Positions 1 through 64,000 of a stretch of DNA of 64,000 nt are shown here, piece by piece. Within the stretch, counting starts at the first letter, position 1. Each line of letters opens with the position of its first letter. The DNA is from Mycobacterium marseillense. GTDB taxonomy: Bacteria; Actinomycetota; Actinomycetes; Mycobacteriales; Mycobacteriaceae. The notes under the pieces are model-generated. The model had not been told where the DNA came from, ran no database searches, and worked only from the letters and a program-made list of their open reading frames with translations. The stretch is taken from contig NZ_AP022584.1 of the NCBI RefSeq assembly GCF_010731675.1, forward strand, positions 3,782,001-3,846,000. The letters are read 5' to 3'. The position numbers were made by a program, and so were the translations under genes.

Positions 1-728
1 GTTCCGATGACGCCGACGCGCAGGCCGGCCAGATTCTGCAAGCCCTCCCCCGTGTAGGCGTAGTCCCAGCGGCTGGTGTGGAAGGCGTGCCCGGCGAACG
101 CGCCGAGTCCCTCGATGCCCGGCAGCTTCGGCTTGGCCTGGTACCCGTTGGCCATCGACACGAACCTGGCCCGCATTTGGTCGCCCCGGTCGGTGCGGAT
201 GATCCAGCGTGATTCGGCGTCGTTCCAACGGATTTCCCGCACCTCGGTCCGCAGGCAGGCGTCGCGGTACAGGTCGTAGTGGCGGGCGATGCGGCGGCAA
301 TGCGCGAAGATCTCGGGCCCTTTGGCGTACTTCTCGGTGGGCGTGTAACCGAGTTCCTCGAGCAACGGCATGTACACGTACGACTCGACGTCACAAGCGA
401 TTCCGGGATAGCGGTTCCAGTACCAGGTGCCGCCGACGTCGGCGGCACGGTCGATCAGCCGCACGCTCCGCACACCGAGCTGGCGTAACCGCGCCCCGGT
501 CAGCAGCCCGCCGAACCCGGCGCCGATGACGGCCACGTCGACCTCGTCGGTGAGCGGCTCCCGGGCGACGTCCCCGTCGACCCACGGATCCTCGGCGAAA
601 CGGGCGAATGCGCCCGTCATCTCGACGTACTGGGCGATGCCGTCCACGCGCAACCGACGCGCGCGTTCCTCGGCGTACCTGCGTCGCAACGCGTCAACGT
701 CTAGAGCCTGGCCAACGGTCTCAGTCAC
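1..728 (-). CDS. Flavin-containing (Baeyer-Villiger type) monooxygenase, 3' end outside window
   Basis: Seen: the reverse strand is open from a GTG at 728 (protein begins VTETVGQALDVDALRRRY) to the window edge, giving about 242 residues with no stop. A GAGFGG dinucleotide-binding loop lies near residue 75. The type I Baeyer-Villiger fingerprint F-x-G-x3-H-x3-W is present as FAGHAFHTSRW near residue 215-230. Family knowledge: these FAD/NADPH enzymes insert oxygen next to a ketone to give an ester or lactone, often in catabolism of cyclic ketones. The gene lies 36 bp downstream of the RclC-like gene on the same strand, so co-transcription is likely. Substrate unknown. Only the N-terminal half is visible. 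Confidence 0.9.
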   Translation of the reverse strand, partial: MTETVGQALDVDALRRRYAEERARRLRVDGIAQYVEMTGAFARFAEDPWVDGDVAREPLTDEVDVAVIGAGFGGLLTGARLRQLGVRSVRLIDRAADVGGTWYWNRYPGIACDVESYVYMPLLEELGYTPTEKYAKGPEIFAHCRRIARHYDLYRDACLRTEVREIRWNDAESRWIIRTDRGDQMRARFVSMANGYQAKPKLPGIEGLGAFAGHAFHTSRWDYAYTGEGLQNLAGLRVGVIG

Positions 729-754
729 GGACTCGGGTTCCTCTCCGTGGCCAC

Positions 755-766
755 GACTATATAGTC
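755..766. promoter_or_regulatory. Perfect palindrome GACTATATAGTC upstream of the monooxygenase
   Basis: A perfect 12-bp palindrome sits 27 bp upstream of the monooxygenase GTG and overlaps the stop codon of the upstream gene by two bases. A similar half-site pair, GACTA-N-TAGTC, occurs at 26714. It could be an operator. Its regulator is unknown. Confidence 0.4.
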
Positions 767-1241
767 AGTCGCCGCGGGCGGGATATGCCCGTGCGGTGGT
801 GGTGCTCGCGGTCAGCGAGTCGCCCAGCGTCCACAGCGCGACGCCGAGCAATACCAGGTCCTTGAGTAGAAACTGGCCGGGCAGCGCCGAAAGCACCGGG
901 ATGCCGTGGGCATGGAACGCGACCACCCCGGGCGTGGTGAACAAGAAACTCAGTGTGCCCAGGAACAACACCACCGCAAGCGCGCTGCCCGCCGCCGACC
1001 CCCGCGGCCACCATGGCCGCAGCGCGATCAGCACGGCTGCAACGATTTCCATCGTTCCTAGTGCGCGCGCAACGAAGGTGACGCTGAAGAGGTCGTAGAG
1101 CCAGCTCATCAGCGGGCTGTCCTGGATGAGCACGCGGGATTCCATCTTCACGTACTTGCCCACTCCGATCCACGCCAGGACGACTACCAGGCCGTAGCGG
1201 CCCAGGAGTCGCCCCCATCGGCTCAGCATGTGATCGATCAT
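765..1241 (-). CDS. RclC/YkgB-like (DUF417) membrane protein
   Basis: A 158-residue protein from ATG 1241 (MIDHMLSRWGRLLGRYG). It has about four hydrophobic segments and the family-typical stretches SPLMSWLYDLFSV, TLSFLFTTPGV and GQFLLKDLVLLG. These match the DUF417 (YkgB/RclC) family of inner-membrane proteins, related to DoxX. E. coli RclC belongs to a reactive-chlorine resistance system; whether that holds here is inference. A longer open frame continues upstream but runs into the TetR gene, so the internal ATG is preferred. It is flanked by a TetR gene upstream and a monooxygenase downstream on the same strand. Confidence 0.8.
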   Translation of the reverse strand: MIDHMLSRWGRLLGRYGLVVVLAWIGVGKYVKMESRVLIQDSPLMSWLYDLFSVTFVARALGTMEIVAAVLIALRPWWPRGSAAGSALAVVLFLGTLSFLFTTPGVVAFHAHGIPVLSALPGQFLLKDLVLLGVALWTLGDSLTASTTTARAYPARGD

Positions 1242-1309
1242 CGGGGCGTGTCCTTTCGGGGCGGGAACGTGGTCATCCACCCAACCCACGGTTCGCGCCG
1301 CGAAAGCGT

Positions 1310-1984
1310 TCACTCGCGCAGTCGTTCGAGTCCGGAGACGATGAGCCGCAACCCGAAAGCGAACTCGTCGGCCAGCGGAACGGGAAGCTCGTCGGCGACG
1401 GTGACGGTCGCGGGATAGCGCGCCGCATCGAGCCGGTGAAACACCGCCGAGAGTTCCGCGTCCTGGGGACCGCCCCCACCAGTCGCACCGGTCAGTTGGA
1501 TCGCGAAACCCAGCACGTAACGGGCCAGCGTGGCGTAGGCGTGGGCCGCGACCGCCGGCGCAAAGCCGTTGTCGAGCAGCACCGCCAGGCATCGCTCCCG
1601 ATTGGCCAACGCGCTGGGGCCCGTCGGCGTGTATTCGATCAGCAGTGGTGCGACATTGCCATGCCTGCGGAGCGCGTCGAACATGTGTTGCGCGAACGTG
1701 ATACATGCCTGCTGCCACGGCAGGGCGGCCAGCTCCTCCGCGTCGAGGTCGACCTCGCCGAGTATCTGGTCGATCACCTGGGACACCAGTTCGGATCGGT
1801 TGGAGAAGTGGCGGTACAGCGTGGCGGTGCCCGATTCCAGGCGCTGGGCCAGCGACCGCATCGACAACGCGTCCGCCCCTTCCTCATCGAGGAGCTCGAC
1901 CGCCGCGCCCAGGATGCGGTCCATCGGCAGGGCCGGACGGCCGCGCGAACGGCGCGACGCGGGCCGGTTGACATCACGGTTCAT
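1310..1984 (-). CDS. TetR family transcriptional regulator
   Basis: A 224-residue TetR-type repressor counted from ATG 1984 (MNRDVNRPASRRSRGRP); a GTG at 1993 would add three residues. The N-terminal helix-turn-helix region reads SMRSLAQRLESGTATLYRHF, and the C-terminal part is of the TetR_C effector-binding type. The ATG is preferred because the GTG lies inside an operator-like palindrome. The gene faces a PPOX flavoprotein gene across a short divergent intergenic space and precedes the RclC-like and monooxygenase genes, which are its likely targets together with itself. The ligand is unknown. Confidence 0.88.
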   Translation of the reverse strand: MNRDVNRPASRRSRGRPALPMDRILGAAVELLDEEGADALSMRSLAQRLESGTATLYRHFSNRSELVSQVIDQILGEVDLDAEELAALPWQQACITFAQHMFDALRRHGNVAPLLIEYTPTGPSALANRERCLAVLLDNGFAPAVAAHAYATLARYVLGFAIQLTGATGGGGPQDAELSAVFHRLDAARYPATVTVADELPVPLADEFAFGLRLIVSGLERLRE

Positions 1985-1987
1985 TAC

Positions 1988-2002
1988 GGACACACTGTAT
2001 CC
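1988..2002. promoter_or_regulatory. Candidate TetR operator GGACACA-C-TGTATCC
   Basis: An imperfect inverted repeat (6 of 7 arm positions pair) lies immediately 5' of the TetR ATG, in the 65-bp divergent space with the PPOX gene. Position and shape fit autoregulation. No binding data. Confidence 0.45.
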
Positions 2003-2049
2003 ATAATTATTGCGCGGATCAACCCCCTTGACAGCGAGGAAAATTCGTC

Positions 2050-2607
2050 ATGCTCCTCCCCCTGGCGTCAGAGCCCTATACCGCTCCGACCGACCGCGAC
2101 ATGCTTCCCTCCGAACGACGCCAGTTCGTGCGGACCCACCGCACGTGCGTGTTCGGCTATCGTCGCCGCGACGACGGCCCCGCCATGTCGGTCGTGTACT
2201 ACATCCCCACCGACGCCGACGAACTGCTCGTGTCCACGATGGCCGGCAGGGGCAAGGCCCGCGTGGTCGATCGAGACGGCAAAGTGAGCCTGTGTGTCCT
2301 CGACGAGCGCTGGCCGTTCGCCTACCTGCAGGTCTACGCCGACGCCACCGTCGAGGAAGACCGGGATCTGGCGGTCGACGTGATGATGGCGGTTGCCGGC
2401 CGAATGTCGGGGCAGCCACTCGGTGACGAGGCGCGCCCGCACATCGAGGCGATGTGCGAACGCGAGAACCGTGTCGTCATTCGGTGCCGGCCGTATTCCA
2501 CCTACGCAACGCCCCCGCGCCATCTGCATCGCAACGACCAGGCGTCGGAACTGAGCCACTGGGTGTCCGGGGTGATCCCTTGGGACGCAGTCGATCCGGC
2601 TAATTGA
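2050..2607 (+). CDS. PPOX-class FMN/F420-dependent oxidoreductase
   Basis: A 185-residue protein from ATG 2050, preceded by GAGGA at 2036-2040. The split-barrel core is visible in ADELLVSTMAGRGKARVV and GKVSLCVLDERWPFAYLQV, typical of the pyridoxamine 5'-phosphate oxidase-like superfamily. In actinobacteria many of these use F420 or FMN to reduce small molecules; which cofactor is used here cannot be told by eye. The gene is divergent from the TetR gene and ends directly against the convergent SRPBCC gene with no space between. Confidence 0.82.
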   Translation: MLLPLASEPYTAPTDRDMLPSERRQFVRTHRTCVFGYRRRDDGPAMSVVYYIPTDADELLVSTMAGRGKARVVDRDGKVSLCVLDERWPFAYLQVYADATVEEDRDLAVDVMMAVAGRMSGQPLGDEARPHIEAMCERENRVVIRCRPYSTYATPPRHLHRNDQASELSHWVSGVIPWDAVDPAN

Positions 2608-3078
2608 TCACCCCGGGTAGCGATCCCGCAGTTTGGTCAGCGTCGCCTCGATGCCCGAGCCGTTCGCCTTGGCGAAACCCATCCGCTCGTAGTACTTCAG
2701 TTTGTTTTTGAGCGCACCGGCGTCGCGGTAGTCGAACGTCTCGGTGACCTGCGTCAAGGTTGGTGACAGCGCCTCGAACTCCCACCGCCAGCGGTGACCC
2801 AGCGGGTGGCGCCATTCGACCACTTCGTTCGGCGTCAGCGCGGTGATCGTGCTGGTGATGCGGTAGGGCAGGCCGAACATCTTCATGTTCGTCGAAAACT
2901 TCGAGCCTTCAAGGAGTTGCGGCGGCATGGTGATGTTGTCGCGCACCGTGCCCGACCCGTCGAGTTCATGGTGGCGCCGCGGATCGGCGACGATGGCATA
3001 TAGCTCGGCCGCGGGCGCGGCCACTTCGACTCTGCGACTCACCTGGCGGGGTCCCCGGTCGACGACAGTAACTGTCAT
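2608..3078 (-). CDS. SRPBCC (START-like) family protein
   Basis: A 156-residue protein from ATG 3078 with a good ribosome site (AAAGGAG about 8 bp upstream). The START/Bet v1-like fold is indicated by [19 protein letters not shown] at the N-terminus, then [19 protein letters not shown] and [19 protein letters not shown]. These proteins bind hydrophobic ligands; some are polyketide cyclases. It lies 39 bp downstream of the LysR gene on the same strand. Ligand unknown. Confidence 0.82.
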
Positions 3079-3117
3079 TGCGAATCTCCTTTCCGCTAAC
3101 CGGCAGAGTAATCCCGT

Positions 3118-4083
3118 TCAGTTCCGCGGCTCGGGAATGTTCGGATCCCACACCGGCGACGGCTCGAAACGCGCTGGCCAGAAGCCGGATTTGGTCAGCC
3201 GCGCGACCTCTTCGCGCAACACGATTCCGATCTTGGCCGCGAATTCGCGGGGTAGTTCCAGCGCCGCGGTGGCGGCCACGCCGAGCTGTTGGGTGATCTG
3301 GGGTTCGCAGACCGGCGCCCACCGCAGCCGGCCCGCCTCCCCGTCGGCGCCGCACGCCGCCATCGGCAGCACGGCATAGCCGAGCCCCGCGGCGACCAGG
3401 TGTTTGGACACCTCCACCGAATTGGTCGAAAAGCGGGCCGTAATCGCAACTTTGAGCCGAAGCGCGGTGTTCTCCAAGGTGTTTCGAATGCCCGTCAGGG
3501 CGCTGGGCATGACCAGCGGTAGCTGGGCGAGGTCGGTGAAGCGGATCGGGCTGGCGGGCGAGAGGTCCGACGCGGGCCCTCCGACCAGCACGAGGTCCTC
3601 GGTCACCAGATGCCGGTAGAAGAGCCGGTCATCGGAGACCGGGTTGATCACCGCGAGGTCGACCTCGCCTTTGAGCAGGCGCTGCACCAAGTCGTCGGTC
3701 TCGGCCACGGCGACGTGGCAATGGACGTTCGGGAACGCGGCGCCCAGGCTGGCCACCAGCGGCGCGGCCAGGACGCCCGCGGTGGTGGGCACCATCCCGA
3801 ACAGCAGTCCACGCTCGATGCGCGCCAACGGCGATCCCGCATACCGGACCGCGAGCTCGAGCTGACGCAGCGGGGCCGCGGTCGAGGAGCGCAGCCGTTC
3901 GCCCTCCTCGGTGAGATGCACGCCGCGGCGGGTCCGCTCGAACAGCGTGATGCCGAGGTCCTCCTCGAGCAGCCGGATCTGGCGACTCAACGCCGGCTGG
4001 GCGATGCCCAGCACCGCGGCCGCGCGGGTGATCGAGCCTTCCTCCGCGATCCGCAAAAAGTATTTGAGCCGGTGGGTGTCCAT
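3118..4083 (-). CDS. LysR family transcriptional regulator
   Basis: A 321-residue protein from ATG 4083 (MDTHRLKYFLRIAEEGS); an ATG at 4092 would add three residues. The N-terminal winged helix-turn-helix reads SITRAAAVLGIAQPALSRQIRLLEEDLG in pieces at residues about 16-45, followed by a periplasmic-binding-like effector domain. It is transcribed away from the SDR/sulfotransferase operon beginning at 4223, the usual LysR arrangement, so that operon is the probable target. A short GC-rich inverted repeat (TGGCCG/CGGCCA, 4148-4164) lies between them. The ligand is unknown. Confidence 0.92.
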   Translation of the reverse strand: MDTHRLKYFLRIAEEGSITRAAAVLGIAQPALSRQIRLLEEDLGITLFERTRRGVHLTEEGERLRSSTAAPLRQLELAVRYAGSPLARIERGLLFGMVPTTAGVLAAPLVASLGAAFPNVHCHVAVAETDDLVQRLLKGEVDLAVINPVSDDRLFYRHLVTEDLVLVGGPASDLSPASPIRFTDLAQLPLVMPSALTGIRNTLENTALRLKVAITARFSTNSVEVSKHLVAAGLGYAVLPMAACGADGEAGRLRWAPVCEPQITQQLGVAATAALELPREFAAKIGIVLREEVARLTKSGFWPARFEPSPVWDPNIPEPRN

Positions 4084-4222
4084 CGCCTCCACATCTACCA
4101 GCCATACAAATGCGGCATGACCTGTTTCCCAAATCGGTATTACCTCCTGGCCGTGAGGCGGCCATATCGTCAGCGAGGTGGGGCGGCGATGCCGTCCCGG
4201 TCTGGCTGAGGAAGGGTCGAGG

Positions 4223-5098
4223 ATGACGGTTCAGGGCGAACAGGACTGGGTGCAGCTGCTCGGGTTGGACCGCCTACCCGAGCACATCGTCGGCAAGCGC
4301 GTGACCGAACTGATGGACCTGTCCGGCAAGAAGGCCTTCGTCACCGGTGCCGGCGGCGACGGTCTGGGACAGGCGATCGCCAACCGGCTGGCCGGCTGCG
4401 GCGCCGAGGTCGCGCTCATCGGCCGCACCTTCGAGAAGGTCGAACGCCGCGCCAAGGAAGTCGAGGAGCGCTGGGGCGTGCGGGCCATCCCCGTCAAGGC
4501 CGACATGTCCGACTGGGACCAGGTGCACGGCGCGGTGCGCCAGGCCCACGACGAACTCGGCGGCCTGGACATCATGGTGAACAACCCGGTGATGGTGGCA
4601 GCGGGGCCGTTCGAGAAGCAGACCAAACAGGACATCGACTACACGGTGCTGGGCAGCCTGACGATGATGATGTACGGGGCGCACGCCGCCCTGCACCACA
4701 TGCTCGACCAGGGCTCGGGGAAGATCATCAACATCGGATCGGTCGGCGGCCGCATTCAGCAGCGCGGCCTCGTCGTCTACAACGCGTGCAAGGCCGGGGT
4801 CATCGGGTTCACGCGGAACCTCGCCCACGAGGTCGCGCTTCGCGGTGTCAATGTGTTGGGCGTGGCGCCGGGCATCATGATCAAGCCGGAGATGCGGCAG
4901 TACTTGCTCGACCCTCAGGACGACAAGCAGCGCGCCGGCCGCGGCGCCATCCAGGAAGCGATCACCCACCAGGTCCAGCTGGGTCGCGCGTCGTTGCCCG
5001 AGGAGGCCGCCAACATGGTCGCGTTCCTGGCCTCCGAGGCGGCCGATTACCTGTGCGGGCAGACCATCGACGTCGCCGGCGGGCAGTGGATGGGTTGA
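4223..5098 (+). CDS. Short-chain dehydrogenase/reductase (SDR)
   Basis: A 291-residue classical SDR from ATG 4223, preceded by a GAAGGGTCGAGG ribosome site. The NAD(P)-binding glycine motif is TGAGGDGLGQAIA near residue 39, the active-site Ser lies in NIGSVGG, and the catalytic pair is YNACK. The first 35 residues form a leader before the Rossmann fold. It is the first gene of a five-gene run to 8967 and faces the LysR gene. It would oxidise an alcohol or reduce a ketone on an unknown substrate. Confidence 0.9.
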   Translation: MTVQGEQDWVQLLGLDRLPEHIVGKRVTELMDLSGKKAFVTGAGGDGLGQAIANRLAGCGAEVALIGRTFEKVERRAKEVEERWGVRAIPVKADMSDWDQVHGAVRQAHDELGGLDIMVNNPVMVAAGPFEKQTKQDIDYTVLGSLTMMMYGAHAALHHMLDQGSGKIINIGSVGGRIQQRGLVVYNACKAGVIGFTRNLAHEVALRGVNVLGVAPGIMIKPEMRQYLLDPQDDKQRAGRGAIQEAITHQVQLGRASLPEEAANMVAFLASEAADYLCGQTIDVAGGQWMG

Positions 5099-5142
5099 GC
5101 GCTGCCGCAGCCACTTTCACCAAGGACGCCAAGGAGACAGCC

Positions 5143-6303
5143 GTGCTGACACCCGGTGAACTGATGGAGGAAGCCGCGGCACGGACCGGGCTCACCGAAT
5201 TCGGCGACGACTCCTTCACCGAGGGTCTGAGCGTCCTGTTGTCCGCGTTGCGCGACGAGGCGCACCTCAACGAGCGTGGGGAAGCCTTTCTGCGACAACG
5301 CATCGCGGGCTATCTCTCGCAACGGCTGCAGGTCGAGGACTGGTTTCGGCGGCACCCGGAGATCGGGGACGTGCCCATCCGCGAGCCGCTCGTCGGCCTG
5401 GGATTGCCCCGGACCGGATCCACCGCCCTGTCGATGCTGCTGGCCCAGGACCCCGAGGTGCGCTACCTGCGCCGATGGGAGTCGACACAACCGTGCCCGC
5501 CGCCCTCGACGGTGCACGGCGTCGATCCTCGTGTCCCGGCCGACCAGGGTGAGGTGGTGGGGACTCGCCGCCACGTTCCCGGCGATACACATGGGCCCAT
5601 GGAGTGCCACGAGCTGATGGCGCTCGATTTCAAATCGCACATCTTCCAGTCCTTCGCCGAAATCCCCTCGTATTCAACGTGGCTGGTGGAGCACGCCGAC
5701 CTGGCCCCGACGTTTCGCTACCAGCGGCGGGTGATGCAGCTGCTGCAGTGGGGTGAGCCGGAGCGGCCGTGGCGGTTGAAGTGCCCGTCGCACGTGTTGT
5801 GGCTCGGCGCGCTGGACGCGGCGTTCCCCGACGCGCGATTCGTCATGACCCATCGCGACCCCACCGATGTCCTGTTGTCGGTGGCCGACCTGTATGCCGA
5901 CATCATCGGGTCGTTCAACACCCGTGTCGACCGCCGCTACATCGGCCGGCTCAACGTCGAGCATTGGTCACTCGGCATGGACCGCGCGCTGCAGTTCCGC
6001 GCGGCCGGTGCGGATGATCGGTTCTACGACATCGACTTTCGGGCCATGCAGGCCGATCCGGTCGGCGAGGTCGCCGGCCTGTACGCCTGGCTTGGGGCCC
6101 CGGTGTCCGACGAGTTCGAAGCGCGGATGCACAGTTGGTGGGAGCACGCCGCCGCGGAGCGCGAGCCGAGTTCGCACGCCGACCCGGTGGAGTTCGGAAT
6201 CGACCTCGACGAGGTTCGGCCCCGGTTCGCGCGCTATGTCAAAAGCGCGCGGCGGTGGACGCGGCACGGAAACGTAAGGAGTGAAACAAGCAATGGCGGT
6301 TGA
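5143..6303 (+). CDS. Sulfotransferase family protein
   Basis: A 386-residue protein from GTG 5143, with AAGGAG six bases upstream; the frame is open further upstream but there it only shadows the SDR. The PAPS-binding P-loop is GLPRTGSTALSMLL near residue 87, and the 3'-phosphate loop is RFVMTHRDPTDVLLS. These place it in the mycobacterial Sulfotransf_3 type group, which moves sulfate from PAPS to hydroxyls of lipids or small molecules. It overlaps the next gene by 11 bases. Acceptor unknown; a second member lies at 34269. Confidence 0.88.
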   Translation: MLTPGELMEEAAARTGLTEFGDDSFTEGLSVLLSALRDEAHLNERGEAFLRQRIAGYLSQRLQVEDWFRRHPEIGDVPIREPLVGLGLPRTGSTALSMLLAQDPEVRYLRRWESTQPCPPPSTVHGVDPRVPADQGEVVGTRRHVPGDTHGPMECHELMALDFKSHIFQSFAEIPSYSTWLVEHADLAPTFRYQRRVMQLLQWGEPERPWRLKCPSHVLWLGALDAAFPDARFVMTHRDPTDVLLSVADLYADIIGSFNTRVDRRYIGRLNVEHWSLGMDRALQFRAAGADDRFYDIDFRAMQADPVGEVAGLYAWLGAPVSDEFEARMHSWWEHAAAEREPSSHADPVEFGIDLDEVRPRFARYVKSARRWTRHGNVRSETSNGG

Positions 6304-7357
6304 CCTCACCGGCGGCATCGACCCGTCGCGCGAATACGTACTGGCGCAGCGCCCGGACGATCCGGAGATGCGGGACTCGGTCAGTTTCTGGGTGGTCGAC
6401 GACCGCGGCCAGATCGGCCTGCCGCGCGTGGGAATCGAAGCGGTGGGCGCCAATTGGGACTCCCATGACATTCAAGTCAATGCCGCGTTTCCCGACGGGC
6501 GCGTCTACCGGCTGCGCACCAACGGGCCGTCGCTGCCCACTCGGGGCGCCGACGGGCGGCCCACCGTGCTCGGCGCGGGCGGCCTGGCATTTCAGTGCCT
6601 CGAACCCTTCGACACCTGGACGATGACGTACAACGGGCCGGCCGTGCAGACCTCGTCGGCCGACCTGGTGGCGGGCAAGAAGGACGGCCCGACGACCGAC
6701 ATCGGCTTCCGCGTCGAGGCGAAGATGGCGGTGCCCCCGTGGGTCCAGGGCGCGCTGCAAGCCGATGCCGACACGCAACTCAAGACCACCCCGGTCGGCG
6801 CCATCATGGGCGGGCCGCGCTATGAGCAATTGTTCACCGCCGCCGGGGAATTCCGGGTGGGGAGTGAACGCCACACGTTCACCGGCAGCGGCCTGCGGAT
6901 CCGTCGTACCGGCGTGCGCAAGCTCGCCGGCTTCTGGGGACACTGCTGGCAGTCGGCCGTGTTCGGCAGCGGTCGCGCCTTCGGCTACATCGCGTATCCG
7001 CCGCGTCCGGACGGCCAGCCCACCTTCAACGAGGGATTCATCTTCACCGGCGACGGCGGTCTGGTCCCGGCGCGCGCGGTGCGCGCGCCCTGGCTGACCC
7101 GGCTGCGACCCCTTGGCGAGGATGTCTCGCTGGTGCTGGAGACCGCCGACGGGCTCGTCGAAATCGCCGGCGAGACAGTGTTTTCCACGCACGACGTGCA
7201 CCACAACGACGACATGTACTCCATGCACGCCCTCAAAGAGGAGATGGCCGAGTTCCCGGCCGTCCAGCAGGCCGGCGTGCGCTACCGATGGGATGGCGAA
7301 GAAGCCTACGGCATGCTGGAACGCTCCAACCCGCTCGACAAGATCGCGCGCGACTGA
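6293..7357 (+). CDS. Lipocalin/CrtC-like hypothetical protein (DUF7064-type)
   Basis: A 354-residue protein from ATG 6293; AAGGAG at 6275-6280 decides for this start over the GTG at 6281. It is rich in beta-strand patterns, for example SVSFWVVDDRGQIGLPRVG, and later GHCWQSAVFGSGRAFGYI. This resembles actinobacterial proteins distantly related to hydroxyneurosporene synthase/AttH lipocalin folds; family assignment is from memory and tentative. No signal peptide. It lies inside the SDR/sulfotransferase operon, so a role on the same substrate is inferred. Another CrtC-like protein is at 53579. Confidence 0.65.
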   Translation: MAVDLTGGIDPSREYVLAQRPDDPEMRDSVSFWVVDDRGQIGLPRVGIEAVGANWDSHDIQVNAAFPDGRVYRLRTNGPSLPTRGADGRPTVLGAGGLAFQCLEPFDTWTMTYNGPAVQTSSADLVAGKKDGPTTDIGFRVEAKMAVPPWVQGALQADADTQLKTTPVGAIMGGPRYEQLFTAAGEFRVGSERHTFTGSGLRIRRTGVRKLAGFWGHCWQSAVFGSGRAFGYIAYPPRPDGQPTFNEGFIFTGDGGLVPARAVRAPWLTRLRPLGEDVSLVLETADGLVEIAGETVFSTHDVHHNDDMYSMHALKEEMAEFPAVQQAGVRYRWDGEEAYGMLERSNPLDKIARD

Positions 7358-7375
7358 AAGGAACCCAGACCACAC

Positions 7376-8197
7376 ATGAGCCAGTCACTCTCGGGAAAGG
7401 TCGCGCTGATCACCGGCGCCGCGCGCGGGCAGGGCCGGGCACACGCAGTGCGCCTTGCGGCAGAGGGCGCCGATATCGTCGCGGTTGATCTCGCCGGGCC
7501 GCTGCCACCGAGCGTCCCCTACGACTCGCCCACGCCCGACGATCTGGCCGAGACCGCACGGCTGGTGAGCGAAAACGGCCGGCGAATCGTCACCGCCGAG
7601 GCCGACATCCGCGAGCTGGACGCGCTGTCCGCCGCCGTGGACAAGGCGGTCGGCGAGCTGGGCCGGCTCGACGTCATCGTCGCCAACGCCGGGATCTGCA
7701 GCCCCGCGCCCTGGGATCAGATCACCGCGCAGGCATTCCGAGACACCATCGACACCAACGTGATCGGCACCTGGAACACCGTGATGGCGGGGGTGCGGCA
7801 CATCATCGACGGCGGCCGCGGCGGCTCGATCATCCTGATCGGTTCGGCGGCCGGCATCAAGATGCAGTCGTTCATGATCTATTACACCGCAAGCAAACAC
7901 GCGGTCGTGGGGATGGCGCGGGCGTTCGCCGCCGAGCTCGGCCGGTACAACATTCGCGTCAACAGCCTCAACCCCGGCGCCGTCGCCACCCCGATGGGCA
8001 CCGGCCGGATGCGGGAAGCATTGCAGGCCGCCGCCGACGACTATCCGCATCTGCGGGGCATGCACAAGCCGCTGCTGCCCGAGGGCATCGCGCAGCCCGA
8101 GGACATCGCCGACGCCGTGGCCTGGCTGGCCTCCGACCAATCCAGATTGGTGACCGCCACCCAGGTTTCGGTCGACATCGGCGTCGGGTACGTGTGA
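7376..8197 (+). CDS. Mycofactocin-coupled SDR family oxidoreductase
   Basis: A 273-residue SDR starting MSQSLSGKVALITGAARGQG. The glycine motif is TGAARGQGRAHA, and the active site comprises IGSAAG followed by YYTASK. The insertion after the second strand (residues about 42-65, containing YDSPTPDDLAETARLV) is characteristic of the carveol-dehydrogenase-like group whose NAD is held tightly and recycled through mycofactocin. It would oxidise a secondary alcohol. It sits in the operon 4223-8967. The mycofactocin genes themselves are not in this window. Confidence 0.88.
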   Translation: MSQSLSGKVALITGAARGQGRAHAVRLAAEGADIVAVDLAGPLPPSVPYDSPTPDDLAETARLVSENGRRIVTAEADIRELDALSAAVDKAVGELGRLDVIVANAGICSPAPWDQITAQAFRDTIDTNVIGTWNTVMAGVRHIIDGGRGGSIILIGSAAGIKMQSFMIYYTASKHAVVGMARAFAAELGRYNIRVNSLNPGAVATPMGTGRMREALQAAADDYPHLRGMHKPLLPEGIAQPEDIADAVAWLASDQSRLVTATQVSVDIGVGYV

Positions 8198-8967
8198 TGC
8201 GCGGCCTGGCCGGCAAGACATTCGTGGTCGCCGGGGGTGCCACCGGGATCGGCGCGGCCACCGCCGGGCGCCTTGCCTCCGAAGGCGCCCGCGTCGCCAT
8301 CGGCGACACCAACATCGCGGGCGCCACCGCCACCGCCGAGCGGATCGAGTCGGCGGGCGGCCGCGCGATCGCCGTGGAGTTCGACCTCGCCGACGAACAG
8401 TCCGTGGGGCGCCTCGTCGAAACGACGCTCGACGAGTTCGGGGCCATCGACGGCCTGCACAACGTGGGCGCCGATCTGTCCGAGGAAAATCTTGGGCGCG
8501 ACACCACGATTCTCGAGACCGAGATGGACGTCTGGCAGCGCACGCTCGACGTCAACCTGCTCGGCTATGTCCGCACGATCCGCGCGGTCCTGCCGCACCT
8601 ACTCGCCCGGGGCGGGGGCAGCATCGTCAACACCTCCTCCGGCGCCGCGCTGGGCAGCGACCCCATGCACGTCTCCTACGGTGCCTCGAAGGCCGCGGTG
8701 AACCACCTCACCCGGCACGTGGCCGTCAATTGGGGCAAACACAACATCCGCAGCAACGGCGTCATGCCCGGCCTGGTGATGGGCGAGACCCAGGAGCGGC
8801 AGAACGACGTCGCGCTCCAGCAGGCCTTCCTGATGTTCGGCAAGACCAGCCGGCTGGGCAAGCCGGACGACCTCGCGGCGATCACCGCGTTCCTGCTGTC
8901 CGACGAGGCCGAGTGGATCACCGGCCAGGTCTGGTACATCGGCGGCGGGTCACACCTGCGCCAATAG
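8197..8967 (+). CDS. SDR family oxidoreductase
   Basis: A 256-residue classical SDR; the ATG at 8197 overlaps the preceding stop by one base (TGATG). The glycine motif is GGATGIGAATA, the active-site Ser lies in VNTSSGAA, and the catalytic pair is YGASK. It ends with the usual ITGQVWYIGGG. Third SDR of the operon, so this pathway likely has several alcohol/ketone steps. Substrate unknown. Confidence 0.9.
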   Translation: MRGLAGKTFVVAGGATGIGAATAGRLASEGARVAIGDTNIAGATATAERIESAGGRAIAVEFDLADEQSVGRLVETTLDEFGAIDGLHNVGADLSEENLGRDTTILETEMDVWQRTLDVNLLGYVRTIRAVLPHLLARGGGSIVNTSSGAALGSDPMHVSYGASKAAVNHLTRHVAVNWGKHNIRSNGVMPGLVMGETQERQNDVALQQAFLMFGKTSRLGKPDDLAAITAFLLSDEAEWITGQVWYIGGGSHLRQ

Positions 8968-9030
8968 CCCGAACCGCCGGGCAGGCAGAATGGTGGGGTC
9001 AAGACCGCGGCGGTATCGAGAAGGAGCGGC

Positions 9031-9243
9031 ATGCCCACCAGCGAATATCAGGTGAGCGGGATGAGCTGCGCGCACTGCGAGGCCGCCATCCAGAGCGAGG
9101 TCGGCAGGATCCCCGGCGTCGACGGCGTGACGGTCAGCGCCGACACCGGCCGGCTCGTCGTCACCGGCGCGCTGCCCATTGACGCGGATGCCGTTCTCGC
9201 CGCGGTCGACGAGGCCGGCTTCGAGGCCGTCCTGGTCGCATGA
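9031..9243 (+). CDS. CopZ-like heavy-metal-associated (HMA) copper chaperone
   Basis: A 70-residue single HMA domain with the metal-binding loop GMSCAHC (Cys13, Cys16) and the typical [16 protein letters not shown] strand. A good AAGGAG site precedes it. It overlaps the P-type ATPase start by four bases (ATGA), so the pair is translationally coupled. Expected role: carrying Cu+ in the cytoplasm to the ATPase. No CsoR repressor gene is seen next to it. Confidence 0.93.
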
Positions 9244-11510
9244 GCACGCCCCCACGCCACATCAACGAGGGCACGCTTCCCGAGGACACCGCGGCACGCA
9301 CACCCCGCATCGAGCTCGAAATCACTGGGATGACCTGCGCGTCCTGCGCGGCCCGGATCGAAAAGAAACTCAACAAGCTCGCCGGCGTCGCCGCCACCGT
9401 CAACTACGCGACCGAGAAGGCCGCCGTCAGCGTCCCCGCCGGGTACGACTCGCGCATCCTGATCGACGAGATCGAAAAGGCCGGTTACACCGCCGCCGTG
9501 GCGCGACGTTCGCCGGAGCGCGACGCCGAGCTGGCGGCGCTGCGCCGACGGCTGATCACCGCCGCGGTGCTGGCCGTCCCGGTGATCGGCATGGCCATGG
9601 TTCCCGCGTGGCAGTTTCACCACTGGCACTGGGCATCGCTGGCGCTGACGGCGCCGGTCGTCCTGTGGTGCGGGCTGCCGTTCCACGCGGCGGCCTGGGC
9701 CAACCTCAAACACCGCGTCGCCACCATGGACACCCTGGTCTCCATCGGGACCCTGGCCGCGTTCCTGTGGTCCCTCTACGCGCTGTTCCTCGGGACGGCC
9801 AGCGCGCCGGGCATGGAGCACGACTTCGAATTCACCGTCGGCCGCGATGACGCGCCGTGCCACGTCTACTTCGAGGTGGCCGCCGGCGTGACGCTGTTCG
9901 TCCTGGCCGGCCGGTACTTCGAGAAGCGGGCCAAGCGGTCCGCCGGGGACGCCCTGCGCGAGCTGGTGGCGTTGGGCGCCAAGGACGTCGGGGTAGTGCG
10001 CGACGGCACCGAGACGCGGCTGCCGATTGAGCGGCTGGCGGTCGGCGACGAGTTCGTCGTGCGTCCCGGCGAACGGATCGCGACCGACGGGGTCGTCGTC
10101 GCGGGTTCCTCGGCCGTGGACGCCTCGATGCTGACCGGCGAGTCCGTGCCCGTCGAGGTCGGCGAGGGCGACGCCGTCACCGGCGGCACCGTCAACGCCG
10201 GCGGCCGGCTTGTCGTGCGCGCCACCGGGATTGGCGACGACACCCAGCTGGCGCAGATGGCCAGACTTGTCGAACGGGCCCAGTCCGGCAAGGCCCGGGT
10301 GCAGCGCCTCGCGGACCGGGTCTCCGGCGTGTTCGTTCCCGTCGTCTTGGTGCTCGCGGTGGCGACGCTGGGCGGCTGGCTCGCGGCGGGATTTACGCCC
10401 ACGACCGCGCTGACGGCGGCCGTCGCGGTGCTGATCATCGCCTGCCCGTGCGCGATGGGGCTCGCGACTCCGACCGCGCTACTGGTCGGCACCGGCCGGG
10501 CGGCCCAGCTCGGCGTCCTCATCCAGGGACCCGAAGTGCTCGAGTCCACCCGCAGGATCGACACGATCGTGCTCGACAAGACCGGCACCGTCACCACGGG
10601 CCGGATGACGCTGGTCGACGTGATCGACCGGGCGGGAACCGACCCCGCCACGCTGTTGCGCTACGCCGGGGCCCTGGAAGCCGCCTCCGAACATCCCATC
10701 GCGCAGGCCATCGCCCGGGCCGCCGCGACGCAACTCGGCGCGCTCCCCACGCCCGCCGACTTCGCGGGGGTCCACGGCATGGGCGTGCACGGCACGGTCG
10801 ACGGTCACGCCGTCGTGGTCGGCCGCGCGAGCCTGCTCATCGAGCGCGGTGTGCGCCTCGACGCCGCGCTCGCCGCGGCCAAAGCCCGCGCGGAGGGCGA
10901 GGGCAGGACGGCCGTCGTCGTGGGCTGGGACGGTGTGGCCCGGGGCCTCCTGGTGGTCGCCGACACGGTCAAACCGTCCAGCGGCGAGGCCGTACGCCAG
11001 TTCCGACGGCTCGGACTGAACCCGGTGCTGCTCACCGGCGACAACCACGCCGTCGCCGCCCGCATCGCCGACGAACTCGGCATCACCCAGGTGATCGCCG
11101 AGGCGATGCCCGCCGACAAGGTCGCGGCCGTCCAGCGCCTGCAAGCCGAGGGCAAGGTGGTCGCCATGGTCGGCGACGGCGTCAACGACGCCGCCGCCCT
11201 GGCCGCCGCCGATCTGGGTCTGGCCATGGGCGCGGGCACCGATGTCGCGATCGAGGCGGCCGACCTGACCGTGATCCGCGACGACCTGCGCGCGGCCGTG
11301 GACGCGATCCGGCTCTCGCGCCGGACGCTGGCCACCATCAAGGCCAACCTGGTGTGGGCCTTCGGCTACAACATCGCCGCGATCCCCCTCGCCGCGCTGG
11401 GCATGCTCAACCCGATGCTGGCCGGTGCCGCCATGGCGCTCTCCAGCGTTCTGGTGGTCGGTAACAGCCTGCGGCTGCGCTCGTTCACCAGCGTCATCAC
11501 CGACGCGTGA
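9240..11510 (+). CDS. Copper-translocating P1B-type ATPase (CtpA/CopA-like)
   Basis: A 756-residue P1B-ATPase. An N-terminal HMA domain carries GMTCASC (Cys33, Cys36). The membrane metal site is CPC at residues 402-404 ([13 protein letters not shown]). The phosphorylated aspartate is D446 in DKTGT, followed by SEHPIA and [10 protein letters not shown]. The pattern is of the Cu+ exporter subgroup, close to mycobacterial CtpA; which paralog it is cannot be decided by eye. It pumps Cu+ out of the cytoplasm using ATP. It is coupled to the HMA chaperone directly upstream. Confidence 0.95.
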
Positions 11511-11656
11511 ACCGGCCCGAGCGTTGGGCCGGCCGGCCGTGATCGTGTGGGATAGTGAGTCCGGCCGCCGTCTGCCAGATCCCGACCGGCCCCTCGACAC
11601 TCACGACAATCACCGCACCCCTCGCGCAGCGATCGATCTAGCAAAGGTCACGACCG

Positions 11657-13048
11657 TTGGAGCAGTTCTTCGGGCAACTGTCCCTGCTGCATGGCTGGTT
11701 TCCGCCCGCCGTGCAGGGCCTGGCATTACTCGTCCTGATCGTCGCGATCCAATGGCGCGCGCCGGGCTGGCTCAAGCGCGTGCTGCCCGTGGCGGCGATC
11801 GCGGCCATCGCGGTGACCGTGCTGTCGCGGTGGTACATCACCTCGCTCGGGGTAGCCGGGGACCCGGCGCCGACGACGCTGTGGCTGTGGATCGCGATGA
11901 GCGGCTTGGCCGCCGCGGTGTTCCTGGTGGGCTGGCGCGGCGTGCGGTGGTGGCGCCGCGGGCTGGCGGTGCTGTCGATACCGCTGTGCGTGCTGTGCGC
12001 GGGCATGGCCCTGAACGGCTGGGTGGGCTACTTTCCCACGGCGCTGGCCGCGTGGAATCAGCTGACGTCGGTGCCATTGCCCGACCAGGTCGACCGGCTG
12101 CGGGTCACCGAGATGCAGATCGCGGGGACGAGGCCGACCAAGGGTGTCGTGGTGCCGGTCGACATCGACTCCGCCGCCTCCCATTTCGCGCACCGGCGGG
12201 AATTGGTTTACCTGCCTCCGGCATGGTTCAACAGCAATCCCCCACCCCGGCTGCCGGCCGTCATGATGATCAGCTCGGCCTTCAACACCCCGGCCGACTG
12301 GCTGGGCCCCGGCGGCGCCTTCACCGCCATCGACAACTTCGCCGCCGCGCATCACGGCTTTTCGCCGGTGCTGGTGTTCGTCGATCCGACGGGGTCCTTC
12401 GACAACGACACCGAGTGCGTCAACGGCAGCCGCGGCAACGCCGCCGACCACCTGGCCAAGGACGTCATCCCGTTCACGGTGTCCAACTTCGGCGTCAGCG
12501 CGGACCGCACCAACTGGGGCGTCGCCGGCTGGTCGATGGGCGGCACCTGCGCCGTCGACCTGGCCGTCATGCATCCGGAGCTGTTCAACGCGTTCGTGGA
12601 CATCGCGGGCGACCGAGGCCCCAACGTCGGGTCCAAGGACCAATCCGTCGCCCGGTTGTTCGGCGGGGATCAGGCCGCGTGGGCCGCCTTCGACCCGGTC
12701 ACCGTCATGACGAAGCACGGTCACTACCCCGACCTGTCCGGATGGTTCGACGTGCCCGTCTCCTCGGATCCCCACGACGCCGCCGAACAGGCCACACCCA
12801 CCCTCGCCGCGTCCAGCACCGATTCGGCCGCCAACCCCGAGGGCCAGGACGCCGCCGCGAGGTCGCTGTGCGCGGTCGGCACCGCGCACGGCATCGCCTG
12901 CGCGGTGGTCACCCAGGAGGGCAAGCACGACTGGCCGTTTGCCGCCCAGGCGTTTGCCACCGCCCTGCCGTGGCTGGCTTTCACCCTCGGAACTCCCGCC
13001 GCCGAACCCGCGCAATTGCCGCGCCGCGGCCCGGGAGAACCGCATTAA
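11657..13048 (+). CDS. Membrane-anchored alpha/beta hydrolase (esterase D/antigen 85-like fold)
   Basis: A 463-residue protein from TTG 11657 (LEQFFGQLSLLHGWF) behind a weak AAAGG. Four hydrophobic segments occupy roughly residues 20-32, 42-57, 77-92 and 103-119. An extracytoplasmic esterase domain with nucleophile elbow GWSMGG (Ser293) follows; an acid-rich region and the late GKHDWPF give the likely His. This layout matches mycobacterial membrane proteins with a mycolyltransferase-like esterase domain. Substrate unknown; a cell-envelope ester is likely. It is followed by another envelope gene, the deacetylase. Confidence 0.8.
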   Translation: MEQFFGQLSLLHGWFPPAVQGLALLVLIVAIQWRAPGWLKRVLPVAAIAAIAVTVLSRWYITSLGVAGDPAPTTLWLWIAMSGLAAAVFLVGWRGVRWWRRGLAVLSIPLCVLCAGMALNGWVGYFPTALAAWNQLTSVPLPDQVDRLRVTEMQIAGTRPTKGVVVPVDIDSAASHFAHRRELVYLPPAWFNSNPPPRLPAVMMISSAFNTPADWLGPGGAFTAIDNFAAAHHGFSPVLVFVDPTGSFDNDTECVNGSRGNAADHLAKDVIPFTVSNFGVSADRTNWGVAGWSMGGTCAVDLAVMHPELFNAFVDIAGDRGPNVGSKDQSVARLFGGDQAAWAAFDPVTVMTKHGHYPDLSGWFDVPVSSDPHDAAEQATPTLAASSTDSAANPEGQDAAARSLCAVGTAHGIACAVVTQEGKHDWPFAAQAFATALPWLAFTLGTPAAEPAQLPRRGPGEPH

Positions 13049-13309
13049 TTCCCGCTGGTCGGTCCGCCGTCAATAGCCGCAATGGCCGCCGCCGAGAATT
13101 CACAGCTGACCCTCCCGTAACGCAGCCGACTTATTGGGCCCCCGAATGGTACGGTTCGCTGCTGTGGCCTCGGTGTTTTGCACTCACGGCGGTTCCCGCG
13201 GGGACGCGCTTGGTACGCAACGCGCCGCAATCCGTTTCCGAATAACCGGGCCGAATTCTCCTTTTCTGCGCACGCGCTTGCCTTCGATCGACATCGCCTC
13301 GTCGCTACC

Positions 13310-14119
13310 ATGAACCGCCGCCAGTTCCTTGGATCGCTCGCCGCGTCGGTGGTTGCCGGCGTCGGGACGGCGCGGCTCATCGTCGACCCGCAGCCGCGCA
13401 CATTCGCCCAGACGCCCGGGGTCGACATCCCGACGTCGGGCCCGACCGCCCCGCAGGCGCTGCTGCCGCCCCCGCCGCTCAGCGCCCGCATCCCACTGCC
13501 CGGCGGCGGCGCGCTGACGAGACTCCCGGGCGAGGGCGACCTGCTCGCGCTGACCGTCGACGACGGCGTGAACAGCGAAGTGGTGCGCGCCTACACGCAG
13601 TTCGCCAGGGACACCGGCGTGCGGCTGACGTACTTCGTGAACGGGATCTACGACTCGTGGACCGAAAACTCCGAGCTGCTCCGGCCGTTAGTGGACAGCG
13701 GGCAGATCCAACTCGGTAACCACACCTGGTCACACCCGGACCTGACCACGCTGACCAGAGAGCAAGTCGCCGAACAGCTCACTCGAAACGACGCGTTTTT
13801 GAAGAAGACGTACGGCATTGGCGCCAAACCCTATTGGCGCCCGCCCTACGCCAAACGCAACCCCGAGGTGGATGCCGTGGCCGCCGACCTCGGTTACAAG
13901 GTCCCCACCTTGTGGTCGGGTTCGCTCTCGGATTCGACGTTGATCACCGAGGACTACATCGTGCAGATGGCCGATCAGTACTTCACGCCGCAGGCCATCG
14001 TCATCGGGCACCTCAATCATCTGCCGGTGACCCACGTCTATCCGCAACTCGTCGACATCATCCGCGAGCGGAACCTTCGCACCGTCACGCTCAACGACGT
14101 GTTCCTCAAGACGCCCTGA
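13310..14119 (+). CDS. Tat-exported polysaccharide deacetylase (NodB-like)
   Basis: A 269-residue protein from ATG 13310 with a twin-arginine leader (MNRRQFLGSLAASVVAG), followed by a proline-rich linker. NodB motifs are present: TVDDG (Asp84, Asp85), HTWSH (His138, His142) and RPPY (177-180). These metal enzymes remove acetyl groups from peptidoglycan or other polysaccharides outside the membrane. The frame is open further upstream, but the Tat leader decides the start. Substrate not determinable. Confidence 0.88.
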   Translation: MNRRQFLGSLAASVVAGVGTARLIVDPQPRTFAQTPGVDIPTSGPTAPQALLPPPPLSARIPLPGGGALTRLPGEGDLLALTVDDGVNSEVVRAYTQFARDTGVRLTYFVNGIYDSWTENSELLRPLVDSGQIQLGNHTWSHPDLTTLTREQVAEQLTRNDAFLKKTYGIGAKPYWRPPYAKRNPEVDAVAADLGYKVPTLWSGSLSDSTLITEDYIVQMADQYFTPQAIVIGHLNHLPVTHVYPQLVDIIRERNLRTVTLNDVFLKTP

Positions 14120-14170
14120 CCGCGGCGGCTAACGGCAATTCTTCGTCCGGATTCACCGTTATGCCGTCCT

Positions 14171-14192
14171 AATCTCTAAAAAATTAGAGATT
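14171..14192. promoter_or_regulatory. AT-rich perfect inverted repeat AATCTCTAA-AAAA-TTAGAGATT
   Basis: A perfect 9+4+9 inverted repeat in the 113-bp gap between the deacetylase and the lipase. It is strikingly AT-rich for this genome. It could be an operator or promoter element for the lipase, or a weak terminator of the deacetylase transcript. No regulator is assigned. Confidence 0.45.
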
Positions 14193-14232
14193 GCTCTTCC
14201 GCTGGCGGGCGGTCCATTGTTACCGTTCCGTA

Positions 14233-15522
14233 ATGCATCGGGCCGGGGGAGTTTTAACAGTGCTGCTGATAATTGCTTCGACGCTGGTGGGAGGTGGAAT
14301 TGCGCGCGCCGACGGCGGGGACGAGCCGCAGTACGCGGACTTTTATGCCGCGCCCGATCCGCTGCCGCCCGGTCAGCCCGGCGACCTCATCCGCACAGAA
14401 CCGTCGCGGTTGGTGCTGGAACCGTCGGGCCAGCTGGGCGCGATCATGGCGACCGGCACGCGAATCATGTACCGCAGCACCGATACCCGCGGCAACCCGA
14501 TCGCGGTGACGGGCACCTACTTCGAGCCCTACAACGACTGGCCGGGCGGCGGGCCGCGCCCGCTGATCAGCTACGCACCGGGCACCCAGGGGCAGGGCAA
14601 TCAGTGCGCCCCCTCGCGAATGTTCAACCAGGGCATCCACTATTCGGGTGGCTGGGACATCATGTTCAACTACGAGGAGCTGTTCGTCGCCACCATGGTC
14701 GCGCGTGGGTTCGCCATTGTGATGACCGACTACGAGGGTCTCGGCACCGCGTCGATGCACACGTACGTGGGGCGGGTGGCCGAGGGACAGGCCGTGCTCG
14801 ACGCGGCCCGTGCCGCCATGCGGCTGCCCGGCACCTCGCTGGATCCGCATGGGCCCGTGGCGTTTTGGGGTTATTCGCAGGGCGGCGGCGCGACGGCGTC
14901 GGCGGCCGAGCTCGCGTCGCAATACGCGCCCGAGCTGCGCATCGTGGGCACCTACGCCGGGGCGCCGCCCGCCAACCTCAAGGAACTTCTGCCCTACGCG
15001 GACGGCAGCGTGCTGGTCGGCGTCGTCGGATACGCGCTCAACAGCGTGATGGCCGCCTACCCGGAATTCGCCGACACCATCCGCTCCAAGATGACCCCGC
15101 GCGGCCTGGCGATGCTGGAATCGGTATCGCGCCAATGCGTCGGTCAGACCCTGCTGGACTTCATGTTTCGCCACATCCAGCCCTACTTCACCGAGGACAT
15201 CAACCAATTGGTCAACGAGGAGCCGTTCAGCAGCCTGTTCGAGGCGCAGCGGCTCGGGCGCTACAAACCCAACGCGCCGGTGCTCATCAACAGCAACCGC
15301 TACGACCCGCTGGTGCCGTGGACCGCGGCCAACCAACTCGGACGCGACTGGTGTGCCCAGGACGCCGACGTCGAATTCCGCTCCAACGAAGAGCCGCCCT
15401 TCCTCAACAAGCTCGTCATCAACCACGCCCTGCCCATGCTGGTCGACGGGGAACCGGCCATGCAGTGGATCGCGGCCCGCTTCAACGGGGAACCCAGCAC
15501 ACCGAACTGCGGTCAGTTCTAA
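14233..15522 (+). CDS. Secreted lipase (LIP/secretory lipase family)
   Basis: A 429-residue protein from ATG 14233 with a signal peptide (residues 1-26, MHRAGGVLTVLLIIAS, cleavage after ARA). The nucleophile elbow is GYSQGG with Ser215; later DPLVPW and NHALP supply the likely Asp and His. It matches the secretory lipase family (PF03583) common in mycobacteria. It would hydrolyse lipid esters outside the cell. The preferred start is the ATG next to the leader rather than 14191. It follows the AT-rich repeat. Confidence 0.87.
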   Translation: MHRAGGVLTVLLIIASTLVGGGIARADGGDEPQYADFYAAPDPLPPGQPGDLIRTEPSRLVLEPSGQLGAIMATGTRIMYRSTDTRGNPIAVTGTYFEPYNDWPGGGPRPLISYAPGTQGQGNQCAPSRMFNQGIHYSGGWDIMFNYEELFVATMVARGFAIVMTDYEGLGTASMHTYVGRVAEGQAVLDAARAAMRLPGTSLDPHGPVAFWGYSQGGGATASAAELASQYAPELRIVGTYAGAPPANLKELLPYADGSVLVGVVGYALNSVMAAYPEFADTIRSKMTPRGLAMLESVSRQCVGQTLLDFMFRHIQPYFTEDINQLVNEEPFSSLFEAQRLGRYKPNAPVLINSNRYDPLVPWTAANQLGRDWCAQDADVEFRSNEEPPFLNKLVINHALPMLVDGEPAMQWIAARFNGEPSTPNCGQF

Positions 15523-15549
15523 CGCGCGGCCGCCGGTGGCGTCGATAAA

Positions 15550-16185
15550 CTGGGGCGCATCGCTGCACGCAGAAAGCACAACGCGCCCGAGCGGCGCCGC
15601 CAACTCGCCGACGCCGCGATCGAACTGCTGGGCGGCAACGGGGTACACGGCGTCAGCCACCCGAAGGTCGACGACCACGCCGGCGTGCCGGCGGGCACCA
15701 CATCGTTTTACTTCAGGACCCGCAGGGCGCTGGTGCACGCCATGGCGACCCGCCTGGCCGAACTCGACGTCGCCGACTTTTCGATGATGGCCGAGCTGGC
15801 CGAGGACCACGCCACCCAATTCACCGGCACCGCGGGGCTGGCCCGCATCGTCATGTACGTCAACAGCGAACCCTGGCTGACCCGCGCCAAGGCCCGCTAC
15901 GAGCTGGCGCTGCTGGCCGGCCGGGACCCCGAACTGGCGGCGGCGCTGAGTGAGTCGGCGGATCGGCTCTACGCCCTGGCCCGCGACGTCGTCACCCAGT
16001 GGCACCCCGAGGGCAGCGCGCCGGATCCGGCGTTGGTCGACGACCAGGCGACCGCCACCCTGGCCTTCATCAACGGAATCATGCTGACCTTCGTCGCGGG
16101 CCAGCCGGCCGTCGACGACCCCGAGCACCTCGACCGGCTCATCCAAGGCGTCATCGCCGGCGTCGCCCACGTTCGCGGTGACTGA
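15550..16185 (+). CDS. TetR family regulator with apparent CTG start
   Basis: The reading frame encodes a complete TetR protein. The helix-turn-helix region ERRRQLADAAIELLGG through GVPAGTTSFYFRTR requires translation from near 15550. In this frame, between the stop at 15520 and the GTG at 15685, I find no ATG, GTG or TTG. The first candidate is CTG 15550 (LGRIAARRKHNAPER). Starting at GTG 15685 would give 166 residues without the DNA-binding domain. Either CTG is used or a canonical start has mutated. The gene is 27 bp after the lipase and convergent with the next TetR gene. Confidence 0.65.
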   Translation: MGRIAARRKHNAPERRRQLADAAIELLGGNGVHGVSHPKVDDHAGVPAGTTSFYFRTRRALVHAMATRLAELDVADFSMMAELAEDHATQFTGTAGLARIVMYVNSEPWLTRAKARYELALLAGRDPELAAALSESADRLYALARDVVTQWHPEGSAPDPALVDDQATATLAFINGIMLTFVAGQPAVDDPEHLDRLIQGVIAGVAHVRGD

Positions 16186-16193
16186 ACCCGCCG

Positions 16194-16802
16194 TCAGCGC
16201 GCGTTGAACATCCCGTCGATGAGGCGGTGCAGCACCTCGCGGGTCTCGCCCCGGGTACGGTCCGGGTCGTCGGCGGTGGCGATGACCATCGCCGCCTCGT
16301 CGAGTGCCCCGATCAGCACGTGGGCCAGCGGCCGCACCGGTTGCTCGGCCAACTCGCCGGCCCGGATCGCCTCGCCGAGCATCTGCTCGGTCATCCCCAG
16401 GCTGTAACGCTGTGCGACGTCGCGGAATCCCGCCCAGCCGAGCACACTCGGCGCGTCCAGCAGGACCAGTTGCCGCACTTCGGGATCGGCGGACACCTCG
16501 AGCCAGGCATCGACCGCGGCCCGGACCGCGGCCGTCGGCGTCGCCACCCCCGCCTCGGCGACCACGACGGCCATCCGCGCCATCACATCCTGCTCGACGA
16601 CCTCGACGACCTCACGGAATAGCGTTGCCTTGTCGGCGAATTGGTGATACATCGCGCCCCGCGTGACCCCGGCGGCCGAGGCGATCTCGGGCGTACCCAC
16701 CTCCGCGTAACCCCGCAGACCCCAAAGCTTGCGGGCAGCCGCGATCAGCGCTTCACGCGTCGCCGCGGAGCGCTCCTCCTGGGTGCGTCTCTTGCTTTCC
16801 AT
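16194..16802 (-). CDS. TetR/AcrR family regulator
   Basis: A 202-residue protein from ATG 16802 (MESKRRTQEERSAATREAL). The helix-turn-helix reads GTPEIASAAGVTRGAMYHQF at residues about 38-57, with a C-terminal AcrR-type ligand domain. It faces the alpha/beta hydrolase gene at 16871 across a 68-bp space that holds a strong inverted repeat, so it probably represses both itself and the hydrolase. Ligand unknown. Confidence 0.92.
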   Translation of the reverse strand: MESKRRTQEERSAATREALIAAARKLWGLRGYAEVGTPEIASAAGVTRGAMYHQFADKATLFREVVEVVEQDVMARMAVVVAEAGVATPTAAVRAAVDAWLEVSADPEVRQLVLLDAPSVLGWAGFRDVAQRYSLGMTEQMLGEAIRAGELAEQPVRPLAHVLIGALDEAAMVIATADDPDRTRGETREVLHRLIDGMFNAR

Positions 16803-16845
16803 ACAGCCTGTTGGTAACTTACGAACAGACAGCCTGTTTGTAAGT
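16803..16845. promoter_or_regulatory. TetR operator with an additional half-site
   Basis: CTTACGAACAG (16818-16828) and CTGTTTGTAAG (16834-16844) form an 11-bp inverted repeat with one mismatch and a 5-bp spacer. A direct near-copy of the right half, ACAGCCTGTTGGTAACT, lies at 16803-16819 next to the TetR ATG; the corresponding right copy is at 16829-16845. The location in the divergent promoter space fits a TetR operator covering both promoters. Confidence 0.65.
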
Positions 16846-16870
16846 GTATCTCTGAAGTAGGAGTCCTCAT

Positions 16871-17701
16871 ATGTCGACGATCGACATTAGTGCCGGAACC
16901 ATTCATTACGAAGCAACCGGACCCGCGAACGGCAGGCCCGTCGTCTTCGTGCACGGGTACATGATGGGCGGCCAACTGTGGCGCCAGGTCAGCGAGCGGC
17001 TGGCCGGCCGCGGCCTGCGGTGCATCGCCCCGACCTGGCCGCTGGGCGCGCACCCGGAGCCGCTGCGCCGCGGCGCCGATCGCACCATCACCGGCGTCGC
17101 CGGCATGGTCGCCGAGGTGCTCGACGCGCTCAACCTCGAGGACGTGGTGCTCGTCGGCAACGACACCGGCGGTGTCGTCACCCAGCTGGTGGCCGTGCAT
17201 CACCGCGAGCGGCTGGGCGCGCTCGTGCTGACCAGTTGCGATGCGTTCGAACACTTTCCACCGCCGATCCTCAAACCGGTGATCCTGGCGGCCAAGTCGA
17301 AGACGACGTTCCGGGCCGTCACCCAGGCCATGCGGGTGCCGACCGTGCGCAAGCGGGCGTTCGATGGCCTGGCCCACCGCAACATCGACGACCTCACCGA
17401 GCAATGGGTGCGCCCGGGGCTGTCGCTGCCGGCGGTCGCCGAGGACTTGCGTCAGTTCACCCTGTCATTGCGCACCGAGGTGACGACGACGGTGGCGGCC
17501 CGGCTCTACGACTTCGACAAGCCGACGCTCATCGCATGGTCGGCCGACGACGTGTTCTTCGAGCAGGAGGACGGTGCCCGGCTGGCGGCGACCATTCCCA
17601 ACGCCCGCCTCGAGGTGATCGACGGAGCCCGGACCTTTTCTATGGTCGATCAGCCCGACCGCCTGGCCGATCTGCTCTCGACGGTCGCGGTGCGCACGTA
17701 A
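16871..17701 (+). CDS. Alpha/beta hydrolase with Asp nucleophile (haloalkane dehalogenase/epoxide hydrolase-like)
   Basis: A 276-residue protein. The oxyanion region is FVHGYMMGG and the nucleophile elbow is GNDTGG, so the nucleophile is Asp98 rather than Ser, as in haloalkane dehalogenases and epoxide hydrolases. The second acidic position is likely in AWSADDVFF. The late motif where the catalytic His is expected reads GARTFSMVD, with Thr255 in the His position. This may mean a changed or lost hydrolytic mechanism. It is divergent from and probably controlled by the TetR gene at 16194-16802. Confidence 0.82.
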   Translation: MSTIDISAGTIHYEATGPANGRPVVFVHGYMMGGQLWRQVSERLAGRGLRCIAPTWPLGAHPEPLRRGADRTITGVAGMVAEVLDALNLEDVVLVGNDTGGVVTQLVAVHHRERLGALVLTSCDAFEHFPPPILKPVILAAKSKTTFRAVTQAMRVPTVRKRAFDGLAHRNIDDLTEQWVRPGLSLPAVAEDLRQFTLSLRTEVTTTVAARLYDFDKPTLIAWSADDVFFEQEDGARLAATIPNARLEVIDGARTFSMVDQPDRLADLLSTVAVRT

Positions 17702-17704
17702 GGC

Positions 17705-17750
17705 CTTCTGGGTTGCGGCCGTAACGACTTCTGGGCGGCGGCCGTAACGC
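17705..17750. repeat. Two tandem copies of a 23-bp repeat
   Basis: CTTCTGGGTTGCGGCCGTAACG at 17705-17726 is repeated at 17728-17749 with two changes near the middle, a tandem duplication of period 23 just after the hydrolase stop. The second copy runs into the large inverted repeat at 17744. Confidence 0.7.
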
Positions 17751-17789
17751 CACGGCGAAAATTCGAGCGGGATTTCGCCGTGGCGTTAC
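17744..17789. promoter_or_regulatory. Perfect 17-bp inverted repeat before an SDR gene
   Basis: GTAACGCCACGGCGAAA (17744-17760) is exactly reverse-complemented at 17773-17789 with a 12-base loop. It ends 10 bp before the SDR ATG. It could be an operator, an attenuator hairpin covering the ribosome site, or a bidirectional terminator after the hydrolase. Confidence 0.6.
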
Positions 17790-17799
17790 GCTCGCGGGC

Positions 17800-18561
17800 A
17801 TGGAAAACATGCTGCGAGGCCGGCGGATTCTGGTGACCGGAGCCGCCACCGGGATCGGCGCGGCCGCGGTGGGGGTCCTGACCGAGGCGGGCGCCGAGGT
17901 GGCCGCCACCTATCACCAGACGCCGCCGCGGGAAGGCCTCGCCGCCAAGTGGTTCCAGTGCGATGCGCGTGATCCCGACGCCGTCTCGGCCACGGTCACC
18001 GCCGCGGCGCAACACCTGGGCGGACTCGACGTGCTGGTGAACGCCGCGGGACTCTGGCAGGCGGGCATTCCCGGCTATATCGGCGCCGACGACATCTCGT
18101 CCCTGCTAGACACCAATGTCAAGGCGACCATCCTCACCAACCAGGCCGCCTACGCCGTCATGAAGGACCAAGACCCCAAGGGCGGGCGGATCATCAACTT
18201 CGGCTCGTCGGAAGCCGTTATGGGCAGCCCGATCTCGGCCGTCTACGCCGCGACGAAGGGCGCGGTCCAGGCGTGGACGCGGTCGGCCGCCAAGGCGTGG
18301 GCCGCCGACAACATCACCGTCAATGCCCTGGCACCGGCCGTGCAGACGCCGGGTGCGGATCGGCTGCGGGATTTCCTCGGCCCGGAGGCCGCGGCCCTGA
18401 TCGACCAGCAGATGAAGATGATGATCCCGCTGGGCGGGACGCTGGGCGAGCCCACCCGCGACCTCGGGCCGATGCTGGTCTTTCTGGCCGGGCCCGGTTC
18501 GGGCTTCATCACCGGGCAACTGCTGGCGGTGGACGGCGGCCTGATGATGGTGGGCGGATAG
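17800..18561 (+). CDS. SDR family oxidoreductase
   Basis: A 253-residue SDR. The glycine motif is TGAATGIGAAAVG, the active-site Ser lies in NFGSSEAV and the catalytic pair is YAATK. It ends with FITGQLLAVDGGLMM. The annotated ATG at 17800 lies just after a 17-bp inverted repeat and no strong ribosome site is seen, so the repeat may affect translation. It stands alone between the hydrolase and the FadD gene. Substrate unknown. Confidence 0.88.
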   Translation: MENMLRGRRILVTGAATGIGAAAVGVLTEAGAEVAATYHQTPPREGLAAKWFQCDARDPDAVSATVTAAAQHLGGLDVLVNAAGLWQAGIPGYIGADDISSLLDTNVKATILTNQAAYAVMKDQDPKGGRIINFGSSEAVMGSPISAVYAATKGAVQAWTRSAAKAWAADNITVNALAPAVQTPGADRLRDFLGPEAAALIDQQMKMMIPLGGTLGEPTRDLGPMLVFLAGPGSGFITGQLLAVDGGLMMVGG

Positions 18562-18592
18562 GCGGCGCACCGGTCGCCACCGGACGGCTACT

Positions 18593-18616
18593 ATAAGACG
18601 GACCGTCTCGTCTCGT
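18593..18616. promoter_or_regulatory. TetR-type operator AGACGG-A-CCGTCT, copy 1
   Basis: A perfect 13-bp palindrome (18596-18608) inside a wider imperfect inverted repeat. It lies 32 bp upstream of the acyl-CoA synthetase ATG. Nineteen consecutive bases (AAGACGGACCGTCTCGTCT) are identical to the site at 31807-31825, suggesting that one regulator acts at both places. Confidence 0.65.
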
Positions 18617-18647
18617 ATGACAGGCATAGTGAGGGTGAATCGGACCG

Positions 18648-20282
18648 ATGGCTGACGACACGATTCAAGCGCTGCTGCGCAAGCGCCTCGCCGATCCGTC
18701 GATCGCGGTGAAATACGGTGATGCGCAGTGGAGTTGGCGACAATACCTGGAGGGGTCGACCGCGCGCGCCGCCGCCCTGTTGGCCGCCGCCGACCCGGCG
18801 CGGCCCGTGCACGTCGGCGCCCTGCTGGGCAACACCCCCGAGATGTTGAGCCAAATGGCCGCGGCCGGGCTCGGCGGCTACGTGCTGTGCGGCCTGAACA
18901 CCACGCGGCGCGGTGAGGCGCTGGCCGCCGACGTCCGCCGCGCCGACTGTCAGTTCGTGGTGACCGACGCCGAACACCGCCCGCTGCTGGACGGTCTGGA
19001 CCTGGCCGACACACGGATCCTCGACACCTCGTCGCCGCAGTGGACCGAGTTCATCGACGCCGCCGGCGAGCTGACTCCGCATCGGCAGGTCACCGCTATG
19101 GACGCCTTCATGATGATCTTCACCTCGGGAACGAGCGGAAATCCCAAGGCGGTTCAGGTATCTCACTTCATGGCCACGGTCGCCGGCCTCAGCCTGGCCG
19201 AGCGGTTCACCCTCACCGGCCAGGACACCTGCTACGTGTCGATGCCGCTGTTCCACTCCAATGCGGTGGTCGCGGGATGGGCGCCCGCGGTGTGCTCGGG
19301 TGCCGCGATCGTGCCGGCGAAGTTTTCGGCGAGCAACTTCCTCGACGACATCCGTCGCCACGGCGCCACCTACATGAACTACGTCGGCAAGCCGCTGGCC
19401 TACATCCTGGCCACCGCCGAACGTGACGACGACGCCGACAACCCGCTGCGGGTGGCATTCGGCAACGAGGCCAACGACAAGGACATCGAGGAGTTCGGGC
19501 GCCGCTTCGGCGTGCAGGTCGAGGACGGCTTCGGATCGACCGAGAACGCCGTCATCGTGATCCGCGAACCCGGCACGCCGAAGGGGTCGATCGGCCGCGG
19601 TGCCGACGGCGTGGCGATCTACAACAGCGACACCGTCACCGAATGCGCGGTCGCACGGTTCGACGCCGACGGCGCCCTCGTCAACGCCGACGAAGCGGTG
19701 GGCGAGTTGGTGAACACGGCGGGCTCGGGTTTCTTCACCGGCTACTACAACGACCCGGACGCCAACGCCGAGCGCCTGCGCCACGGCATGTACTGGTCGG
19801 GTGATCTGGCCTACCGCGACGCCGGCGGCTGGATCTACCTGGCCGGCCGCACCGCCGACTGGATGCGAGTCGATGGCGAGAACCTGGCCGCCGCGCCCAT
19901 CGAGCGGATCCTGCTGCGGCACAAAGCAATCAACCGGGTCGCGATTTACGCCGTCGCGGACGGTCATGTCGGCGATCAGGTGATGGCTGCCATCGTGTTC
20001 AACGACGGCCACAGCCTCGCGCCCCACGAATTCGAAGCGTTCCTGGACCAGCAGGCCGACCTGTCCCCCAAGGCCCGGCCGCGCTACGTGCGCATCGCCA
20101 CCGACCTGCCCAGCACCGCCACCCACAAAGTGCTCAAGCGCCAGTTGATCGCCCAGGGAACCGCGATCGGCGAGGGAGAAGTGTTGTGGGAGCGTGAATC
20201 CCGGGGGACGGCCTACACCGTTAGCCCGGGTTCCGCGGTGCCCGACGGCGGATCTGCCCCTTCGACCGTCGCACCCGTTTGA
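18648..20282 (+). CDS. Fatty-acid/acyl--CoA ligase (FadD-like AMP-binding enzyme)
   Basis: A 544-residue adenylate-forming enzyme. The AMP-binding signature is IFTSGTSGNPKAVQVSH near residue 160, then GFGSTENA, GDLAYRDAGG and the late SGDLAY/RTADWMRVDGEN hinge region, with Lys near the end in THKVLKRQL. It activates a carboxylic acid to its CoA ester via acyl-AMP. It resembles the FadD1/FadD17 group from memory; no firm paralog. A TetR-type operator lies just upstream. Its 3' end overlaps the convergent PadR gene by 62 bases. Confidence 0.9.
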   Translation: MADDTIQALLRKRLADPSIAVKYGDAQWSWRQYLEGSTARAAALLAAADPARPVHVGALLGNTPEMLSQMAAAGLGGYVLCGLNTTRRGEALAADVRRADCQFVVTDAEHRPLLDGLDLADTRILDTSSPQWTEFIDAAGELTPHRQVTAMDAFMMIFTSGTSGNPKAVQVSHFMATVAGLSLAERFTLTGQDTCYVSMPLFHSNAVVAGWAPAVCSGAAIVPAKFSASNFLDDIRRHGATYMNYVGKPLAYILATAERDDDADNPLRVAFGNEANDKDIEEFGRRFGVQVEDGFGSTENAVIVIREPGTPKGSIGRGADGVAIYNSDTVTECAVARFDADGALVNADEAVGELVNTAGSGFFTGYYNDPDANAERLRHGMYWSGDLAYRDAGGWIYLAGRTADWMRVDGENLAAAPIERILLRHKAINRVAIYAVADGHVGDQVMAAIVFNDGHSLAPHEFEAFLDQQADLSPKARPRYVRIATDLPSTATHKVLKRQLIAQGTAIGEGEVLWERESRGTAYTVSPGSAVPDGGSAPSTVAPV

Positions 20283-20871
20283 CCGGATCGCGGCTCGTGC
20301 CGGCGGCGATCTCGTCGCGCAGCTGGGAGATGTTGGAGATCTCCGCGTACAGCCCGCGGATCGCGTAGTCCAAAACGGCGAAGGAGTACCGCTGTTCGGG
20401 GTCGTCGGTGATGCCGAGCTCGTGGGAACGCTGCCGCGACCACAGCGCCTCGTCGAGCCGCGCGCGGGTGGCGTCGAGGTGGCGGTCCAGGGTGTCCAGG
20501 ACGTGGTCGGGGTCCTCGCCGCGGGCCAGCCAGGTTTTCAGGATGACCGGGTGTTTGATGACGACTTGGTCCTGGCCGGGGAAATGCTGCACCCAGCGGC
20601 GCAGCGCGTCGAGTCCGGCCTCGGTGGTCTCGTACAGGGTGATGGCGCGCTTGCCGGACTGGGCGCCGGTCTCGCTGACCATTCCCCGGGCGAGCAGCCG
20701 GGTCAGTTCGCGCCGCACGTGGCTGACCGACGGTGACCAGTAGAAGTGGCCGACCGACAGTTCAGCGCGCATCTTGATCTCGCCGGCGGTCAATTGTTCG
20801 TCGTTGGCCGCCAGCACGCCCAGGACCAGGTAGGCGGTGACCGGAAGTCCGTTGCTGGTGCGGGGACTCAC
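20221..20871 (-). CDS. PadR family transcriptional regulator
   Basis: A 216-residue protein from GTG 20871, which overlaps the DUF35 stop (GTGA). The N-terminal winged helix reads VTAYLVLGVLAANDEQLTAG and a C-terminal Vir-type helical region follows. It is the last gene of the operon running from 26526 downwards and may regulate it. Its 3' end overlaps the FadD coding end by 62 bases. Ligand unknown, possibly a CoA ester or aromatic acid. Confidence 0.85.
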   Translation of the reverse strand: MSPRTSNGLPVTAYLVLGVLAANDEQLTAGEIKMRAELSVGHFYWSPSVSHVRRELTRLLARGMVSETGAQSGKRAITLYETTEAGLDALRRWVQHFPGQDQVVIKHPVILKTWLARGEDPDHVLDTLDRHLDATRARLDEALWSRQRSHELGITDDPEQRYSFAVLDYAIRGLYAEISNISQLRDEIAAGTSRDPVKRVRRSKGQIRRRAPRNPG

Positions 20872-21302
20872 GAACTGTCGGTTTCTTCGGCGGTGAAGTA
20901 GGGAAGGGTCACGTCGGGGCCGACGTCGTGGAATTGCACCCGCACGCGCAGGCCGACCTCGATGTCCTCCGGGGGCACACCGACGATGTTGGTCAGCATC
21001 TGATAACCCTCGTCGAGGGTGACGATCGCCGGCGCATACGGCGGTTCGAACTCCGCCGTCACGGGCCGATAAACGACCGTCCAGCTGTAGATTTCGCCTG
21101 TGCCGCTGCCCTGCCGCCAGCCGAGGTCCTCCGAAAGGCATTGGCGGCAATGCTCGGTCGGTGGGAAGTTCGCCAGGCCGCACGCCGCGCAACCCTGGTA
21201 GCGCAGTTCCTTCGATCGGCAGCCCTCCCAGAACGGCACGCTGACCTGGCTGCTCGCGTGCGGAACCGGCCCGGCCTGGGGTCGCAATGGATCAGAGGTC
21301 AC
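20868..21302 (-). CDS. DUF35 OB-fold protein with Zn ribbon
   Basis: A 144-residue protein from GTG 21302, overlapping the stop of the thiolase-fold gene. The rubredoxin-like Zn ribbon is C-x2-C-x10-C-x2-C (Cys38, 41, 52, 55), followed by an acyl-CoA-binding OB fold (GEIYSWTVVYRPVT). DUF35 proteins pair with thiolase-fold partners, for example ChsH2 with the aldolase Ltp2 in steroid side-chain degradation. The adjacent thiolase-fold gene is the likely partner. Confidence 0.88.
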   Translation of the reverse strand: MTSDPLRPQAGPVPHASSQVSVPFWEGCRSKELRYQGCAACGLANFPPTEHCRQCLSEDLGWRQGSGTGEIYSWTVVYRPVTAEFEPPYAPAIVTLDEGYQMLTNIVGVPPEDIEVGLRVRVQFHDVGPDVTLPYFTAEETDSS

Positions 21303-22459
21303 CGTGGCTCGTCTCCCAGAATCAGCACCGTCGTGAACAAGGCCCCCGCTCCCCCGTTGCTGCACAACGCGATGTGGGCATCGGGGACTTGAAGATCACC
21401 GGCGTGGCCGCGCAATTGCTGGACGGCCCGGATGGCGCGCTGCATCATTTGCGGGTTGGAGCCCGCGTGGCTGAACGACATCGTTCCCCCGTCGGTGGTG
21501 ATCGGATGGCTACCGTCGATGGCGATGTGGCCATCGGCGACGAACGGTCCGCCCTCGCCGTCGCCGCAGAAGCCGAAAGCTTCCAACTGACGGATGATTT
21601 CGAAGGAGAACGGGTCGTAGAGTTCCAGCACGTCGACGTCGTCCCGGCACACCCCGGCGTGGCTGAACGCGCACTCGGCGGCGCGCCGGCCCACCACCCC
21701 GTTCACGTGATCGCCGCGCCGCCCGGCGAGGTCGTACGCCGGCGGGTGCTGGTAGGACGGTCCGTGAAAGTCCGCGCCGCTGCCCAGAACGTAGATGGGT
21801 TGGCTCTTGACGTCGACGGCGTCGAGGTTGGCCACGACGAGCGCACACCCACCTTCGGAGGTGGTCGCGCAGTCCAGAAGATGGAACGGGTCCGCGATGG
21901 GACGCGACGCCGTGATGTCCTCCGGCGCGAAGGGGCCGCGTTGGTAGTAGACGGCCTCGGGGTTGCGTGAGCCGTTGTTGCGGACGGTCGCCGCCACGAT
22001 CGAAAGTTGTTCGCGCGTCGTCCCGTAGACGTGCATGTGCCGCCGGGCGATAAGGGCGAACTCGGCGGTGGTGAACATGCCCCAGGGCGCGACGAATTCG
22101 TTTTCGGGCCGGGTCCACGGCGCGGTGGCCTCGTGGTCGCGGTATTCGCCGGCCTGCGCAGCGACCAGCACCACCACGTCGGCCATGCCGTGCTCGATGG
22201 CGGTGACCGCCTCGGTGATCATGCCGACCCCGAAAGCCAGGCCCTGCCAGGCCGGGCCGATGCGCAGGTCGTAGATCAACGAGGTCGACTGCGGGCTGGC
22301 GCTGATGCCGTCGACGTCGTCGAGGGCCAGGCCGGCATCGTCGAGCGCGCCCAGGATCGCCTTGATCGCAAGGCCGCGTGACGTTTCGCCGTCCAGCCTC
22401 CGCCCCTGCCGGGTGTTGTGCACCCCGACGATCGCCGCGGTGCGCTTCGTCGCGCTCAC
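21299..22459 (-). CDS. Thiolase-fold protein lacking the thiolase cysteine (Ltp2-like aldolase candidate)
   Basis: A 386-residue protein from GTG 22459 (VSATKRTAAIVGVHNTRQG). The thiolase fold is clear (GLAIKAILGALDDAGL, DVVVLVAAQAG, ELYDPFSFEII). Where a thiolase has its nucleophilic Cys there is GLAFGVGMITEAV, with no Cys. The C-terminal loop is ALCSNGGAGAL instead of the Cys-x-Gly of true thiolases. Such loss is known in Ltp2, a retro-aldolase working with a DUF35 protein. The partner gene at 20868 overlaps it. Proposed: carbon-carbon cleavage of an acyl-CoA. Confidence 0.82.
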   Translation of the reverse strand: MSATKRTAAIVGVHNTRQGRRLDGETSRGLAIKAILGALDDAGLALDDVDGISASPQSTSLIYDLRIGPAWQGLAFGVGMITEAVTAIEHGMADVVVLVAAQAGEYRDHEATAPWTRPENEFVAPWGMFTTAEFALIARRHMHVYGTTREQLSIVAATVRNNGSRNPEAVYYQRGPFAPEDITASRPIADPFHLLDCATTSEGGCALVVANLDAVDVKSQPIYVLGSGADFHGPSYQHPPAYDLAGRRGDHVNGVVGRRAAECAFSHAGVCRDDVDVLELYDPFSFEIIRQLEAFGFCGDGEGGPFVADGHIAIDGSHPITTDGGTMSFSHAGSNPQMMQRAIRAVQQLRGHAGDLQVPDAHIALCSNGGAGALFTTVLILGDEPR

Positions 22460-22485
22460 TGCTGCCCCATTCCCGTTACCGCCGT

Positions 22486-22839
22486 TCAGTTTTCGTCCGC
22501 GACGACACCGAGGTAGGTGCCCCTGACCTCGTATCGTCTCCCGTCGCGGGTGATGGTGCCAATAATTGTGGCGGGTGCGGCGGGGTGCCCTGCCGCCGCT
22601 TCCGTAGCCTTTTCGACAACCTCTTCCAAGACGTCGATCCGCACGTCCACCGGTCGCGCAGTCTGCGGGTCGGTGATCTCGACGACCATCGCCACCGCGT
22701 GTTCGTCCTCGTCCCATTCGACGCTGGTGATGCGGTGGCGCGCGGTCAGCTCCATCACCACGGAATCCTGACGCACCAGGAAGCGCACCGGCGCGCACAG
22801 CTCTCCGGCGCGGGGCGGCACGCACAGGCTGACCGCCAT
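22486..22839 (-). CDS. Hypothetical protein in CoA-transferase/thiolase operon
   Basis: A 117-residue protein from ATG 22839, one base after the stop of the CoA-transferase. It has no recognised motif; it is mostly beta-strand-like with an acidic middle (SVEWDEDEHAVAMVVEITD). Tight packing in the operon suggests a pathway role. Not recognised. Confidence 0.65.
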   Translation of the reverse strand: MAVSLCVPPRAGELCAPVRFLVRQDSVVMELTARHRITSVEWDEDEHAVAMVVEITDPQTARPVDVRIDVLEEVVEKATEAAAGHPAAPATIIGTITRDGRRYEVRGTYLGVVADEN

Positions 22840-22840
22840 A

Positions 22841-25174
22841 TCACAGACCCGCCGGCCGGTCGCTGATGGTGCCCGACCGCCGCAATCCGGCCAGCTCCTC
22901 CTCGCTGTGCCCGAGAATGTCGGTGAGCACCTCACCGGTGTGCTGCCCGTAGAGCGGCGGCACCCGCCGGATCCAGCGCCGCGGCCGGCCGAGGAACGCG
23001 AAAGGCATTCCCGTGCACAGGAAAGACCCCGCGACCGGATGGTCGACCGTCTCCCAGAAGCCGCGGGCGCGCAGGTGCGGGTCGGTCAGCAGCGCCGCGG
23101 CCGGGGTGACGCGGGCGGCGGCCACACCGGCGGCGCGCAGCGCTTCGACCGCGTCGGTCACCGAGCGCGTCGCGGCCCAATCGGCGATCAGTTTGTCGAT
23201 GTCGTCGGCCCGCTCGTCCCAGCCGGTGTCGTGCAGGTCCGGCTGGTCGAGGAGCCCCGCCAGTGACGCGCGGTCATGAGCGTCCAGCGCGGCGAGCGCG
23301 ACCCATTCGTCGTCGCCGCGGCAGCGGTACACTCCCTGGGGGCTCGCACCGGGGCCGCGGTTGCCGTTGCGCCGCAGGGCGATCCCGTTGCGGGAATACT
23401 CGACCAGCATCTCGGCGGCCACGTTGAGCGCGGCCTCGACCATGGTCGATTCGACCTGCATGCCGGCGCCCTCGCGGTCGCGGATCGTCAGCGCGGCCAC
23501 AGCGGCGAAGGCGGCGTGCAGGCCGGCGATCGGGTCGCACACTCCGCGCGGAATCACCGGCGGACCGTCGGCGTGGCCGGTCATCCACGCCATGCCCGTC
23601 GCCTGTTCCATCGTCTGCGCGAAGCCGACGCGATCGCGCCACGGGCCATCGAGCCCGAACGCAGGCATCCGCACCATGACGGCCCGCGGGTTGGCCGCGC
23701 GGACCGCGTCCCATTCCAGGCCGAAATTCGCCATCACCCGGGGTGAAAAGTTCTCGATGACGAGATCGCTGGCCGCGATGAGCTCCAGCGCGACGGAGCG
23801 CCCGGCCTCGGTGCCCAGATCGATACTGACCCCGCGCTTGTTGTTGTTGCTGCACAAGAAGACTGGGCCCCACTCCCACCATTGGTCCCAGTCGGGCGGG
23901 CGCCCCGCGGAGAACCGCATGCCGTCGGGCCGCCGGACACCCTCGATTTTGATCACATCGGCGCCCAGCGCGCCGAGCAGCTGCGTGGCGACCGGGCCCG
24001 CCCAGAACGCGGTGAAGTCGGTGATCCGCACGTCGGACAGCGGCAGGACATCAGCATCGGCGATGCCGGGCGGCTCGGGTCGCGCCGGCCAGCGCAGCCG
24101 TCCGGTGTCCGCGCCGAGTGCCGGCGGCCGCGCGGGCGCCCTCGTCGCAATGGCCTCGCTGCGATACGGCACCCGCGGCGCCAGCACCCCGTCCGGCGAT
24201 TCGACGAACACGCCGCGTTCCACGAAGTGGTCGACTTTGGGCAGCATGTCGGGAGACGCGATGGGGGCCACCGGAATCCGGAAGGCCACGGCGAGGTCGA
24301 CGATCTCCTGGGTGGTGCGGCTCCGAGTCCATGCGGTGACCATGTCCAGGAACTCGTCGCGGCGCGCGACCCGTCCGGCAAAGGATGCCAGCTCGGCGTC
24401 GTCGACGTAGTCGGCGCGGTCGATCATCACCAGGAAGTCCTGGAACTGCTGCGCGGTGATGGTGCAGAAACCGACCCTGCCGTCGGCGGTGGGCACGATC
24501 GACGGCAGCTCCAAACTGCGTTCGTGCAGGAGGGAATCGGCGCCCAGCACGCTGGCCGACATCGCCGACAGGCCGCCCATGGCGATCACCATGGCCTCGT
24601 ACGTCGAGACGTCGATGACCTGACCCCGGCCGCTGCGGGCGGCGTGGCGCGCCGTGGCCGCGGCGGCCGCGGCGGCGAACGTGGCCGCCAGCCATTCGCC
24701 GAGCCGGCCGCCGGCCTGTACCGGTTCGTCGTCCGGCCAGCCGCGCCCGGCGATCGATCCGCACAGCGCTTGCAGGATGAATTCGTTGGCCGCGACGTGG
24801 TTTTCGGCGTAGGGGCCGGTGGTGCCGAACGGTGTCACGGCCACCACCACCGCCGACGCGGCGGTGTGTGCGGTGATGCCGTCCAGCGTCCATCCGTCGG
24901 TCAGGTCGGTGAGCACGAGATCGGCTCCCGCCAGCAGGGACGCGACCTCGGCCTGGTCGTGGTTGACCACGGACTTCTTGCCGGCGGCCAGGTATCCGAA
25001 CAGCGCCCCGGGGGGGCCGCCGGCCGACCAGCCGCGCAGCGAGTCGCCCTGCGGTGCTTCGATTTTCACCACTTCCGCGCCGGCGTCGGCGAACATCTTG
25101 CCGCAGTAGGACACCGCCAGACCGTTGCACAATTCCAGCACGCGCCAATCCGCGAACGGCGCCGCACCTGTCAC
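22841..25174 (-). CDS. Fused double class III (CaiB/BaiF) CoA-transferase
   Basis: A 777-residue protein made of two complete class III CoA-transferase halves, roughly residues 1-370 and 375-777. Single-domain members are about 400 residues. In the second half the catalytic Asp is D547 (GVCDPIAG). The aligned position in the first half is E160 (GGRLGEWLA), so only one active site may be competent. These enzymes swap CoA between carboxylic acids through an aspartyl-CoA intermediate. It lies between the amidohydrolase and the thiolase-fold genes, all on one strand. Confidence 0.88.
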   Translation of the reverse strand: MTGAAPFADWRVLELCNGLAVSYCGKMFADAGAEVVKIEAPQGDSLRGWSAGGPPGALFGYLAAGKKSVVNHDQAEVASLLAGADLVLTDLTDGWTLDGITAHTAASAVVVAVTPFGTTGPYAENHVAANEFILQALCGSIAGRGWPDDEPVQAGGRLGEWLAATFAAAAAAATARHAARSGRGQVIDVSTYEAMVIAMGGLSAMSASVLGADSLLHERSLELPSIVPTADGRVGFCTITAQQFQDFLVMIDRADYVDDAELASFAGRVARRDEFLDMVTAWTRSRTTQEIVDLAVAFRIPVAPIASPDMLPKVDHFVERGVFVESPDGVLAPRVPYRSEAIATRAPARPPALGADTGRLRWPARPEPPGIADADVLPLSDVRITDFTAFWAGPVATQLLGALGADVIKIEGVRRPDGMRFSAGRPPDWDQWWEWGPVFLCSNNNKRGVSIDLGTEAGRSVALELIAASDLVIENFSPRVMANFGLEWDAVRAANPRAVMVRMPAFGLDGPWRDRVGFAQTMEQATGMAWMTGHADGPPVIPRGVCDPIAGLHAAFAAVAALTIRDREGAGMQVESTMVEAALNVAAEMLVEYSRNGIALRRNGNRGPGASPQGVYRCRGDDEWVALAALDAHDRASLAGLLDQPDLHDTGWDERADDIDKLIADWAATRSVTDAVEALRAAGVAAARVTPAAALLTDPHLRARGFWETVDHPVAGSFLCTGMPFAFLGRPRRWIRRVPPLYGQHTGEVLTDILGHSEEELAGLRRSGTISDRPAGL

Positions 25175-25176
25175 GT

Positions 25177-26526
25177 TCAGTTACCCAGGGTGGTGGCGCG
25201 CCCGGCGATCCCGGCCACCTCCGCCGTCACGGGCGCGGCGGCCCCGGCCTGCAGGGCGAACTGCGTCATCCGGGTCCACGCGTCCCGGTCGCGCTGGCTG
25301 GCGTGGCGGCCGACGTGGGTCACCACGTCGACATCGGTGGCCTGCGCGCGCAGGCGGCCGGCCCGCGCCTGGTCCTTCGGGATGTGCCGGAACGGGTCGA
25401 ATGAGTACGCGGCCATGGCGTTTTCATGGGTGATCTTGTTGATGACCCGGTCGTCGAGGTGGCCCATGGTGGCGATGACGTCCTCCGGCGCGAACGGCCA
25501 GTTGCTGTCAGAGTGCGGGAAGTCGGATTCCCAGCACAGCATGTCCTCGTTGAACCAATCCATGTTGTGTACGCCGACCTTGTCGCTGATGAAGCAGGTG
25601 TAGAAGTGCCGCTTGAACACATCGGTGGGACCACTGTAGCCGGGCGGGAACGTCGCCAGGGTCCACCCTGAGTGACGGTTGTACACGTGCTCGGCGCGCC
25701 AGAGAAAGTACGGTATCCAGCCGACGTCGCCCTCGGTGAGTGAGAACTTCAATTGCGGGAAGTCCGCCCAGAATTCGGCCCAGATCAGTTCGGTGAAGGT
25801 GAACATGCTCATCATCGACGACGCCGTCATCTGCACGCTGGGCGGTGCGTCCGTCGACACCTGCGGAGAGCGCGAGGCGGAGCCGACGTGCGTGCACAGC
25901 ACCGTCTTGTTCTCACACGCGGCCTCGAAAAGCGGATACCAGTACTTGGTGTGAATGCTGGGCATCTGCAACGCTTCCGGATTCTCTGAGAACGTCACCG
26001 CGTGACAACCCTTGTCGGCCAAGCGTTTGACTTCTTTTGCCGCCTCGGCCACGTCGAACAGCGGCAGGATGCCGCAGGGGATGAACCGGCCCGGATACGC
26101 CCCGCACCATTCGTCGACGTGCCAGTCGTTGTAGGCCTTGATCATCACCAGGTTGGCCTCGCGGTCGGGCCCCTGGTTGAGGACCTGGCCGGAGAAGCCG
26201 GTGAAGTTCGGAAAGTTCAGCCCCGCCAGCTGGCCGCCGGCATTCATGTCGCGGACCCGCTCGTCGACATTGAAACAGCCCGGCCGCATCTCGTCGTAGC
26301 GCGAGGCGTCGATGTTGTACATCTCGCGCGGCTTGCCGGCCACGGCGTTCAGACCCATGTTTCGCCCGCGGACCTCGCCGTAGTACCACTGCTGGATGCC
26401 ATCGGGTTCGAGGACCACCCGCGGGGCGCGGTCCTTGTACTTAACGGGGACGTGGGCGTCGAACATGTCGGCCGGCTCGGCGATGTGATCATCCACGCTG
26501 ATCAGGATCAGATCGTCCTTGTTCAT
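25177..26526 (-). CDS. Amidohydrolase family metalloenzyme
   Basis: A 449-residue TIM-barrel amidohydrolase (amidohydrolase_2 type). Metal-ligand motifs are SVDDHIAEP (Asp and His at residues 12-14), CTHVGS and WESDFPHSDS. Relatives include ACMSD-like decarboxylases and hydrolases acting on ring-cleavage products. It is the first gene of the minus-strand operon ending with the PadR gene, and a short palindrome lies 22 bp upstream. The substrate may be a ring-derived acid; this is inference. Confidence 0.85.
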   Translation of the reverse strand: MNKDDLILISVDDHIAEPADMFDAHVPVKYKDRAPRVVLEPDGIQQWYYGEVRGRNMGLNAVAGKPREMYNIDASRYDEMRPGCFNVDERVRDMNAGGQLAGLNFPNFTGFSGQVLNQGPDREANLVMIKAYNDWHVDEWCGAYPGRFIPCGILPLFDVAEAAKEVKRLADKGCHAVTFSENPEALQMPSIHTKYWYPLFEAACENKTVLCTHVGSASRSPQVSTDAPPSVQMTASSMMSMFTFTELIWAEFWADFPQLKFSLTEGDVGWIPYFLWRAEHVYNRHSGWTLATFPPGYSGPTDVFKRHFYTCFISDKVGVHNMDWFNEDMLCWESDFPHSDSNWPFAPEDVIATMGHLDDRVINKITHENAMAAYSFDPFRHIPKDQARAGRLRAQATDVDVVTHVGRHASQRDRDAWTRMTQFALQAGAAAPVTAEVAGIAGRATTLGN

Positions 26527-26547
26527 GCCGCGCTCCTCGGTCTGTTT

Positions 26548-26558
26548 CTAGTGACTAG
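26548..26558. promoter_or_regulatory. Palindrome CTAGT-G-ACTAG before the amidohydrolase operon
   Basis: A perfect 5+1+5 palindrome 22 bp upstream of the amidohydrolase ATG, in an AT-richer stretch likely to hold the promoter. A related palindrome is at 26714. Confidence 0.35.
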
Positions 26559-26713
26559 TAGATAATGGTATTCGTCACAGTGTCAACCGGCCGGGCCGCG
26601 GCGGACGTGGTGCGTGCGCCCCGCCTCTTTTACTGCATGGCAACGATACACGCTCGCCCCGGTGGTCGCTTGCGAGGCGGCGTTGCGGCTGCCCCGCGGT
26701 TCGGATGAACATG

Positions 26714-26724
26714 GACTAATAGTC
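26714..26724. promoter_or_regulatory. Palindrome GACTA-A-TAGTC in the divergent space
   Basis: A perfect 5+1+5 palindrome in the 301-bp space between the amidohydrolase and LacI-type genes. Its half-sites equal those of the 755-766 palindrome. It may be an operator, but LacI-type sites usually have a central CG, so its regulator is unclear. I see no gene in this intergenic space. Confidence 0.35.
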
Positions 26725-26827
26725 TCTACCGGGGCGGTCTGCCGACGTCGGACGGCACCACATCTGCGGTGCCGATCGGGCTCGCATGCCACCATGGGGC
26801 ATGACCGGGTCCGGAAGGTAGCGCAAG

Positions 26828-27805
26828 TTGAGCACCAACAAAGCGGCGCGTCCGACCACCGCGGACGTGGCCCGATTGGCCAGCGTGTCGACCGCCACGG
26901 TCAGCTATGTGCTGAACAACGCGCAGGGCCGGCGGATCTCCCCCGAAACCCGCGATGCCGTCTACCGCGCCGCGAAGCTGCTGGGGTACCGGCCCAACCT
27001 CGCCGCCCGCAATCTCGCGCGCGGCAAAAGCGGTGTGGTGCTCTATGTGGTTCCGCACGTGGCCGTGGGCGAGATGCCGATGCAGGCCGGCAGCCGCATG
27101 ACCACGGCGCTGGCCCGCCAAGGTTTGCTTCAGGTCCAGGTTTTCGAGACCGACGACGATCATCATGTCGTCGATGCAATCGAGAACCTGGACCCCGTCG
27201 CGATCACCAGTCTCTTCCCGCTGAGCGCGGCCGCCCGCGAAGCGGTGACCAAGGCCGGGATCCCGCACATCGAGATCGGGACGCTGCCCGCACTCAACAA
27301 CCCGCATCTCTCGGTCGGCGAGATGCGCATCGAGCACCTCGTCGAACGTGGCCACCGCCGAATCGCCTTCGCCTATACCGGAATTGCCCGGTGGAGGCCG
27401 CTGGGTGACTACTGGTTCGAAGGCGTCTCGCGGGCCGCGCAACTGCGCGACCTCCCACCCGTGCGGGTGGACCAGGTCACCCTGGACAACGCCGCCGACG
27501 TCGTCACCGGATGGGTGGGCAACGGGGTCACCGCCGTCTGCGCCCAGAGCGACGAGATCGCTTGCCTCGTCCTCTACGGCATCCATCAAGCACGGCTGCG
27601 GTGCCCCAGCGACCTCGCGGTGATGGGCGTCGACGCCAGCCCCATGGGCATGGTCAGCACGCCGCCGCTGACCACCGTCCAATTCGATCCCTGCGCGGTC
27701 GCCGACGCCGCCCTCGCCGCCGTCTTCGAGCGGCTGGGGCAACCTGCCCCACCCTCCCCCGAGCCGACGGACATCGCCCACCTGGTGGTGCGGGCGTCGA
27801 CCTGA
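26828..27805 (+). CDS. LacI family transcriptional regulator
   Basis: A 325-residue protein from TTG 26828, with GGAAGG about 11 bp upstream. The N-terminal LacI helix-turn-helix is TTADVARLASVSTATVSYVL, followed by the hinge LLGYRPNLAARNLARG. The C-terminal periplasmic-binding-like domain ends MGVDASPMG. It is divergent from the amidohydrolase operon and convergent with the second DUF35 operon. It probably controls one of these catabolic operons in response to a small-molecule inducer. Confidence 0.9.
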   Translation: MSTNKAARPTTADVARLASVSTATVSYVLNNAQGRRISPETRDAVYRAAKLLGYRPNLAARNLARGKSGVVLYVVPHVAVGEMPMQAGSRMTTALARQGLLQVQVFETDDDHHVVDAIENLDPVAITSLFPLSAAAREAVTKAGIPHIEIGTLPALNNPHLSVGEMRIEHLVERGHRRIAFAYTGIARWRPLGDYWFEGVSRAAQLRDLPPVRVDQVTLDNAADVVTGWVGNGVTAVCAQSDEIACLVLYGIHQARLRCPSDLAVMGVDASPMGMVSTPPLTTVQFDPCAVADAALAAVFERLGQPAPPSPEPTDIAHLVVRAST

Positions 27806-27808
27806 GCG

Positions 27809-28222
27809 TCAGTCGGCCGGCTCGTAACGCAGCAGGGTGACGTCGTGTTCCGGATAGTCGCAGAAGACCGGCCTCACCCGCATCCCCACCCGCAGGCGGG
27901 CCGGGTCGGCGTTGACGATCTCGGTGGAAAACCTTGGGCCCTCGTCCCATTCGACGATGGCGAGTAGCTGCGGCACCGCGTCGGCGAAGTGGGGGCTGAC
28001 CGGCCGGTGGGCCACCGTGTAGGAGTACAGCGTTCCCATCCCGGAGATCTCGCGCCATTCCAGGTCGTCGGCGAGGGTGCGCGGTGCACGTACCCGGGGA
28101 TAGAACACATACGCCTGCAGGGAGGGCGAATACTGGATGACGACGCGGTGCTCGGCGAGCGCGTCCCAGAAGGGGGCGCTGGTAGGAGTTTTGACGGGCA
28201 TCGGCCGCTCGAAGGTGGTCAT
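27809..28222 (-). CDS. DUF35 OB-fold protein without Zn-ribbon cysteines
   Basis: A 137-residue protein with the DUF35 OB fold (GTLYSYTVAHRPVSPHF, VGMRVRPVF). The N-terminal ribbon region (VVIQYSPSLQAYVFYPRVRAP) carries none of the four cysteines seen in its paralog at 20868. It follows six bases after a thiolase-fold gene, repeating the partner arrangement of the first pair. It may bind acyl-CoA for that partner. Confidence 0.82.
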   Translation of the reverse strand: MTTFERPMPVKTPTSAPFWDALAEHRVVIQYSPSLQAYVFYPRVRAPRTLADDLEWREISGMGTLYSYTVAHRPVSPHFADAVPQLLAIVEWDEGPRFSTEIVNADPARLRVGMRVRPVFCDYPEHDVTLLRYEPAD

Positions 28223-28228
28223 CGGTGA

Positions 28229-29437
28229 TCAGTCTCCCTCGAGGATGAGCGTGGTCTGCTCGGACAGGATTCCGCCGTTGCCGGAGACGAAGGCGCGGTG
28301 ACAGTCGCCGACCTGTGCCGCCCCGGCGCGGCCCATAATCTGGCGGGTGGCGTCGCAGACGTGGTGCATGCCGCCGGCCAAACCCGCCTGGCCGAAACCC
28401 AATTGGCCGCCCGCGGTATTGAGCGGGAAATCGCCGCGGAAGGTGAGGTCATGGCCGGCGACGAACTCCATCCCCTTGCCCTTCTCGCAGAAACCCGCAT
28501 CTTCGAGCGAGAGCAGCACGGTGATGGTGTAGCAGTCGTAGATCGAAACCATGTCCATCTGCTCGCGAGTCAGGTCCGTCATGGCGAACGCCGTGTCGGC
28601 GGCCGCGGCGATCGGGGTGTGCAGCAGATCCTGTGCGTAGGTCGGCGTCTTGAACGGCACGTGTTCGCCAAAACCCTTGATCCACACCGGCCGATGGCGT
28701 GAGCGCCGGGCAACGTCGGCGTTGGCGACTACGACGGCGGCGCCCCCCACGCACGGCATGACGATTTCCAGCATGTGCAGCGGGTCCGCGATCACCGGGC
28801 TGGCCAGGACGTCATCGACGGTCAGCGGCTTGTCCTTCCAGATCGCACCGTCGGTGTGGTTGGCGTTGGTGCGCGTATCGACGACGATCTTGGCCATCGC
28901 CCGCTCGTCGTATCCGTAGATCGCCGCATAGCGCTGGGCGACCTGGCCGTACGGGCCGTTCTGGCCGAGGTTTCCGTAGGGGATCTCGAATTCGGCCTGG
29001 GGAGAGCCGTATTGGTTGCTCGATGACCCGAAATACAATGCGTCACCCAGGGTTCTGGGCTTTTTGGGTGACATCGGGGTGATGTAGCGGGCGGGCAGCG
29101 CGCACAGCACCGCGTCACAGATGCCGAGTTCGACGGCGGCGGCGGCGCGCCACACCATGGCCGCGGCGCTGGCCCCGCCCAGGTCCACGTGTTCGGCGAA
29201 CCTCGCTCCCACGCCGAGGTATTCGGCGATGGTGGACGGGACGAAGATCTCCGACTCGGCCAGGTGTGACGCCACGATGCCGTCGACGACCTCGAAGGGC
29301 AGACCCGCGTCGGCGAGTGCGGTGGCGCCGAGTTCCGCCCATTGTTCGAGGGCAAACGGGGCGGGCGTTGCCTTGGTCATCCGTTCGGGAGGAAGTTCGA
29401 CGTACCCGACGATCGCGGCTTCGCCACGTAATCCCAT
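28229..29437 (-). CDS. Thiolase-fold protein lacking the thiolase cysteine, second copy
   Basis: A 402-residue thiolase-fold protein (ATALADAGLPFEVVDGIV, DMVSIYDCYTITVLLSLED). The nucleophile region reads VDLGGASAAAMVWRAAA without Cys, and the C-terminal loop is FVSGNGGIL without the second thiolase Cys. With the adjacent DUF35 protein it forms a second Ltp2/ChsH2-like pair. It lies between the DUF35 and acyl-CoA dehydrogenase genes on the same strand, fitting a beta-oxidation-like shortening sequence. Confidence 0.82.
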   Translation of the reverse strand: MGLRGEAAIVGYVELPPERMTKATPAPFALEQWAELGATALADAGLPFEVVDGIVASHLAESEIFVPSTIAEYLGVGARFAEHVDLGGASAAAMVWRAAAAVELGICDAVLCALPARYITPMSPKKPRTLGDALYFGSSSNQYGSPQAEFEIPYGNLGQNGPYGQVAQRYAAIYGYDERAMAKIVVDTRTNANHTDGAIWKDKPLTVDDVLASPVIADPLHMLEIVMPCVGGAAVVVANADVARRSRHRPVWIKGFGEHVPFKTPTYAQDLLHTPIAAAADTAFAMTDLTREQMDMVSIYDCYTITVLLSLEDAGFCEKGKGMEFVAGHDLTFRGDFPLNTAGGQLGFGQAGLAGGMHHVCDATRQIMGRAGAAQVGDCHRAFVSGNGGILSEQTTLILEGD

Positions 29438-29445
29438 GAGCTGTC

Positions 29446-31671
29446 CTACTTTCGGGGTAATCCGAGGATCATCTGCGCGATGATGTTGAGCTGGATCTCC
29501 CTGGTTCCGCCACCGATCAGCTCGGCCGGCAGATGCAGATAGGGCTCCACCACCGCGGCGTCGGGGTCGTCGACCATGGCGACCTGCCCGGTGAGCTGCA
29601 GCGTGGCCTGGAAGGTGCGCCGCAGCAGCACGTTCATCGCGACCTTGGCGATGCTGGACGCCGGACCGGAGGCCTGGCCGTCGAGCAGCCGGATGGTTTC
29701 GCGCACCCCGAGCGCCCTGATCGCGTTGGTGTAGGCGTCGAGCTCACCGAGTGCGCGCAGCGCGTCGTCGCGGTCGGGTCCGGGTTGAGCGGCGAGTCGG
29801 CGCAGCGCGACGGCCCGGTCGAACTTGACGTATCCGCTGATGGCCGAACGCTCTTCGGCCATCGTGGCGATCGCCAGGCTCCAGCCGTCGGTCGGGCCGC
29901 CGAGCAGCATCTCGTCGGGAACAAACACGTCGTTGAGAAACACCTCGTTGAAATGTGCCTGGCCCGTCGCCGTCTTGATCGGCTGGATCTCCACCCCCGG
30001 GGAGCGCATGTCGAGGATGAAATAGCCGATCCCACGGTGCTTGCTGGCCTCGGGGTCGGTGCGCGCGAGGAGGGCGCCCAGGTCGGCGTATTGGGCCAAC
30101 GATGTCCAGATCTTGTGACCGTTGATCCGCCAGCCGCCATCGACCTTGGTCGCGCGGGTGGCCAGCGACGCGAGGTCGGAGCCGGCTCCCGGCTCGCTGA
30201 ACAGCTGGCACCACAGGATGTCGCCCCGTTGGGTCGCCGGGATCAGCTGCTCCTGCAAGTCTTTTGGCGCGGCGGCCAGCACCGAGGGCAGGATCCATTC
30301 GGCGATGTTCAGCGAGGGCCGAACCAGGGCGGGTCGCTTGGCGAACTCCTCGTCGATGATGAGCTGTTTCAGCGGATCCGCGTCGACGCCCCACGGTGCC
30401 GGCCAGTGCGGTGCCATGAGGCCGGCCTCGGCGATCAGCGTGCGTTGCGCTCCGGTGGCAAGGTGCTCATAATCGCCATGCGGTGCGGGTTTGTCGTTGC
30501 GCAGCTGCAGGGCCGCATCGAGCGTCTCGGCCACCCAGGAACGGAATTCGGGTTCCGCGTCGCCGAGATTCACCGACATGTCGCGCGTCTGGGTGCATGT
30601 GAGCTCCCCCAGCCGCCGCGCCCAGCGGTTCGCCGGGCCGATCGATCCCGCCAGACTGATGGCCCGCCGCCAGTACAGGTGCACGTCGTGTTCCCAGGTG
30701 AAGCCGATGGCGCCCAACATCGTCAACGCGTCGAGCACCAGATCCGGCGCCGGCGAGATCGCGATCACGGCCGCGCCGGCGGCGGCCATCCGGTGCTGAT
30801 CGACTGACTCGTCGACGGCGCGCACCGCGTCCCAGGCCGCCGCAGTGGCCAACTCGCTGTTGACCAAAAGCATTGCCGCACTGTGTTGCAACGCCTGGAA
30901 CGTGCCGATCACCTTGCCGAATTGTTCGCGGCTGCGCAGGTGGGCGGTGACGGCCTGCAGGCACCACTGGACAATGCCGGCAGTCGTGCTGGCGACGAGT
31001 CCCACCAGCACGCAGCGCGCCCGTTCGGGGTCGATGCCGGTGAGCGCTTCGGAGTCCGTCGCGGCATAGTCGTCGAGGCGCAGGATCCCGGCGTCGGCGA
31101 CGAGGTCGGTGCCGGAGACGGGTTCGGCTGTCACCGCCGGCTTTTGGGTGTCGACCGGAACCCAGGCGACGTCGCCGTCCTGGGTCTGGGCGCCGACCAG
31201 GATGATCCGCGCGGCGCACACCCCGGGCGTGACCCCCGACGCGCCGCTGACGATCCAGCGCCCGTTTTCGGCCCGCGCGCGCAGGTCACCGTCGCCCGGA
31301 AGCACGACGGCGGCGGTGATGCCGGCGGCGAGGTCGCGCACCAGCGATTGCGCGCTCGGTGTCGGATCGGCGAGCAAGGCGACCGCACCCGCGGCCACCG
31401 TCGGCAGCAGCGGACCGGGCAACAGCGACTTGCCCGCCGACTCGAGCACGCAGGCGGCGTCGATCAGCCGTCCGCCCTGGCCGCCGAGTTCCTCCGGCAG
31501 GTGTACGGCATGAAATCCATTGGCGACCAGCGCATCCCACCATGCGGGCAGACCGCCTGTCGCGAGCTCGTCGAAGGTGTCGCGCGTCGTGGCGATGGGC
31601 GCATTTCGGGCGGCGAACTGCCCGACGGCGTCGCAGAGCTCCTGCTGCTCCGGGCTCAGTCCCAGGGTCAT
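29446..31671 (-). CDS. Fused double acyl-CoA dehydrogenase (FadE34-like architecture)
   Basis: A 741-residue protein from ATG 31671 with two acyl-CoA dehydrogenase halves: residues about 1-365 (MTLGLSPEQQELCDAVGQF) and about 370-741 (WCQLFSEPGAGSDLASLA, IWTSLAQYADLG, GGGTREIQLNIIAQMILG). Fused forms of about 710 residues such as FadE34 act on steroid side chains in M. tuberculosis; here the substrate is unknown. A longer frame exists upstream but gives improbable sequence. It heads the operon with thiolase-fold and DUF35 genes, and a TetR operator lies 134 bp upstream. Confidence 0.88.
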   Translation of the reverse strand: MTLGLSPEQQELCDAVGQFAARNAPIATTRDTFDELATGGLPAWWDALVANGFHAVHLPEELGGQGGRLIDAACVLESAGKSLLPGPLLPTVAAGAVALLADPTPSAQSLVRDLAAGITAAVVLPGDGDLRARAENGRWIVSGASGVTPGVCAARIILVGAQTQDGDVAWVPVDTQKPAVTAEPVSGTDLVADAGILRLDDYAATDSEALTGIDPERARCVLVGLVASTTAGIVQWCLQAVTAHLRSREQFGKVIGTFQALQHSAAMLLVNSELATAAAWDAVRAVDESVDQHRMAAAGAAVIAISPAPDLVLDALTMLGAIGFTWEHDVHLYWRRAISLAGSIGPANRWARRLGELTCTQTRDMSVNLGDAEPEFRSWVAETLDAALQLRNDKPAPHGDYEHLATGAQRTLIAEAGLMAPHWPAPWGVDADPLKQLIIDEEFAKRPALVRPSLNIAEWILPSVLAAAPKDLQEQLIPATQRGDILWCQLFSEPGAGSDLASLATRATKVDGGWRINGHKIWTSLAQYADLGALLARTDPEASKHRGIGYFILDMRSPGVEIQPIKTATGQAHFNEVFLNDVFVPDEMLLGGPTDGWSLAIATMAEERSAISGYVKFDRAVALRRLAAQPGPDRDDALRALGELDAYTNAIRALGVRETIRLLDGQASGPASSIAKVAMNVLLRRTFQATLQLTGQVAMVDDPDAAVVEPYLHLPAELIGGGTREIQLNIIAQMILGLPRK

Positions 31672-31804
31672 GCGCGCGGCCGCATGGTGACTGACGTTGG
31701 CCGCACTGACTGCTACCCTTCCGGCTCCTATCGCGACGACGTGCCGCGCTATCGAGGCGACGGCCCGCTGTGCCCGGCTTCGCCGCGCTTGGGATCGTCG
31801 TGTG

Positions 31805-31828
31805 ACAAGACGGACCGTCTCGTCTTGT
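31805..31828. promoter_or_regulatory. TetR-type operator ACAAGACG-N8-CGTCTTGT, copy 2
   Basis: A perfect 8+8+8 inverted repeat enclosing the 13-bp palindrome AGACGGACCGTCT (31808-31820). It lies between the dehydrogenase operon and the TetR gene at 31892, and shares 19 identical bases with the site before the FadD gene at 18595-18613. Confidence 0.7.
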
Positions 31829-31891
31829 GGCAGACTACCGGGGGTAGTCAGGATATGTAAAGCGGGCCAGCGCAGCAGTGAGGACCACCAG

Positions 31892-32488
31892 ATGCCAAGC
31901 GATCTCACCGAGGTGGGCACGCCGGCGAACTCGCCCCGGCGGCGCAGCGAGAAGTCCCGCACGGCGATCGTCACCGCCACGCGTGAACTGCTGCTCGAGC
32001 GGGGGTTCGACGGGCTGACCATCGAGGCGGTTGCCGCCCGTGCTGGGGTGGGCAAGCAGACGATCTATCGCTGGTGGCCGACCCGCCCCGCGCTGGTCGC
32101 CGACGTGATGCTGGAGGACGCCGACAAACTGCTGTCGTCGGTCAACCACAGTGGCAGCCTGGCCGGCGACCTGGTGGGGTGGGTGGGCAAGCTGTTCACC
32201 AGCCTGACGACGCCGCGGGGTTCCGCCATGCTGCGCACGCTGACCGTCGCGTGCATGGAACACGAGGACACCGCCGTCAAACTGCGCGCCGGATTCAGTG
32301 CGCCGCTGCACGAACGCGTGCGGGCCCGGCTGCTCGCCGACGGGATCGATGGGGCCACCGCCGAATCCGCCGCCGACGCCATCGTGGGCGGCGTGGTGTA
32401 TCCGATCCTGTCCGGCGCGCAGCCCTACTCGCGGCGGCGAGCCGAGCGGACCACCCGGCTCATCGTGTACGCCCTTACCGGCGGCTGA
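31892..32488 (+). CDS. TetR family regulator, likely local operator-binding repressor
   Basis: A 198-residue protein from ATG 31892. The helix-turn-helix region reads [21 protein letters not shown] near residue 45, with the TetR_C_16-like tail. It is divergent from the double acyl-CoA dehydrogenase, with the strong operator of 31805 between them. The matching operator at 18593 suggests that it also controls the acyl-CoA synthetase. Its last 14 bases overlap the convergent TetR gene. Confidence 0.9.
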
Positions 32489-33113
32489 CCGCGACCGATT
32501 CGTCGACCGTCACGGCGGCCAGTCCCTGGCTGACTCGGTCGGGCAAGGAGCCGCCGTGGCTCAGCCAGTCGTCCAAGGCGAGACGCACGGCCGCCATCGC
32601 CAGGGCGCCGATCAGGCGCGGCCGCGGATCATGCGCGGCCAGCCCGGGCATCCGCGGCGCGACCAGCTCGGCGATTGCCACCTCGTAGCGCACGTAGACG
32701 TGCAGGGTCCACGCATCGAGGGTCTCGGATGATCGTGTCAGCGTGGCCAATTCGCGAACCTGATTCTCGACCTCCGCGAAGCCGCGGGCGAGTTCGCCGA
32801 ATGCGCCGATGACCGCGTCGGTCGCGCTCAGCTCCCGCGGCTGGGTCGCGAGGGCGGCGGTGATCCGATTCAGCCAGTGGGCATTCATGCCCTCGGCCAC
32901 GGCGTCTTCCTTGGAGTTGAAGTAGCGGAAGAATGTCGCCCGGCCGATATCGGCGGCGTCGGCGATGCGGTCCACGGTTGCCCCCGCCAGACCGCGGCTG
33001 GCGACCAGCTGCGCGGCGGCGGCTGCGATGCGCTGACGCATCGCCGCCCGCTTCCGCTGCGCCAGCGGCGTCACCGGGACCGAAGCCGGCGCGGAAGCGG
33101 ACGTACGAGACAT
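32475..33113 (-). CDS. TetR family transcriptional regulator
   Basis: A 212-residue protein from ATG 33113. The helix-turn-helix is [21 protein letters not shown] near residues 46-66. It is divergent from the DUF1214/sulfotransferase pair, with two adjacent palindromes in between, so it probably represses that pair and itself. Ligand unknown. Confidence 0.9.
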
Positions 33114-33148
33114 GCCCCCACCCCGTTCTCACGAATCGACACCAAATA

Positions 33149-33182
33149 CTAAGACATAGTCTTAGCATGAGACGATGTCTCA
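33149..33182. promoter_or_regulatory. Double operator: CTAAGAC-ATA-GTCTTAG and TGAGAC-GAT-GTCTCA
   Basis: Two perfect palindromes with 3-bp centres, 33149-33165 and 33168-33182, share the core AGAC-N3-GTCT. The second covers the ATG of the DUF1214 gene at 33175. They suit cooperative binding by two TetR dimers. Confidence 0.65.
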
Positions 33183-34269
33183 GACTGGTGATCCGTCCGA
33201 TCAGGCCGCCCCGAAGGCGCGGGCCGCGCTGCAGTTCTTCCAGCAGATGCTCACCGACGTCAGCAACATCGTGACTGAGGACGCCGAGTCCGAACGCGAA
33301 CTCGCCGAAGGGCTACGCGCGGTGGCGCGGGTGTCGTCGCTGTGCGCGCAGATGTCGGTCGAGGCCGACCCGGAGCGGCCCACGTTCTTCGATATGTGTT
33401 CGGACAACCGGATGGTGGGCGGTCCCAACCCGGACGGCAACTATTACTTGGCGATGATCCGCGGGGACCGCCGCTACCGGATCACCGGTTCCCGCGGCAC
33501 CAGCGCCTACCTCGGCTTTCAGATCCTGGCCGGCACCGGGCTGACCCCGCGGCGGATGGCGGGCTACGTCAGCGACACCGACCTGACGCTCGACTCGGGC
33601 GACTTCGCCCTCGTCCTGTCCGCCGACGAACCACCCGATCTGGCCGGCGCGCAGTGGGTGAAGATCCCCGCCGACGCGTCGTCGGTGGTCGTGCGCGAGT
33701 ACATCGGGGACCGGGCCCGCGAAAAACTGGCCGCGCTGCACGTCGAGGCGCTGGACCCGGGCCCGCTGACCACGCTGACCGACGACGACCTCGCCGATCA
33801 GTTCACCGCGATGGCGTGGTCGCTGATGAAGCTCACGACCCTGCACCGCACCATCAAGCCCGAGCTTTTGGAATCCCCGAACACCTTGCTGACGGCCCAG
33901 GCCGCCGATCTGGGCGCGGCCGATACCACGCCCGACAACCTCTACATGATGGGAACCTTCCGGCTCGAGCCCGGCCAGGCCCTCGTTCTCGACATCGTGC
34001 CGCCCGACACGCGGTACTGGAACGTCACGCTGGAAAGCGTCTGGCATGAATGCCTGGAGCCGCGCCGCCGGCACAGCTCGGTGACCAATCGCGGTGTGCG
34101 GCCTGACGCCAACGGGCGGGTCCGGATCGCAATCTCCGCCGAAGACTTCGGGTTTGGTCATTGGCTCGACACCGGCGGCCGGCATCGCGGCTTCATCGTG
34201 CTGCGCTGGCTGGACAACCCGAGCCCACCCGAAGTGACGGTATCGGTGCGCCAAGGACGGGAGTCGTGA
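33175..34269 (+). CDS. DUF1214 domain-containing protein
   Basis: A 364-residue protein. The C-terminal region RYWNVTLESVWHECLE and DFGFGHWLDTGG matches the DUF1214 family; the N-terminal part (ARAALQFFQQMLTDVSNIV) is helical. There is no signal peptide. Function is not established. It overlaps the sulfotransferase by one base (TGATG), so the two are coupled; a role on the sulfated substrate is inference. The start lies within an operator. Confidence 0.75.
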   Translation: MSQTGDPSDQAAPKARAALQFFQQMLTDVSNIVTEDAESERELAEGLRAVARVSSLCAQMSVEADPERPTFFDMCSDNRMVGGPNPDGNYYLAMIRGDRRYRITGSRGTSAYLGFQILAGTGLTPRRMAGYVSDTDLTLDSGDFALVLSADEPPDLAGAQWVKIPADASSVVVREYIGDRAREKLAALHVEALDPGPLTTLTDDDLADQFTAMAWSLMKLTTLHRTIKPELLESPNTLLTAQAADLGAADTTPDNLYMMGTFRLEPGQALVLDIVPPDTRYWNVTLESVWHECLEPRRRHSSVTNRGVRPDANGRVRIAISAEDFGFGHWLDTGGRHRGFIVLRWLDNPSPPEVTVSVRQGRES

Positions 34270-35441
34270 TGACACTGCAGGACCGATTCGCCCCGGAACG
34301 GCTGATAGCCGCGGCCTGTGAGGAAGTCGGCAGCGACGACTTCGGCGCCGAGGGCTGGCGCCCCGGGCTGCACCGCGTCACCGACGGATTGATCAACGAT
34401 GCGCGGCTATCCGATATCGGCGTCGAGATCGCTCACCTTGACATCATGCGGGCCCTGAAGAACCGGCTCGGCGTAATCGCTTGGCGCAAACAGCATCCCG
34501 AGATTGCCGAGCAGAAGATCGCGGCGCCGATCTTCATCGTGGGCCAGCCGCGCACCGGGACCACGATCCTCTACGACCTGCTCGCCCAGGATCCCGAGTT
34601 GCGCGCCCCCCTGACCTGGGAGGTCGACGAGCCCTGCCCGGTCCCGCAGGCCGACACCTACCACGACGATCCGCGCATCGCCCAGATTCAGGCCAGCATC
34701 GACATGTCCGAACAGATCATGCCCGGCTTCTTGGCTTTTCATCCGATGGGAGCCCTCGTCGGGCAGGAGTGCGTGCGCATCACCGCGGCCGAGTTCGTCA
34801 GCATGATCTTCTCGGTGCAGTACCGGCTGCCGGGTTACTACCGCTGGCTGCTGTATGAGGCGGACCACGCGGGGGCGTATCGGTTCCATCGAATCTTTCT
34901 GCAGCACTTGCAGTCCGGTGTGCCCGGACAGTGGTTGCTGAAGTCGCCCGCGCACCTTTGGCAGCTGGATGCGTTGCTGGCCGAATACCCGGACGCGCTG
35001 ATCGTGCAGACGCACCGCGATCCGGTCAACGTCATCTCCTCGATCGCCGCGCTCACCCATCACCTGCGCCGGATGTGCAGCGACGAATCCAGCATCACTG
35101 AGTGTGCGGCCCAGTCCTACGAGGAGGTCGTCGTTGGCCTGGACCGCGAGATGGCGTTGCGCGACAGCGGCGCCGTGCCCGCGGGTCGCGTCATCGACGT
35201 GCAGTTCGCCGACTTCATGACCGACCCGTGGACCACGATCAAAGACGTTTACCAGCGGCTGGATCGTGAGCTGCGGCCCGACACCGAGCAGAAGATGCGC
35301 GAGTTCCTCGCCTCGCATCCCTCCGACGGCGGGCACAGCCGCTACACCTGGTCGGACACCGGGCTCGATGCCGGTGAGGTCCGCGAACGGGTGAGCGCGT
35401 ATCAGGACCGCTACGGGGTACCGGCCGAACCGCTGCGGTGA
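34269..35441 (+). CDS. Sulfotransferase family protein
   Basis: A 390-residue PAPS-type sulfotransferase from ATG 34269. The P-loop is IFIVGQPRTGTTILYDLL near residue 87, and the 3'-phosphate loop is ALIVQTHRDPVNVISS. It shows the same overall layout as the protein at 5143, and both sit with SDR-like or DUF partners. Acceptor unknown. It is translationally coupled to the DUF1214 gene. Confidence 0.88.
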   Translation: MTLQDRFAPERLIAAACEEVGSDDFGAEGWRPGLHRVTDGLINDARLSDIGVEIAHLDIMRALKNRLGVIAWRKQHPEIAEQKIAAPIFIVGQPRTGTTILYDLLAQDPELRAPLTWEVDEPCPVPQADTYHDDPRIAQIQASIDMSEQIMPGFLAFHPMGALVGQECVRITAAEFVSMIFSVQYRLPGYYRWLLYEADHAGAYRFHRIFLQHLQSGVPGQWLLKSPAHLWQLDALLAEYPDALIVQTHRDPVNVISSIAALTHHLRRMCSDESSITECAAQSYEEVVVGLDREMALRDSGAVPAGRVIDVQFADFMTDPWTTIKDVYQRLDRELRPDTEQKMREFLASHPSDGGHSRYTWSDTGLDAGEVRERVSAYQDRYGVPAEPLR

Positions 35442-36010
35442 GGTGGCCCGAGGGGCGGCGACATCGGAGTGCGACGCGTCGTTCACAAACGCGGACCTTG
35501 GCAGCGTTCGCGACAACCTCACTGCGCCAGGTCCTTCCGATCGCCATTTGGTGACAAACCTTTGCAGGTTCGGTTAAGCCGGGGTTAGCATCAGGGACAG
35601 GCGATGAAGCTCGCCTTAACCGCCACATCGGCTGATGGCTTCTACCCGTGACTACGTCGGGTAGAAGGCGGTGGGGCGATTGGCGCATCTTCCCAACCTC
35701 TTTGTTTCGCACTGTGGTGCGCGCGCTGACGTCGAGCGACGTCCGGCACCACACGGGCGCTCCCCCGCCCGTGCACCGCCTCACGCATATCGGCTGATTG
35801 CGACGCCCGTATCTGATTGGCGTCGCGATGGGCCACCTCGACGCGCATCGGCGAGTCTTCGCGAACGACTTTTCATGAAATGCAGATGCCTTTTGTCACC
35901 ACGGGGCCGGAACGCAGACAGCCGCAATCGCTTCCATCCCGACAGCGGTTCTTGCGGTACCCGGCGCCGCCAGTCCCACCGCGGCCGATTGAGCAAGGGA
36001 GCTCGAAAAA
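35442..36010. other. 569-bp intergenic region before the PPE gene
   Basis: No convincing coding region is seen. The first half holds several stem-loops (separate entry), and the second half probably holds the PPE promoter and an AAGGGAG ribosome site at 35995-36001. It marks the boundary between the catabolic block and the accessory block. Confidence 0.5.
35557..35667. other. Cluster of three stem-loops, possible terminator or structured RNA
   Basis: Stems are AACCT/AGGTT (35557-35570), CGGTTAAG/CTTAACCG (35571-35578 with 35615-35622) and a perfect 10-bp CTTCTACCCG/CGGGTAGAAG with a 9-base loop (35639-35667). No U-tract follows. They may end the sulfotransferase transcript or form a leader RNA. 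No known riboswitch class was recognised. Confidence 0.4.
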
Positions 36011-37396
36011 ATGGATTTCGGAATGCTTGCACCGGAGATCAACTCCGCCAGCATCTACGCCGGGCCCGGTCCGGGACCCATGTTGGCCGCAGCGGCGGCC
36101 TGGGACCAACTCTCTGCCGAGTTACATTACACGGCAACATCTTACGGATCGGTGGTGTCCGGGCTGACCGCCGGGTCATGGCTGGGTGCCTCGTCAGCCG
36201 CGATGGCGGCGGCCGCCGCACCCTACGTGGCGTGGATGACCACGACCGCGATCCAGGCTGAGCAAGCCGCCACGCAGGCCAGGGCGGCAGCGGCGGCTTT
36301 CGAGGCGGCGTTCGCGATGACGGTGCCGCCGCCGGTGGTAGCGGCCAACCGCAGTCTGCTGATGACATTGATCGCGACGAACATCCTTGGGCAGAACACC
36401 GCGGCGATCGCGGCCACCCAAGCCGAATACATGGAGATGTGGGCCCAAGACGCTGCCGCGATGTACGGCTACGCGGGATCCTCGGCAGCCGCATCGACAT
36501 TCACGCCGTTCACCCCGCCACCGCCGACCACGGACCCCGCGGGCATGGCCGGCCAGGGCGACGCGGTCGGAGAGTCACTCGTGTCCAACGGACCCCAGGT
36601 GATGTCTGCGCTCAACCAGGCAGTACACGGGTTGGCAATACCCGCCACAACGGCGGCGCCTTTGCTAACTCTGCCCACTGCGCTGGATCCCACCACCCTG
36701 ATCACTATCCTCACCCTGATCGCGATTCCGCTGATATCGATCGACATACCGATAGCAACGACCGGTGTCGTCGCGTCGACGACGAGTGCAACGGCATCGT
36801 TCACATCGGCAGGAACCACCTACCGCGGCTTCATGATCAACGCCGACCGCGATTATGCGGCAGGCAAAGGGCCATTCACCGGCTACGGGCCGGGTGGTGA
36901 AATGGTGCCCCAATGGATTTTCGGCGGCCCGAACGCTTTGACCGAAACACCCAGCGCTGCACCGCTTCCGGTGGCCGCCGGCGTGGGGCGGGGGGCGACG
37001 GTCGGCGCGCTGTCGGTACCTCGCGGGTGGACCGCGTCCGCGCCAGCGTTCCGCACCGCCGCCTATGCGCTGCCGCTTACCGCGGTTGAGGCGGCCCCCG
37101 AGATGGTTGCAGGTAGTTCCGGCAACCTGTTCAGCGAAATGGCATTGGCCGGCATGGCAGGGCGCGCCGCCGGCACCACGGCCGGCTTTGCGCGCGGAAA
37201 TGAGCGCATCAGGGCGGATCCCCGCGAAAAACCGAAGCCCGCACAGCGACCACAGGGCGAGCCGGTACCCGAAATCGCCGCCGAGTTACGGGAACTCGCG
37301 TCGCGGGCGCAATCGCTCCTTGCCAAACTGCACGACAGCGGTCTGATGAACGAGCAGGAAGTTTCAGAGCAAAAGCGCCGCTTTCTCGGTAGCTAG
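36011..37396 (+). CDS. PPE family protein (PPE-SVP subgroup) with SHOCT-like C-terminus
   Basis: A 461-residue protein. The PPE domain (residues 1-180) starts [18 protein letters not shown], with APE in place of PPE, and has the WxG turn GSWLG (Trp57). A proline-rich spacer and a hydrophobic middle follow, then the SVP motif SVPRGW at 335-340. The last 37 residues ([19 protein letters not shown] plus KRRFLGS) look like a SHOCT domain, unusual here. There is no adjacent PE gene. PPE proteins are exported by type VII (ESX) systems, usually with a PE partner. Confidence 0.92.
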
Positions 37397-38610
37397 TGAC
37401 CAGCGGGGCGACGTAGCATGCCCGAGGCCAGGACAGCCGCGACCATCCAAACTGCCGCGTATCCGAATGCCGCCGTTGGGGAAGCGAGTGTGTACAAAAG
37501 CCCGGCAACCACCGTGGCGACGACATCGCCGATGGCCTGTACGACACCCAACACACCAAACCCGCTGCCACGCAGGTGGTCCGGCAGTAGCTGCGCTACC
37601 ACCGCGGATTCGGTGGGCTCGGCCAACCCGATACCGGCGCCGGCGGCGCCGAAGGCCACCACAAGCGGCCATATGCCGCTCCCCCCGGCGGCGAAAAGGC
37701 CGTATCCGATCACGTACACCGCGGCCCCTGCGGCGAAGACGACCCGCGGTCCGGCGCGGTCGTACCATCGGCCGGCGATCAATGAGGCCAGCGTCGCAAT
37801 CACGTTGTGGCTGGCATAGATCAGGATGGCGAGCGACGTGGCGGCGGCGAGAGATCGCTGTGGTGTGGTGAGTAGCTGCGTGGCGCGAAGGATCAGCAGC
37901 GTCGTGGCGACGTTGCCGAATTCAAAGAGCGCTACCGGCGCCAGCGCGCGAAGCATGCCGGCGTCGCGCAAGGCCGCCAGATCGAGCCGTCGGTTCGGCG
38001 CGACTTGACTGACGGCCCGACTGCGGCGCCGGCCTTCTCGCGCGGCCACATAGATCGCGATGGCGGCGAACAGACCCGGGATCGCGGCCAATAGCAGAGC
38101 CGGGCGCACGCCGACCAAAGCCACGAGGCCGGCCGCCAGGAGCGGACCGGCGACCGCGCCAAGGTTGTCGCCGGCCCGCTCCAGGCCGAACGCCCTACCG
38201 TGAGCTGCGGTTGGGGTGATGGATGCCAAAAGGGCGTCGCGAGACGGCGAACGCAACCCACGCGAGACCCAGGCCAGCGCGCGCAAGACTCCCGCTTGCC
38301 ACACCGTGGCGGCCAGCCCAATGGCGCCCGTGGCAAAAGCGGTGCCGAGATAGCCACCCGATGCGGTGCGCGCCCGCTTGCGGGGATCGTTGGCCAACGG
38401 GCCGCCCGCCAACTGCATCACCCCGACCAGGGCGTCGCTCAAGCCGTCGATGACACCCAGGGCTGCCGCGGAGCCGTGCAGTGTGCCGGTCAGGAAACTT
38501 GGTAGCAGCGCGGTAGTGATTTCGTGACCGGAGTCGGAGAAGAAGCTCGCCGCACCGACCGCGCCCACGCCCGGAGTCAACCAGCGCTCGTCCTTCCTGA
38601 TGCCGGTCAT
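37393..38610 (-). CDS. Major facilitator superfamily transporter
   Basis: A 405-residue protein from ATG 38610 with about 12 hydrophobic segments and the MFS loop [19 protein letters not shown] after segment 4. Its ATG overlaps the stop of the phosphatase gene (ATGA). Its end overlaps the convergent PPE gene by four bases. Substrate unknown; the [14 protein letters not shown] pattern is typical of a widespread uncharacterised MFS group. Confidence 0.88.
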
Positions 38611-39179
38611 TGCGCCTTGCGGTCGTAGAAATCGACCCCCCAACGTCTCCCGCGGCGGCTGATCTGGTTGTAGCACGCCGTGCGTTGCCCAACCCCGTCC
38701 AGTTCATGATCAAGCATTCGAAGGAGCGCAGTGTTGAACGCGTCGTGGGACACCATTACCAAGGGGCCGTTGTCGTATTCCCGTACCAACTCGCTAAAGG
38801 CGGCCAACGCGCGGACCGCTAGCGCTTGGGCGGGCTCGACGCCAGGCGCGGCGTCCACACTGCCGAACCGTGCTTCAACTTGAACGCGTGGCTCACCGGT
38901 CCACGGCCCATAGTCGCGATCATTGAGCCGCTCGTCGATCCTTACCGGGACGCGCGCCGCGACGCCGATTGCTTCCGCCGTGGCAACCGCGCGCTGCAGC
39001 GGGCTGCTGATGACGCACGTCGGCCGAAACACCGAAAGCGCTTCGGCGAGCCGGGTGACCTCCCCCTGCCCGACCTCATCGAGCGGTGGGTCAGAGTGGC
39101 CGCGTAAGCGGTCGTCGGCATTGAGGGCCGTCCGTCCGTGCCGTGCCAAGTAGACACGGTCGACACCGTTGACGGGCAT
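38607..39179 (-). CDS. Histidine phosphatase family protein
   Basis: A 190-residue protein with the phosphoglycerate-mutase-like RHG motif (YLARHGRTALN; His14), the second-site GPWTGE region and VMVSHDAF with the second active His. AAGGAG precedes the ATG at 39179. It would hydrolyse a phosphate ester by a phospho-His intermediate. It is coupled to the MFS gene, and divergent from the NUDIX/Hyc operon. Substrate unknown. Confidence 0.88.
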   Translation of the reverse strand: MPVNGVDRVYLARHGRTALNADDRLRGHSDPPLDEVGQGEVTRLAEALSVFRPTCVISSPLQRAVATAEAIGVAARVPVRIDERLNDRDYGPWTGEPRVQVEARFGSVDAAPGVEPAQALAVRALAAFSELVREYDNGPLVMVSHDAFNTALLRMLDHELDGVGQRTACYNQISRRGRRWGVDFYDRKAQ

Positions 39180-39397
39180 GGTTCTCCTTCTGTCCGGCAG
39201 GAGCCATCAACCCGTGTGGGCGGTTCGGACACGTAACGTCATCCCGGCGGAGATCCATCGCCTTGCGCCCAGCCTACCGACGAAGCGATAAATCCTCGCC
39301 ACAAGTGGCATAACGGTTGGAGTACCGTCATCGCTTGACCGGCTACCGGACTGTTGATTAACTGACATTGACCGTTTGACTGGCGATGGTGCCCGCC

Positions 39398-39413
39398 CGG
39401 AAGTTGACTTCCG
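39398..39413. promoter_or_regulatory. Palindrome CGGAAGT-TG-ACTTCCG upstream of the NUDIX/Hyc operon
   Basis: A perfect 7+2+7 palindrome 44 bp before the NUDIX GTG in the 278-bp divergent space. It resembles the DosR consensus at 13 of 20 positions by my alignment, which is suggestive only. The rest of the space shows no gene. Confidence 0.5.
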
Positions 39414-39457
39414 AACCGCCACAAGGCTGATGGCCCCTGCGAACGAAGGAGTCGCAG

Positions 39458-39955
39458 GTGACCTCTTTGCCTTACTCTGCGCCGGGACGCAGGAGCATAA
39501 CGACATCCCTCAAGGATCCCCCGGTTGAATTGCGTTGTGCCGTAGCGGTCGTCCGCGGTGATGCCGTCCTGCTGGTGCAGCGCCCTGACCGCGGCGATTG
39601 GGTGTTACCCGGCGGCCGTCCACATCCGCAGGAGGGGCTGGCGTCATGCGCGCGGCGGGAAACCCGCGAGGAGACGGGTCTCGACGTCTTCCCCAACAGG
39701 TGCGCCCTCGTCCTTGAAGTCAACGACCCTGTTACCCGGCGTCGCGTGGTGGAAGTCGTGTTCATCGCCGAAGAATTCGACACCGCTTCACAGCCGGCCG
39801 GTGAGGCGGGCCGTCCGCCGGCGTGGGTCCGATGGGACCAACTCAAGACGCTCACCCTGCACCCGCCCATCGCCGGCTTCCTCCCCGACCTGCGCCGCGG
39901 CGGATATGCCCGTTACCTCGGCAACATGTGGCGTCCGGATTGGGACGACCGATGA
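39458..39955 (+). CDS. NUDIX hydrolase
   Basis: A 165-residue protein from GTG 39458, with AAGGAG six bases upstream. The Nudix box is GGRPHPQEGLASCARRETRE plus ETGL at residues about 52-74, with all key Glu residues present. It hydrolyses a nucleoside-diphosphate-linked compound, unknown here. Its stop overlaps the hycD start (ATGA), so it is the first gene of the hyc operon, an unexpected partner for a membrane complex. Confidence 0.9.
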   Translation: MTSLPYSAPGRRSITTSLKDPPVELRCAVAVVRGDAVLLVQRPDRGDWVLPGGRPHPQEGLASCARRETREETGLDVFPNRCALVLEVNDPVTRRRVVEVVFIAEEFDTASQPAGEAGRPPAWVRWDQLKTLTLHPPIAGFLPDLRRGGYARYLGNMWRPDWDDR

Positions 39956-40911
39956 CCAGCCTGCCACTGCCCGTCGTCCAGATCCTGCAAGTGCTGACCG
40001 TGGTGGCCGGTGCACCGGTCATCAGTGGATTCATCGCCTGGTTTGAGGCGAGGCTGCAGGGTCGCCGTGGGCCGCGGATTCTGCAGCCGTATTTCGACTT
40101 GGCCAAGCTGTTTTCCAAGGAAAGCCTTGCGCCGGTGGGCGCCGGTGTGTTCTTTCTTTTCGCGCCGGTGGTGTCCCTCGCCTGTTATCTGACTGTGCCG
40201 ATGCTTATTCCGGTACTCACCAGCTATCCACTGCCGCTGGGGTACATGGGCGATATCCTCGGCGGCGGTCTCATCCTGGCGTTTGCGAGCTTCGTCGTCG
40301 CGGTCGCCGCGGCCGAGACCGGCGACAGTTACGCACAATTGGCGTCCAGCCGCGCCAAGACGTTCTCCGCCATCACAGAGCCGGTTATGCTGCTCGTTGT
40401 TTTCGCCGTCGCGATGATCACGACCACTGATCTCCCCTACGTTCTGGGCGCGGCGGTGCGCAGCGGTCCCGATCAGATCGTGCGCCCCGCGCATCTATTG
40501 GCCTCGGCGGCGCTCTTCATGGTCATCCTCTACGAAACCGGACGAATCCCCGTCGAAACCCACACCGGCACTACTGAATTCGGAATGATTGAAGCCGGCC
40601 GTTCGTTCGAACACTCCGATCCGCAGTTAGCCTTGCTGCAGTGGGGGTCAGCGGCCAAACAGCTTGTCCTGTATGTAATCGTTCTCAACGTTTTCGTGGC
40701 CCCCTGGGGCATGGCCTCCACCACCGGGCCACTTGACGTTGCGTTGGCGATTCCGGCGCTACTGGGCAAGGCGGCGCTACTGGGATGCGCGATCGCGGTA
40801 TTGGACAACAGCTTCGCCAAATTGCGGCTGTTCAAGATCACCGAATTCGTATCGGCCGCGCTGCTGCTCTCGGTTCTCGCCGTATTCACCCTGTATTTGG
40901 GAGGTGGCTGA
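39952..40911 (+). CDS. hycD: HycD/NuoH-like membrane subunit
   Basis: A 319-residue protein from ATG 39952 with about eight membrane segments. The NuoH/HyfC signature RRGPRILQPYFDLAKLFSKE follows the first segment, and the cytoplasmic loop ETGRIPVETHTGTTEFGMIE carries the conserved acids. It matches M. tuberculosis HycD (Rv0084). In complex I and group 4 hydrogenases this subunit links the hydrophilic arm to the proton channels. Coupled to the NUDIX and hycP genes. Confidence 0.9.
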   Translation: MTSLPLPVVQILQVLTVVAGAPVISGFIAWFEARLQGRRGPRILQPYFDLAKLFSKESLAPVGAGVFFLFAPVVSLACYLTVPMLIPVLTSYPLPLGYMGDILGGGLILAFASFVVAVAAAETGDSYAQLASSRAKTFSAITEPVMLLVVFAVAMITTTDLPYVLGAAVRSGPDQIVRPAHLLASAALFMVILYETGRIPVETHTGTTEFGMIEAGRSFEHSDPQLALLQWGSAAKQLVLYVIVLNVFVAPWGMASTTGPLDVALAIPALLGKAALLGCAIAVLDNSFAKLRLFKITEFVSAALLLSVLAVFTLYLGGG

Positions 40912-41594
40912 TGAGCCTGCCGGCAGCCAGCCACACGGTGCCCACCGTCTTCGACGGCATCGCCAACACTGTCGCGGTCGTCATGCTGTTACTCGAATTC
41001 GGGATGCTGCGCGCGGCCCTGCTGCGCTCGCAGGTACGCCTGTATGCGGGGCAGTCGCTGGCTGTCAGTGTGCTCGCCGCCGTCGTTGCCTACGGCCGCG
41101 ACGTCCCGGAGTTGTATGCGCTGGCCGCTCTTTCGCTATTGCTCAAGGTGGTGGTCGTGCCCCTGGTCGTCCTCGCGCTGTTGCGCGATGCGCGCGCCGA
41201 GATCGCGGGCAGCGGCGCGGTGGGGGTGGCCAATCAGGTGCTGGTGGCGATCGGCGTCACCGCGTTCGGCTTCTTCTCGGTTGGTGTCTTGGGCATCCAC
41301 TCAGCTGTGCTGCCCACCACCGCGTTGAGCCTCTCGGTCGCCGTCGTGCTGGTCGCGTTCGTGTTGATGATCATGCGCCGAGACGTCGTGAGCCAGGCCA
41401 TCGGATTCTTCTCGCTGGAAAACGGCGTTTCGTTGGCGAGCCTGGTGGTGGCGGCAGGCATGCCGCTGATTCTCGAGGTGGCGTTCCTGTTCGATCTGCT
41501 CGTCGCAGTCGTAGTTTTCGGGGTGTTGATGCGAACCCATCACCGCCGCACCCGCTCACTGTCCACCGACACCCTCGACCAGCTGAGGGGGTAG
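40911..41594 (+). CDS. hycP: HycP/HyfE-like membrane protein
   Basis: A 227-residue protein with about seven membrane segments (AVVMLLLEFGMLRAALL, LYALAALSLLLKVVVVPLV). It matches HyfE/HycP (Rv0085 in M. tuberculosis), a NuoK-like membrane subunit. Its ATG overlaps the hycD stop by one base (TGATG). Start chosen by this overlap, as the longer frame only shadows hycD. Confidence 0.88.
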   Translation: MSLPAASHTVPTVFDGIANTVAVVMLLLEFGMLRAALLRSQVRLYAGQSLAVSVLAAVVAYGRDVPELYALAALSLLLKVVVVPLVVLALLRDARAEIAGSGAVGVANQVLVAIGVTAFGFFSVGVLGIHSAVLPTTALSLSVAVVLVAFVLMIMRRDVVSQAIGFFSLENGVSLASLVVAAGMPLILEVAFLFDLLVAVVVFGVLMRTHHRRTRSLSTDTLDQLRG

Positions 41595-41598
41595 CGAG

Positions 41599-43113
41599 AT
41601 GTCGTTCCCGCTGGTGGTTTTGGTGCTCGTGCCAGCCCTGACCACCTTGGCGTGCGTCGTCGTGCCCCGTCGGGTAGCCGCCACGCTGACTGTTGCCACC
41701 GGGATTGCCGCGTTTGCATTCGCAGTGGCGCTGGTCGCCCCGGCGAACGAACACACACTGACAGCACTGCGCTATCTGCGTGCCGATGCGTTGTCGGTCG
41801 TTTTCGTGTTGGGCACCGCGTTCTTGTACATGACGACTGCCATCTACGCCGTCGGCTATCAGGCGGCCGAAGCCGCCCGGGTCGCCACCGGCGCAGAAGA
41901 CCGGCATGTGTTTGCGCGCTACAGTCGGTTCTTTTACGTCGGTCTCAATGCCTTCGCGTGGTCGATGCTGGCCGCGCCACTGGTCAACGGGTTGGCGCTG
42001 CTATGGATAGCCGTCGAGATCACGACGGTCGTGTCGGCGCTGCTGGTGGCCCTGGACGACACCGAGGGCGCCACTGAGGCGGCGTGGAAGTACGTGTTGA
42101 TCGCCTCTTCCGGCCTTGGGATCGCGTTGTTGGCAACAATTTTCATGTACTACTCCGGATCCACCGTCCTCGGCGAATCCTACGACTTGGCGTTCGATCC
42201 GCTGGTGCGTGGTGCCGCAAAGATGCCGCACACGCCGGTGGCGCTCGCCTTCGTGCTGGCCGTCGTCGGCTTCGGCACCAAGGTTGGACTGTTCCCGGTG
42301 CACACCTGGCTGCCTGACGCGCACGCCGAAGCACCCACCCCCGTTTCGGCGCTCTTGTCAGGATCGCTTCTGGCGGTCTCGTTCTACGCGATCCTGCGGT
42401 TCTATCAGATCTCCGTCGTCCCCCTCGGCTCTCGCTTCCCGCAACTCGTGCTGCTGGTATTCGGCGTGGCCTCGCTCCTGCTGGCAGCGTTGTATCTGCT
42501 GGAGCAGCGTGACATCAAACGGCTACTCGCTTATTCAAGCGTCGAACACATGGGCATCCTGACAATCGGGGTGAGCTTCGGCGTTCCGCTCGCCTTGACC
42601 GGTGTGTTGCTCCACGTCCTGGCTCATGCCGCTGCGAAGGGAAATGCGTTCATGGGTGCTGGAGTGATGGTGCGCAAATACGGCACCAAAGAACTTCACC
42701 GCATTCGGGATGCGATGTCGCGGCTGCCATGGTCGGCGCCGATGTTTCTGTTAGCGGTATTGGCATTGGGCGCGATGCCACCGTTCGGCTTGTTCCGCAG
42801 TGAATTTCAGATCGTCGCCGGAGGGCTGACCGACCACCGCAATGCCGCCGCGGTTGTGCTGGTCTGCCTCGTCACCGTCGCGTTCACCGGCCTCACCGCC
42901 GCCACCACGTGGATGCTGTTCGCACCCTCGCGGGTCGAGGGGCCGGGAGCCGCGGCAGCAGCCGCGATGGAGCGGGGGGAGCCCAGCACCTGGATGGTGG
43001 TCCCGGTGCTGATGGGCCTGGGGGCATTGCTGCTGCTCGGGCTGTCCCCGCCGGGCGATCTGATCCAACTACTCACCCACGCGGCGAATGATTTGGCGGG
43101 AGTGGGCCGATGA
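41599..43113 (+). CDS. hycQ: HycQ/HyfF-like proton-translocating antiporter subunit
   Basis: A 504-residue Mrp/NuoL-type protein with about 14 membrane segments. Conserved proton-path residues appear in LLWIAVEITTVVSALL (Glu), GFGTKVGLFPVHTWLPDAHA (Lys, His) and KRLLAYSSVEHMG. It matches Rv0086. Predicted to move protons across the membrane, driven by conformational change from the hydrophilic arm. It overlaps hycE by four bases. Confidence 0.9.
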   Translation: MSFPLVVLVLVPALTTLACVVVPRRVAATLTVATGIAAFAFAVALVAPANEHTLTALRYLRADALSVVFVLGTAFLYMTTAIYAVGYQAAEAARVATGAEDRHVFARYSRFFYVGLNAFAWSMLAAPLVNGLALLWIAVEITTVVSALLVALDDTEGATEAAWKYVLIASSGLGIALLATIFMYYSGSTVLGESYDLAFDPLVRGAAKMPHTPVALAFVLAVVGFGTKVGLFPVHTWLPDAHAEAPTPVSALLSGSLLAVSFYAILRFYQISVVPLGSRFPQLVLLVFGVASLLLAALYLLEQRDIKRLLAYSSVEHMGILTIGVSFGVPLALTGVLLHVLAHAAAKGNAFMGAGVMVRKYGTKELHRIRDAMSRLPWSAPMFLLAVLALGAMPPFGLFRSEFQIVAGGLTDHRNAAAVVLVCLVTVAFTGLTAATTWMLFAPSRVEGPGAAAAAAMERGEPSTWMVVPVLMGLGALLLLGLSPPGDLIQLLTHAANDLAGVGR

Positions 43114-44612
43114 CCACCGCGGCTACGAGAGAACTCCTACTGCCGCTTCCCCAATGGCGCGCAGAAGTACTGGACCGCCTTCGCGGTGGTGCGCGCTTCG
43201 GGGGGATGTATTGCACCCACCAAGACGAGGATGCACAGATGCGGGCTCTGCTGGTCACCCGTATGGGCGTGGAGTGCATATCAGCCGAACTAGCGCCCGA
43301 ACCGGACGGCGAGTTGACCTATCCGTCCTTGACACCCGATGTGCCCGCGGCGTTTTGGTACGAACGCGCCCTGCGCGACTTGTCCGGGGTGATGCCGCTA
43401 GGTCACCCCCGGTTGGATCCCCTCCTGCTGCCCTGGGAGCCCGGCCAACAGCGTCCCCGGCCCGGGCGCCGCGAACCCGCGGGCGAGGTACCGGCCAGCG
43501 ACCGGCAAGGCCCGGTCGATGTGAGTGGGCACGGTGTGTTTACGCTGCCGCTGGGACCGGTTCGCTCAGGCGTGTACGAGTCGATCGAGTTCCTCATCGA
43601 AACGCCGGGAGAAGACGTCCCGCACTTCAATATTCGTCCCCACTACAAGCACCGTGGCATCGCCAAACGCTTCGAAGGCCTCGGCGTCGACGACGCCGTT
43701 CTCATCGCCGAACGCGTCGAAGGCATCTCCAGTGTCGCCCATGCCCTCGCGTTCGCTCATGCGGTGGAGAGCTTGTCCGATGTTGAGCTCCCGCCACGCG
43801 CCGGGCTCCTTCGCGTCATCCACGCGGAACTCGAGCGCATCGCCAACCATCTCGACGTGGTCGTGCGCCTGTGCGACGCCGCCGGACTCGCCGTGGGCAA
43901 TGCCCGCTTTGGCTGGCACAAAGAGGCGGTCATGCGGCTGGTATCGCAGTTGTGCGGCAACAGGTTTGGCCGCTCTGTGGTGCGCATCGGCGGCGTTGCC
44001 GCGCCACCGCGCATGAGTCCGGCCGCCCTACACGCCACCATTGACCTCGCGGCACAACGAATCCGCGCGGATCGGCGTGCGTTGATGGAAAGCCCGTCCT
44101 TCCTGGACCGCATCCGCGGCACCGGTCGGCTGGACGCGAAGCTGGCGGCCTCTCATGGAGCGTTGGGACCGGTCGGTCGCGGCTCGGGATTCGACGACGA
44201 CGCCCGCCTCCATCGCTCATATGACGGATACTCGGAATTACCCGGGTTCGAGCCCGCCATGAGTGCCGACTGCGACGCGATGGCGCGACTGCGGGTGCGG
44301 TGGGCCGAGATTGACACCGCGGTCGCTCTGGTCCAACACGCCTGCCAGCGCCTCGGCGACACGGCGGATCACGATCTTGCGGTTCCGGTCGAACCACGTG
44401 ATGGGTTCGCTACCGGCTGGGCGGAGTCGCCACAGGGCGAGGTCCTCTACGGCCTGGAGGTACGCGAGGGCCGCGTCGGGCGCTGTTTTGCCCGCAGCGC
44501 CTCACTGCACAACATGGTGCTCTTCCATGACGTGTTCCACGGCGACGTCTTCACCGATTTCCCGTTCATCGAGGCCAGCTTCGGCTTGTGTTACGCCGGG
44601 GTGGCGATGTAG
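43110..44612 (+). CDS. hycE: HycE-like large subunit lacking N-terminal NiFe ligands
   Basis: A 500-residue protein: NuoC-like N-terminus (1-110), then the 49-kDa/NiFe-large fold from residue about 140. The first ligand motif of NiFe hydrogenases, RVCGICG, is here RVEGISS (Glu204, Ser207). The C-terminus ends FPFIEASFGLCYAGVAM without the second Cys-x2-Cys pair. So nickel cannot bind in the known way. It matches M. tuberculosis HycE (Rv0087). It is closer to energy-converting hydrogenase-related complexes than to formate hydrogenlyase. Confidence 0.88.
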   Translation: MTTAATRELLLPLPQWRAEVLDRLRGGARFGGMYCTHQDEDAQMRALLVTRMGVECISAELAPEPDGELTYPSLTPDVPAAFWYERALRDLSGVMPLGHPRLDPLLLPWEPGQQRPRPGRREPAGEVPASDRQGPVDVSGHGVFTLPLGPVRSGVYESIEFLIETPGEDVPHFNIRPHYKHRGIAKRFEGLGVDDAVLIAERVEGISSVAHALAFAHAVESLSDVELPPRAGLLRVIHAELERIANHLDVVVRLCDAAGLAVGNARFGWHKEAVMRLVSQLCGNRFGRSVVRIGGVAAPPRMSPAALHATIDLAAQRIRADRRALMESPSFLDRIRGTGRLDAKLAASHGALGPVGRGSGFDDDARLHRSYDGYSELPGFEPAMSADCDAMARLRVRWAEIDTAVALVQHACQRLGDTADHDLAVPVEPRDGFATGWAESPQGEVLYGLEVREGRVGRCFARSASLHNMVLFHDVFHGDVFTDFPFIEASFGLCYAGVAM

Positions 44613-45422
44613 ATGGTGGTGTTTTTCCGCGGCTTGCGCGACGGTCTTCTCAGTACGAGATGGCCGAAGCACCATGACATGTATTTCGATCAGTTTCCGG
44701 CCGCGGTCGAGGTAGTACCGCGCCGCGACCCTCGTGCGGGTGACCGCCGCATACTGCGTCGGGCCGCGGAAGCCGCCGCCCAGTGCCCCACCGCGGCGAT
44801 CGCGGTCGCCGAGATGCCCGAGCTGGACCGGGGCAAATGCATCCTGTGCGGGCGCTGCGTCGCCGCAGCCCCGGAGTGGTTCGACTGGGAGCAGGGCGCG
44901 GCCACGGCGAGGTTGCGGCGTGACGCGCTCGTGGTCTCCCCCGTAGCCGAAACCGGCGAGGCACTGGATGTCGTGCGATCCGAACTGGCCAAACGCGTGC
45001 GGCGGTTGCGCCGCTCCGTGCACCTCCGCCACGTTGATGCCGGTTCGGACGGCAGCGACGAATGGGAAGTCAATGCCCTCACCAATCCCGTGTATGACGT
45101 GCATCGGCTGGGCATCTTCTTCACCGCGAGCCCCCGCCACGCTGACATCCTGCTGGTCACCGGGATTGGCACGACCGGCATGACCGAACCGCTGCGCCGG
45201 ACTTTCGAGGGCATGCCCCGGCCCACTGTGGTGATCGCGGTCGGTACCGACGCGATCGGTGGTGGCATCATCGGCGGCGGCTACACCGGCGGCACCGGGA
45301 TCGGCGGACTGGCGCCGGTCGACGTGTGGGTCCCCGGATCGCCCGCCTCGCCGTTCAGCCTGCTACACGGCATCCTGCTCGCACTCGGCCGGCTGCCCGC
45401 CGCCTCGAGGAGTGCGTCATGA
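44613..45422 (+). CDS. NuoB-like small subunit with ferredoxin domain; cluster ligands lost
   Basis: A 269-residue protein, similar in role to Rv0082 but longer. An N-terminal ferredoxin-like part has Cys58, Cys76, Cys79 and Cys82 (GKCILCGRC), enough for one 4Fe-4S cluster. The NuoB-like half keeps the fold (YDVHRLGIFFTASPRHADIL, VTGIGTTGM). Its usual cysteines are gone: EVNALTNP at the start, GTDA for GDCA and GSPA for GCPP. The proximal cluster is therefore probably absent. Starts one base after the hycE stop. Confidence 0.85.
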   Translation: MVVFFRGLRDGLLSTRWPKHHDMYFDQFPAAVEVVPRRDPRAGDRRILRRAAEAAAQCPTAAIAVAEMPELDRGKCILCGRCVAAAPEWFDWEQGAATARLRRDALVVSPVAETGEALDVVRSELAKRVRRLRRSVHLRHVDAGSDGSDEWEVNALTNPVYDVHRLGIFFTASPRHADILLVTGIGTTGMTEPLRRTFEGMPRPTVVIAVGTDAIGGGIIGGGYTGGTGIGGLAPVDVWVPGSPASPFSLLHGILLALGRLPAASRSAS

Positions 45423-47440
45423 TCGGCGTCGGGTTGGCGCTTGCGGGTCTGGCCGTGGTTGCCGGATGGCCCACGTCTCAGCGACGCGGGCCCCAGTTGG
45501 TCGCGGCGACTGCGGTGGTGGCGTCGGCCGCAACGTTTGTCGTGGCCGGTGGGCGTGGCCTAGCCGGGCACGAAGACCGTTTGCCGCTGGGCGGCTTAGG
45601 CGGGCTCGGCCCTGCGGCTCTGCACGTCGACCCGCTCGCGGGGCTGTTTCTGGTGATCGCGGGAGGGGTGGCAGTCCCGGCATTGTGCGCGGCAGCCGCG
45701 TTTGCCGGTGCCCGCCATGGCCGACTTACCGCCGCGCTGGCGTTGACGATGGCGGCGGTCGCGGTCGTCGTCACCGCAGACAACCTGTTCGTCTTGTTGT
45801 TCGGGTGGGAAGCGCTCACTGTCGCGTTCTATCTTCTCATCGGTTTCGACCGGGACCGGCCAGGCCGGGCACGCGCATCGTTGGTCATGGTTGTGTTCGG
45901 CAAGGCCAGCGGCACCGCCCTGCTCCTCGGCGGTCTGCTGCTGGCCGCGCACACCCACACCTTTGCCCTTGACGCCAAAGCCGTTGACGCACACGGCGCA
46001 CTGGGGCAGGCCGCGTATGCGTTACTGCTGGCCGGGTTCGCGATCAAGGTCGGGCTGTTGCCCGGACACGTATGGCTGCCGCGCGGCTACGCCGCCGCCC
46101 CTGGACCCGCCCGCGCGGTGATGGCCGGCGCCGCGGTCAACGTTGGCTTCTACGGCATGTGGCGCACCCTGCAACTTCTTGGAGCGCCACCGCCGTGGGT
46201 GGTGTGCGCGGTGCTGATACTCGCCGGGATGAGTGCGATCTTCGGCATCGCCCAAGCAGCGGTCCACCCCGACCTCGTGGTCCTGATCGGCTGGTCGAGT
46301 GTGGAGAACGCCGGACTGATTCTCGCCGGTTTCGGGACCGCCCTCGTCGGCGCCGCCGCCAATGAGCCGCTCCTGACCGCAGCCGGTCTCGTGGCGGCCA
46401 CCACCCAGGTCATCACCCACGCCATGGGTAAATCACTCCTATTCACCTCGACAGCGGTGATCGAGGGTGCGACGGGCACCACCGACTTGGACCGCCTCGG
46501 CGGCATTGTGCGCCGATTGCCCTGGGCCGGAACAGGACTGGTTATCGGTTCGCTCACGCTGGCAGGTTTACCGCTGACGGCGGGGTTCGCCTCGGAATGG
46601 CTGATCTTGGAATCGCTGATGCAGCAATTCCGGGTCCCCGGCCTGGCCATGCAGTTGTGCACCGCCGTCGCCGGCGTGTTGGTCGCGCTCACCGTCGGGG
46701 TGGCGGGGGTGACATTCGTCCGCGTGGTCGCGCTGACTGCGTTCGGACCACCACGAATCGACGAACCGTCTTTCGACCCGGCCGGTGCTCGGGTGGACCG
46801 TCACACCTGGCTGCGGATCGGCATCGCTCTGCTTATCACCGGATGCCTCGGCGTGGCCGCCCTTGCGCCGCTAGAGATCCGCGTCATCGCTCGCGGGCTG
46901 GCCCCGATCGTCGGTGACCGGGCACGCGGTGCCAATGCCAAACCCTGGGTGCTGCAACCGGTTTTCGGCGAGTTCTCGGCGCTATCGCCCAGCTGGCTGT
47001 GGATCGTGCTGCCAGCGATGGCCGTCCTCGTCGCGATGGTCGCCAGCGCACTGGCGGGCCGTCGTCTGAATCGCGTGCGGCGGGTGGCACCGTGGTCGTC
47101 GGCATCGCCGGGTGTGCACCGTGGCGTCGGATATACCTCTTTCGCCTACGCCAATCCGATGCGCAACGTGCTCGGCAACGTGTTGATGACCCGAACCGAG
47201 TTACGCGGTGCCCCAGTCGAACCGTCCACGCAAACCGTCGGGCAGCCCGTCCTGACCTACCGGGTCGAGGTGGTCGAGATTGTCGACCGCTACCTGTACC
47301 GGCCGGCGATCGCGGCCCTGCTCGCGGTTGCGCGCGCGGCCAGGCGCCTGCAATCGGGCCGCCTCGATGCCTACATGGCGTATATGCTTTTCGCCGTCCT
47401 CGCCGTACTCGCCGTAGTCATCGCGGCATCCCGATCATGA
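45419..47440 (+). CDS. HyfB-like proton-translocating antiporter subunit (Rv0083-like)
   Basis: A 673-residue protein from ATG 45419, overlapping the previous stop (ATGA). It has about 16 membrane segments. NuoL/M-type motifs are LLFGWEALTVAFYLLIG, GFAIKVGLLPGHVWLP and LIGWSSVENAGLILAG. It is the second large proton channel of the complex, with HycQ, and matches M. tuberculosis Rv0083. The C-terminal region has a long soluble loop followed by a last helix. Confidence 0.88.
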   Translation: MIGVGLALAGLAVVAGWPTSQRRGPQLVAATAVVASAATFVVAGGRGLAGHEDRLPLGGLGGLGPAALHVDPLAGLFLVIAGGVAVPALCAAAAFAGARHGRLTAALALTMAAVAVVVTADNLFVLLFGWEALTVAFYLLIGFDRDRPGRARASLVMVVFGKASGTALLLGGLLLAAHTHTFALDAKAVDAHGALGQAAYALLLAGFAIKVGLLPGHVWLPRGYAAAPGPARAVMAGAAVNVGFYGMWRTLQLLGAPPPWVVCAVLILAGMSAIFGIAQAAVHPDLVVLIGWSSVENAGLILAGFGTALVGAAANEPLLTAAGLVAATTQVITHAMGKSLLFTSTAVIEGATGTTDLDRLGGIVRRLPWAGTGLVIGSLTLAGLPLTAGFASEWLILESLMQQFRVPGLAMQLCTAVAGVLVALTVGVAGVTFVRVVALTAFGPPRIDEPSFDPAGARVDRHTWLRIGIALLITGCLGVAALAPLEIRVIARGLAPIVGDRARGANAKPWVLQPVFGEFSALSPSWLWIVLPAMAVLVAMVASALAGRRLNRVRRVAPWSSASPGVHRGVGYTSFAYANPMRNVLGNVLMTRTELRGAPVEPSTQTVGQPVLTYRVEVVEIVDRYLYRPAIAALLAVARAARRLQSGRLDAYMAYMLFAVLAVLAVVIAASRS

Positions 47441-47469
47441 GCGCGCACACCGAGCGCACACCGTTTCGC

Positions 47470-48738
47470 TTAGCCCCGCGGCAGACCGAACCCACAATCG
47501 GGGTAGTCGGCAGCAACCTCTGCCAACCGGTTGTATTTCGCGACCCGCTCTCCGCGCGCGGGGGCGCCGGATTTGATTTGCCCGCAACCGGATCCGATCG
47601 CCAGATCGGCGATGAAGGTGTCACAGGTTTCGCCCGAGCGGTGCGAAATCATTGCGCCATAACCAGCGGCTCGGCACACCCGCAAGGCCTCCATCGTCTC
47701 GCTGACCGTGCCAACCTGATTGACCTTGATCAATGCCGCGTTGGCGATTCCGGCCTGGACCGCAGCGCGGATCAGCTGTGGATTGGTGACAAAGTTGTCG
47801 TCGCCAACCAATTGGACGCGCTCGCCGAGGCGTTCGGTCAGCCCGCGCCAACCAACAGCGTCCGACTCCCCCATTCCGTCTTCGATACTCCAGATCGGAA
47901 AGTCCGCCACCATCTGCGCGTACCGCTGGATCAGCTCGTCGCTCGAAAGCGATTGCCCGCCAATCACGTAGCAGCCATCACGGTAGAACTCGCTGGCCGC
48001 GGGGTCCAGGGCGATGGCCACCCCGGAACGCCCGGGTGTGTAGCCGGCCGCGACGATCGCCTCGACGAGCAGTGCCAGTACCGCCTCTGGAGAAGCGATG
48101 TCGGGAGCGAAGCCGCCCTCGTCACCCAGACCGGTGCCCAACCCGAGTTCTTGCAGCGCGGCGCGCAACCGCGTATAGACTTCCGCACCCGCGCGGATCG
48201 CTTCGGGCAACGAGGGGGCGCCCAGTGGAGCGATCATGAACTCCTGGAATTCCAACGCATTTGGCGCGTGTGCACCGCCGTTTACCACGTTGAAGTGCGG
48301 CAACGGCAGTCGCGGCCGCACGCCGTCCGGTGTCAACCAATGCCACAAGGGCTGCTGCGATTCGACTGCGAATGCCCGCGCCGCCGCCATCGAGACACCA
48401 ACGATCGCGTTGGCTCCCAGCCGCGACTTGTCCGGTGTGCCGTCGAGCCGAATCAACTCCGCGTCGACCTGCTCGAGCGTGCCGAACGCACGGCCTATCA
48501 GTGCGTCGGCGATCGGGCCTTTGACATTCGACGTCGCTCGGCTGACACCTCGGCCCCCGTATCGCCCCGCGTCGCCGTCACGCAGTTCGGTCGCTTCGCG
48601 GCTACCGGTGGATGCCCCCGATGGCACACCGGCGCGCACCTCGCGACCATCGGAGAGCGCCATTCGCACCGATACGGTGGGGCGGCCCCGGGAGTCCAGC
48701 ACCTCCAAGGCGGAAACAGACGAAAAGGTCACAGGCAT
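47470..48738 (-). CDS. eno: Enolase paralog
   Basis: A 422-residue enolase from ATG 48738, with AGGAG 5-9 bp upstream. Active-site motifs are intact: LPHFNVVNGGAHAPN, GDEGGFAPD, SIEDGMGESD, LIKVNQVG and SHRSGET. It converts 2-phosphoglycerate to phosphoenolpyruvate. The main mycobacterial eno is normally elsewhere (next to septum genes such as divIC), so this is probably a second copy. It is convergent with the hyc operon (30 bp apart) and divergent from the DUF190 gene. Confidence 0.9.
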   Translation of the reverse strand: MPVTFSSVSALEVLDSRGRPTVSVRMALSDGREVRAGVPSGASTGSREATELRDGDAGRYGGRGVSRATSNVKGPIADALIGRAFGTLEQVDAELIRLDGTPDKSRLGANAIVGVSMAAARAFAVESQQPLWHWLTPDGVRPRLPLPHFNVVNGGAHAPNALEFQEFMIAPLGAPSLPEAIRAGAEVYTRLRAALQELGLGTGLGDEGGFAPDIASPEAVLALLVEAIVAAGYTPGRSGVAIALDPAASEFYRDGCYVIGGQSLSSDELIQRYAQMVADFPIWSIEDGMGESDAVGWRGLTERLGERVQLVGDDNFVTNPQLIRAAVQAGIANAALIKVNQVGTVSETMEALRVCRAAGYGAMISHRSGETCDTFIADLAIGSGCGQIKSGAPARGERVAKYNRLAEVAADYPDCGFGLPRG

Positions 48739-49033
48739 AACGGATCTCCTAAACCCAGTCAGCCAGGGACCGTTGGCGCAGCCACAGACGCTTCTGCAGC
48801 CGCCGCGATTATGGCGAGCCCCACCGCCGTCGGAAACGAACACTACCAGCGTCCGCCTGGGGCATCGGTCTTCGCGGCGGGGGCAACGGGAGAACGTCCC
48901 CGGCGCGGCGATGGGAATCACCGATCTCGATCGGACATCCGCTCGGAGCGTAGTATTTCGGCAAGCGACGGGCCCTGGTGGTTTCCCTTCGGCGGCATGA
49001 AAGCCCTTGTACACCAATGTTCGAGGAGCGGCG

Positions 49034-50113
49034 ATGGACGAAGACTGTCTGAAGCTCACGACGTATTTGGCCGAGCGCCGACGGACCGACGACGGCTTTG
49101 TTTCCGACGTGCTGCTCGGCCTGTATGAGCGGCACCGCATCGCCTGTAGCGTGGTGCTGCGCGGGATCAGCGGCTTCGGCACCATGCGCCGTTTTCGGAC
49201 CGATCAATCGTTGACATTGTCCGAGGATCCGCCCGTGGCGATCATCGCGACCGACACCAGAACCAAGATCGAGCCGCTGCTTGATCCGGTGCTGTCGATC
49301 AAACAGCGCGGCCTGGCGACATTGGAGCGCGCACGACTGTTACGTGAGGACATCGCTCCCGCAGAGCTCCCGGACGATCTGCGTGAATCGGTCAAGTTGA
49401 CGATTTTCGTAGGACGCAAGGAACGCGTCTACGGAATGCCGGCCTACATCGCCATCTGCGATTTGATGTATCGACGCCGAATCGCCGGCGCATCCGTACT
49501 TTTGGGCGTTGACGGCGTCGCTCACGGACAGCGTCAACGTGCTCACTTCCTCAGTCGCAACGCCGACGTTCCGATGATGATCGTCGCCGTCGGCTCCGGC
49601 GAACACATCGGCCGCGTACTACCGGAGCTGGGTGGGCTGCTCCACCGGCCCATGTTCACCCTGGAGCGAGTCCGCGTCTGCAAGCGCGACGGACAGTTAC
49701 TGGAACGACCGCATGCCCTGCCGGGGACGGACGAACATGGCTTGCCACTGTGGCAGAAGCTGACGATCTACACGTCCGAGTCGGCCCATCATGGTGGCGT
49801 GCCGATTCACCGCGCAATCGTCCAGCGGCTACGGCAGGGCATGACCGCGGACGGCGCGACCGTGCTGCGCGGCGTGTGGGGTTTTCACGGTGACCACCCG
49901 CCCCACGGTGACAAATTCCTCTCGCTGGCTCGCCGGGTGCCCGTGGTCACCATCGTGATCGACACCCCGGCCAACATCGCCGAATCCTTCGCTGTCATCG
50001 ACGAATTGACGAGCGAGGAGGGGCTGGTCACCAGTGAGATGGTGCCCGCGCTGGTCTCCGACGAGGGCGACGGCGGGCAGGGCCCGCCGCGCATGGCCCA
50101 GCACCGCTACTGA
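49034..50113 (+). CDS. Triple DUF190 protein
   Basis: A 359-residue protein from ATG 49034, with GAGGAG upstream. It consists of three successive DUF190 units at about residues 1-110, 118-215 and 235-340, each with the YER/ICDL-type helix and a GASVLLGV/GATVLRGV strand (CSVVLRGISGFG, ASVLLGVDGVAHG, ATVLRGVWGFHG). DUF190 has a PII-like fold and often neighbours CrcB fluoride channels, which are absent here. Possibly a regulatory or ligand sensor for the neighbouring complex. Convergent with the aldolase, one base apart. Confidence 0.85.
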   Translation: MDEDCLKLTTYLAERRRTDDGFVSDVLLGLYERHRIACSVVLRGISGFGTMRRFRTDQSLTLSEDPPVAIIATDTRTKIEPLLDPVLSIKQRGLATLERARLLREDIAPAELPDDLRESVKLTIFVGRKERVYGMPAYIAICDLMYRRRIAGASVLLGVDGVAHGQRQRAHFLSRNADVPMMIVAVGSGEHIGRVLPELGGLLHRPMFTLERVRVCKRDGQLLERPHALPGTDEHGLPLWQKLTIYTSESAHHGGVPIHRAIVQRLRQGMTADGATVLRGVWGFHGDHPPHGDKFLSLARRVPVVTIVIDTPANIAESFAVIDELTSEEGLVTSEMVPALVSDEGDGGQGPPRMAQHRY

Positions 50114-50114
50114 T

Positions 50115-51008
50115 TCAGCCGGCGACCGACGCGTCGTAGATCGACTGGATCGCCTTGTCCAGCGTGGTGTTGAACTGTTCGTCGGTCTGGTCGACCGAAA
50201 GCCCCTCGGTGAGCGCGCGGCTGAAGCTGGCGATCAGGCCGGTGTTCTTGGCCAGCAGCTCGTTGGCCTCCTCGCGCGAGTAGCCACCGGAAAGCGCGAC
50301 CACCCGCATCACCTTCGGGTGCTCGATCAGCGGACGGTAGTAGTTGGCCTCGGTGGGCAGGCTCAGCTTGAGCATCACGCGCTGCCCGTCGGGAACGCTG
50401 TCGAGCTGCTTGGTGATCTCGTCGCGCAGGATGCGCTCCGCCTCGGCCTTGTCCGAGATCGAGATGGTGACCTCGGGCTCGATGATCGGGACCAGCCCGT
50501 GCGAGAGCACCTGATGGGCGACCTCGAACTGCTGGGCGACCACGGCGGCGATGCCCTCGGCGTTGGCGCCGCCGATCACCGACCGCTCCTTGGTGCCGAA
50601 CACGCCCTTGCCCACGGCCCGCTCCAGCAGGTCGTCGAGGCCCGGCATGGGCTTCATCAGCTGGACGTCGTTGGACGCGTCCGCCAGCCCTTTGTCGATC
50701 TTGAGGATCGGCACCACACCCTTGGTCTCCCAGAGGTAGGTGGTCGAGGGCTTGCCCTCGATTTCCCGGTCCATGGTCTGTTCGAACAGGATCGCCGCCA
50801 GCACCCGGTCGCCGGTGAACGACGGGGCGGTGATGATCCGCGAACGCATCTCGTGGATGAGGTCGAACATCTCCTTGTCGGAGGAGTACGCGCTGTCCTC
50901 GATGCCGTACAGGCGCAGCGCCTTCGGCGTCGAGCCGCCGCTTTGGTCGAGCGCCGCGATGAATCCCTTGCCCGACGTCATCCGGTCCGCTTGCTGCTGG
51001 TTCGACAT
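50115..51008 (-). CDS. Class I fructose-bisphosphate aldolase
   Basis: A 297-residue protein from ATG 51008 ([21 protein letters not shown]); a GTG at 51020 would add four residues. Class I motifs: [24 protein letters not shown], and [14 protein letters not shown] with the Schiff-base Lys. It cleaves or forms fructose 1,6-bisphosphate. Mycobacteria mainly use the class II enzyme, so this is the alternative form. It starts the segment after the accessory block. Confidence 0.9.
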
Positions 51009-51616
51009 TGAACTCTTCACTCCCTCGTAATGGGCGCACCAGCCGGGGAGGCCGCGCGCTCAAGCCTGAATCGTGCCGATCATATTCGGCCAGCCCCAAC
51101 CGGACGAGACAGGCCGTCGGTCCGGTCCGACCCCGGGCCTGGGCCGGCTGCGCCGATACCGGCGGCCGTCCAGCCGGCCCGCCAGAAAACGAACACCTGG
51201 GATCGGTGCCCGCGCAGTCGTCGCATCGCCTGGCACCCACCGGCGCGATCACCGGGCGCCACGGGCCGCCGCCCCGCCGAATTGCGCAGGTCGCGCCGCG
51301 CGGACCGCGGACGAAACGGGCGGGGGCACGCCAGGCCCTGCCGACAGCATCCGCAGTTTGTCCCGTCGCCCCGCGCCGAGCAGGCACCTCATCTCGGCGC
51401 GGCAAATCGTTCAGCATTTGAAGGCGCGATTGGTGCGTGTCCTACCATTGACCAAACACTTGTAGCTGTATCTGCACTTAGCAGGGCAGATCGACGGGGC
51501 GCACCCTCGGTAGGCAAGCGTGTTCCCGAGGGGTTGAATCAGCAGCCCCCGGATATGGCAGTGGCTGTACGAGAGCTAGCAGTGTCCCGCACGGGACCGA
51601 ATGTGAGTGATGGACC
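51009..51616. other. 608-bp intergenic region
   Basis: No credible gene is seen on either strand; the open frames have arginine-, proline-rich, unlikely content. It must hold the promoters of the aldolase and the STAS gene. TTGACC (from about 51451) followed by TATCTG is a loose sigma-70-like pair, but the spacing is short. Confidence 0.4.
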
Positions 51617-51994
51617 ATGGGCGAACAATCCGGCGATGTCGTCGATCCAACCGCTTTTGAAGTGGGCAAACACCAGGTAGATCAGGCGGTCGTGCTTACC
51701 GTCTCGGGTGAGGTGGACATGCTCAGCTCCCCGCAGCTGGCCGACGCCATCCAGACTGCGCTGGCCACCAAACCCGCGGCACTGATCGTCGATCTGTCGA
51801 AGGTCGGCTTCTTGGCATCGGCCGGCATGACCGTGCTGGTGACCGCGCAGGCCGAGGTCGAGCCGCCGACGAAGTTCGCGGTCGTCGCCAACGGCTCGGC
51901 CACGAGCAGGCCCATCAAGCTGATGGGGATTGACAGCGTGCTCGCGCTGTACAGCAGCCTGGACGGCGCGTTGAGCGGCATCGCTGGGGAATGA
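51617..51994 (+). CDS. STAS anti-anti-sigma factor
   Basis: A 125-residue STAS protein. The strand-helix core is LTVSGEVDMLSSPQLADAI, and the phosphorylatable loop is FLASAGM (Ser68 likely). It would bind the anti-sigma kinase when unphosphorylated and free a sigma factor. The HATPase gene at 52028 directly follows, giving a partner-switch pair. No sigma factor gene is next to it. Confidence 0.9.
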   Translation: MGEQSGDVVDPTAFEVGKHQVDQAVVLTVSGEVDMLSSPQLADAIQTALATKPAALIVDLSKVGFLASAGMTVLVTAQAEVEPPTKFAVVANGSATSRPIKLMGIDSVLALYSSLDGALSGIAGE

Positions 51995-52027
51995 GCCCCG
52001 GCACGAGTGAGGACACACCTGGGGACG

Positions 52028-52498
52028 ATGGGTCGCTCGGATCAGCCTCATAACCTGTCGCGCGTCGATGACCGCACCCTTTTCGTGCGCTCGCGCGTGG
52101 CGGCTGACGCGCGCAGCGCCGCCCGCATCCGCGCCGAATTCGGAGCGTGGCTGAACGGCCATTTCTCCCTGTGCGCCGACCGCTCCAGCGATCTGCTCCT
52201 GGCGGTCTACGAAGCGATCGCCAATGCCGCGGAGTTCGCGTATGTCGACGCGGCGCAGCGCGGGACCGTGGATGTGCGAGCTTCCTACGACGGCGACGCC
52301 GACGCCCTCGCCGTGACCGTCGGCGATCGGGGTCGTTGGCGGCAGAAGGTCCCGGCGCAACACCACCAGCAGATGCGCGGCCGCGGCATCCCGTTGATGG
52401 AGGCCCTCGCCGACGAAGTGGCCATCGACCGGACTCCGCAGGGCACCCGCGTCACCCTGGTATGGACCGGCCTGACGCGGTCCGCCTGCAACGCCTGA
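52028..52498 (+). CDS. RsbW-like anti-sigma factor (HATPase_c_2 kinase)
   Basis: A 156-residue protein from ATG 52028 behind GGGGAC; a GTG at 52007 is less likely. The N box is LAVYEAIANAAEFAY, and the ATP lid includes VGDRGRW and RGRGIPLMEAL. It is a serine kinase of the GHKL fold that phosphorylates the STAS partner upstream and holds a sigma factor. Four bases separate it from the convergent kinase-like gene. Confidence 0.88.
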   Translation: MGRSDQPHNLSRVDDRTLFVRSRVAADARSAARIRAEFGAWLNGHFSLCADRSSDLLLAVYEAIANAAEFAYVDAAQRGTVDVRASYDGDADALAVTVGDRGRWRQKVPAQHHQQMRGRGIPLMEALADEVAIDRTPQGTRVTLVWTGLTRSACNA

Positions 52499-52502
52499 AC
52501 GC

Positions 52503-53582
52503 CTACCCGGCCAGCACCTGCGCGATGCGGTCGTCGCGCGGCAGCACCGGCCCGTCGTCGAGGGGTTCGTCGATGCCCAGGTCGGTGAGCCCGGCTTTGG
52601 TCATCAGCGAGGTGCCGTAGGCGGCGAGCACGAGTTTTTGATCGTCGCTGTGGCCGTCCTCGACGAGCATCGCGCCGATGAGGCAGATGACGGCCATCTT
52701 GAAGGCGTTGAAGGCCCGGTACCAGGCTCGGTTGGCGACGCTGATCCCGCTGGCCGACTCGTAGTGCGCCAGCAGGGCCTCGATGGGCAGGGCCGCGGGG
52801 TGGCTGTTGATCCCGACCGGCTGCATCCGCAGCATCTCGAGCCAGCCGATGTCGGTGAGCGGGTCGCCGACGGTCGTCATCTCCCAGTCGAAGACGGCGC
52901 TCACCTCGCCGGCGGTGAAGGCGAAGTTGCCCGGTTTCGCGTCGCCGTGCACCAGCGCAACCCTGGGGCACGGGTCGGGCTTGGCGACGAGCAGGGCCTC
53001 GTGAAGGCGCTCCAGGGCGGGCAGACGGTCGCGCTTGACCCGGTCCATCTCGGCGGCCCAGTGGCCCAGTTCGCGGTCCAGATGGTCGGCGCCGTCGTCC
53101 AGTGTGTCCAGCCCGGTCCGGGTGAGGTCGACGGCATGGATGGCGGCCAATTGTTCGACCAGGCTCTGACACATCCGGACCACCGTGTGGTCGGCGGCGC
53201 CGGCGGGGGGCTCCATTTCGTACACGTCGCCGTCGACCCGTTCCATGACGAAAAACGGCCGGCCGAGCACCTCGCCGGACGGTTCGAGCCACAGCGCCGG
53301 CGGGACGCGGACCGGCGTGTCGGCCAGGGCGCGCAGGATGGCGAACTGCCGCGCGAGATCGTAAGGCTCGAGCAGCGCGGGCGGTGGGGGCCGCAGCCGC
53401 AACACCACGTCTTGGCGGTCGTCACGGCCGCCGCGCCGGGAGATGACGCTGAGCGTCATCATCTCCGCCGAGTGCCCGAAGCTCACCCGATCGATGCCCT
53501 CGAGGCGGACGTCGTCGGCGTCGGGCACCTGCGCACGCACCCACTCGGTCAATCGTCGTTCCCGATCCGCGTCCAGGGTCAC
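52503..53582 (-). CDS. APH family phosphotransferase (ACAD10/11 N-terminal type)
   Basis: A 359-residue protein from GTG 53582, overlapping the upstream stop (GTGA). The catalytic loop is ALVHGDAKPGNF and the metal loop FDWEMTTVGDPLTDIGW. This pattern is that of APH-like kinases found beside acyl-CoA dehydrogenases, which phosphorylate hydroxy-acyl substrates; drug resistance is not implied. Coupled to the CrtC-like gene. Confidence 0.87.
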   Translation of the reverse strand: MTLDADRERRLTEWVRAQVPDADDVRLEGIDRVSFGHSAEMMTLSVISRRGGRDDRQDVVLRLRPPPPALLEPYDLARQFAILRALADTPVRVPPALWLEPSGEVLGRPFFVMERVDGDVYEMEPPAGAADHTVVRMCQSLVEQLAAIHAVDLTRTGLDTLDDGADHLDRELGHWAAEMDRVKRDRLPALERLHEALLVAKPDPCPRVALVHGDAKPGNFAFTAGEVSAVFDWEMTTVGDPLTDIGWLEMLRMQPVGINSHPAALPIEALLAHYESASGISVANRAWYRAFNAFKMAVICLIGAMLVEDGHSDDQKLVLAAYGTSLMTKAGLTDLGIDEPLDDGPVLPRDDRIAQVLAG

Positions 53583-54715
53583 TGCCGAACCCCTTCGCCG
53601 TCTTCCTGCAAGCGATCGACCGGGGTCTTGTCCTGAGTGAAGGCGGACATATCCATCGCGGTCCAGTTGGGGTACCGGGCATAGCCCTGTCCGCCCATCA
53701 GCAATTCGAAGATGCCCCAACCGGTCTCGCCGTCGCGCTCGAACCGCATCAGTTGGTCGAGTGCCATCGATTTGTCCTCGGTCTCGGACAGTTGGTCGGG
53801 ATCGCCGCTGTCCCAGGCGAAATGAATGAAGTAGGCGCCGCCGCCGAGGTCTTCGTATTGGCAGTGTGCCATCGGCAGGCCGTAGTAGGCGTTGACCTGC
53901 TGGTGGGGCGACTCGGCGATCACCCGATGGGCCTGCCCGTCTTCGTCGGTGAACACGAGCACCGCGCGCGCGGGCCGCTTGCGGTCACCGTCGAACTCGA
54001 CGTCGTGCTCGATCGTGACGAACCGTTTCGACAGCCTCCCATCGGCGTAGGTGATGCCGCCGTCGACGTAATGGACTGTGCCGTCAGCGGATTCGATGAT
54101 CCACGCTTCGATGGCGTGGTCGTCGAACCCGGCGTCGAGCCACAGCCAGAAGTCGATCTTGTCCGAGACCCGCACGCCGAAGGTGCGGTCGCGGCCGCCG
54201 TGGAAGCCGTCGACGCTGATACGTTCTCCGTCGATCGTCACCCATCCGGTCCATCGACCGGGCTCTTTCATGTGGTACATGTCGGCGAGTAGCTCGCCGT
54301 CCCTGCCGCGCACCTTCATGGGCAACAGCTCCCACATCGGGGCGGTGGGTTCGTAGTAGAGCTCCCACTCGATTCCGGAGTTGTTGGGCTCGACGTCCAA
54401 CCGCCACTTCTTCAGCGGCTCGACGCAGGTCCAGCGCATCGGCCCGGCGCTCAGGTCGCCGCGGTCGTCGCCGGTGACGGGTCGGCCGGACAGCAGGTCC
54501 CAGTGCCGGCCGTCGGCGAGGCTGACCTTGACGTATCCCAATCCGCTGCCGGTGTTGGGGTTGTTGCCGTAGCCGCTGGCCAGCAGCATGGTGCCGTCCG
54601 GCGATGCGGCGAAGAAGTAGCAGCGATCCGACCACGTCGGATCGGCGTTGTGCACCTGGTCGAAGGTGCTCGGAAGCTGGTGGGTGAACGATTCGTCCGC
54701 GGCGGAGTACGCCAT
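53579..54715 (-). CDS. CrtC/AttH-like lipocalin-type hypothetical protein
   Basis: A 378-residue protein from ATG 54715 (MAYSAADESFTHQLPS), AAAGG upstream. Beta-rich: DRCYFFAASPDGTMLLASGYG, PMRWTCVEPLKKWRLDVE, FGVRVSDKIDFWLWLDAGF. It resembles carotenoid hydratase-like/AttH folds, tentative. Forms a coupled pair with the APH-type kinase. Substrate unknown. It is divergent from a TetR gene with a long-range inverted repeat between. Confidence 0.65.
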   Translation of the reverse strand: MAYSAADESFTHQLPSTFDQVHNADPTWSDRCYFFAASPDGTMLLASGYGNNPNTGSGLGYVKVSLADGRHWDLLSGRPVTGDDRGDLSAGPMRWTCVEPLKKWRLDVEPNNSGIEWELYYEPTAPMWELLPMKVRGRDGELLADMYHMKEPGRWTGWVTIDGERISVDGFHGGRDRTFGVRVSDKIDFWLWLDAGFDDHAIEAWIIESADGTVHYVDGGITYADGRLSKRFVTIEHDVEFDGDRKRPARAVLVFTDEDGQAHRVIAESPHQQVNAYYGLPMAHCQYEDLGGGAYFIHFAWDSGDPDQLSETEDKSMALDQLMRFERDGETGWGIFELLMGGQGYARYPNWTAMDMSAFTQDKTPVDRLQEDGEGVRQ

Positions 54716-54741
54716 CAATCGGCCTTTCTGGCTAGTTTTGC

Positions 54742-54807
54742 CGTTGCGCTGCAAGGTGTTTCGTCGGGTCGCTCCGATTTGGCATCAGATACTGAAGCAG
54801 CGCAACG
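54742..54807. promoter_or_regulatory. Widely spaced inverted repeat CGTTGCGCTGC / GCAGCGCAACG
   Basis: Two perfect 11-bp inverted arms at 54742-54752 and 54797-54807, about 55 bp centre to centre, in the 112-bp divergent space between the CrtC-like and TetR genes. This could be a two-site operator or a long hairpin in the 5' leader. Confidence 0.5.
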
Positions 54808-54827
54808 CATCCCGTAACATCGCCGCC

Positions 54828-55448
54828 ATGGAACCAAGCCGGCGGTGGGGCGACGACCGCGCGATCCTCGACGACGAGGAGGCCCGTAGACGGATCCTGG
54901 ATGCCGCCGGCCGCTGCATTGTCCGGCGCGGCAACACCCAGTTCCGCATGGGCGAAGTCGCCGACGAGGCCGGGGTGTCGCGCTCGACGGTGTACCGCTA
55001 CTTTCCCGGCCGCGACGATGTCCTGCTGGGCTTGATGCTGTCGCGTGTGGATACCGCGCTCGGCGAGCTGGTGCGGTCACTGCCCACGCCCGACGATCCC
55101 GTTCGGTCGGTGCCCGAGATGGTGCTGGCGCGGGTGGAATCGGTCGACGGCAACCCGCTGAACGAAGCACTGTTCGCGGCCGAGAGCACCGCGGTCGCCT
55201 CGGCGCTGGAGAAGGGGTCCGAACCGATCGTCGAGTTGCTGCTGCAGCACTACGGACCGTTGCTCGACCGCTGGAAAGCGGCGGGACTGCTCTACCCCGA
55301 CGTCGACTTCCGGTCGATCGTCCAGTGGCTGCACAGCGCGACCCTGTTTCTGCTGGCGCCCTCATGGCGCTACCGCTCCCCGGCCGACAAACGCCAATTC
55401 GTCGAACAACTCGTGGTGAGGGCCCTGGTTCCACAGATCAGACAATAA
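54828..55448 (+). CDS. TetR family transcriptional regulator
   Basis: A 206-residue protein from ATG 54828. The helix-turn-helix is RMGEVADEAGVSRSTVYRYF near residues 43-62. It is divergent from the CrtC-like/APH pair and upstream of another APH gene, with inverted repeats on both sides, one covering its own stop codon. It may control both flanks. Ligand unknown. Confidence 0.9.
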   Translation: MEPSRRWGDDRAILDDEEARRRILDAAGRCIVRRGNTQFRMGEVADEAGVSRSTVYRYFPGRDDVLLGLMLSRVDTALGELVRSLPTPDDPVRSVPEMVLARVESVDGNPLNEALFAAESTAVASALEKGSEPIVELLLQHYGPLLDRWKAAGLLYPDVDFRSIVQWLHSATLFLLAPSWRYRSPADKRQFVEQLVVRALVPQIRQ

Positions 55449-55464
55449 TCGTATATTGTCTGAT
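55437..55464. promoter_or_regulatory. 28-bp palindrome ATCAGACAATA-N6-TATTGTCTGAT
   Basis: A perfect 11+6+11 inverted repeat covering the TetR stop codon and lying 87 bp before the APH gene. AT-rich and without a U-tract, it looks more like an operator than a terminator. Confidence 0.6.
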
Positions 55465-55550
55465 GTCCAGACGTTCGATTGGTTTTCTCCGACGGCGTTG
55501 GTGTCGATGACGCAGCGGCGGGGTCGCGTTGAAAACCGGGATGGGTGGAC

Positions 55551-56699
55551 ATGAAAACCTCTGTGGGACAAGCTTTCTCTCTCCTCGGACTGGCCGCCCA
55601 CCTGGGCCGCGGCGCGGGCCGGGTGGCGACCGATGCGGTGGTGGGCGGCCGATTCGGCTTGCCCCGGACCGTCGAGGAGATCGATCCCGCGGTGCTCTCC
55701 CGCGTCATGGGAACCACGGTCCGGTCGATGCGCGTGCTGAGCAGCGACGCGGGCACGTCCTCGCGGGCCCGGCTGGTGCTGACCGGCAAGGACGTCCCGG
55801 AGTCGGTGTTCGTCAAGGTCGCGGCGAAGACCGCCGCCACGCGGCTGATGGGTGAGCTCGGCCGGCTCGGGCACACCGAGGTGCGCTTCTATCGCGAGCT
55901 CGCGCCGCAGGTCATCGGCGTCCCCTACTGCTACGGCGCGGCGTTCGACCCGTGGACGGGCCGGTACCTGCTGGTGCTGGAGGATCTGCCGGCCGAGTCG
56001 TGCGAATTCCCGGACACCTTGCACCCGCTGTCGACCGACCAGGCCGGCCTCATCGTTGAGCTGCTGGCCGAACTGCACGCCACGTTCTGGGGCCGGCTGC
56101 CGCGCGATGGGCGCGGGTCCCTGGGCTGGCTGTACACGCCGTCCGGGGACGTGACGTCCCTGCTGACCGGCTCGCTGATGCACACCTCGATCAAGCGCCT
56201 TGCCGAGCGCACCACTTGCTCTGTCGATCCGAAGGTCGACACTGGGGCCTTCATCGCCGACAACTACCGCGCCGTCGCCGCGCTCATCGACACTCCCCCG
56301 CACACCGTCATGCACGGCGACGCCCATCCCGGCAACATGTACTTCCACGGCGGCAAAGCCGGACTGCTGGACTGGCAGGCGGTGCGACGCGGGCACCCGA
56401 GCCGCGAGCTCGCCTACACCCTGATCACCAGCCTGACCCCGGAGGACCGGCGGGCCAGCCAACGCGACCTGCTCGACGACTACCGGCGGGCGCTGGTGGC
56501 GGCGGGCGGCCCCGAGCTGGACCGCGACGACCTGTGGCTGCGGTTCCGCCAGGGCGCGCTGTATGCCTATGTCGCCCCGCTGATCACCACCGGGATGGGC
56601 GGAATGCAGGTCGAAGACATCGCCATGGAAGGCCTGCGCCGGGGCGTCGCCGCGCTCGACGACCTGGAAACCGTCGCCGCCCTGAAGAGTTCTCTGTAG
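55551..56699 (+). CDS. APH-family phosphotransferase (ecdysteroid kinase-like)
   Basis: A 382-residue protein from ATG 55551 (MKTSVGQAFSLLG); GTG 55545 is less likely. Catalytic loop TVMHGDAHPGNMYF, metal loop LLDWQAVRRGHPSRELAY, and the ATP region includes VFVKVAAK. It belongs to the EcKinase/DUF1679-like group. It would phosphorylate a small hydroxylated compound. Under the operator at 55437. Confidence 0.83.
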   Translation: MKTSVGQAFSLLGLAAHLGRGAGRVATDAVVGGRFGLPRTVEEIDPAVLSRVMGTTVRSMRVLSSDAGTSSRARLVLTGKDVPESVFVKVAAKTAATRLMGELGRLGHTEVRFYRELAPQVIGVPYCYGAAFDPWTGRYLLVLEDLPAESCEFPDTLHPLSTDQAGLIVELLAELHATFWGRLPRDGRGSLGWLYTPSGDVTSLLTGSLMHTSIKRLAERTTCSVDPKVDTGAFIADNYRAVAALIDTPPHTVMHGDAHPGNMYFHGGKAGLLDWQAVRRGHPSRELAYTLITSLTPEDRRASQRDLLDDYRRALVAAGGPELDRDDLWLRFRQGALYAYVAPLITTGMGGMQVEDIAMEGLRRGVAALDDLETVAALKSSL

Positions 56700-56747
56700 G
56701 GCGTGCGAATTCCGCTGAAGCTATTGCCTTCGCCGCGCGACGAGTTA

Positions 56748-56764
56748 CGCTACCTACCGTAGCG
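56748..56764. promoter_or_regulatory. Inverted repeat CGCTAC-N5-GTAGCG
   Basis: A 6+5+6 inverted repeat 62 bp upstream of the amidohydrolase ATG, in the 126-bp gap after the APH gene. A possible operator; no regulator assigned. Confidence 0.35.
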
Positions 56765-56825
56765 AAATGCGGTATGCCTTCCGCTCAGCCCTCCGAGACA
56801 GCCCGCGGCGGCGAAGAGGAGTCTC

Positions 56826-58586
56826 ATGTTCGACCTCAAAATCACCGGTGGAACCATCGTCGACGGCACGGGAGCCGAGCGCTACCGCGCCGACATCGGT
56901 ATCAAGGGCGGCAAGATCGTCGACGTCGTCCGCCGCTCCGCTGACGGGCCCGAGATGGGCGGGGAGGCGGCCGAAACCATCGATGCGACAGGGCATGTGG
57001 TGGCCCCCGGTTTCGTGGACATCCACACCCACTACGACGGCCAGGTGACCTGGGACGGCCTGCTGGAGCCGTCCAGCGGCCATGGCGTCACGACGATCGT
57101 GACCGGTAACTGCGGCGTCGGCTTCGCGCCCGTGCGGCCCGGCACCGAGCAGTGGCTGATCGAACTGATGGAGGGCGTCGAAGACATTCCCGGCACCGCG
57201 CTCACCGAGGGCATCACCTGGGGCTGGGAGACCTACCCGGAGTACCTCGACGCGATCGGCAAGCAGAAGTTCTCCGTCGACGTGGGCAGCCAGGTCGCCC
57301 ACGGCGCCATCCGCGCCTACGCGATGGGCGAGCGGGGGGCCCGCAACGAGCCCGCCACCCCCGACGACATCGAGGCCATGGGCCGGCTGGTCCGCGAGGC
57401 GATCGAAGCCGGGGCGCTCGGCTTCTCGACGTCACGCACGATGGGGCATCGCGCCATGGACGGCGAGCCCGTACCGGGCACGTTCGCCGCCGAGGACGAG
57501 CTGTTTGGCCTCGGTCGGGCCATGGCCGCCGGCGGCCAGGCGGTGTTCGAGCTGGCCCCGCAGGGTGCCGCGGGCGAGGACATCATCGGCCCGAAGAAGG
57601 AACTGGCCTGGATGCGACGGTTGAGCGGCGAGATCGACCGGCCGGTGTCGTTCGCCCTCATCCAAGTGGACGCCGATCCCAACCTGTGGCGCGAGATGCT
57701 GGACCTGTCCGCAGACGCGCACGCCGCGGGCGCGCGGCTGTATCCGCAGATCGCGGCGCGCCCGTTCGGCATGATGATCGGATTCCAGGGCCACCACGGA
57801 TTCAGCCACCGGCCCACCTACCGTCGCCTCAAAGCGGAGTGCAGCCGCGAGGAGCTCGCGCAGCGCCTGGCCGACCCCGCGGTGAAGGCGGCGATCCTGT
57901 CCGAGGACGACCTGCCCGCCGATCCCACGCTGTTGTTCGACGGGATGTTCGCCCTGGTGCAGCACTCGCTCGGCCGGCTATATGCGCTCGGCAATCCGCC
58001 CGACTACGAGCCCACCCCGGACCGCACCGTCGCCGCGATCGCCAAGGCCCGCGGCGAGGACCCGCTGTCCACGCTGTACGACCTCATGCTCGAGTCCAAC
58101 GCGACCAACATGCTGATGCTGCCGCTGTTCAACTACGCCGACGGCAACCACGACGCGATCCGCGAGATGATGCTGCACCCCGCCGGCGTGCTCGGACTGT
58201 CCGACGGCGGCGCCCACTGCGGGATGATTTGCGACGCGTCCTATCCGACCTTCCTGCTCACGCACTGGGCCCGGGACCGGCACCGCGGCGACAAGCTGTC
58301 GCTGGAGTACGTGATTCGCAAGCAGTCCCGCGACACCGCCCACCTGTTCGGGCTCACCGACCGCGGCACCATCGAGCCCGGCAAGAAGGCCGACATCAAC
58401 GTCATCGACATGGACGCCCTCACCCTGCACCCGGCGGCGATGGCCTTCGACCTGCCGGCCGGCGGGAACCGGATCCTGCAGGGCGCCAGCGGCTATGCCG
58501 CGACCATCGTCAGCGGAACCGTCACCCGCCGCAAAGACGTCGACACCGGGGCCCGGCCCGGACGCCTGGTACGCGGGGCCCGCTGA
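56826..58586 (+). CDS. D-aminoacylase/N-acyl-D-amino-acid deacylase-like amidohydrolase
   Basis: A 586-residue amidohydrolase. N-terminal strand [15 protein letters not shown], metal pair HTH (His67, His69) in [10 protein letters not shown], and Cys96 in [11 protein letters not shown], the metal-bridging Cys of D-aminoacylases. Later SDGGAHCGM and the C-terminal [15 protein letters not shown]. It hydrolyses an amide bond of an N-acyl or ring substrate. It is followed 12 bp later by a Rieske oxygenase gene. Confidence 0.88.
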
Positions 58587-58598
58587 GAGCTCCGCCCC

Positions 58599-59954
58599 AT
58601 GGCAACGGCCGCCGGCAATCCGACGCGCACCCGCTCGCACCACCAGGAGGATGCGATCGGCACCCCGCCGGAGAACCCGACGCTGGTGCCGGCTGAGCGT
58701 TACTACTCACCCGCCTTCGCCGCGCTCGAGGTGGAACGGATGTGGCCCCGGGTGTGGCAGCTAGCGTGCATGGTCGACCACGTCGCGGCGCCCGGCGACT
58801 ATTTCGAGTACCGCTGCGGGCCGTACGGGGTGCTGATCGTCCGCGACGACGATGGAGAGCTCCGCGCGTTCCAGAACGTGTGCCGACATCGCGGCAATTC
58901 GTTGTGCACGGGCTCGGGTTCGGGCCTGCGCGAACTCAAGTGTGGTTATCACGGGTGGACGTGGGACCTGGCCGGTGCGCTCAAACGGGTGCCGGACCGC
59001 AAGGGCTTCGGCTCGCTGCGCCTGTCCGACTTCCCGCTGATACCGGCCCGGGTCGAGACGTGGGCCGGGCTCGTCTTCGTCAACCTCGACATGGGCGCAA
59101 TGCCCCTGATCGAGTACCTGGAGGAGATGCCCGACGACATCGCCTGGTGCCGTCTGGAGGACTTTCGCTGCTACGCCACGCTCACGGTCGACGTCGACGC
59201 CAACTGGAAAACGATCGCCGACGGCTACAGCGAGACCTACCACATCCAGACCCTGCATCCCGAACTGCTGCGTTGTGTCGACGATATCCATGCACCGCAA
59301 CAGATTTGGGGTCACACCGGCAAGTCCGATCAGCCCTATGGCGTCCCGAGCCCGCGCTTGGGCGGCACGCTGAGCGACGAAGACGTATGGGATGCCTACG
59401 TCTACACGCAGGGAGCGCTGATGGGCGCGGCCGAGGGCACCCCCTTCCCCGCCGACGAGCGCCGGCCCGGACAGACGGTGGCCGAAGTGATCGCCGAGCG
59501 GACCCGGGCCTTCGCCGCGGGCCGCGGCGTCGATCTCACCTGGGCCGACACCGACCGAATGACCCGATTGCACCAGTACAACGTGTTTCCCAACATGACC
59601 TTGCTGACCAACGCCGACCACCTCACCGTCATGTGTTCGCGCCCCGGCGCCGACCCCGATAAAGGCGAGCTGGTGATGTTCTTGATGACCCGGATGGCGC
59701 CGGACGCGCCACGCTCCAAGCCGGCCGACGTGCGCCTGGCCGCCGAGGCGGCCGAGCCGGGCTCCGGACCAGGAGTTGTGCTCACCCAGGACATCGCGGT
59801 GCTGCCCGGGTTGCAGCGCGGCATGCATCAGCCCGGCTTCACTCACTTGGTGTTGTCCAGCGAGGAACGTCGCGTGATCAACATGCACCGCAACCTGGAG
59901 CGCTACCTCGACCTGCCGGCCGCTCAGCAAATGAGCGGCGGCTCGGCGAAATGA
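58599..59954 (+). CDS. Rieske aromatic-ring-hydroxylating oxygenase, alpha subunit
   Basis: A 451-residue protein if started at ATG 58599. The Rieske 2Fe-2S ligands are C95-x-H97 and C115-x2-H118 (CRHRGNSLC, CGYHGWTWD). The mononuclear iron site is ETYHIQTLH (His215, His220). A perfect AGGAGG at 58645-58650 lies inside this frame, five bases before an in-frame ATC (58656), so the real start may be that ATC with a shorter N-terminus. No reductase or ferredoxin gene is adjacent. Confidence 0.85.
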   Translation: MATAAGNPTRTRSHHQEDAIGTPPENPTLVPAERYYSPAFAALEVERMWPRVWQLACMVDHVAAPGDYFEYRCGPYGVLIVRDDDGELRAFQNVCRHRGNSLCTGSGSGLRELKCGYHGWTWDLAGALKRVPDRKGFGSLRLSDFPLIPARVETWAGLVFVNLDMGAMPLIEYLEEMPDDIAWCRLEDFRCYATLTVDVDANWKTIADGYSETYHIQTLHPELLRCVDDIHAPQQIWGHTGKSDQPYGVPSPRLGGTLSDEDVWDAYVYTQGALMGAAEGTPFPADERRPGQTVAEVIAERTRAFAAGRGVDLTWADTDRMTRLHQYNVFPNMTLLTNADHLTVMCSRPGADPDKGELVMFLMTRMAPDAPRSKPADVRLAAEAAEPGSGPGVVLTQDIAVLPGLQRGMHQPGFTHLVLSSEERRVINMHRNLERYLDLPAAQQMSGGSAK

Positions 59955-60021
59955 TCTCTCGCAACATAATTCGTGTTCACACGGCGAAAGTGGCCCCGAG
60001 CGATTTAGAATCCCGCTTGTG

Positions 60022-60399
60022 ATGACCCCGTCTTACCCCTGGGGGGACGATCGAGGGCAACTTTCGCGTCAGCTACGGCTGCCGTATCACACGCTCCGCC
60101 GCCGGCGAGCACGACGTCTGTGCCACAGTTTCGAACGGGTGGGTGTTCGAACGGCACCGGAGCGGCTGCGAGAAATGCTGGCGGGCGCGCCGCTGGCCGC
60201 TCACGAATTGATCAACGTGAACTTCGCGTTGATCGCGATTCAGCTCGACCGCGAGTCCCGAGCCGCGCGATACAAGCGGCTCAAGCAACGCGGTGCCCGC
60301 TCGCTGATGCTCGCGGGCCTGATCATGGTGGTGCTGAACTTCCTCGTGTGCATGGCCTACGTCATGCTGAACCTCGCGGAACAGTCGGCTCCGCTGTAG
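60022..60399 (+). CDS. Hypothetical single-pass membrane protein
   Basis: A 125-residue protein from ATG 60022 (GTG at 60019 possible). The N-terminal half is Arg-rich (HTLRRRRARRLCHSFERVG), and one hydrophobic segment lies at residues about 93-117 (SLMLAGLIMVVLNFLVCMAYVM in part). No known family recognised. Convergent with the response regulator, four bases apart. Confidence 0.6.
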   Translation: MTPSYPWGDDRGQLSRQLRLPYHTLRRRRARRLCHSFERVGVRTAPERLREMLAGAPLAAHELINVNFALIAIQLDRESRAARYKRLKQRGARSLMLAGLIMVVLNFLVCMAYVMLNLAEQSAPL

Positions 60400-60403
60400 G
60401 TCC

Positions 60404-61060
60404 TCAGCGCGGGGCGACGATGCCGTTGTCGTACGCATAGACGATCGCGGCTGCGCGATCCCGCAGGTCGAGCTTGCCGAAGATCCGCCCGATGTGGCTT
60501 TTGACCGTGACGCCGGAAATGCAGAGTTCGCCGGCGATTTCCGTATTGGACAGGCCCCGGCCCATCAAGGTCAGGACGTCGAGCTCGCGGCTCGTCAACT
60601 CGGCGAGCGCGGTGCCGCGCGGGCCGGGCGCCGCCTTGCGGTAGGTGGTGAGCACCCGCGAGGTCACCGCGGGATCCAGGTAACTGTCTCCCCTGGCGAC
60701 CGCGCGCACCGCGCGGATCAGCTCCTCGGCGGAGGAGTCTTTGAGCACGAAGCCGGCCGCGCCGGCGCGCAGCGCCCCCGACAACAGCTCGTCCTCGTTG
60801 AAGGTGGTGAGCGCGAGCACCGGCGGCTTGCCGCCCAGCCTGCGGGTGGCCTCGATGCCGTCGACGCGGCGCATCCGCAGGTCCATCACGACGACGTCGG
60901 GGCGGTGCTCGGCGACTGCCGCGGGCACCTCGTCGCCGTCCGCGCACTCCGCGACGATGACGAAACCGTCCTTGCGGCGCAGGATCCGGCGCAGGCCCGA
61001 CCGCACCAGGTCTTGGTCGTCGACCAGGAGCACGGTGATCTCGGGTGCCGGGTCGGTCAT
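60404..61060 (-). CDS. LuxR/NarL-type response regulator
   Basis: A 218-residue protein from ATG 61060. Receiver domain LLVDDQDLVRSGLRRIL with phospho-acceptor Asp60 (VVVMDLRM) and KDSSAEEL. The C-terminal LuxR helix-turn-helix LTSRELDVLTLMGRGLSNTE to KSHIGRIFGKL spans about residues 150-210. Its ATG overlaps the kinase stop (ATGA), so the pair is coupled. Confidence 0.93.
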   Translation of the reverse strand: MTDPAPEITVLLVDDQDLVRSGLRRILRRKDGFVIVAECADGDEVPAAVAEHRPDVVVMDLRMRRVDGIEATRRLGGKPPVLALTTFNEDELLSGALRAGAAGFVLKDSSAEELIRAVRAVARGDSYLDPAVTSRVLTTYRKAAPGPRGTALAELTSRELDVLTLMGRGLSNTEIAGELCISGVTVKSHIGRIFGKLDLRDRAAAIVYAYDNGIVAPR

Positions 61061-62274
61061 TGCTTGCACCACCACGGGCGCCAGGTGCTGTCGCCTTCCT
61101 GTAGCGGTATCTCGGCGCACACCGACCACCCGTCGCGGGTCGGGCCGGCGTCAAGCGCGCCGCCGAGCAGGTCCACACGCTGGCGCATGCCGCGCAGCCC
61201 GCGTCCCTCCGGCGATGGCGCGGCCACGACCGCGGCCGGAACCAGATTGCTGACGGCGAGCCGGGCCGACGCCGGCGAAATATCGAGCACCACACTGGCT
61301 TTCGATTCAGGCGCATGCTTGGCGATGTTGGCCAGCGACTCCTGGGTGATGCGGTAGAGGGCGAGACCGACCGCGGCCGACACGTGATCGGTGGGTCCTT
61401 CGACGCACAGCGTGACCGCCAGGCCGGCCTGCTGAAAACCGTGGACGAGGGCCGGGACATCGTCGAGGCCGGGTTCGGGCGTGGTCTGCGCCGTTTTGGT
61501 CGGCCAATTGTCGAGCAGCCCGACAGTGCGGCGGATGTCGGCCATCGCCTGGCGGCCGAGCTTTTCGGCCTGTTCCAGCGCATCGACCGCGTCATCGACG
61601 TCGCGATCCTGCTGTAGCGCGCGGCGCGCGCCGGTCACGTGCAACAGGGTGATGCTGAGCGAATGCGCGATGACGTCGTGCACTTCGCGCGCGATGCGCC
61701 GCCGTTCGTCGGCGACGGCATGCTCGGCGAGCATGTCCTGCGCCTCGATCTGTTCGGCCAGCAGCAGCCGCTGCGTCCGCATCAGGTAGCCGAGCAGCCA
61801 GGCCACCGCGATGAAACCCAGGTACAGCGCCACCGCGTCGAGGCGGTGCAACGCGGACGCGGTGAGCAACATCGCGGCCGCGGACGCGGTGGCCAGGAAG
61901 CCGCCGAGGACCGACGCCAACGTCGCGACGGACAAGACCATCAGGACCAACAACGCGGGTGCGAAATCAGCGTGAATGGGCGTCGATGTGGCGAAGAGCG
62001 TCAGCGCGGCGCCCGCCGACCAGGCCGCCCACAACGGCCCCGGGACGATCTTCGTGTTGAAGACGAAAAACATCACCTCTGGCGACAGGGCAAGGGCGAA
62101 CGCGGTCAGCGCCACGGGCCAGTCGGACACTGGCCGCTGCAGCGTCCCGATCAGGCCGCCGAGCACGAGGGCGGCATCGACCGCGATCAGCGACGTCCAC
62201 GTGATGCCGACGGGAATCAGCTCGCTGCGTCGGCGAAGCTGCTCCCGCACGTGATCCGCGGCGGCGCGCAACAT
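61057..62274 (-). CDS. Sensor histidine kinase (HisKA_3 type)
   Basis: A 405-residue protein. Five to six hydrophobic segments (residues about 24-165), then the HisKA_3 box VADERRRIAREVHDVIAHS with His199, and the GHKL ATPase domain (GRGLRGMRQRVDLLGG). It phosphorylates the coupled response regulator. Signal unknown. Divergent from the hypothetical/MmpL genes. Confidence 0.92.
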   Translation of the reverse strand: MLRAAADHVREQLRRRSELIPVGITWTSLIAVDAALVLGGLIGTLQRPVSDWPVALTAFALALSPEVMFFVFNTKIVPGPLWAAWSAGAALTLFATSTPIHADFAPALLVLMVLSVATLASVLGGFLATASAAAMLLTASALHRLDAVALYLGFIAVAWLLGYLMRTQRLLLAEQIEAQDMLAEHAVADERRRIAREVHDVIAHSLSITLLHVTGARRALQQDRDVDDAVDALEQAEKLGRQAMADIRRTVGLLDNWPTKTAQTTPEPGLDDVPALVHGFQQAGLAVTLCVEGPTDHVSAAVGLALYRITQESLANIAKHAPESKASVVLDISPASARLAVSNLVPAAVVAAPSPEGRGLRGMRQRVDLLGGALDAGPTRDGWSVCAEIPLQEGDSTWRPWWCKQ

Positions 62275-62296
62275 CGTCCAATCCTAGAAGAGCGCG

Positions 62297-62351
62297 TGTC
62301 TCCTCACATCATGCCGAGGTCGGCACCCGTCTCCGCCCGTGGTAGGAGACA
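62297..62351. promoter_or_regulatory. Spaced inverted repeat TGTCTCCT / AGGAGACA
   Basis: Eight-base inverted arms (62297-62304 and 62344-62351) in the divergent space between the kinase and the gene at 62407. A possible binding site for the response regulator; weak. Confidence 0.3.
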
Positions 62352-62406
62352 AAGACTGAACTTCGGCACGACGCGCAGCCGGCGGCCGCTTTCCTAACGT
62401 CGAGTC

Positions 62407-62787
62407 ATGACATGGACACTGCTGCACGACCGCATGGCCTTCATGGCCGAAGTCATCAAGGCCGCCGAGACGGACCCGCAGGCGGCACTTGTGTTGATCG
62501 ACAACTCATCCGAGGTGCCCGCGCTGTTCGGCGACGCGGAAGGCCTGATGCTTTCGCTCGGCCAGCGCTGGATCACCATGCTGGTGGCCAAGCTGGACCA
62601 GGCGGCCCACGAGGGCGCGTCGGCCGAACAGGTGCGAGCCGACCTCGAAGCCGCCGAGCCCGGCCTGCACGCGCTGGTGAGGATCGGGTCACGCCGCTCG
62701 GTCCGGGTGCGATCGCTCTCTCGGGGCGAACACGTGGCCGTGGGCCTTTTCGGCGGGCCCGCCGGGGATCGGCAGACCGTTGCATGA
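62407..62787 (+). CDS. Hypothetical protein upstream of MmpL
   Basis: A 126-residue protein (MTWTLLHDRMAFMAEVIKAAE), mainly helical with no membrane segment and no motif recognised. Its C-terminal third (IGSRRSVRVRSLSRGEHVA) is basic. It overlaps or closely precedes the MmpL gene, so a joint transcript is likely. Confidence 0.65.
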   Translation: MTWTLLHDRMAFMAEVIKAAETDPQAALVLIDNSSEVPALFGDAEGLMLSLGQRWITMLVAKLDQAAHEGASAEQVRADLEAAEPGLHALVRIGSRRSVRVRSLSRGEHVAVGLFGGPAGDRQTVA

Positions 62788-62797
62788 CCGATCGGGG

Positions 62798-64000
62798 ATG
62801 CTGGCGCGGCTGACCGGCCGCTACGCGATCCTGATCGTGGGCCTGTGGGTGCTGGCGGCCGGCGTCGCCAATCTAGCGGTCCCCCAATTGGAACGAGTTG
62901 TCGAGACCCACGCCCGATCCTTCATGCCGCCCGCCGCGCCCAGCGCGGTGGCCGCCGCCCGCGCGGCCGAACTGTTCAACCAGACCCCCAGCAACAACTT
63001 CGTTTACGTTGTGCTGGAACGCAATCAGCGGCTGACACCGAGCGACCGCCAGTTCTATGACGCGCTGACGACGACGCTGGGTTCCGATCACCGTCACGTG
63101 TATGCGGTGACCGATCTCTGGTCCCAACCCGCGACGGCCGCGGGCGCGCAGAGCTCGGACGGGCGGGCCGTCAGCGTGATGGTGCGGCTGGCCGGAATGC
63201 TCGGCACCTCCCAGGCTCGCGACTCGGTGAATTCCGTGCGCGCCGCCGTCCAGAAGCTTTCGCCCCCGGCCGGCCTCGAAGTCCATGTCACCGGCCCGGG
63301 CGCCACGATTGTCGACGAGTTCTCCGCGATCGACCGGCAGATGCTCGGGATCACCGCCGCCACGATCGGCCTCATCCTGCTGTTGTTGCTGATGGTGTAC
63401 CGCTCGCCGGTGGCCGCCGCGATTCCGCTGATCTCGGTCGGCCTCGCGCTGGCACTGGCCCGCGCCATCGTCGCCGCGCTGGGCCAGGCCAATATTGTTG
63501 AGGTGTCGCTGTTTTCGGTGGCGCTCATGGCGGCCATGACGCTGGGCGCGGGCACCGACTACGCGATCTTCCTGGTCGGCCGCTATCACGAAGGGCGCCG
63601 CCGCGGCGTCGCGCCGGAGCAGGCGCTCACACAGGCCTATCGTTCGATCGCACCCGTCGTGATCGGATCGGCGCTGACCGTGTCGGTGGCGCTGGCCTGC
63701 CTGGTGTTCGCGCATGTGGGCTCGTTCCGCAGCGCCGGATTGCCGTGCGCCATCGGCATTCTGGCAACCATGGTGGCCGCGCTGACCCTGACCCCCGCGC
63801 TCATGGGGTTGGCCGTGCGTCGCGGATATCTCGAACCGCGCCCGTCGACCACGGCGCGGCGCTGGCGCCGCGTCGGCACCTCCGTGGCCCGCTGGCCCGG
63901 GCCGATCCTGGCTGCCGCGTTGGGGTTGACCCTGCTCGTCGCGCTCCCGCTGGCAGGCATGCGCATCGGTTTCAACGAGCCCGCCGCCACGCCGTCGTCG
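62798..64000 (+). CDS. MmpL/RND-family transporter, 3' end outside window
   Basis: The frame is open from ATG 62798 (MLARLTGRYAILIVGLWVLA) to the window end, 401 residues seen; an in-frame TTG at 62780 would add six. First membrane segment at residues about 8-28, an extracytoplasmic loop, then several MmpL segments with the signature LGAGTDYAIFLVGRYHEGRR and the repeated ALTLTPALMGLAVRR. MmpL proteins export lipids or siderophores using the proton gradient. C-terminal half not visible. Confidence 0.9.
   Translation, partial: MLARLTGRYAILIVGLWVLAAGVANLAVPQLERVVETHARSFMPPAAPSAVAAARAAELFNQTPSNNFVYVVLERNQRLTPSDRQFYDALTTTLGSDHRHVYAVTDLWSQPATAAGAQSSDGRAVSVMVRLAGMLGTSQARDSVNSVRAAVQKLSPPAGLEVHVTGPGATIVDEFSAIDRQMLGITAATIGLILLLLLMVYRSPVAAAIPLISVGLALALARAIVAALGQANIVEVSLFSVALMAAMTLGAGTDYAIFLVGRYHEGRRRGVAPEQALTQAYRSIAPVVIGSALTVSVALACLVFAHVGSFRSAGLPCAIGILATMVAALTLTPALMGLAVRRGYLEPRPSTTARRWRRVGTSVARWPGPILAAALGLTLLVALPLAGMRIGFNEPAATPSS

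Follow-up and report, generated by a model that had tools for sequence, protein, structure and literature searches.

A complex I relative lacking NiFe and N2 ligands behind a fluoride riboswitch in Mycobacterium marseillense, with a possible role in fluoride defence

A fluoride riboswitch in Mycobacterium marseillense stands directly upstream of an operon for a membrane complex of the Ehr type, in which the metal ligands have been lost and the proton-moving parts have been kept. Together these three features suggest that the framework of respiratory complex I serves here as a machine for fluoride defence. Judged by its sequence, the operon quite possibly encodes a fluoride-induced Ehr-type complex (here F-Ehr) that would be redox-inactive, or nearly so, and would couple proton flow to defence against fluoride or HF; we favour this reading tentatively. 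The identity and the regulation of F-Ehr are well supported, and the transport mechanism is what we infer. That a fluoride switch precedes 'formate hydrogen lyase' genes is already in print. The absence of redox centres appears to be new: in the literature searched on Ehr, Rv0087, fluoride switches together with formate hydrogenlyase, hydrogenase or Mycobacterium, and NuoB or Ehr ligands, we found no report of such a loss in this enzyme.

The window is the whole stretch of 64,000 nucleotides that was analysed, and the features discussed are collected in Table 1. Profile searches and open reading frames give seven tightly packed genes at 39458-47440 on the plus strand, in the order NUDIX-H-P-Q-LS-SS-B. 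The last six form a Complex I/Ech-like set of subunits without NiFe ligands, which bears out the assignment to Ehr made in the earlier note. Among the seven genes of the operon, Pfam reveals no formate dehydrogenase partner. Mostly the same gene set, largely complete, recurs at 80 named loci of Actinomycetota, and dN/dS against M. colombiense is 0.05-0.19, indicating purifying selection; hence the set is not a chance assembly.

Table 1. Features of the fluoride locus (positions in the window)
Feature	Position	Strand	Evidence and remarks
Fluoride riboswitch aptamer (RF01734), riboswitch 1, upstream of PPE gene	35591..35651	+	cmscan 55.2 bits, gathering 34
PPE-family protein	36011..37396	+	Pfam PF00823; about 360 nt downstream of riboswitch 1
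MFS transporter, 3' of phosphatase gene	37393..38676	-	PF07690
Histidine phosphatase (phosphoglycerate-mutase-like)	38607..39179	-	PF00300
Fluoride riboswitch aptamer (RF01734) before phosphatase-MFS genes	39191..39271	-	cmscan 39.4 bits, gathering 34
Fluoride riboswitch aptamer (RF01734) before NUDIX-Ehr operon	39373..39446	+	cmscan 43.5 bits, gathering 34
Hairpin CCUGCGA/UCGCAGG	39436..39458	+	folding, z -2.07 and -1.74 (modest)
NUDIX hydrolase	39458..39955	+	PF00293; GUG start
H, NuoH/HycD-like membrane subunit	39952..40911	+	PF00146; 7z0s_D E 2.5e-30
P, HyfE/HycP-like membrane subunit	40911..41594	+	NF008556 (hydrogenase 4 membrane subunit), 81 bits, cut-off 136
Q, HyfF/HycQ antiporter-like subunit	41599..43113	+	PF00361; conserved proton-path residues
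LS, HycE/NuoCD-like large subunit without NiFe ligands and without aligned quinone His/Tyr	43110..44612	+	
SS, ferredoxin plus NuoB-like small subunit	44613..45422	+	one-cluster ferredoxin domain; NuoB domain without N2 ligands
B, HyfB antiporter-like subunit	45419..47440	+	PF00361; 7z0s_C E 7.2e-30
Second enolase	47470..48738	-	TIGR01060 507 bits
Three-domain DUF190 protein	49007..50113	+	PF02641, 3 stretches

The large subunit does not have the two Cys pairs of group 4 [NiFe] hydrogenases. Residues 202-208 read RVEGISS, as had been noticed earlier, at the place where E. coli HycE (PDB 7z0s_E) has RVCGICG, and at the C-terminus SFGLCYAG aligns to the DPC site. In the phylum alignment the ligand positions read E204, A/S207, S/C494 and G497. 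Glu204 is conserved in 79/79 rows, position 494 is Cys in the window and in 9 of the 80 rows in all (window included; 64 have Ser), and the fourth ligand position, Gly497, is Gly in all 78 rows with a letter. Since the fourth position is Gly, there is no C-terminal Cys pair. The claim that the second pair is gone thus holds for the pair, with the qualification that a lone Cys494 persists in the window. Could intact ligands be hidden elsewhere in this HycE-like subunit? The earlier note had named such an alignment as a refutation of its reading, and Cys conservation across the phylum rules it out. The only Cys present in 121/121 close homologues is C459 (C282 reaches 119), and across the phylum position 459 is not conserved (C 40, V 33, A 4, T 2 and one gap; n=80). 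The quinone-site His and Tyr of complex I are gone as well: His38 and Tyr87 (T. thermophilus numbering) align with Y156, which is variable, and G205, which is invariant. Arg152, Arg202 and Glu204 are invariant.

The small subunit has lost N2. Its alignment with the solved HycG of formate hydrogenlyase and Mbh J is ungapped across all four N2 sites, and all four Cys are absent, so the ligands for the proximal (N2-like) [4Fe-4S] cluster of group 4 [NiFe] hydrogenases and formate hydrogenlyase are missing. The window has D146, D149, D213 and S243 instead, and the acidic residues at three of the former N2 positions are conserved over the 80 loci (D146 80/81, D/E149 78/81, D/E213 80/81 rows; S/A243 80/80). 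One ferredoxin-type [4Fe-4S] motif is kept (C58, C76, C79, C82), invariant in 121/121 close homologues and in 80-81/81 phylum rows. The second ferredoxin cluster, kept by some outgroups, is missing from small subunits of the window type; in E. coli formate hydrogenlyase the ferredoxin subunit, HycF, has two clusters. An AlphaFold model of the small subunit, built from 14 sequences, was poor (mean pLDDT 56.8) and was set aside. The loss of N2, the single ferredoxin-type motif that is left and the fluoride riboswitches had not been mentioned in the earlier note. No feature of the locus points to hypoxia, the condition in which that note would have grown a deletion strain, and the riboswitch indicates fluoride as the stress.

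In lacking the N2 Cys the window family differs from most of the non-fluoride Ehr-like loci compared: these Cys are intact in L152-L156, L158-L160 and L162 and altered in L150-L151. The latter two, outside the F-Ehr clade, have lost N2 and carry Asp substitutes, so acidic replacement alone is no mark of fluoride. Conversely, N2 is intact in some F-Ehr members (L146, L147 and the second complex of L110), and cofactor ligands have been lost stepwise along the clade. In the large-subunit tree family-1 is one clade with support 100/100; the whole F-Ehr clade has 94/95, below the program's star, in a tree drawn by midpoint with a long NuoD branch.

The membrane arm is a different matter. The earlier note had the antiporter and NuoH-like subunits retaining their proton-path residues, and nearly all are indeed kept. 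Counted over rows with a letter, E140, K164, K228, H343, K347 and E402 of Q are each at 100% (72 rows), as are E133, K212, K340 and E395 of B (68 rows; numbered from 45413, and lower by two if counted from the ATG at 45419), and E143, E202, K236 and D285 of H are at 99-100% (73 rows). The sole exception in the proton path is a Lys position of NuoM, in TM8, that reads Ala in Q.

On the same strand, the NUDIX gene starts 12 nt after the end of the aptamer in front of the operon, which places the operon in a fluoride riboswitch regulon (RF01734). The hairpin listed in Table 1 overlaps this aptamer at the latter's 3' end; it encloses the Shine-Dalgarno sequence of the operon, AAGGAG, and extends as far as the GUG start. 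It is probably the translational expression platform of the NUDIX-Ehr operon. A strong hairpin lies 3' of riboswitch 1 (z -3.48). At E 1e-4 the genome has three fluoride riboswitches, all in this locus, and they adjoin the phosphatase-MFS pair, the second enolase (the other of the two in the genome is at C1:4931626), the DUF190 gene and the PPE gene. What looked by eye like a degenerate switch copy before the enolase was rejected, as 48600-49300 gave no Rfam match to E 1. A PPE gene behind a same-strand switch also occurs in L064, and PE-like and PPE genes in L070 and L071. The position of a switch tells when genes are expressed, not what their proteins do.

The association of switch and complex is not confined to the window. 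By coordinates, a same-strand switch lies upstream of the window family in 6/6 mycobacterial genomes, against 0/27 tested operons of the distant mycobacterial family with the order SS-B-H-P-Q-LS (Fisher 9e-7). In a phylum sample F-Ehr is near a switch in 8/10 genomes (own genome excluded), and other Ehr or hydrogenase small-subunit homologues are in 0/28. A same-strand switch is found at most 2.5 kb upstream of H at 36 of the 80 named loci (30 of the 36 above the gathering score) and anywhere in the examined stretch at 44, counts that are lower bounds for L093-L142, whose 50 genomes were searched under a tighter cut-off and more stringent filters than were applied to the other 30. Recurrent neighbours are genes of the clusters MutS-like (27 of 80 loci), histidine phosphatase (c6; 18), Usp (17), CrcB (16), enolase-like (c10; 15) and DUF190 (c9 or c19; 21); these counts are rough because the codon-model gene caller misses some genes, and the names are the Pfam of one representative each or, for enolase, likeness to the gene of the window. 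Fifteen of the 58 loci of at least 15 kb, mostly metagenome-assembled genomes (MAGs; Acidimicrobiia, unnamed lineages), have no riboswitch and no CrcB, MutS-like or enolase gene.

The known fluoride exporters, Fluc/CrcB and CLC-F, share F-Ehr loci in the case of CrcB; they differ in being unrelated small channels or CLC antiporters, and fluoride movement by F-Ehr is putative. The M. marseillense genome has a CrcB pair at 2.435 Mb, where no switch was found, and one CLC gene (CLC-F and other CLC are pooled in these matches). Fluoride export therefore need not rest on the Ehr complex, and F-Ehr as sole exporter is rejected for this genome. A CrcB match was obtained in 28 of 36 genomes searched and not in G082, G588, G591, G597, G604, G605, G606 and G608; of these, G082 and G591 are apparently the same genome. 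Two of the eight, G588 and G604, have neither a CrcB nor a CLC match, which points toward F-Ehr as sole exporter there but is only suggestive, since both are MAGs and may be incomplete.

Among known systems, Rv0082-Rv0087 of M. tuberculosis had been proposed as the close parallel. It does resemble the window complex in being a mycobacterial Ehr without NiFe ligands, with homologous subunits. However, its order, as tabulated in PMC6901956, is SS-B-H-P-Q-LS and not H-P-Q-LS-SS-B. Mycobacterial operons of the former order, which we identify with Rv0082-Rv0087 solely by that order, form a separate branch (that of L155 and L159) with 29-37% identity in LS, intact N2 Cys in those two placed members and no fluoride switch near any of the 27, so the parallel is not a close one. 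Ehr (Ech hydrogenase related) complexes are described in PMC13194489, PMC7894505 and PMC6688271 as Complex I/Ech-like and said to lack the NiFe centre. By such description GSU0739-45 of Geobacter sulfurreducens and ehrABCDLS of Methylacidiphilum are likewise membrane complexes of this kind, and by description the window complex is set apart from them by the further loss of N2, its single ferredoxin cluster motif and the fluoride riboswitch. Formate hydrogenlyase 1 of E. coli (7z0s) and Mbh of P. furiosus (6cfw) have homologous subunits and, in contrast, possess both NiFe and N2 ligands.

Fluoride switches (the crcB motif) have been listed before 'formate hydrogen lyase' genes, with mutS also in the gene list (PMC2864571, PMC11139923). 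Those genes, recorded there by name, probably belong to the kind described here. PMC11139923 reads the product as a formate-oxidising, energy-yielding enzyme; for the F-Ehr family the sequence speaks against that.

Several other explanations can be considered. The one that survives best, somewhat unlikely as we judge it, is pH or membrane-potential homeostasis: an Mrp-like proton/cation exchanger, made under fluoride stress, would remove the protons that HF brings in and leave fluoride itself untouched. It would suit the two antiporter-type subunits, whose proton paths are nearly complete and whose solved relatives include Mrp subunits (7d3u, 7qru, 6z16), but the strict conservation of the soluble arm (R152 and E204 of LS, the acidic positions of SS) would be left unexplained. 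Distinctly unlikely is a residual redox enzyme, in which electrons would pass from a soluble ferredoxin through the single [4Fe-4S] cluster to some acceptor in the old cavity and drive proton pumping, so that energy would be available while enolase and ATP synthesis are blocked by fluoride. The four invariant ferredoxin Cys and the energy-yielding step of the fluoride literature would fit; however, with N2, the NiFe ligands and the aligned quinone His/Tyr all gone no known electron-acceptor site is left, and the second ferredoxin cluster of some outgroups is missing too. We are more doubtful still of a fluoride- or redox-gated valve, in which the cluster or the acidic site would be the sensor and gate proton flow, the complex protecting the cell through changes in the proton motive force. 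A lone conserved cluster motif next to a conserved membrane arm might be expected of it, but a strongly conserved multi-subunit machine would be a costly valve. A genuine formate hydrogenlyase or [NiFe] hydrogenase deserves next to no credence: among solved structures, formate hydrogenlyase subunits are the closest to H, LS, SS and B, and homologues carry source names such as 'formate hydrogenlyase subunit 5' and 'Ni,Fe-hydrogenase III', but the NiFe pair and the N2 ligands are absent and this state is conserved over 80 loci, as the earlier rejection of this function would have it. Finally, stepwise ligand loss might recall a decayed, functionless hydrogenase remnant, which the low dN/dS, the invariant charged residues and the mostly complete sets of genes throughout the phylum contradict, making it hardly credible.

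We return to F-Ehr. If the reading is correct, a rise of cytoplasmic F- would let the aptamer form and the hairpin open, and the complex would be made. Its power would come from the proton motive force and not from electrons: protons passing through Q, B and the H/P channel would, by conformational coupling as in complex I, drive binding of fluoride or HF and its release outward. The binding site may be the emptied cavity between LS, SS and H, close to Arg152, Arg202 and Glu204 and to the three acidic residues that stand in place of N2 ligands; these three could hold Mg2+ and hence bind F-. The surviving [4Fe-4S] cluster may be either structural or a redox gate; its invariant motif is not explained by the F-Ehr reading, and we count it against that reading. 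In its boldest form, which we consider unlikely, a complex I body would have been turned into a fluoride pump: the thiolate and iron-sulfur ligands of N2 would have become an acidic site holding Mg2+ and thereby F-, and the charge of bound fluoride would replace the electron in proton coupling.

How complex I links chemistry to proton pumping is a long-standing question, and a relative found in nature with the pump retained but NiFe, N2 and the quinone residues lost would isolate the pumping half. In the fluoride field, the 'formate hydrogen lyase' behind fluoride switches has so far been read as fermentation. For a complex found throughout Actinomycetota under hydrogenase or NADH dehydrogenase gene names, a concrete function in fluoride defence is now suggested. 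Should the fluoride pump prove true, Fluc and CLC-F would be joined by a third kind of exporter, one that is related to complex I and works without electrons.

The earlier note described the large subunit (LS) as lacking the NiFe ligands, and our alignments agree. RVEGISS at LS 202-208 stands where E. coli HycE has RVCGICG, and SFGLCYAG lies opposite the C-terminal DPC site. In an 80-row alignment (the window plus 79 loci, one or two rows being gapped at these columns) the four ligand positions hold an invariant Glu204 (79/79), Ala or Ser at 207 (74 rows), Ser (64 rows) or Cys (9) at 494, and Gly497 (78/78). In its first, gap-free part, the alignment with T. thermophilus Nqo4 (2fug_4) sets the quinone-site residues His38 and Tyr87 opposite a variable Tyr156 and an invariant Gly205, and Nqo4 His34 opposite Arg152 (79/79).

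A second loss was overlooked in that note: the small subunit (SS), a fusion of a ferredoxin and a NuoB domain, has lost the ligands of N2, the proximal [4Fe-4S] cluster. Its NuoB domain aligns without gaps to HycG of formate hydrogenlyase (7z0s_G) and to Mbh J (6cfw_J), whose GxCxxC becomes GSDGSD, whose third N2 cysteine becomes D213 and whose PGCPP becomes PGSPA. Over 81 aligned rows we find D146 in 80/81, D/E149 in 78/81, D/E213 in 80/81 and S/A243 in all 80 rows with a letter; acidic residues thus fill three ligand positions in almost every row, and the fourth holds Ser or Ala. The ferredoxin domain keeps C58, C76, C79 and C82 (121/121 close homologues, 80-81/81 across loci), which make one [4Fe-4S] set; a second set is absent from SS of the window family and present in outgroup loci L152-L154, L157 and L161.

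Proton-path residues are retained, as previously claimed: charged membrane-arm residues are 99-100% conserved (68-73 rows per subunit), except that one Lys position of NuoM, presumably the TM8 Lys, is Ala in the antiporter-like subunit Q. The dN/dS ratios are 0.05-0.19 against M. colombiense (L063, seven genes), 0.08-0.23 against another locus, L070 (six genes), and 0.18-0.31 against Humibacter (L065, six genes, dS about 1 or above). The complex is thus being maintained and is no ruin.

Also overlooked was a link to fluoride riboswitches (RF01734). All three found in the genome (5.5 Mb, 2 contigs; E 1e-4) fall inside the window, which its PPE gene marks as mycobacterial.

Features of the operon and its surroundings (window coordinates)
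Feature	Position	Strand	Remark
Fluoride riboswitch	35591-35651	+	Rfam, above gathering score
Fluoride riboswitch	39191-39271	-	Rfam, above gathering score
Fluoride riboswitch	39373-39446	+	Rfam, above gathering score
NUDIX, H (NuoH/HycD), P (HyfE/HycP), Q (HyfF/HycQ antiporter), LS (HycE-like), SS, B (HyfB antiporter)	39458-47440	+	Neighbours overlap or lie at most 4 nt apart
APH-type phosphotransferase (kinase) family protein	52503-53720	-	Downstream of locus
APH-type phosphotransferase (kinase) family protein	55545-56699	+	Downstream of locus

The third switch stops 12 nt short of the NUDIX start codon. A hairpin, CCUGCGA/UCGCAGG, can form with its 3' end, enclosing AAGGAG and extending to the GUG start; the folding z is modest (-2.07 for a short stretch, -1.74 for a longer one). 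The surroundings of the third switch include, downstream of the minus-strand switch, genes for an MFS transporter and a histidine phosphatase, and further a three-domain DUF190 protein and the second of the genome's two enolases. The single further LS homologue that turned up in the genome (27% identity, NuoD part only) has a NuoB-like match upstream, and we take it for this reason to be part of the nuo operon. PPE genes follow same-strand switches in four mycobacteria, at about 360 nt in the window (35591-37396), at 27 nt in L064:1-981, and with a small PE-like gene (by eye) between in L070:2701-4844 and L071:1344-3158; PE/PPE proteins may possibly be under fluoride regulation.

Among 198 mycobacterial genomes, the window family occurs in six (65-100% identity, own included), a distant family in 53 (29-37% identity, E 7e-50 to 5e-29) and both in three. 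By coordinates from LS, a same-strand switch lies at the expected operon start in 6/6 window-family genomes, and near the distant-family operon in 0/27 (24 genomes with the locus and without the near family, plus copies in G022, G082 and G116). Four of the 24 carry a switch elsewhere in the genome. For the G022 copy the closest switch is some 33 kb away, next to an operon for the fluoride-type energy-converting hydrogenase related complex (F-Ehr). An even sample of 396 genomes of the phylum gave 39 with an SS homologue (E 1e-20), 11 of them classed as F-Ehr, own included. Of the ten others so classed, eight have a same-strand upstream switch, five no more than about 0.4 kb from H (G313 by offset only) and three at 1.7-1.9 kb; in the remaining two (G413, G254) the switches sit on other contigs. 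No near switch was found at the other 28 SS homologues, of which 12 were placed in the LS tree and 16 were not; in five of these genomes a switch lies elsewhere (in G305 at a distance of 204 kb on the same contig; in the drafts G278, G447, G513 and G530 on other contigs). Fisher's test gives 9e-7 for each control, with relatedness not corrected for.

The named loci, the best 80 of 129, were picked for likeness to the window, and 68 include H plus more than 500 bases before it. A same-strand switch lies at most 2.5 kb upstream of H in 36/80, 33 by rule and three (L081, L123, L125, whose ORF ran stop to stop) by hand; 27 of the 33 are 150 nt or less from the H frame and 30 of the 36 exceed the gathering score. 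Anywhere in the stretch examined, 44 of these 80 have a switch, 42 with one above that score. Among the 58 loci of at least 15 kb, 30 have an upstream switch, 38 have one anywhere, and 15, mostly MAGs with Acidimicrobiia among them, have none of switch, CrcB, MutS-like gene and enolase. Neighbour clusters in the same best 80 are MutS-like (27), DUF190 (21), histidine phosphatase (18), Usp (17), CrcB (16) and enolase (15). The genes downstream of their 90 switches are H (31), MutS-like (12), NUDIX (6), histidine phosphatase (6), DUF190 (4), CrcB (3), enolase (2) and others in smaller numbers, with none found for 7. The F-Ehr operons of L067, L122, L126 and L129, which have no switch nearby, adjoin genes resembling (by eye) CtaG-, SCO1- and CcdA-type respiratory assembly factors.

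We built a tree of 53 LS rows, which include 28 hand-picked from the 80 named loci. It joins the N2-less family in a single clade (100/100). A branch at 94/95, which narrowly misses the program's star, has all F-Ehr on one side: 29 rows of the N2-less family, seven from f18/f25/f27 genomes and three second complexes beside operons of that family. Complete F-Ehr operons run H-P-Q-LS-SS-B, whereas the order is SS-B-H-P-Q-LS in L150, L151, L155 and L162 and, on the minus strand, L159 and L160, and B-H-P-Q-LS-SS in L152-L154. The second complexes end at contig or locus borders; that of L110 keeps the F-Ehr order as far as readable. L146, L147 and the second complex of L110 have the full set of N2 ligands, L143-L145, L148 and L149 have lost part of it, and in the window family every ligand is replaced, a picture of stepwise loss within F-Ehr. 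A separate loss outside the clade (Thr/Cys/Asp/Asp in L150 and L151, of G475 and G432) suggests another redox-poor complex I relative; no fluoride switch was found on the contigs of these NiFe-less complexes. A second, distant Ehr complex stands beside the N2-less one in L087, L110, L113 and L118; that of L110 has intact N2 cysteines and a separate 112-aa one-cluster ferredoxin, and in L113 a switch precedes the Usp gene before it. Ehr-like large subunits in L156 and L158 (G530, G539) carry partial ligand sets (ERACGADA, QRACAACA, SFELCYA) with N2 intact, and are possibly intermediate between hydrogenase and Ehr.

Passages of PMC2864571 and PMC11139923 place the crcB/fluoride motif before 'formate hydrogen lyase' genes, which a passage of the latter interprets as energy metabolism. 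The loss of ligands rules that enzyme out for the window family, as the earlier note had argued, so we read the window complex as an Ehr induced by fluoride, with little or no redox activity. Redox inactivity is very probable, and a role in fluoride defence equally so. In the open-access literature searched, no paper was found to report the absence of NiFe and N2 from the fluoride-linked complex. In the mechanism we think likeliest, the proton motive force would drive the handling of fluoride at the emptied cavity. That the complex moves fluoride itself is a tentative suggestion, about which we are somewhat doubtful, and a Mg-F site at the former N2 position seems unlikely. Two MAGs with F-Ehr, G604 (L083, with an upstream switch) and G588 (L067), yielded no match to CrcB or to CLC. 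If that absence is real, F-Ehr may be the sole fluoride system there.
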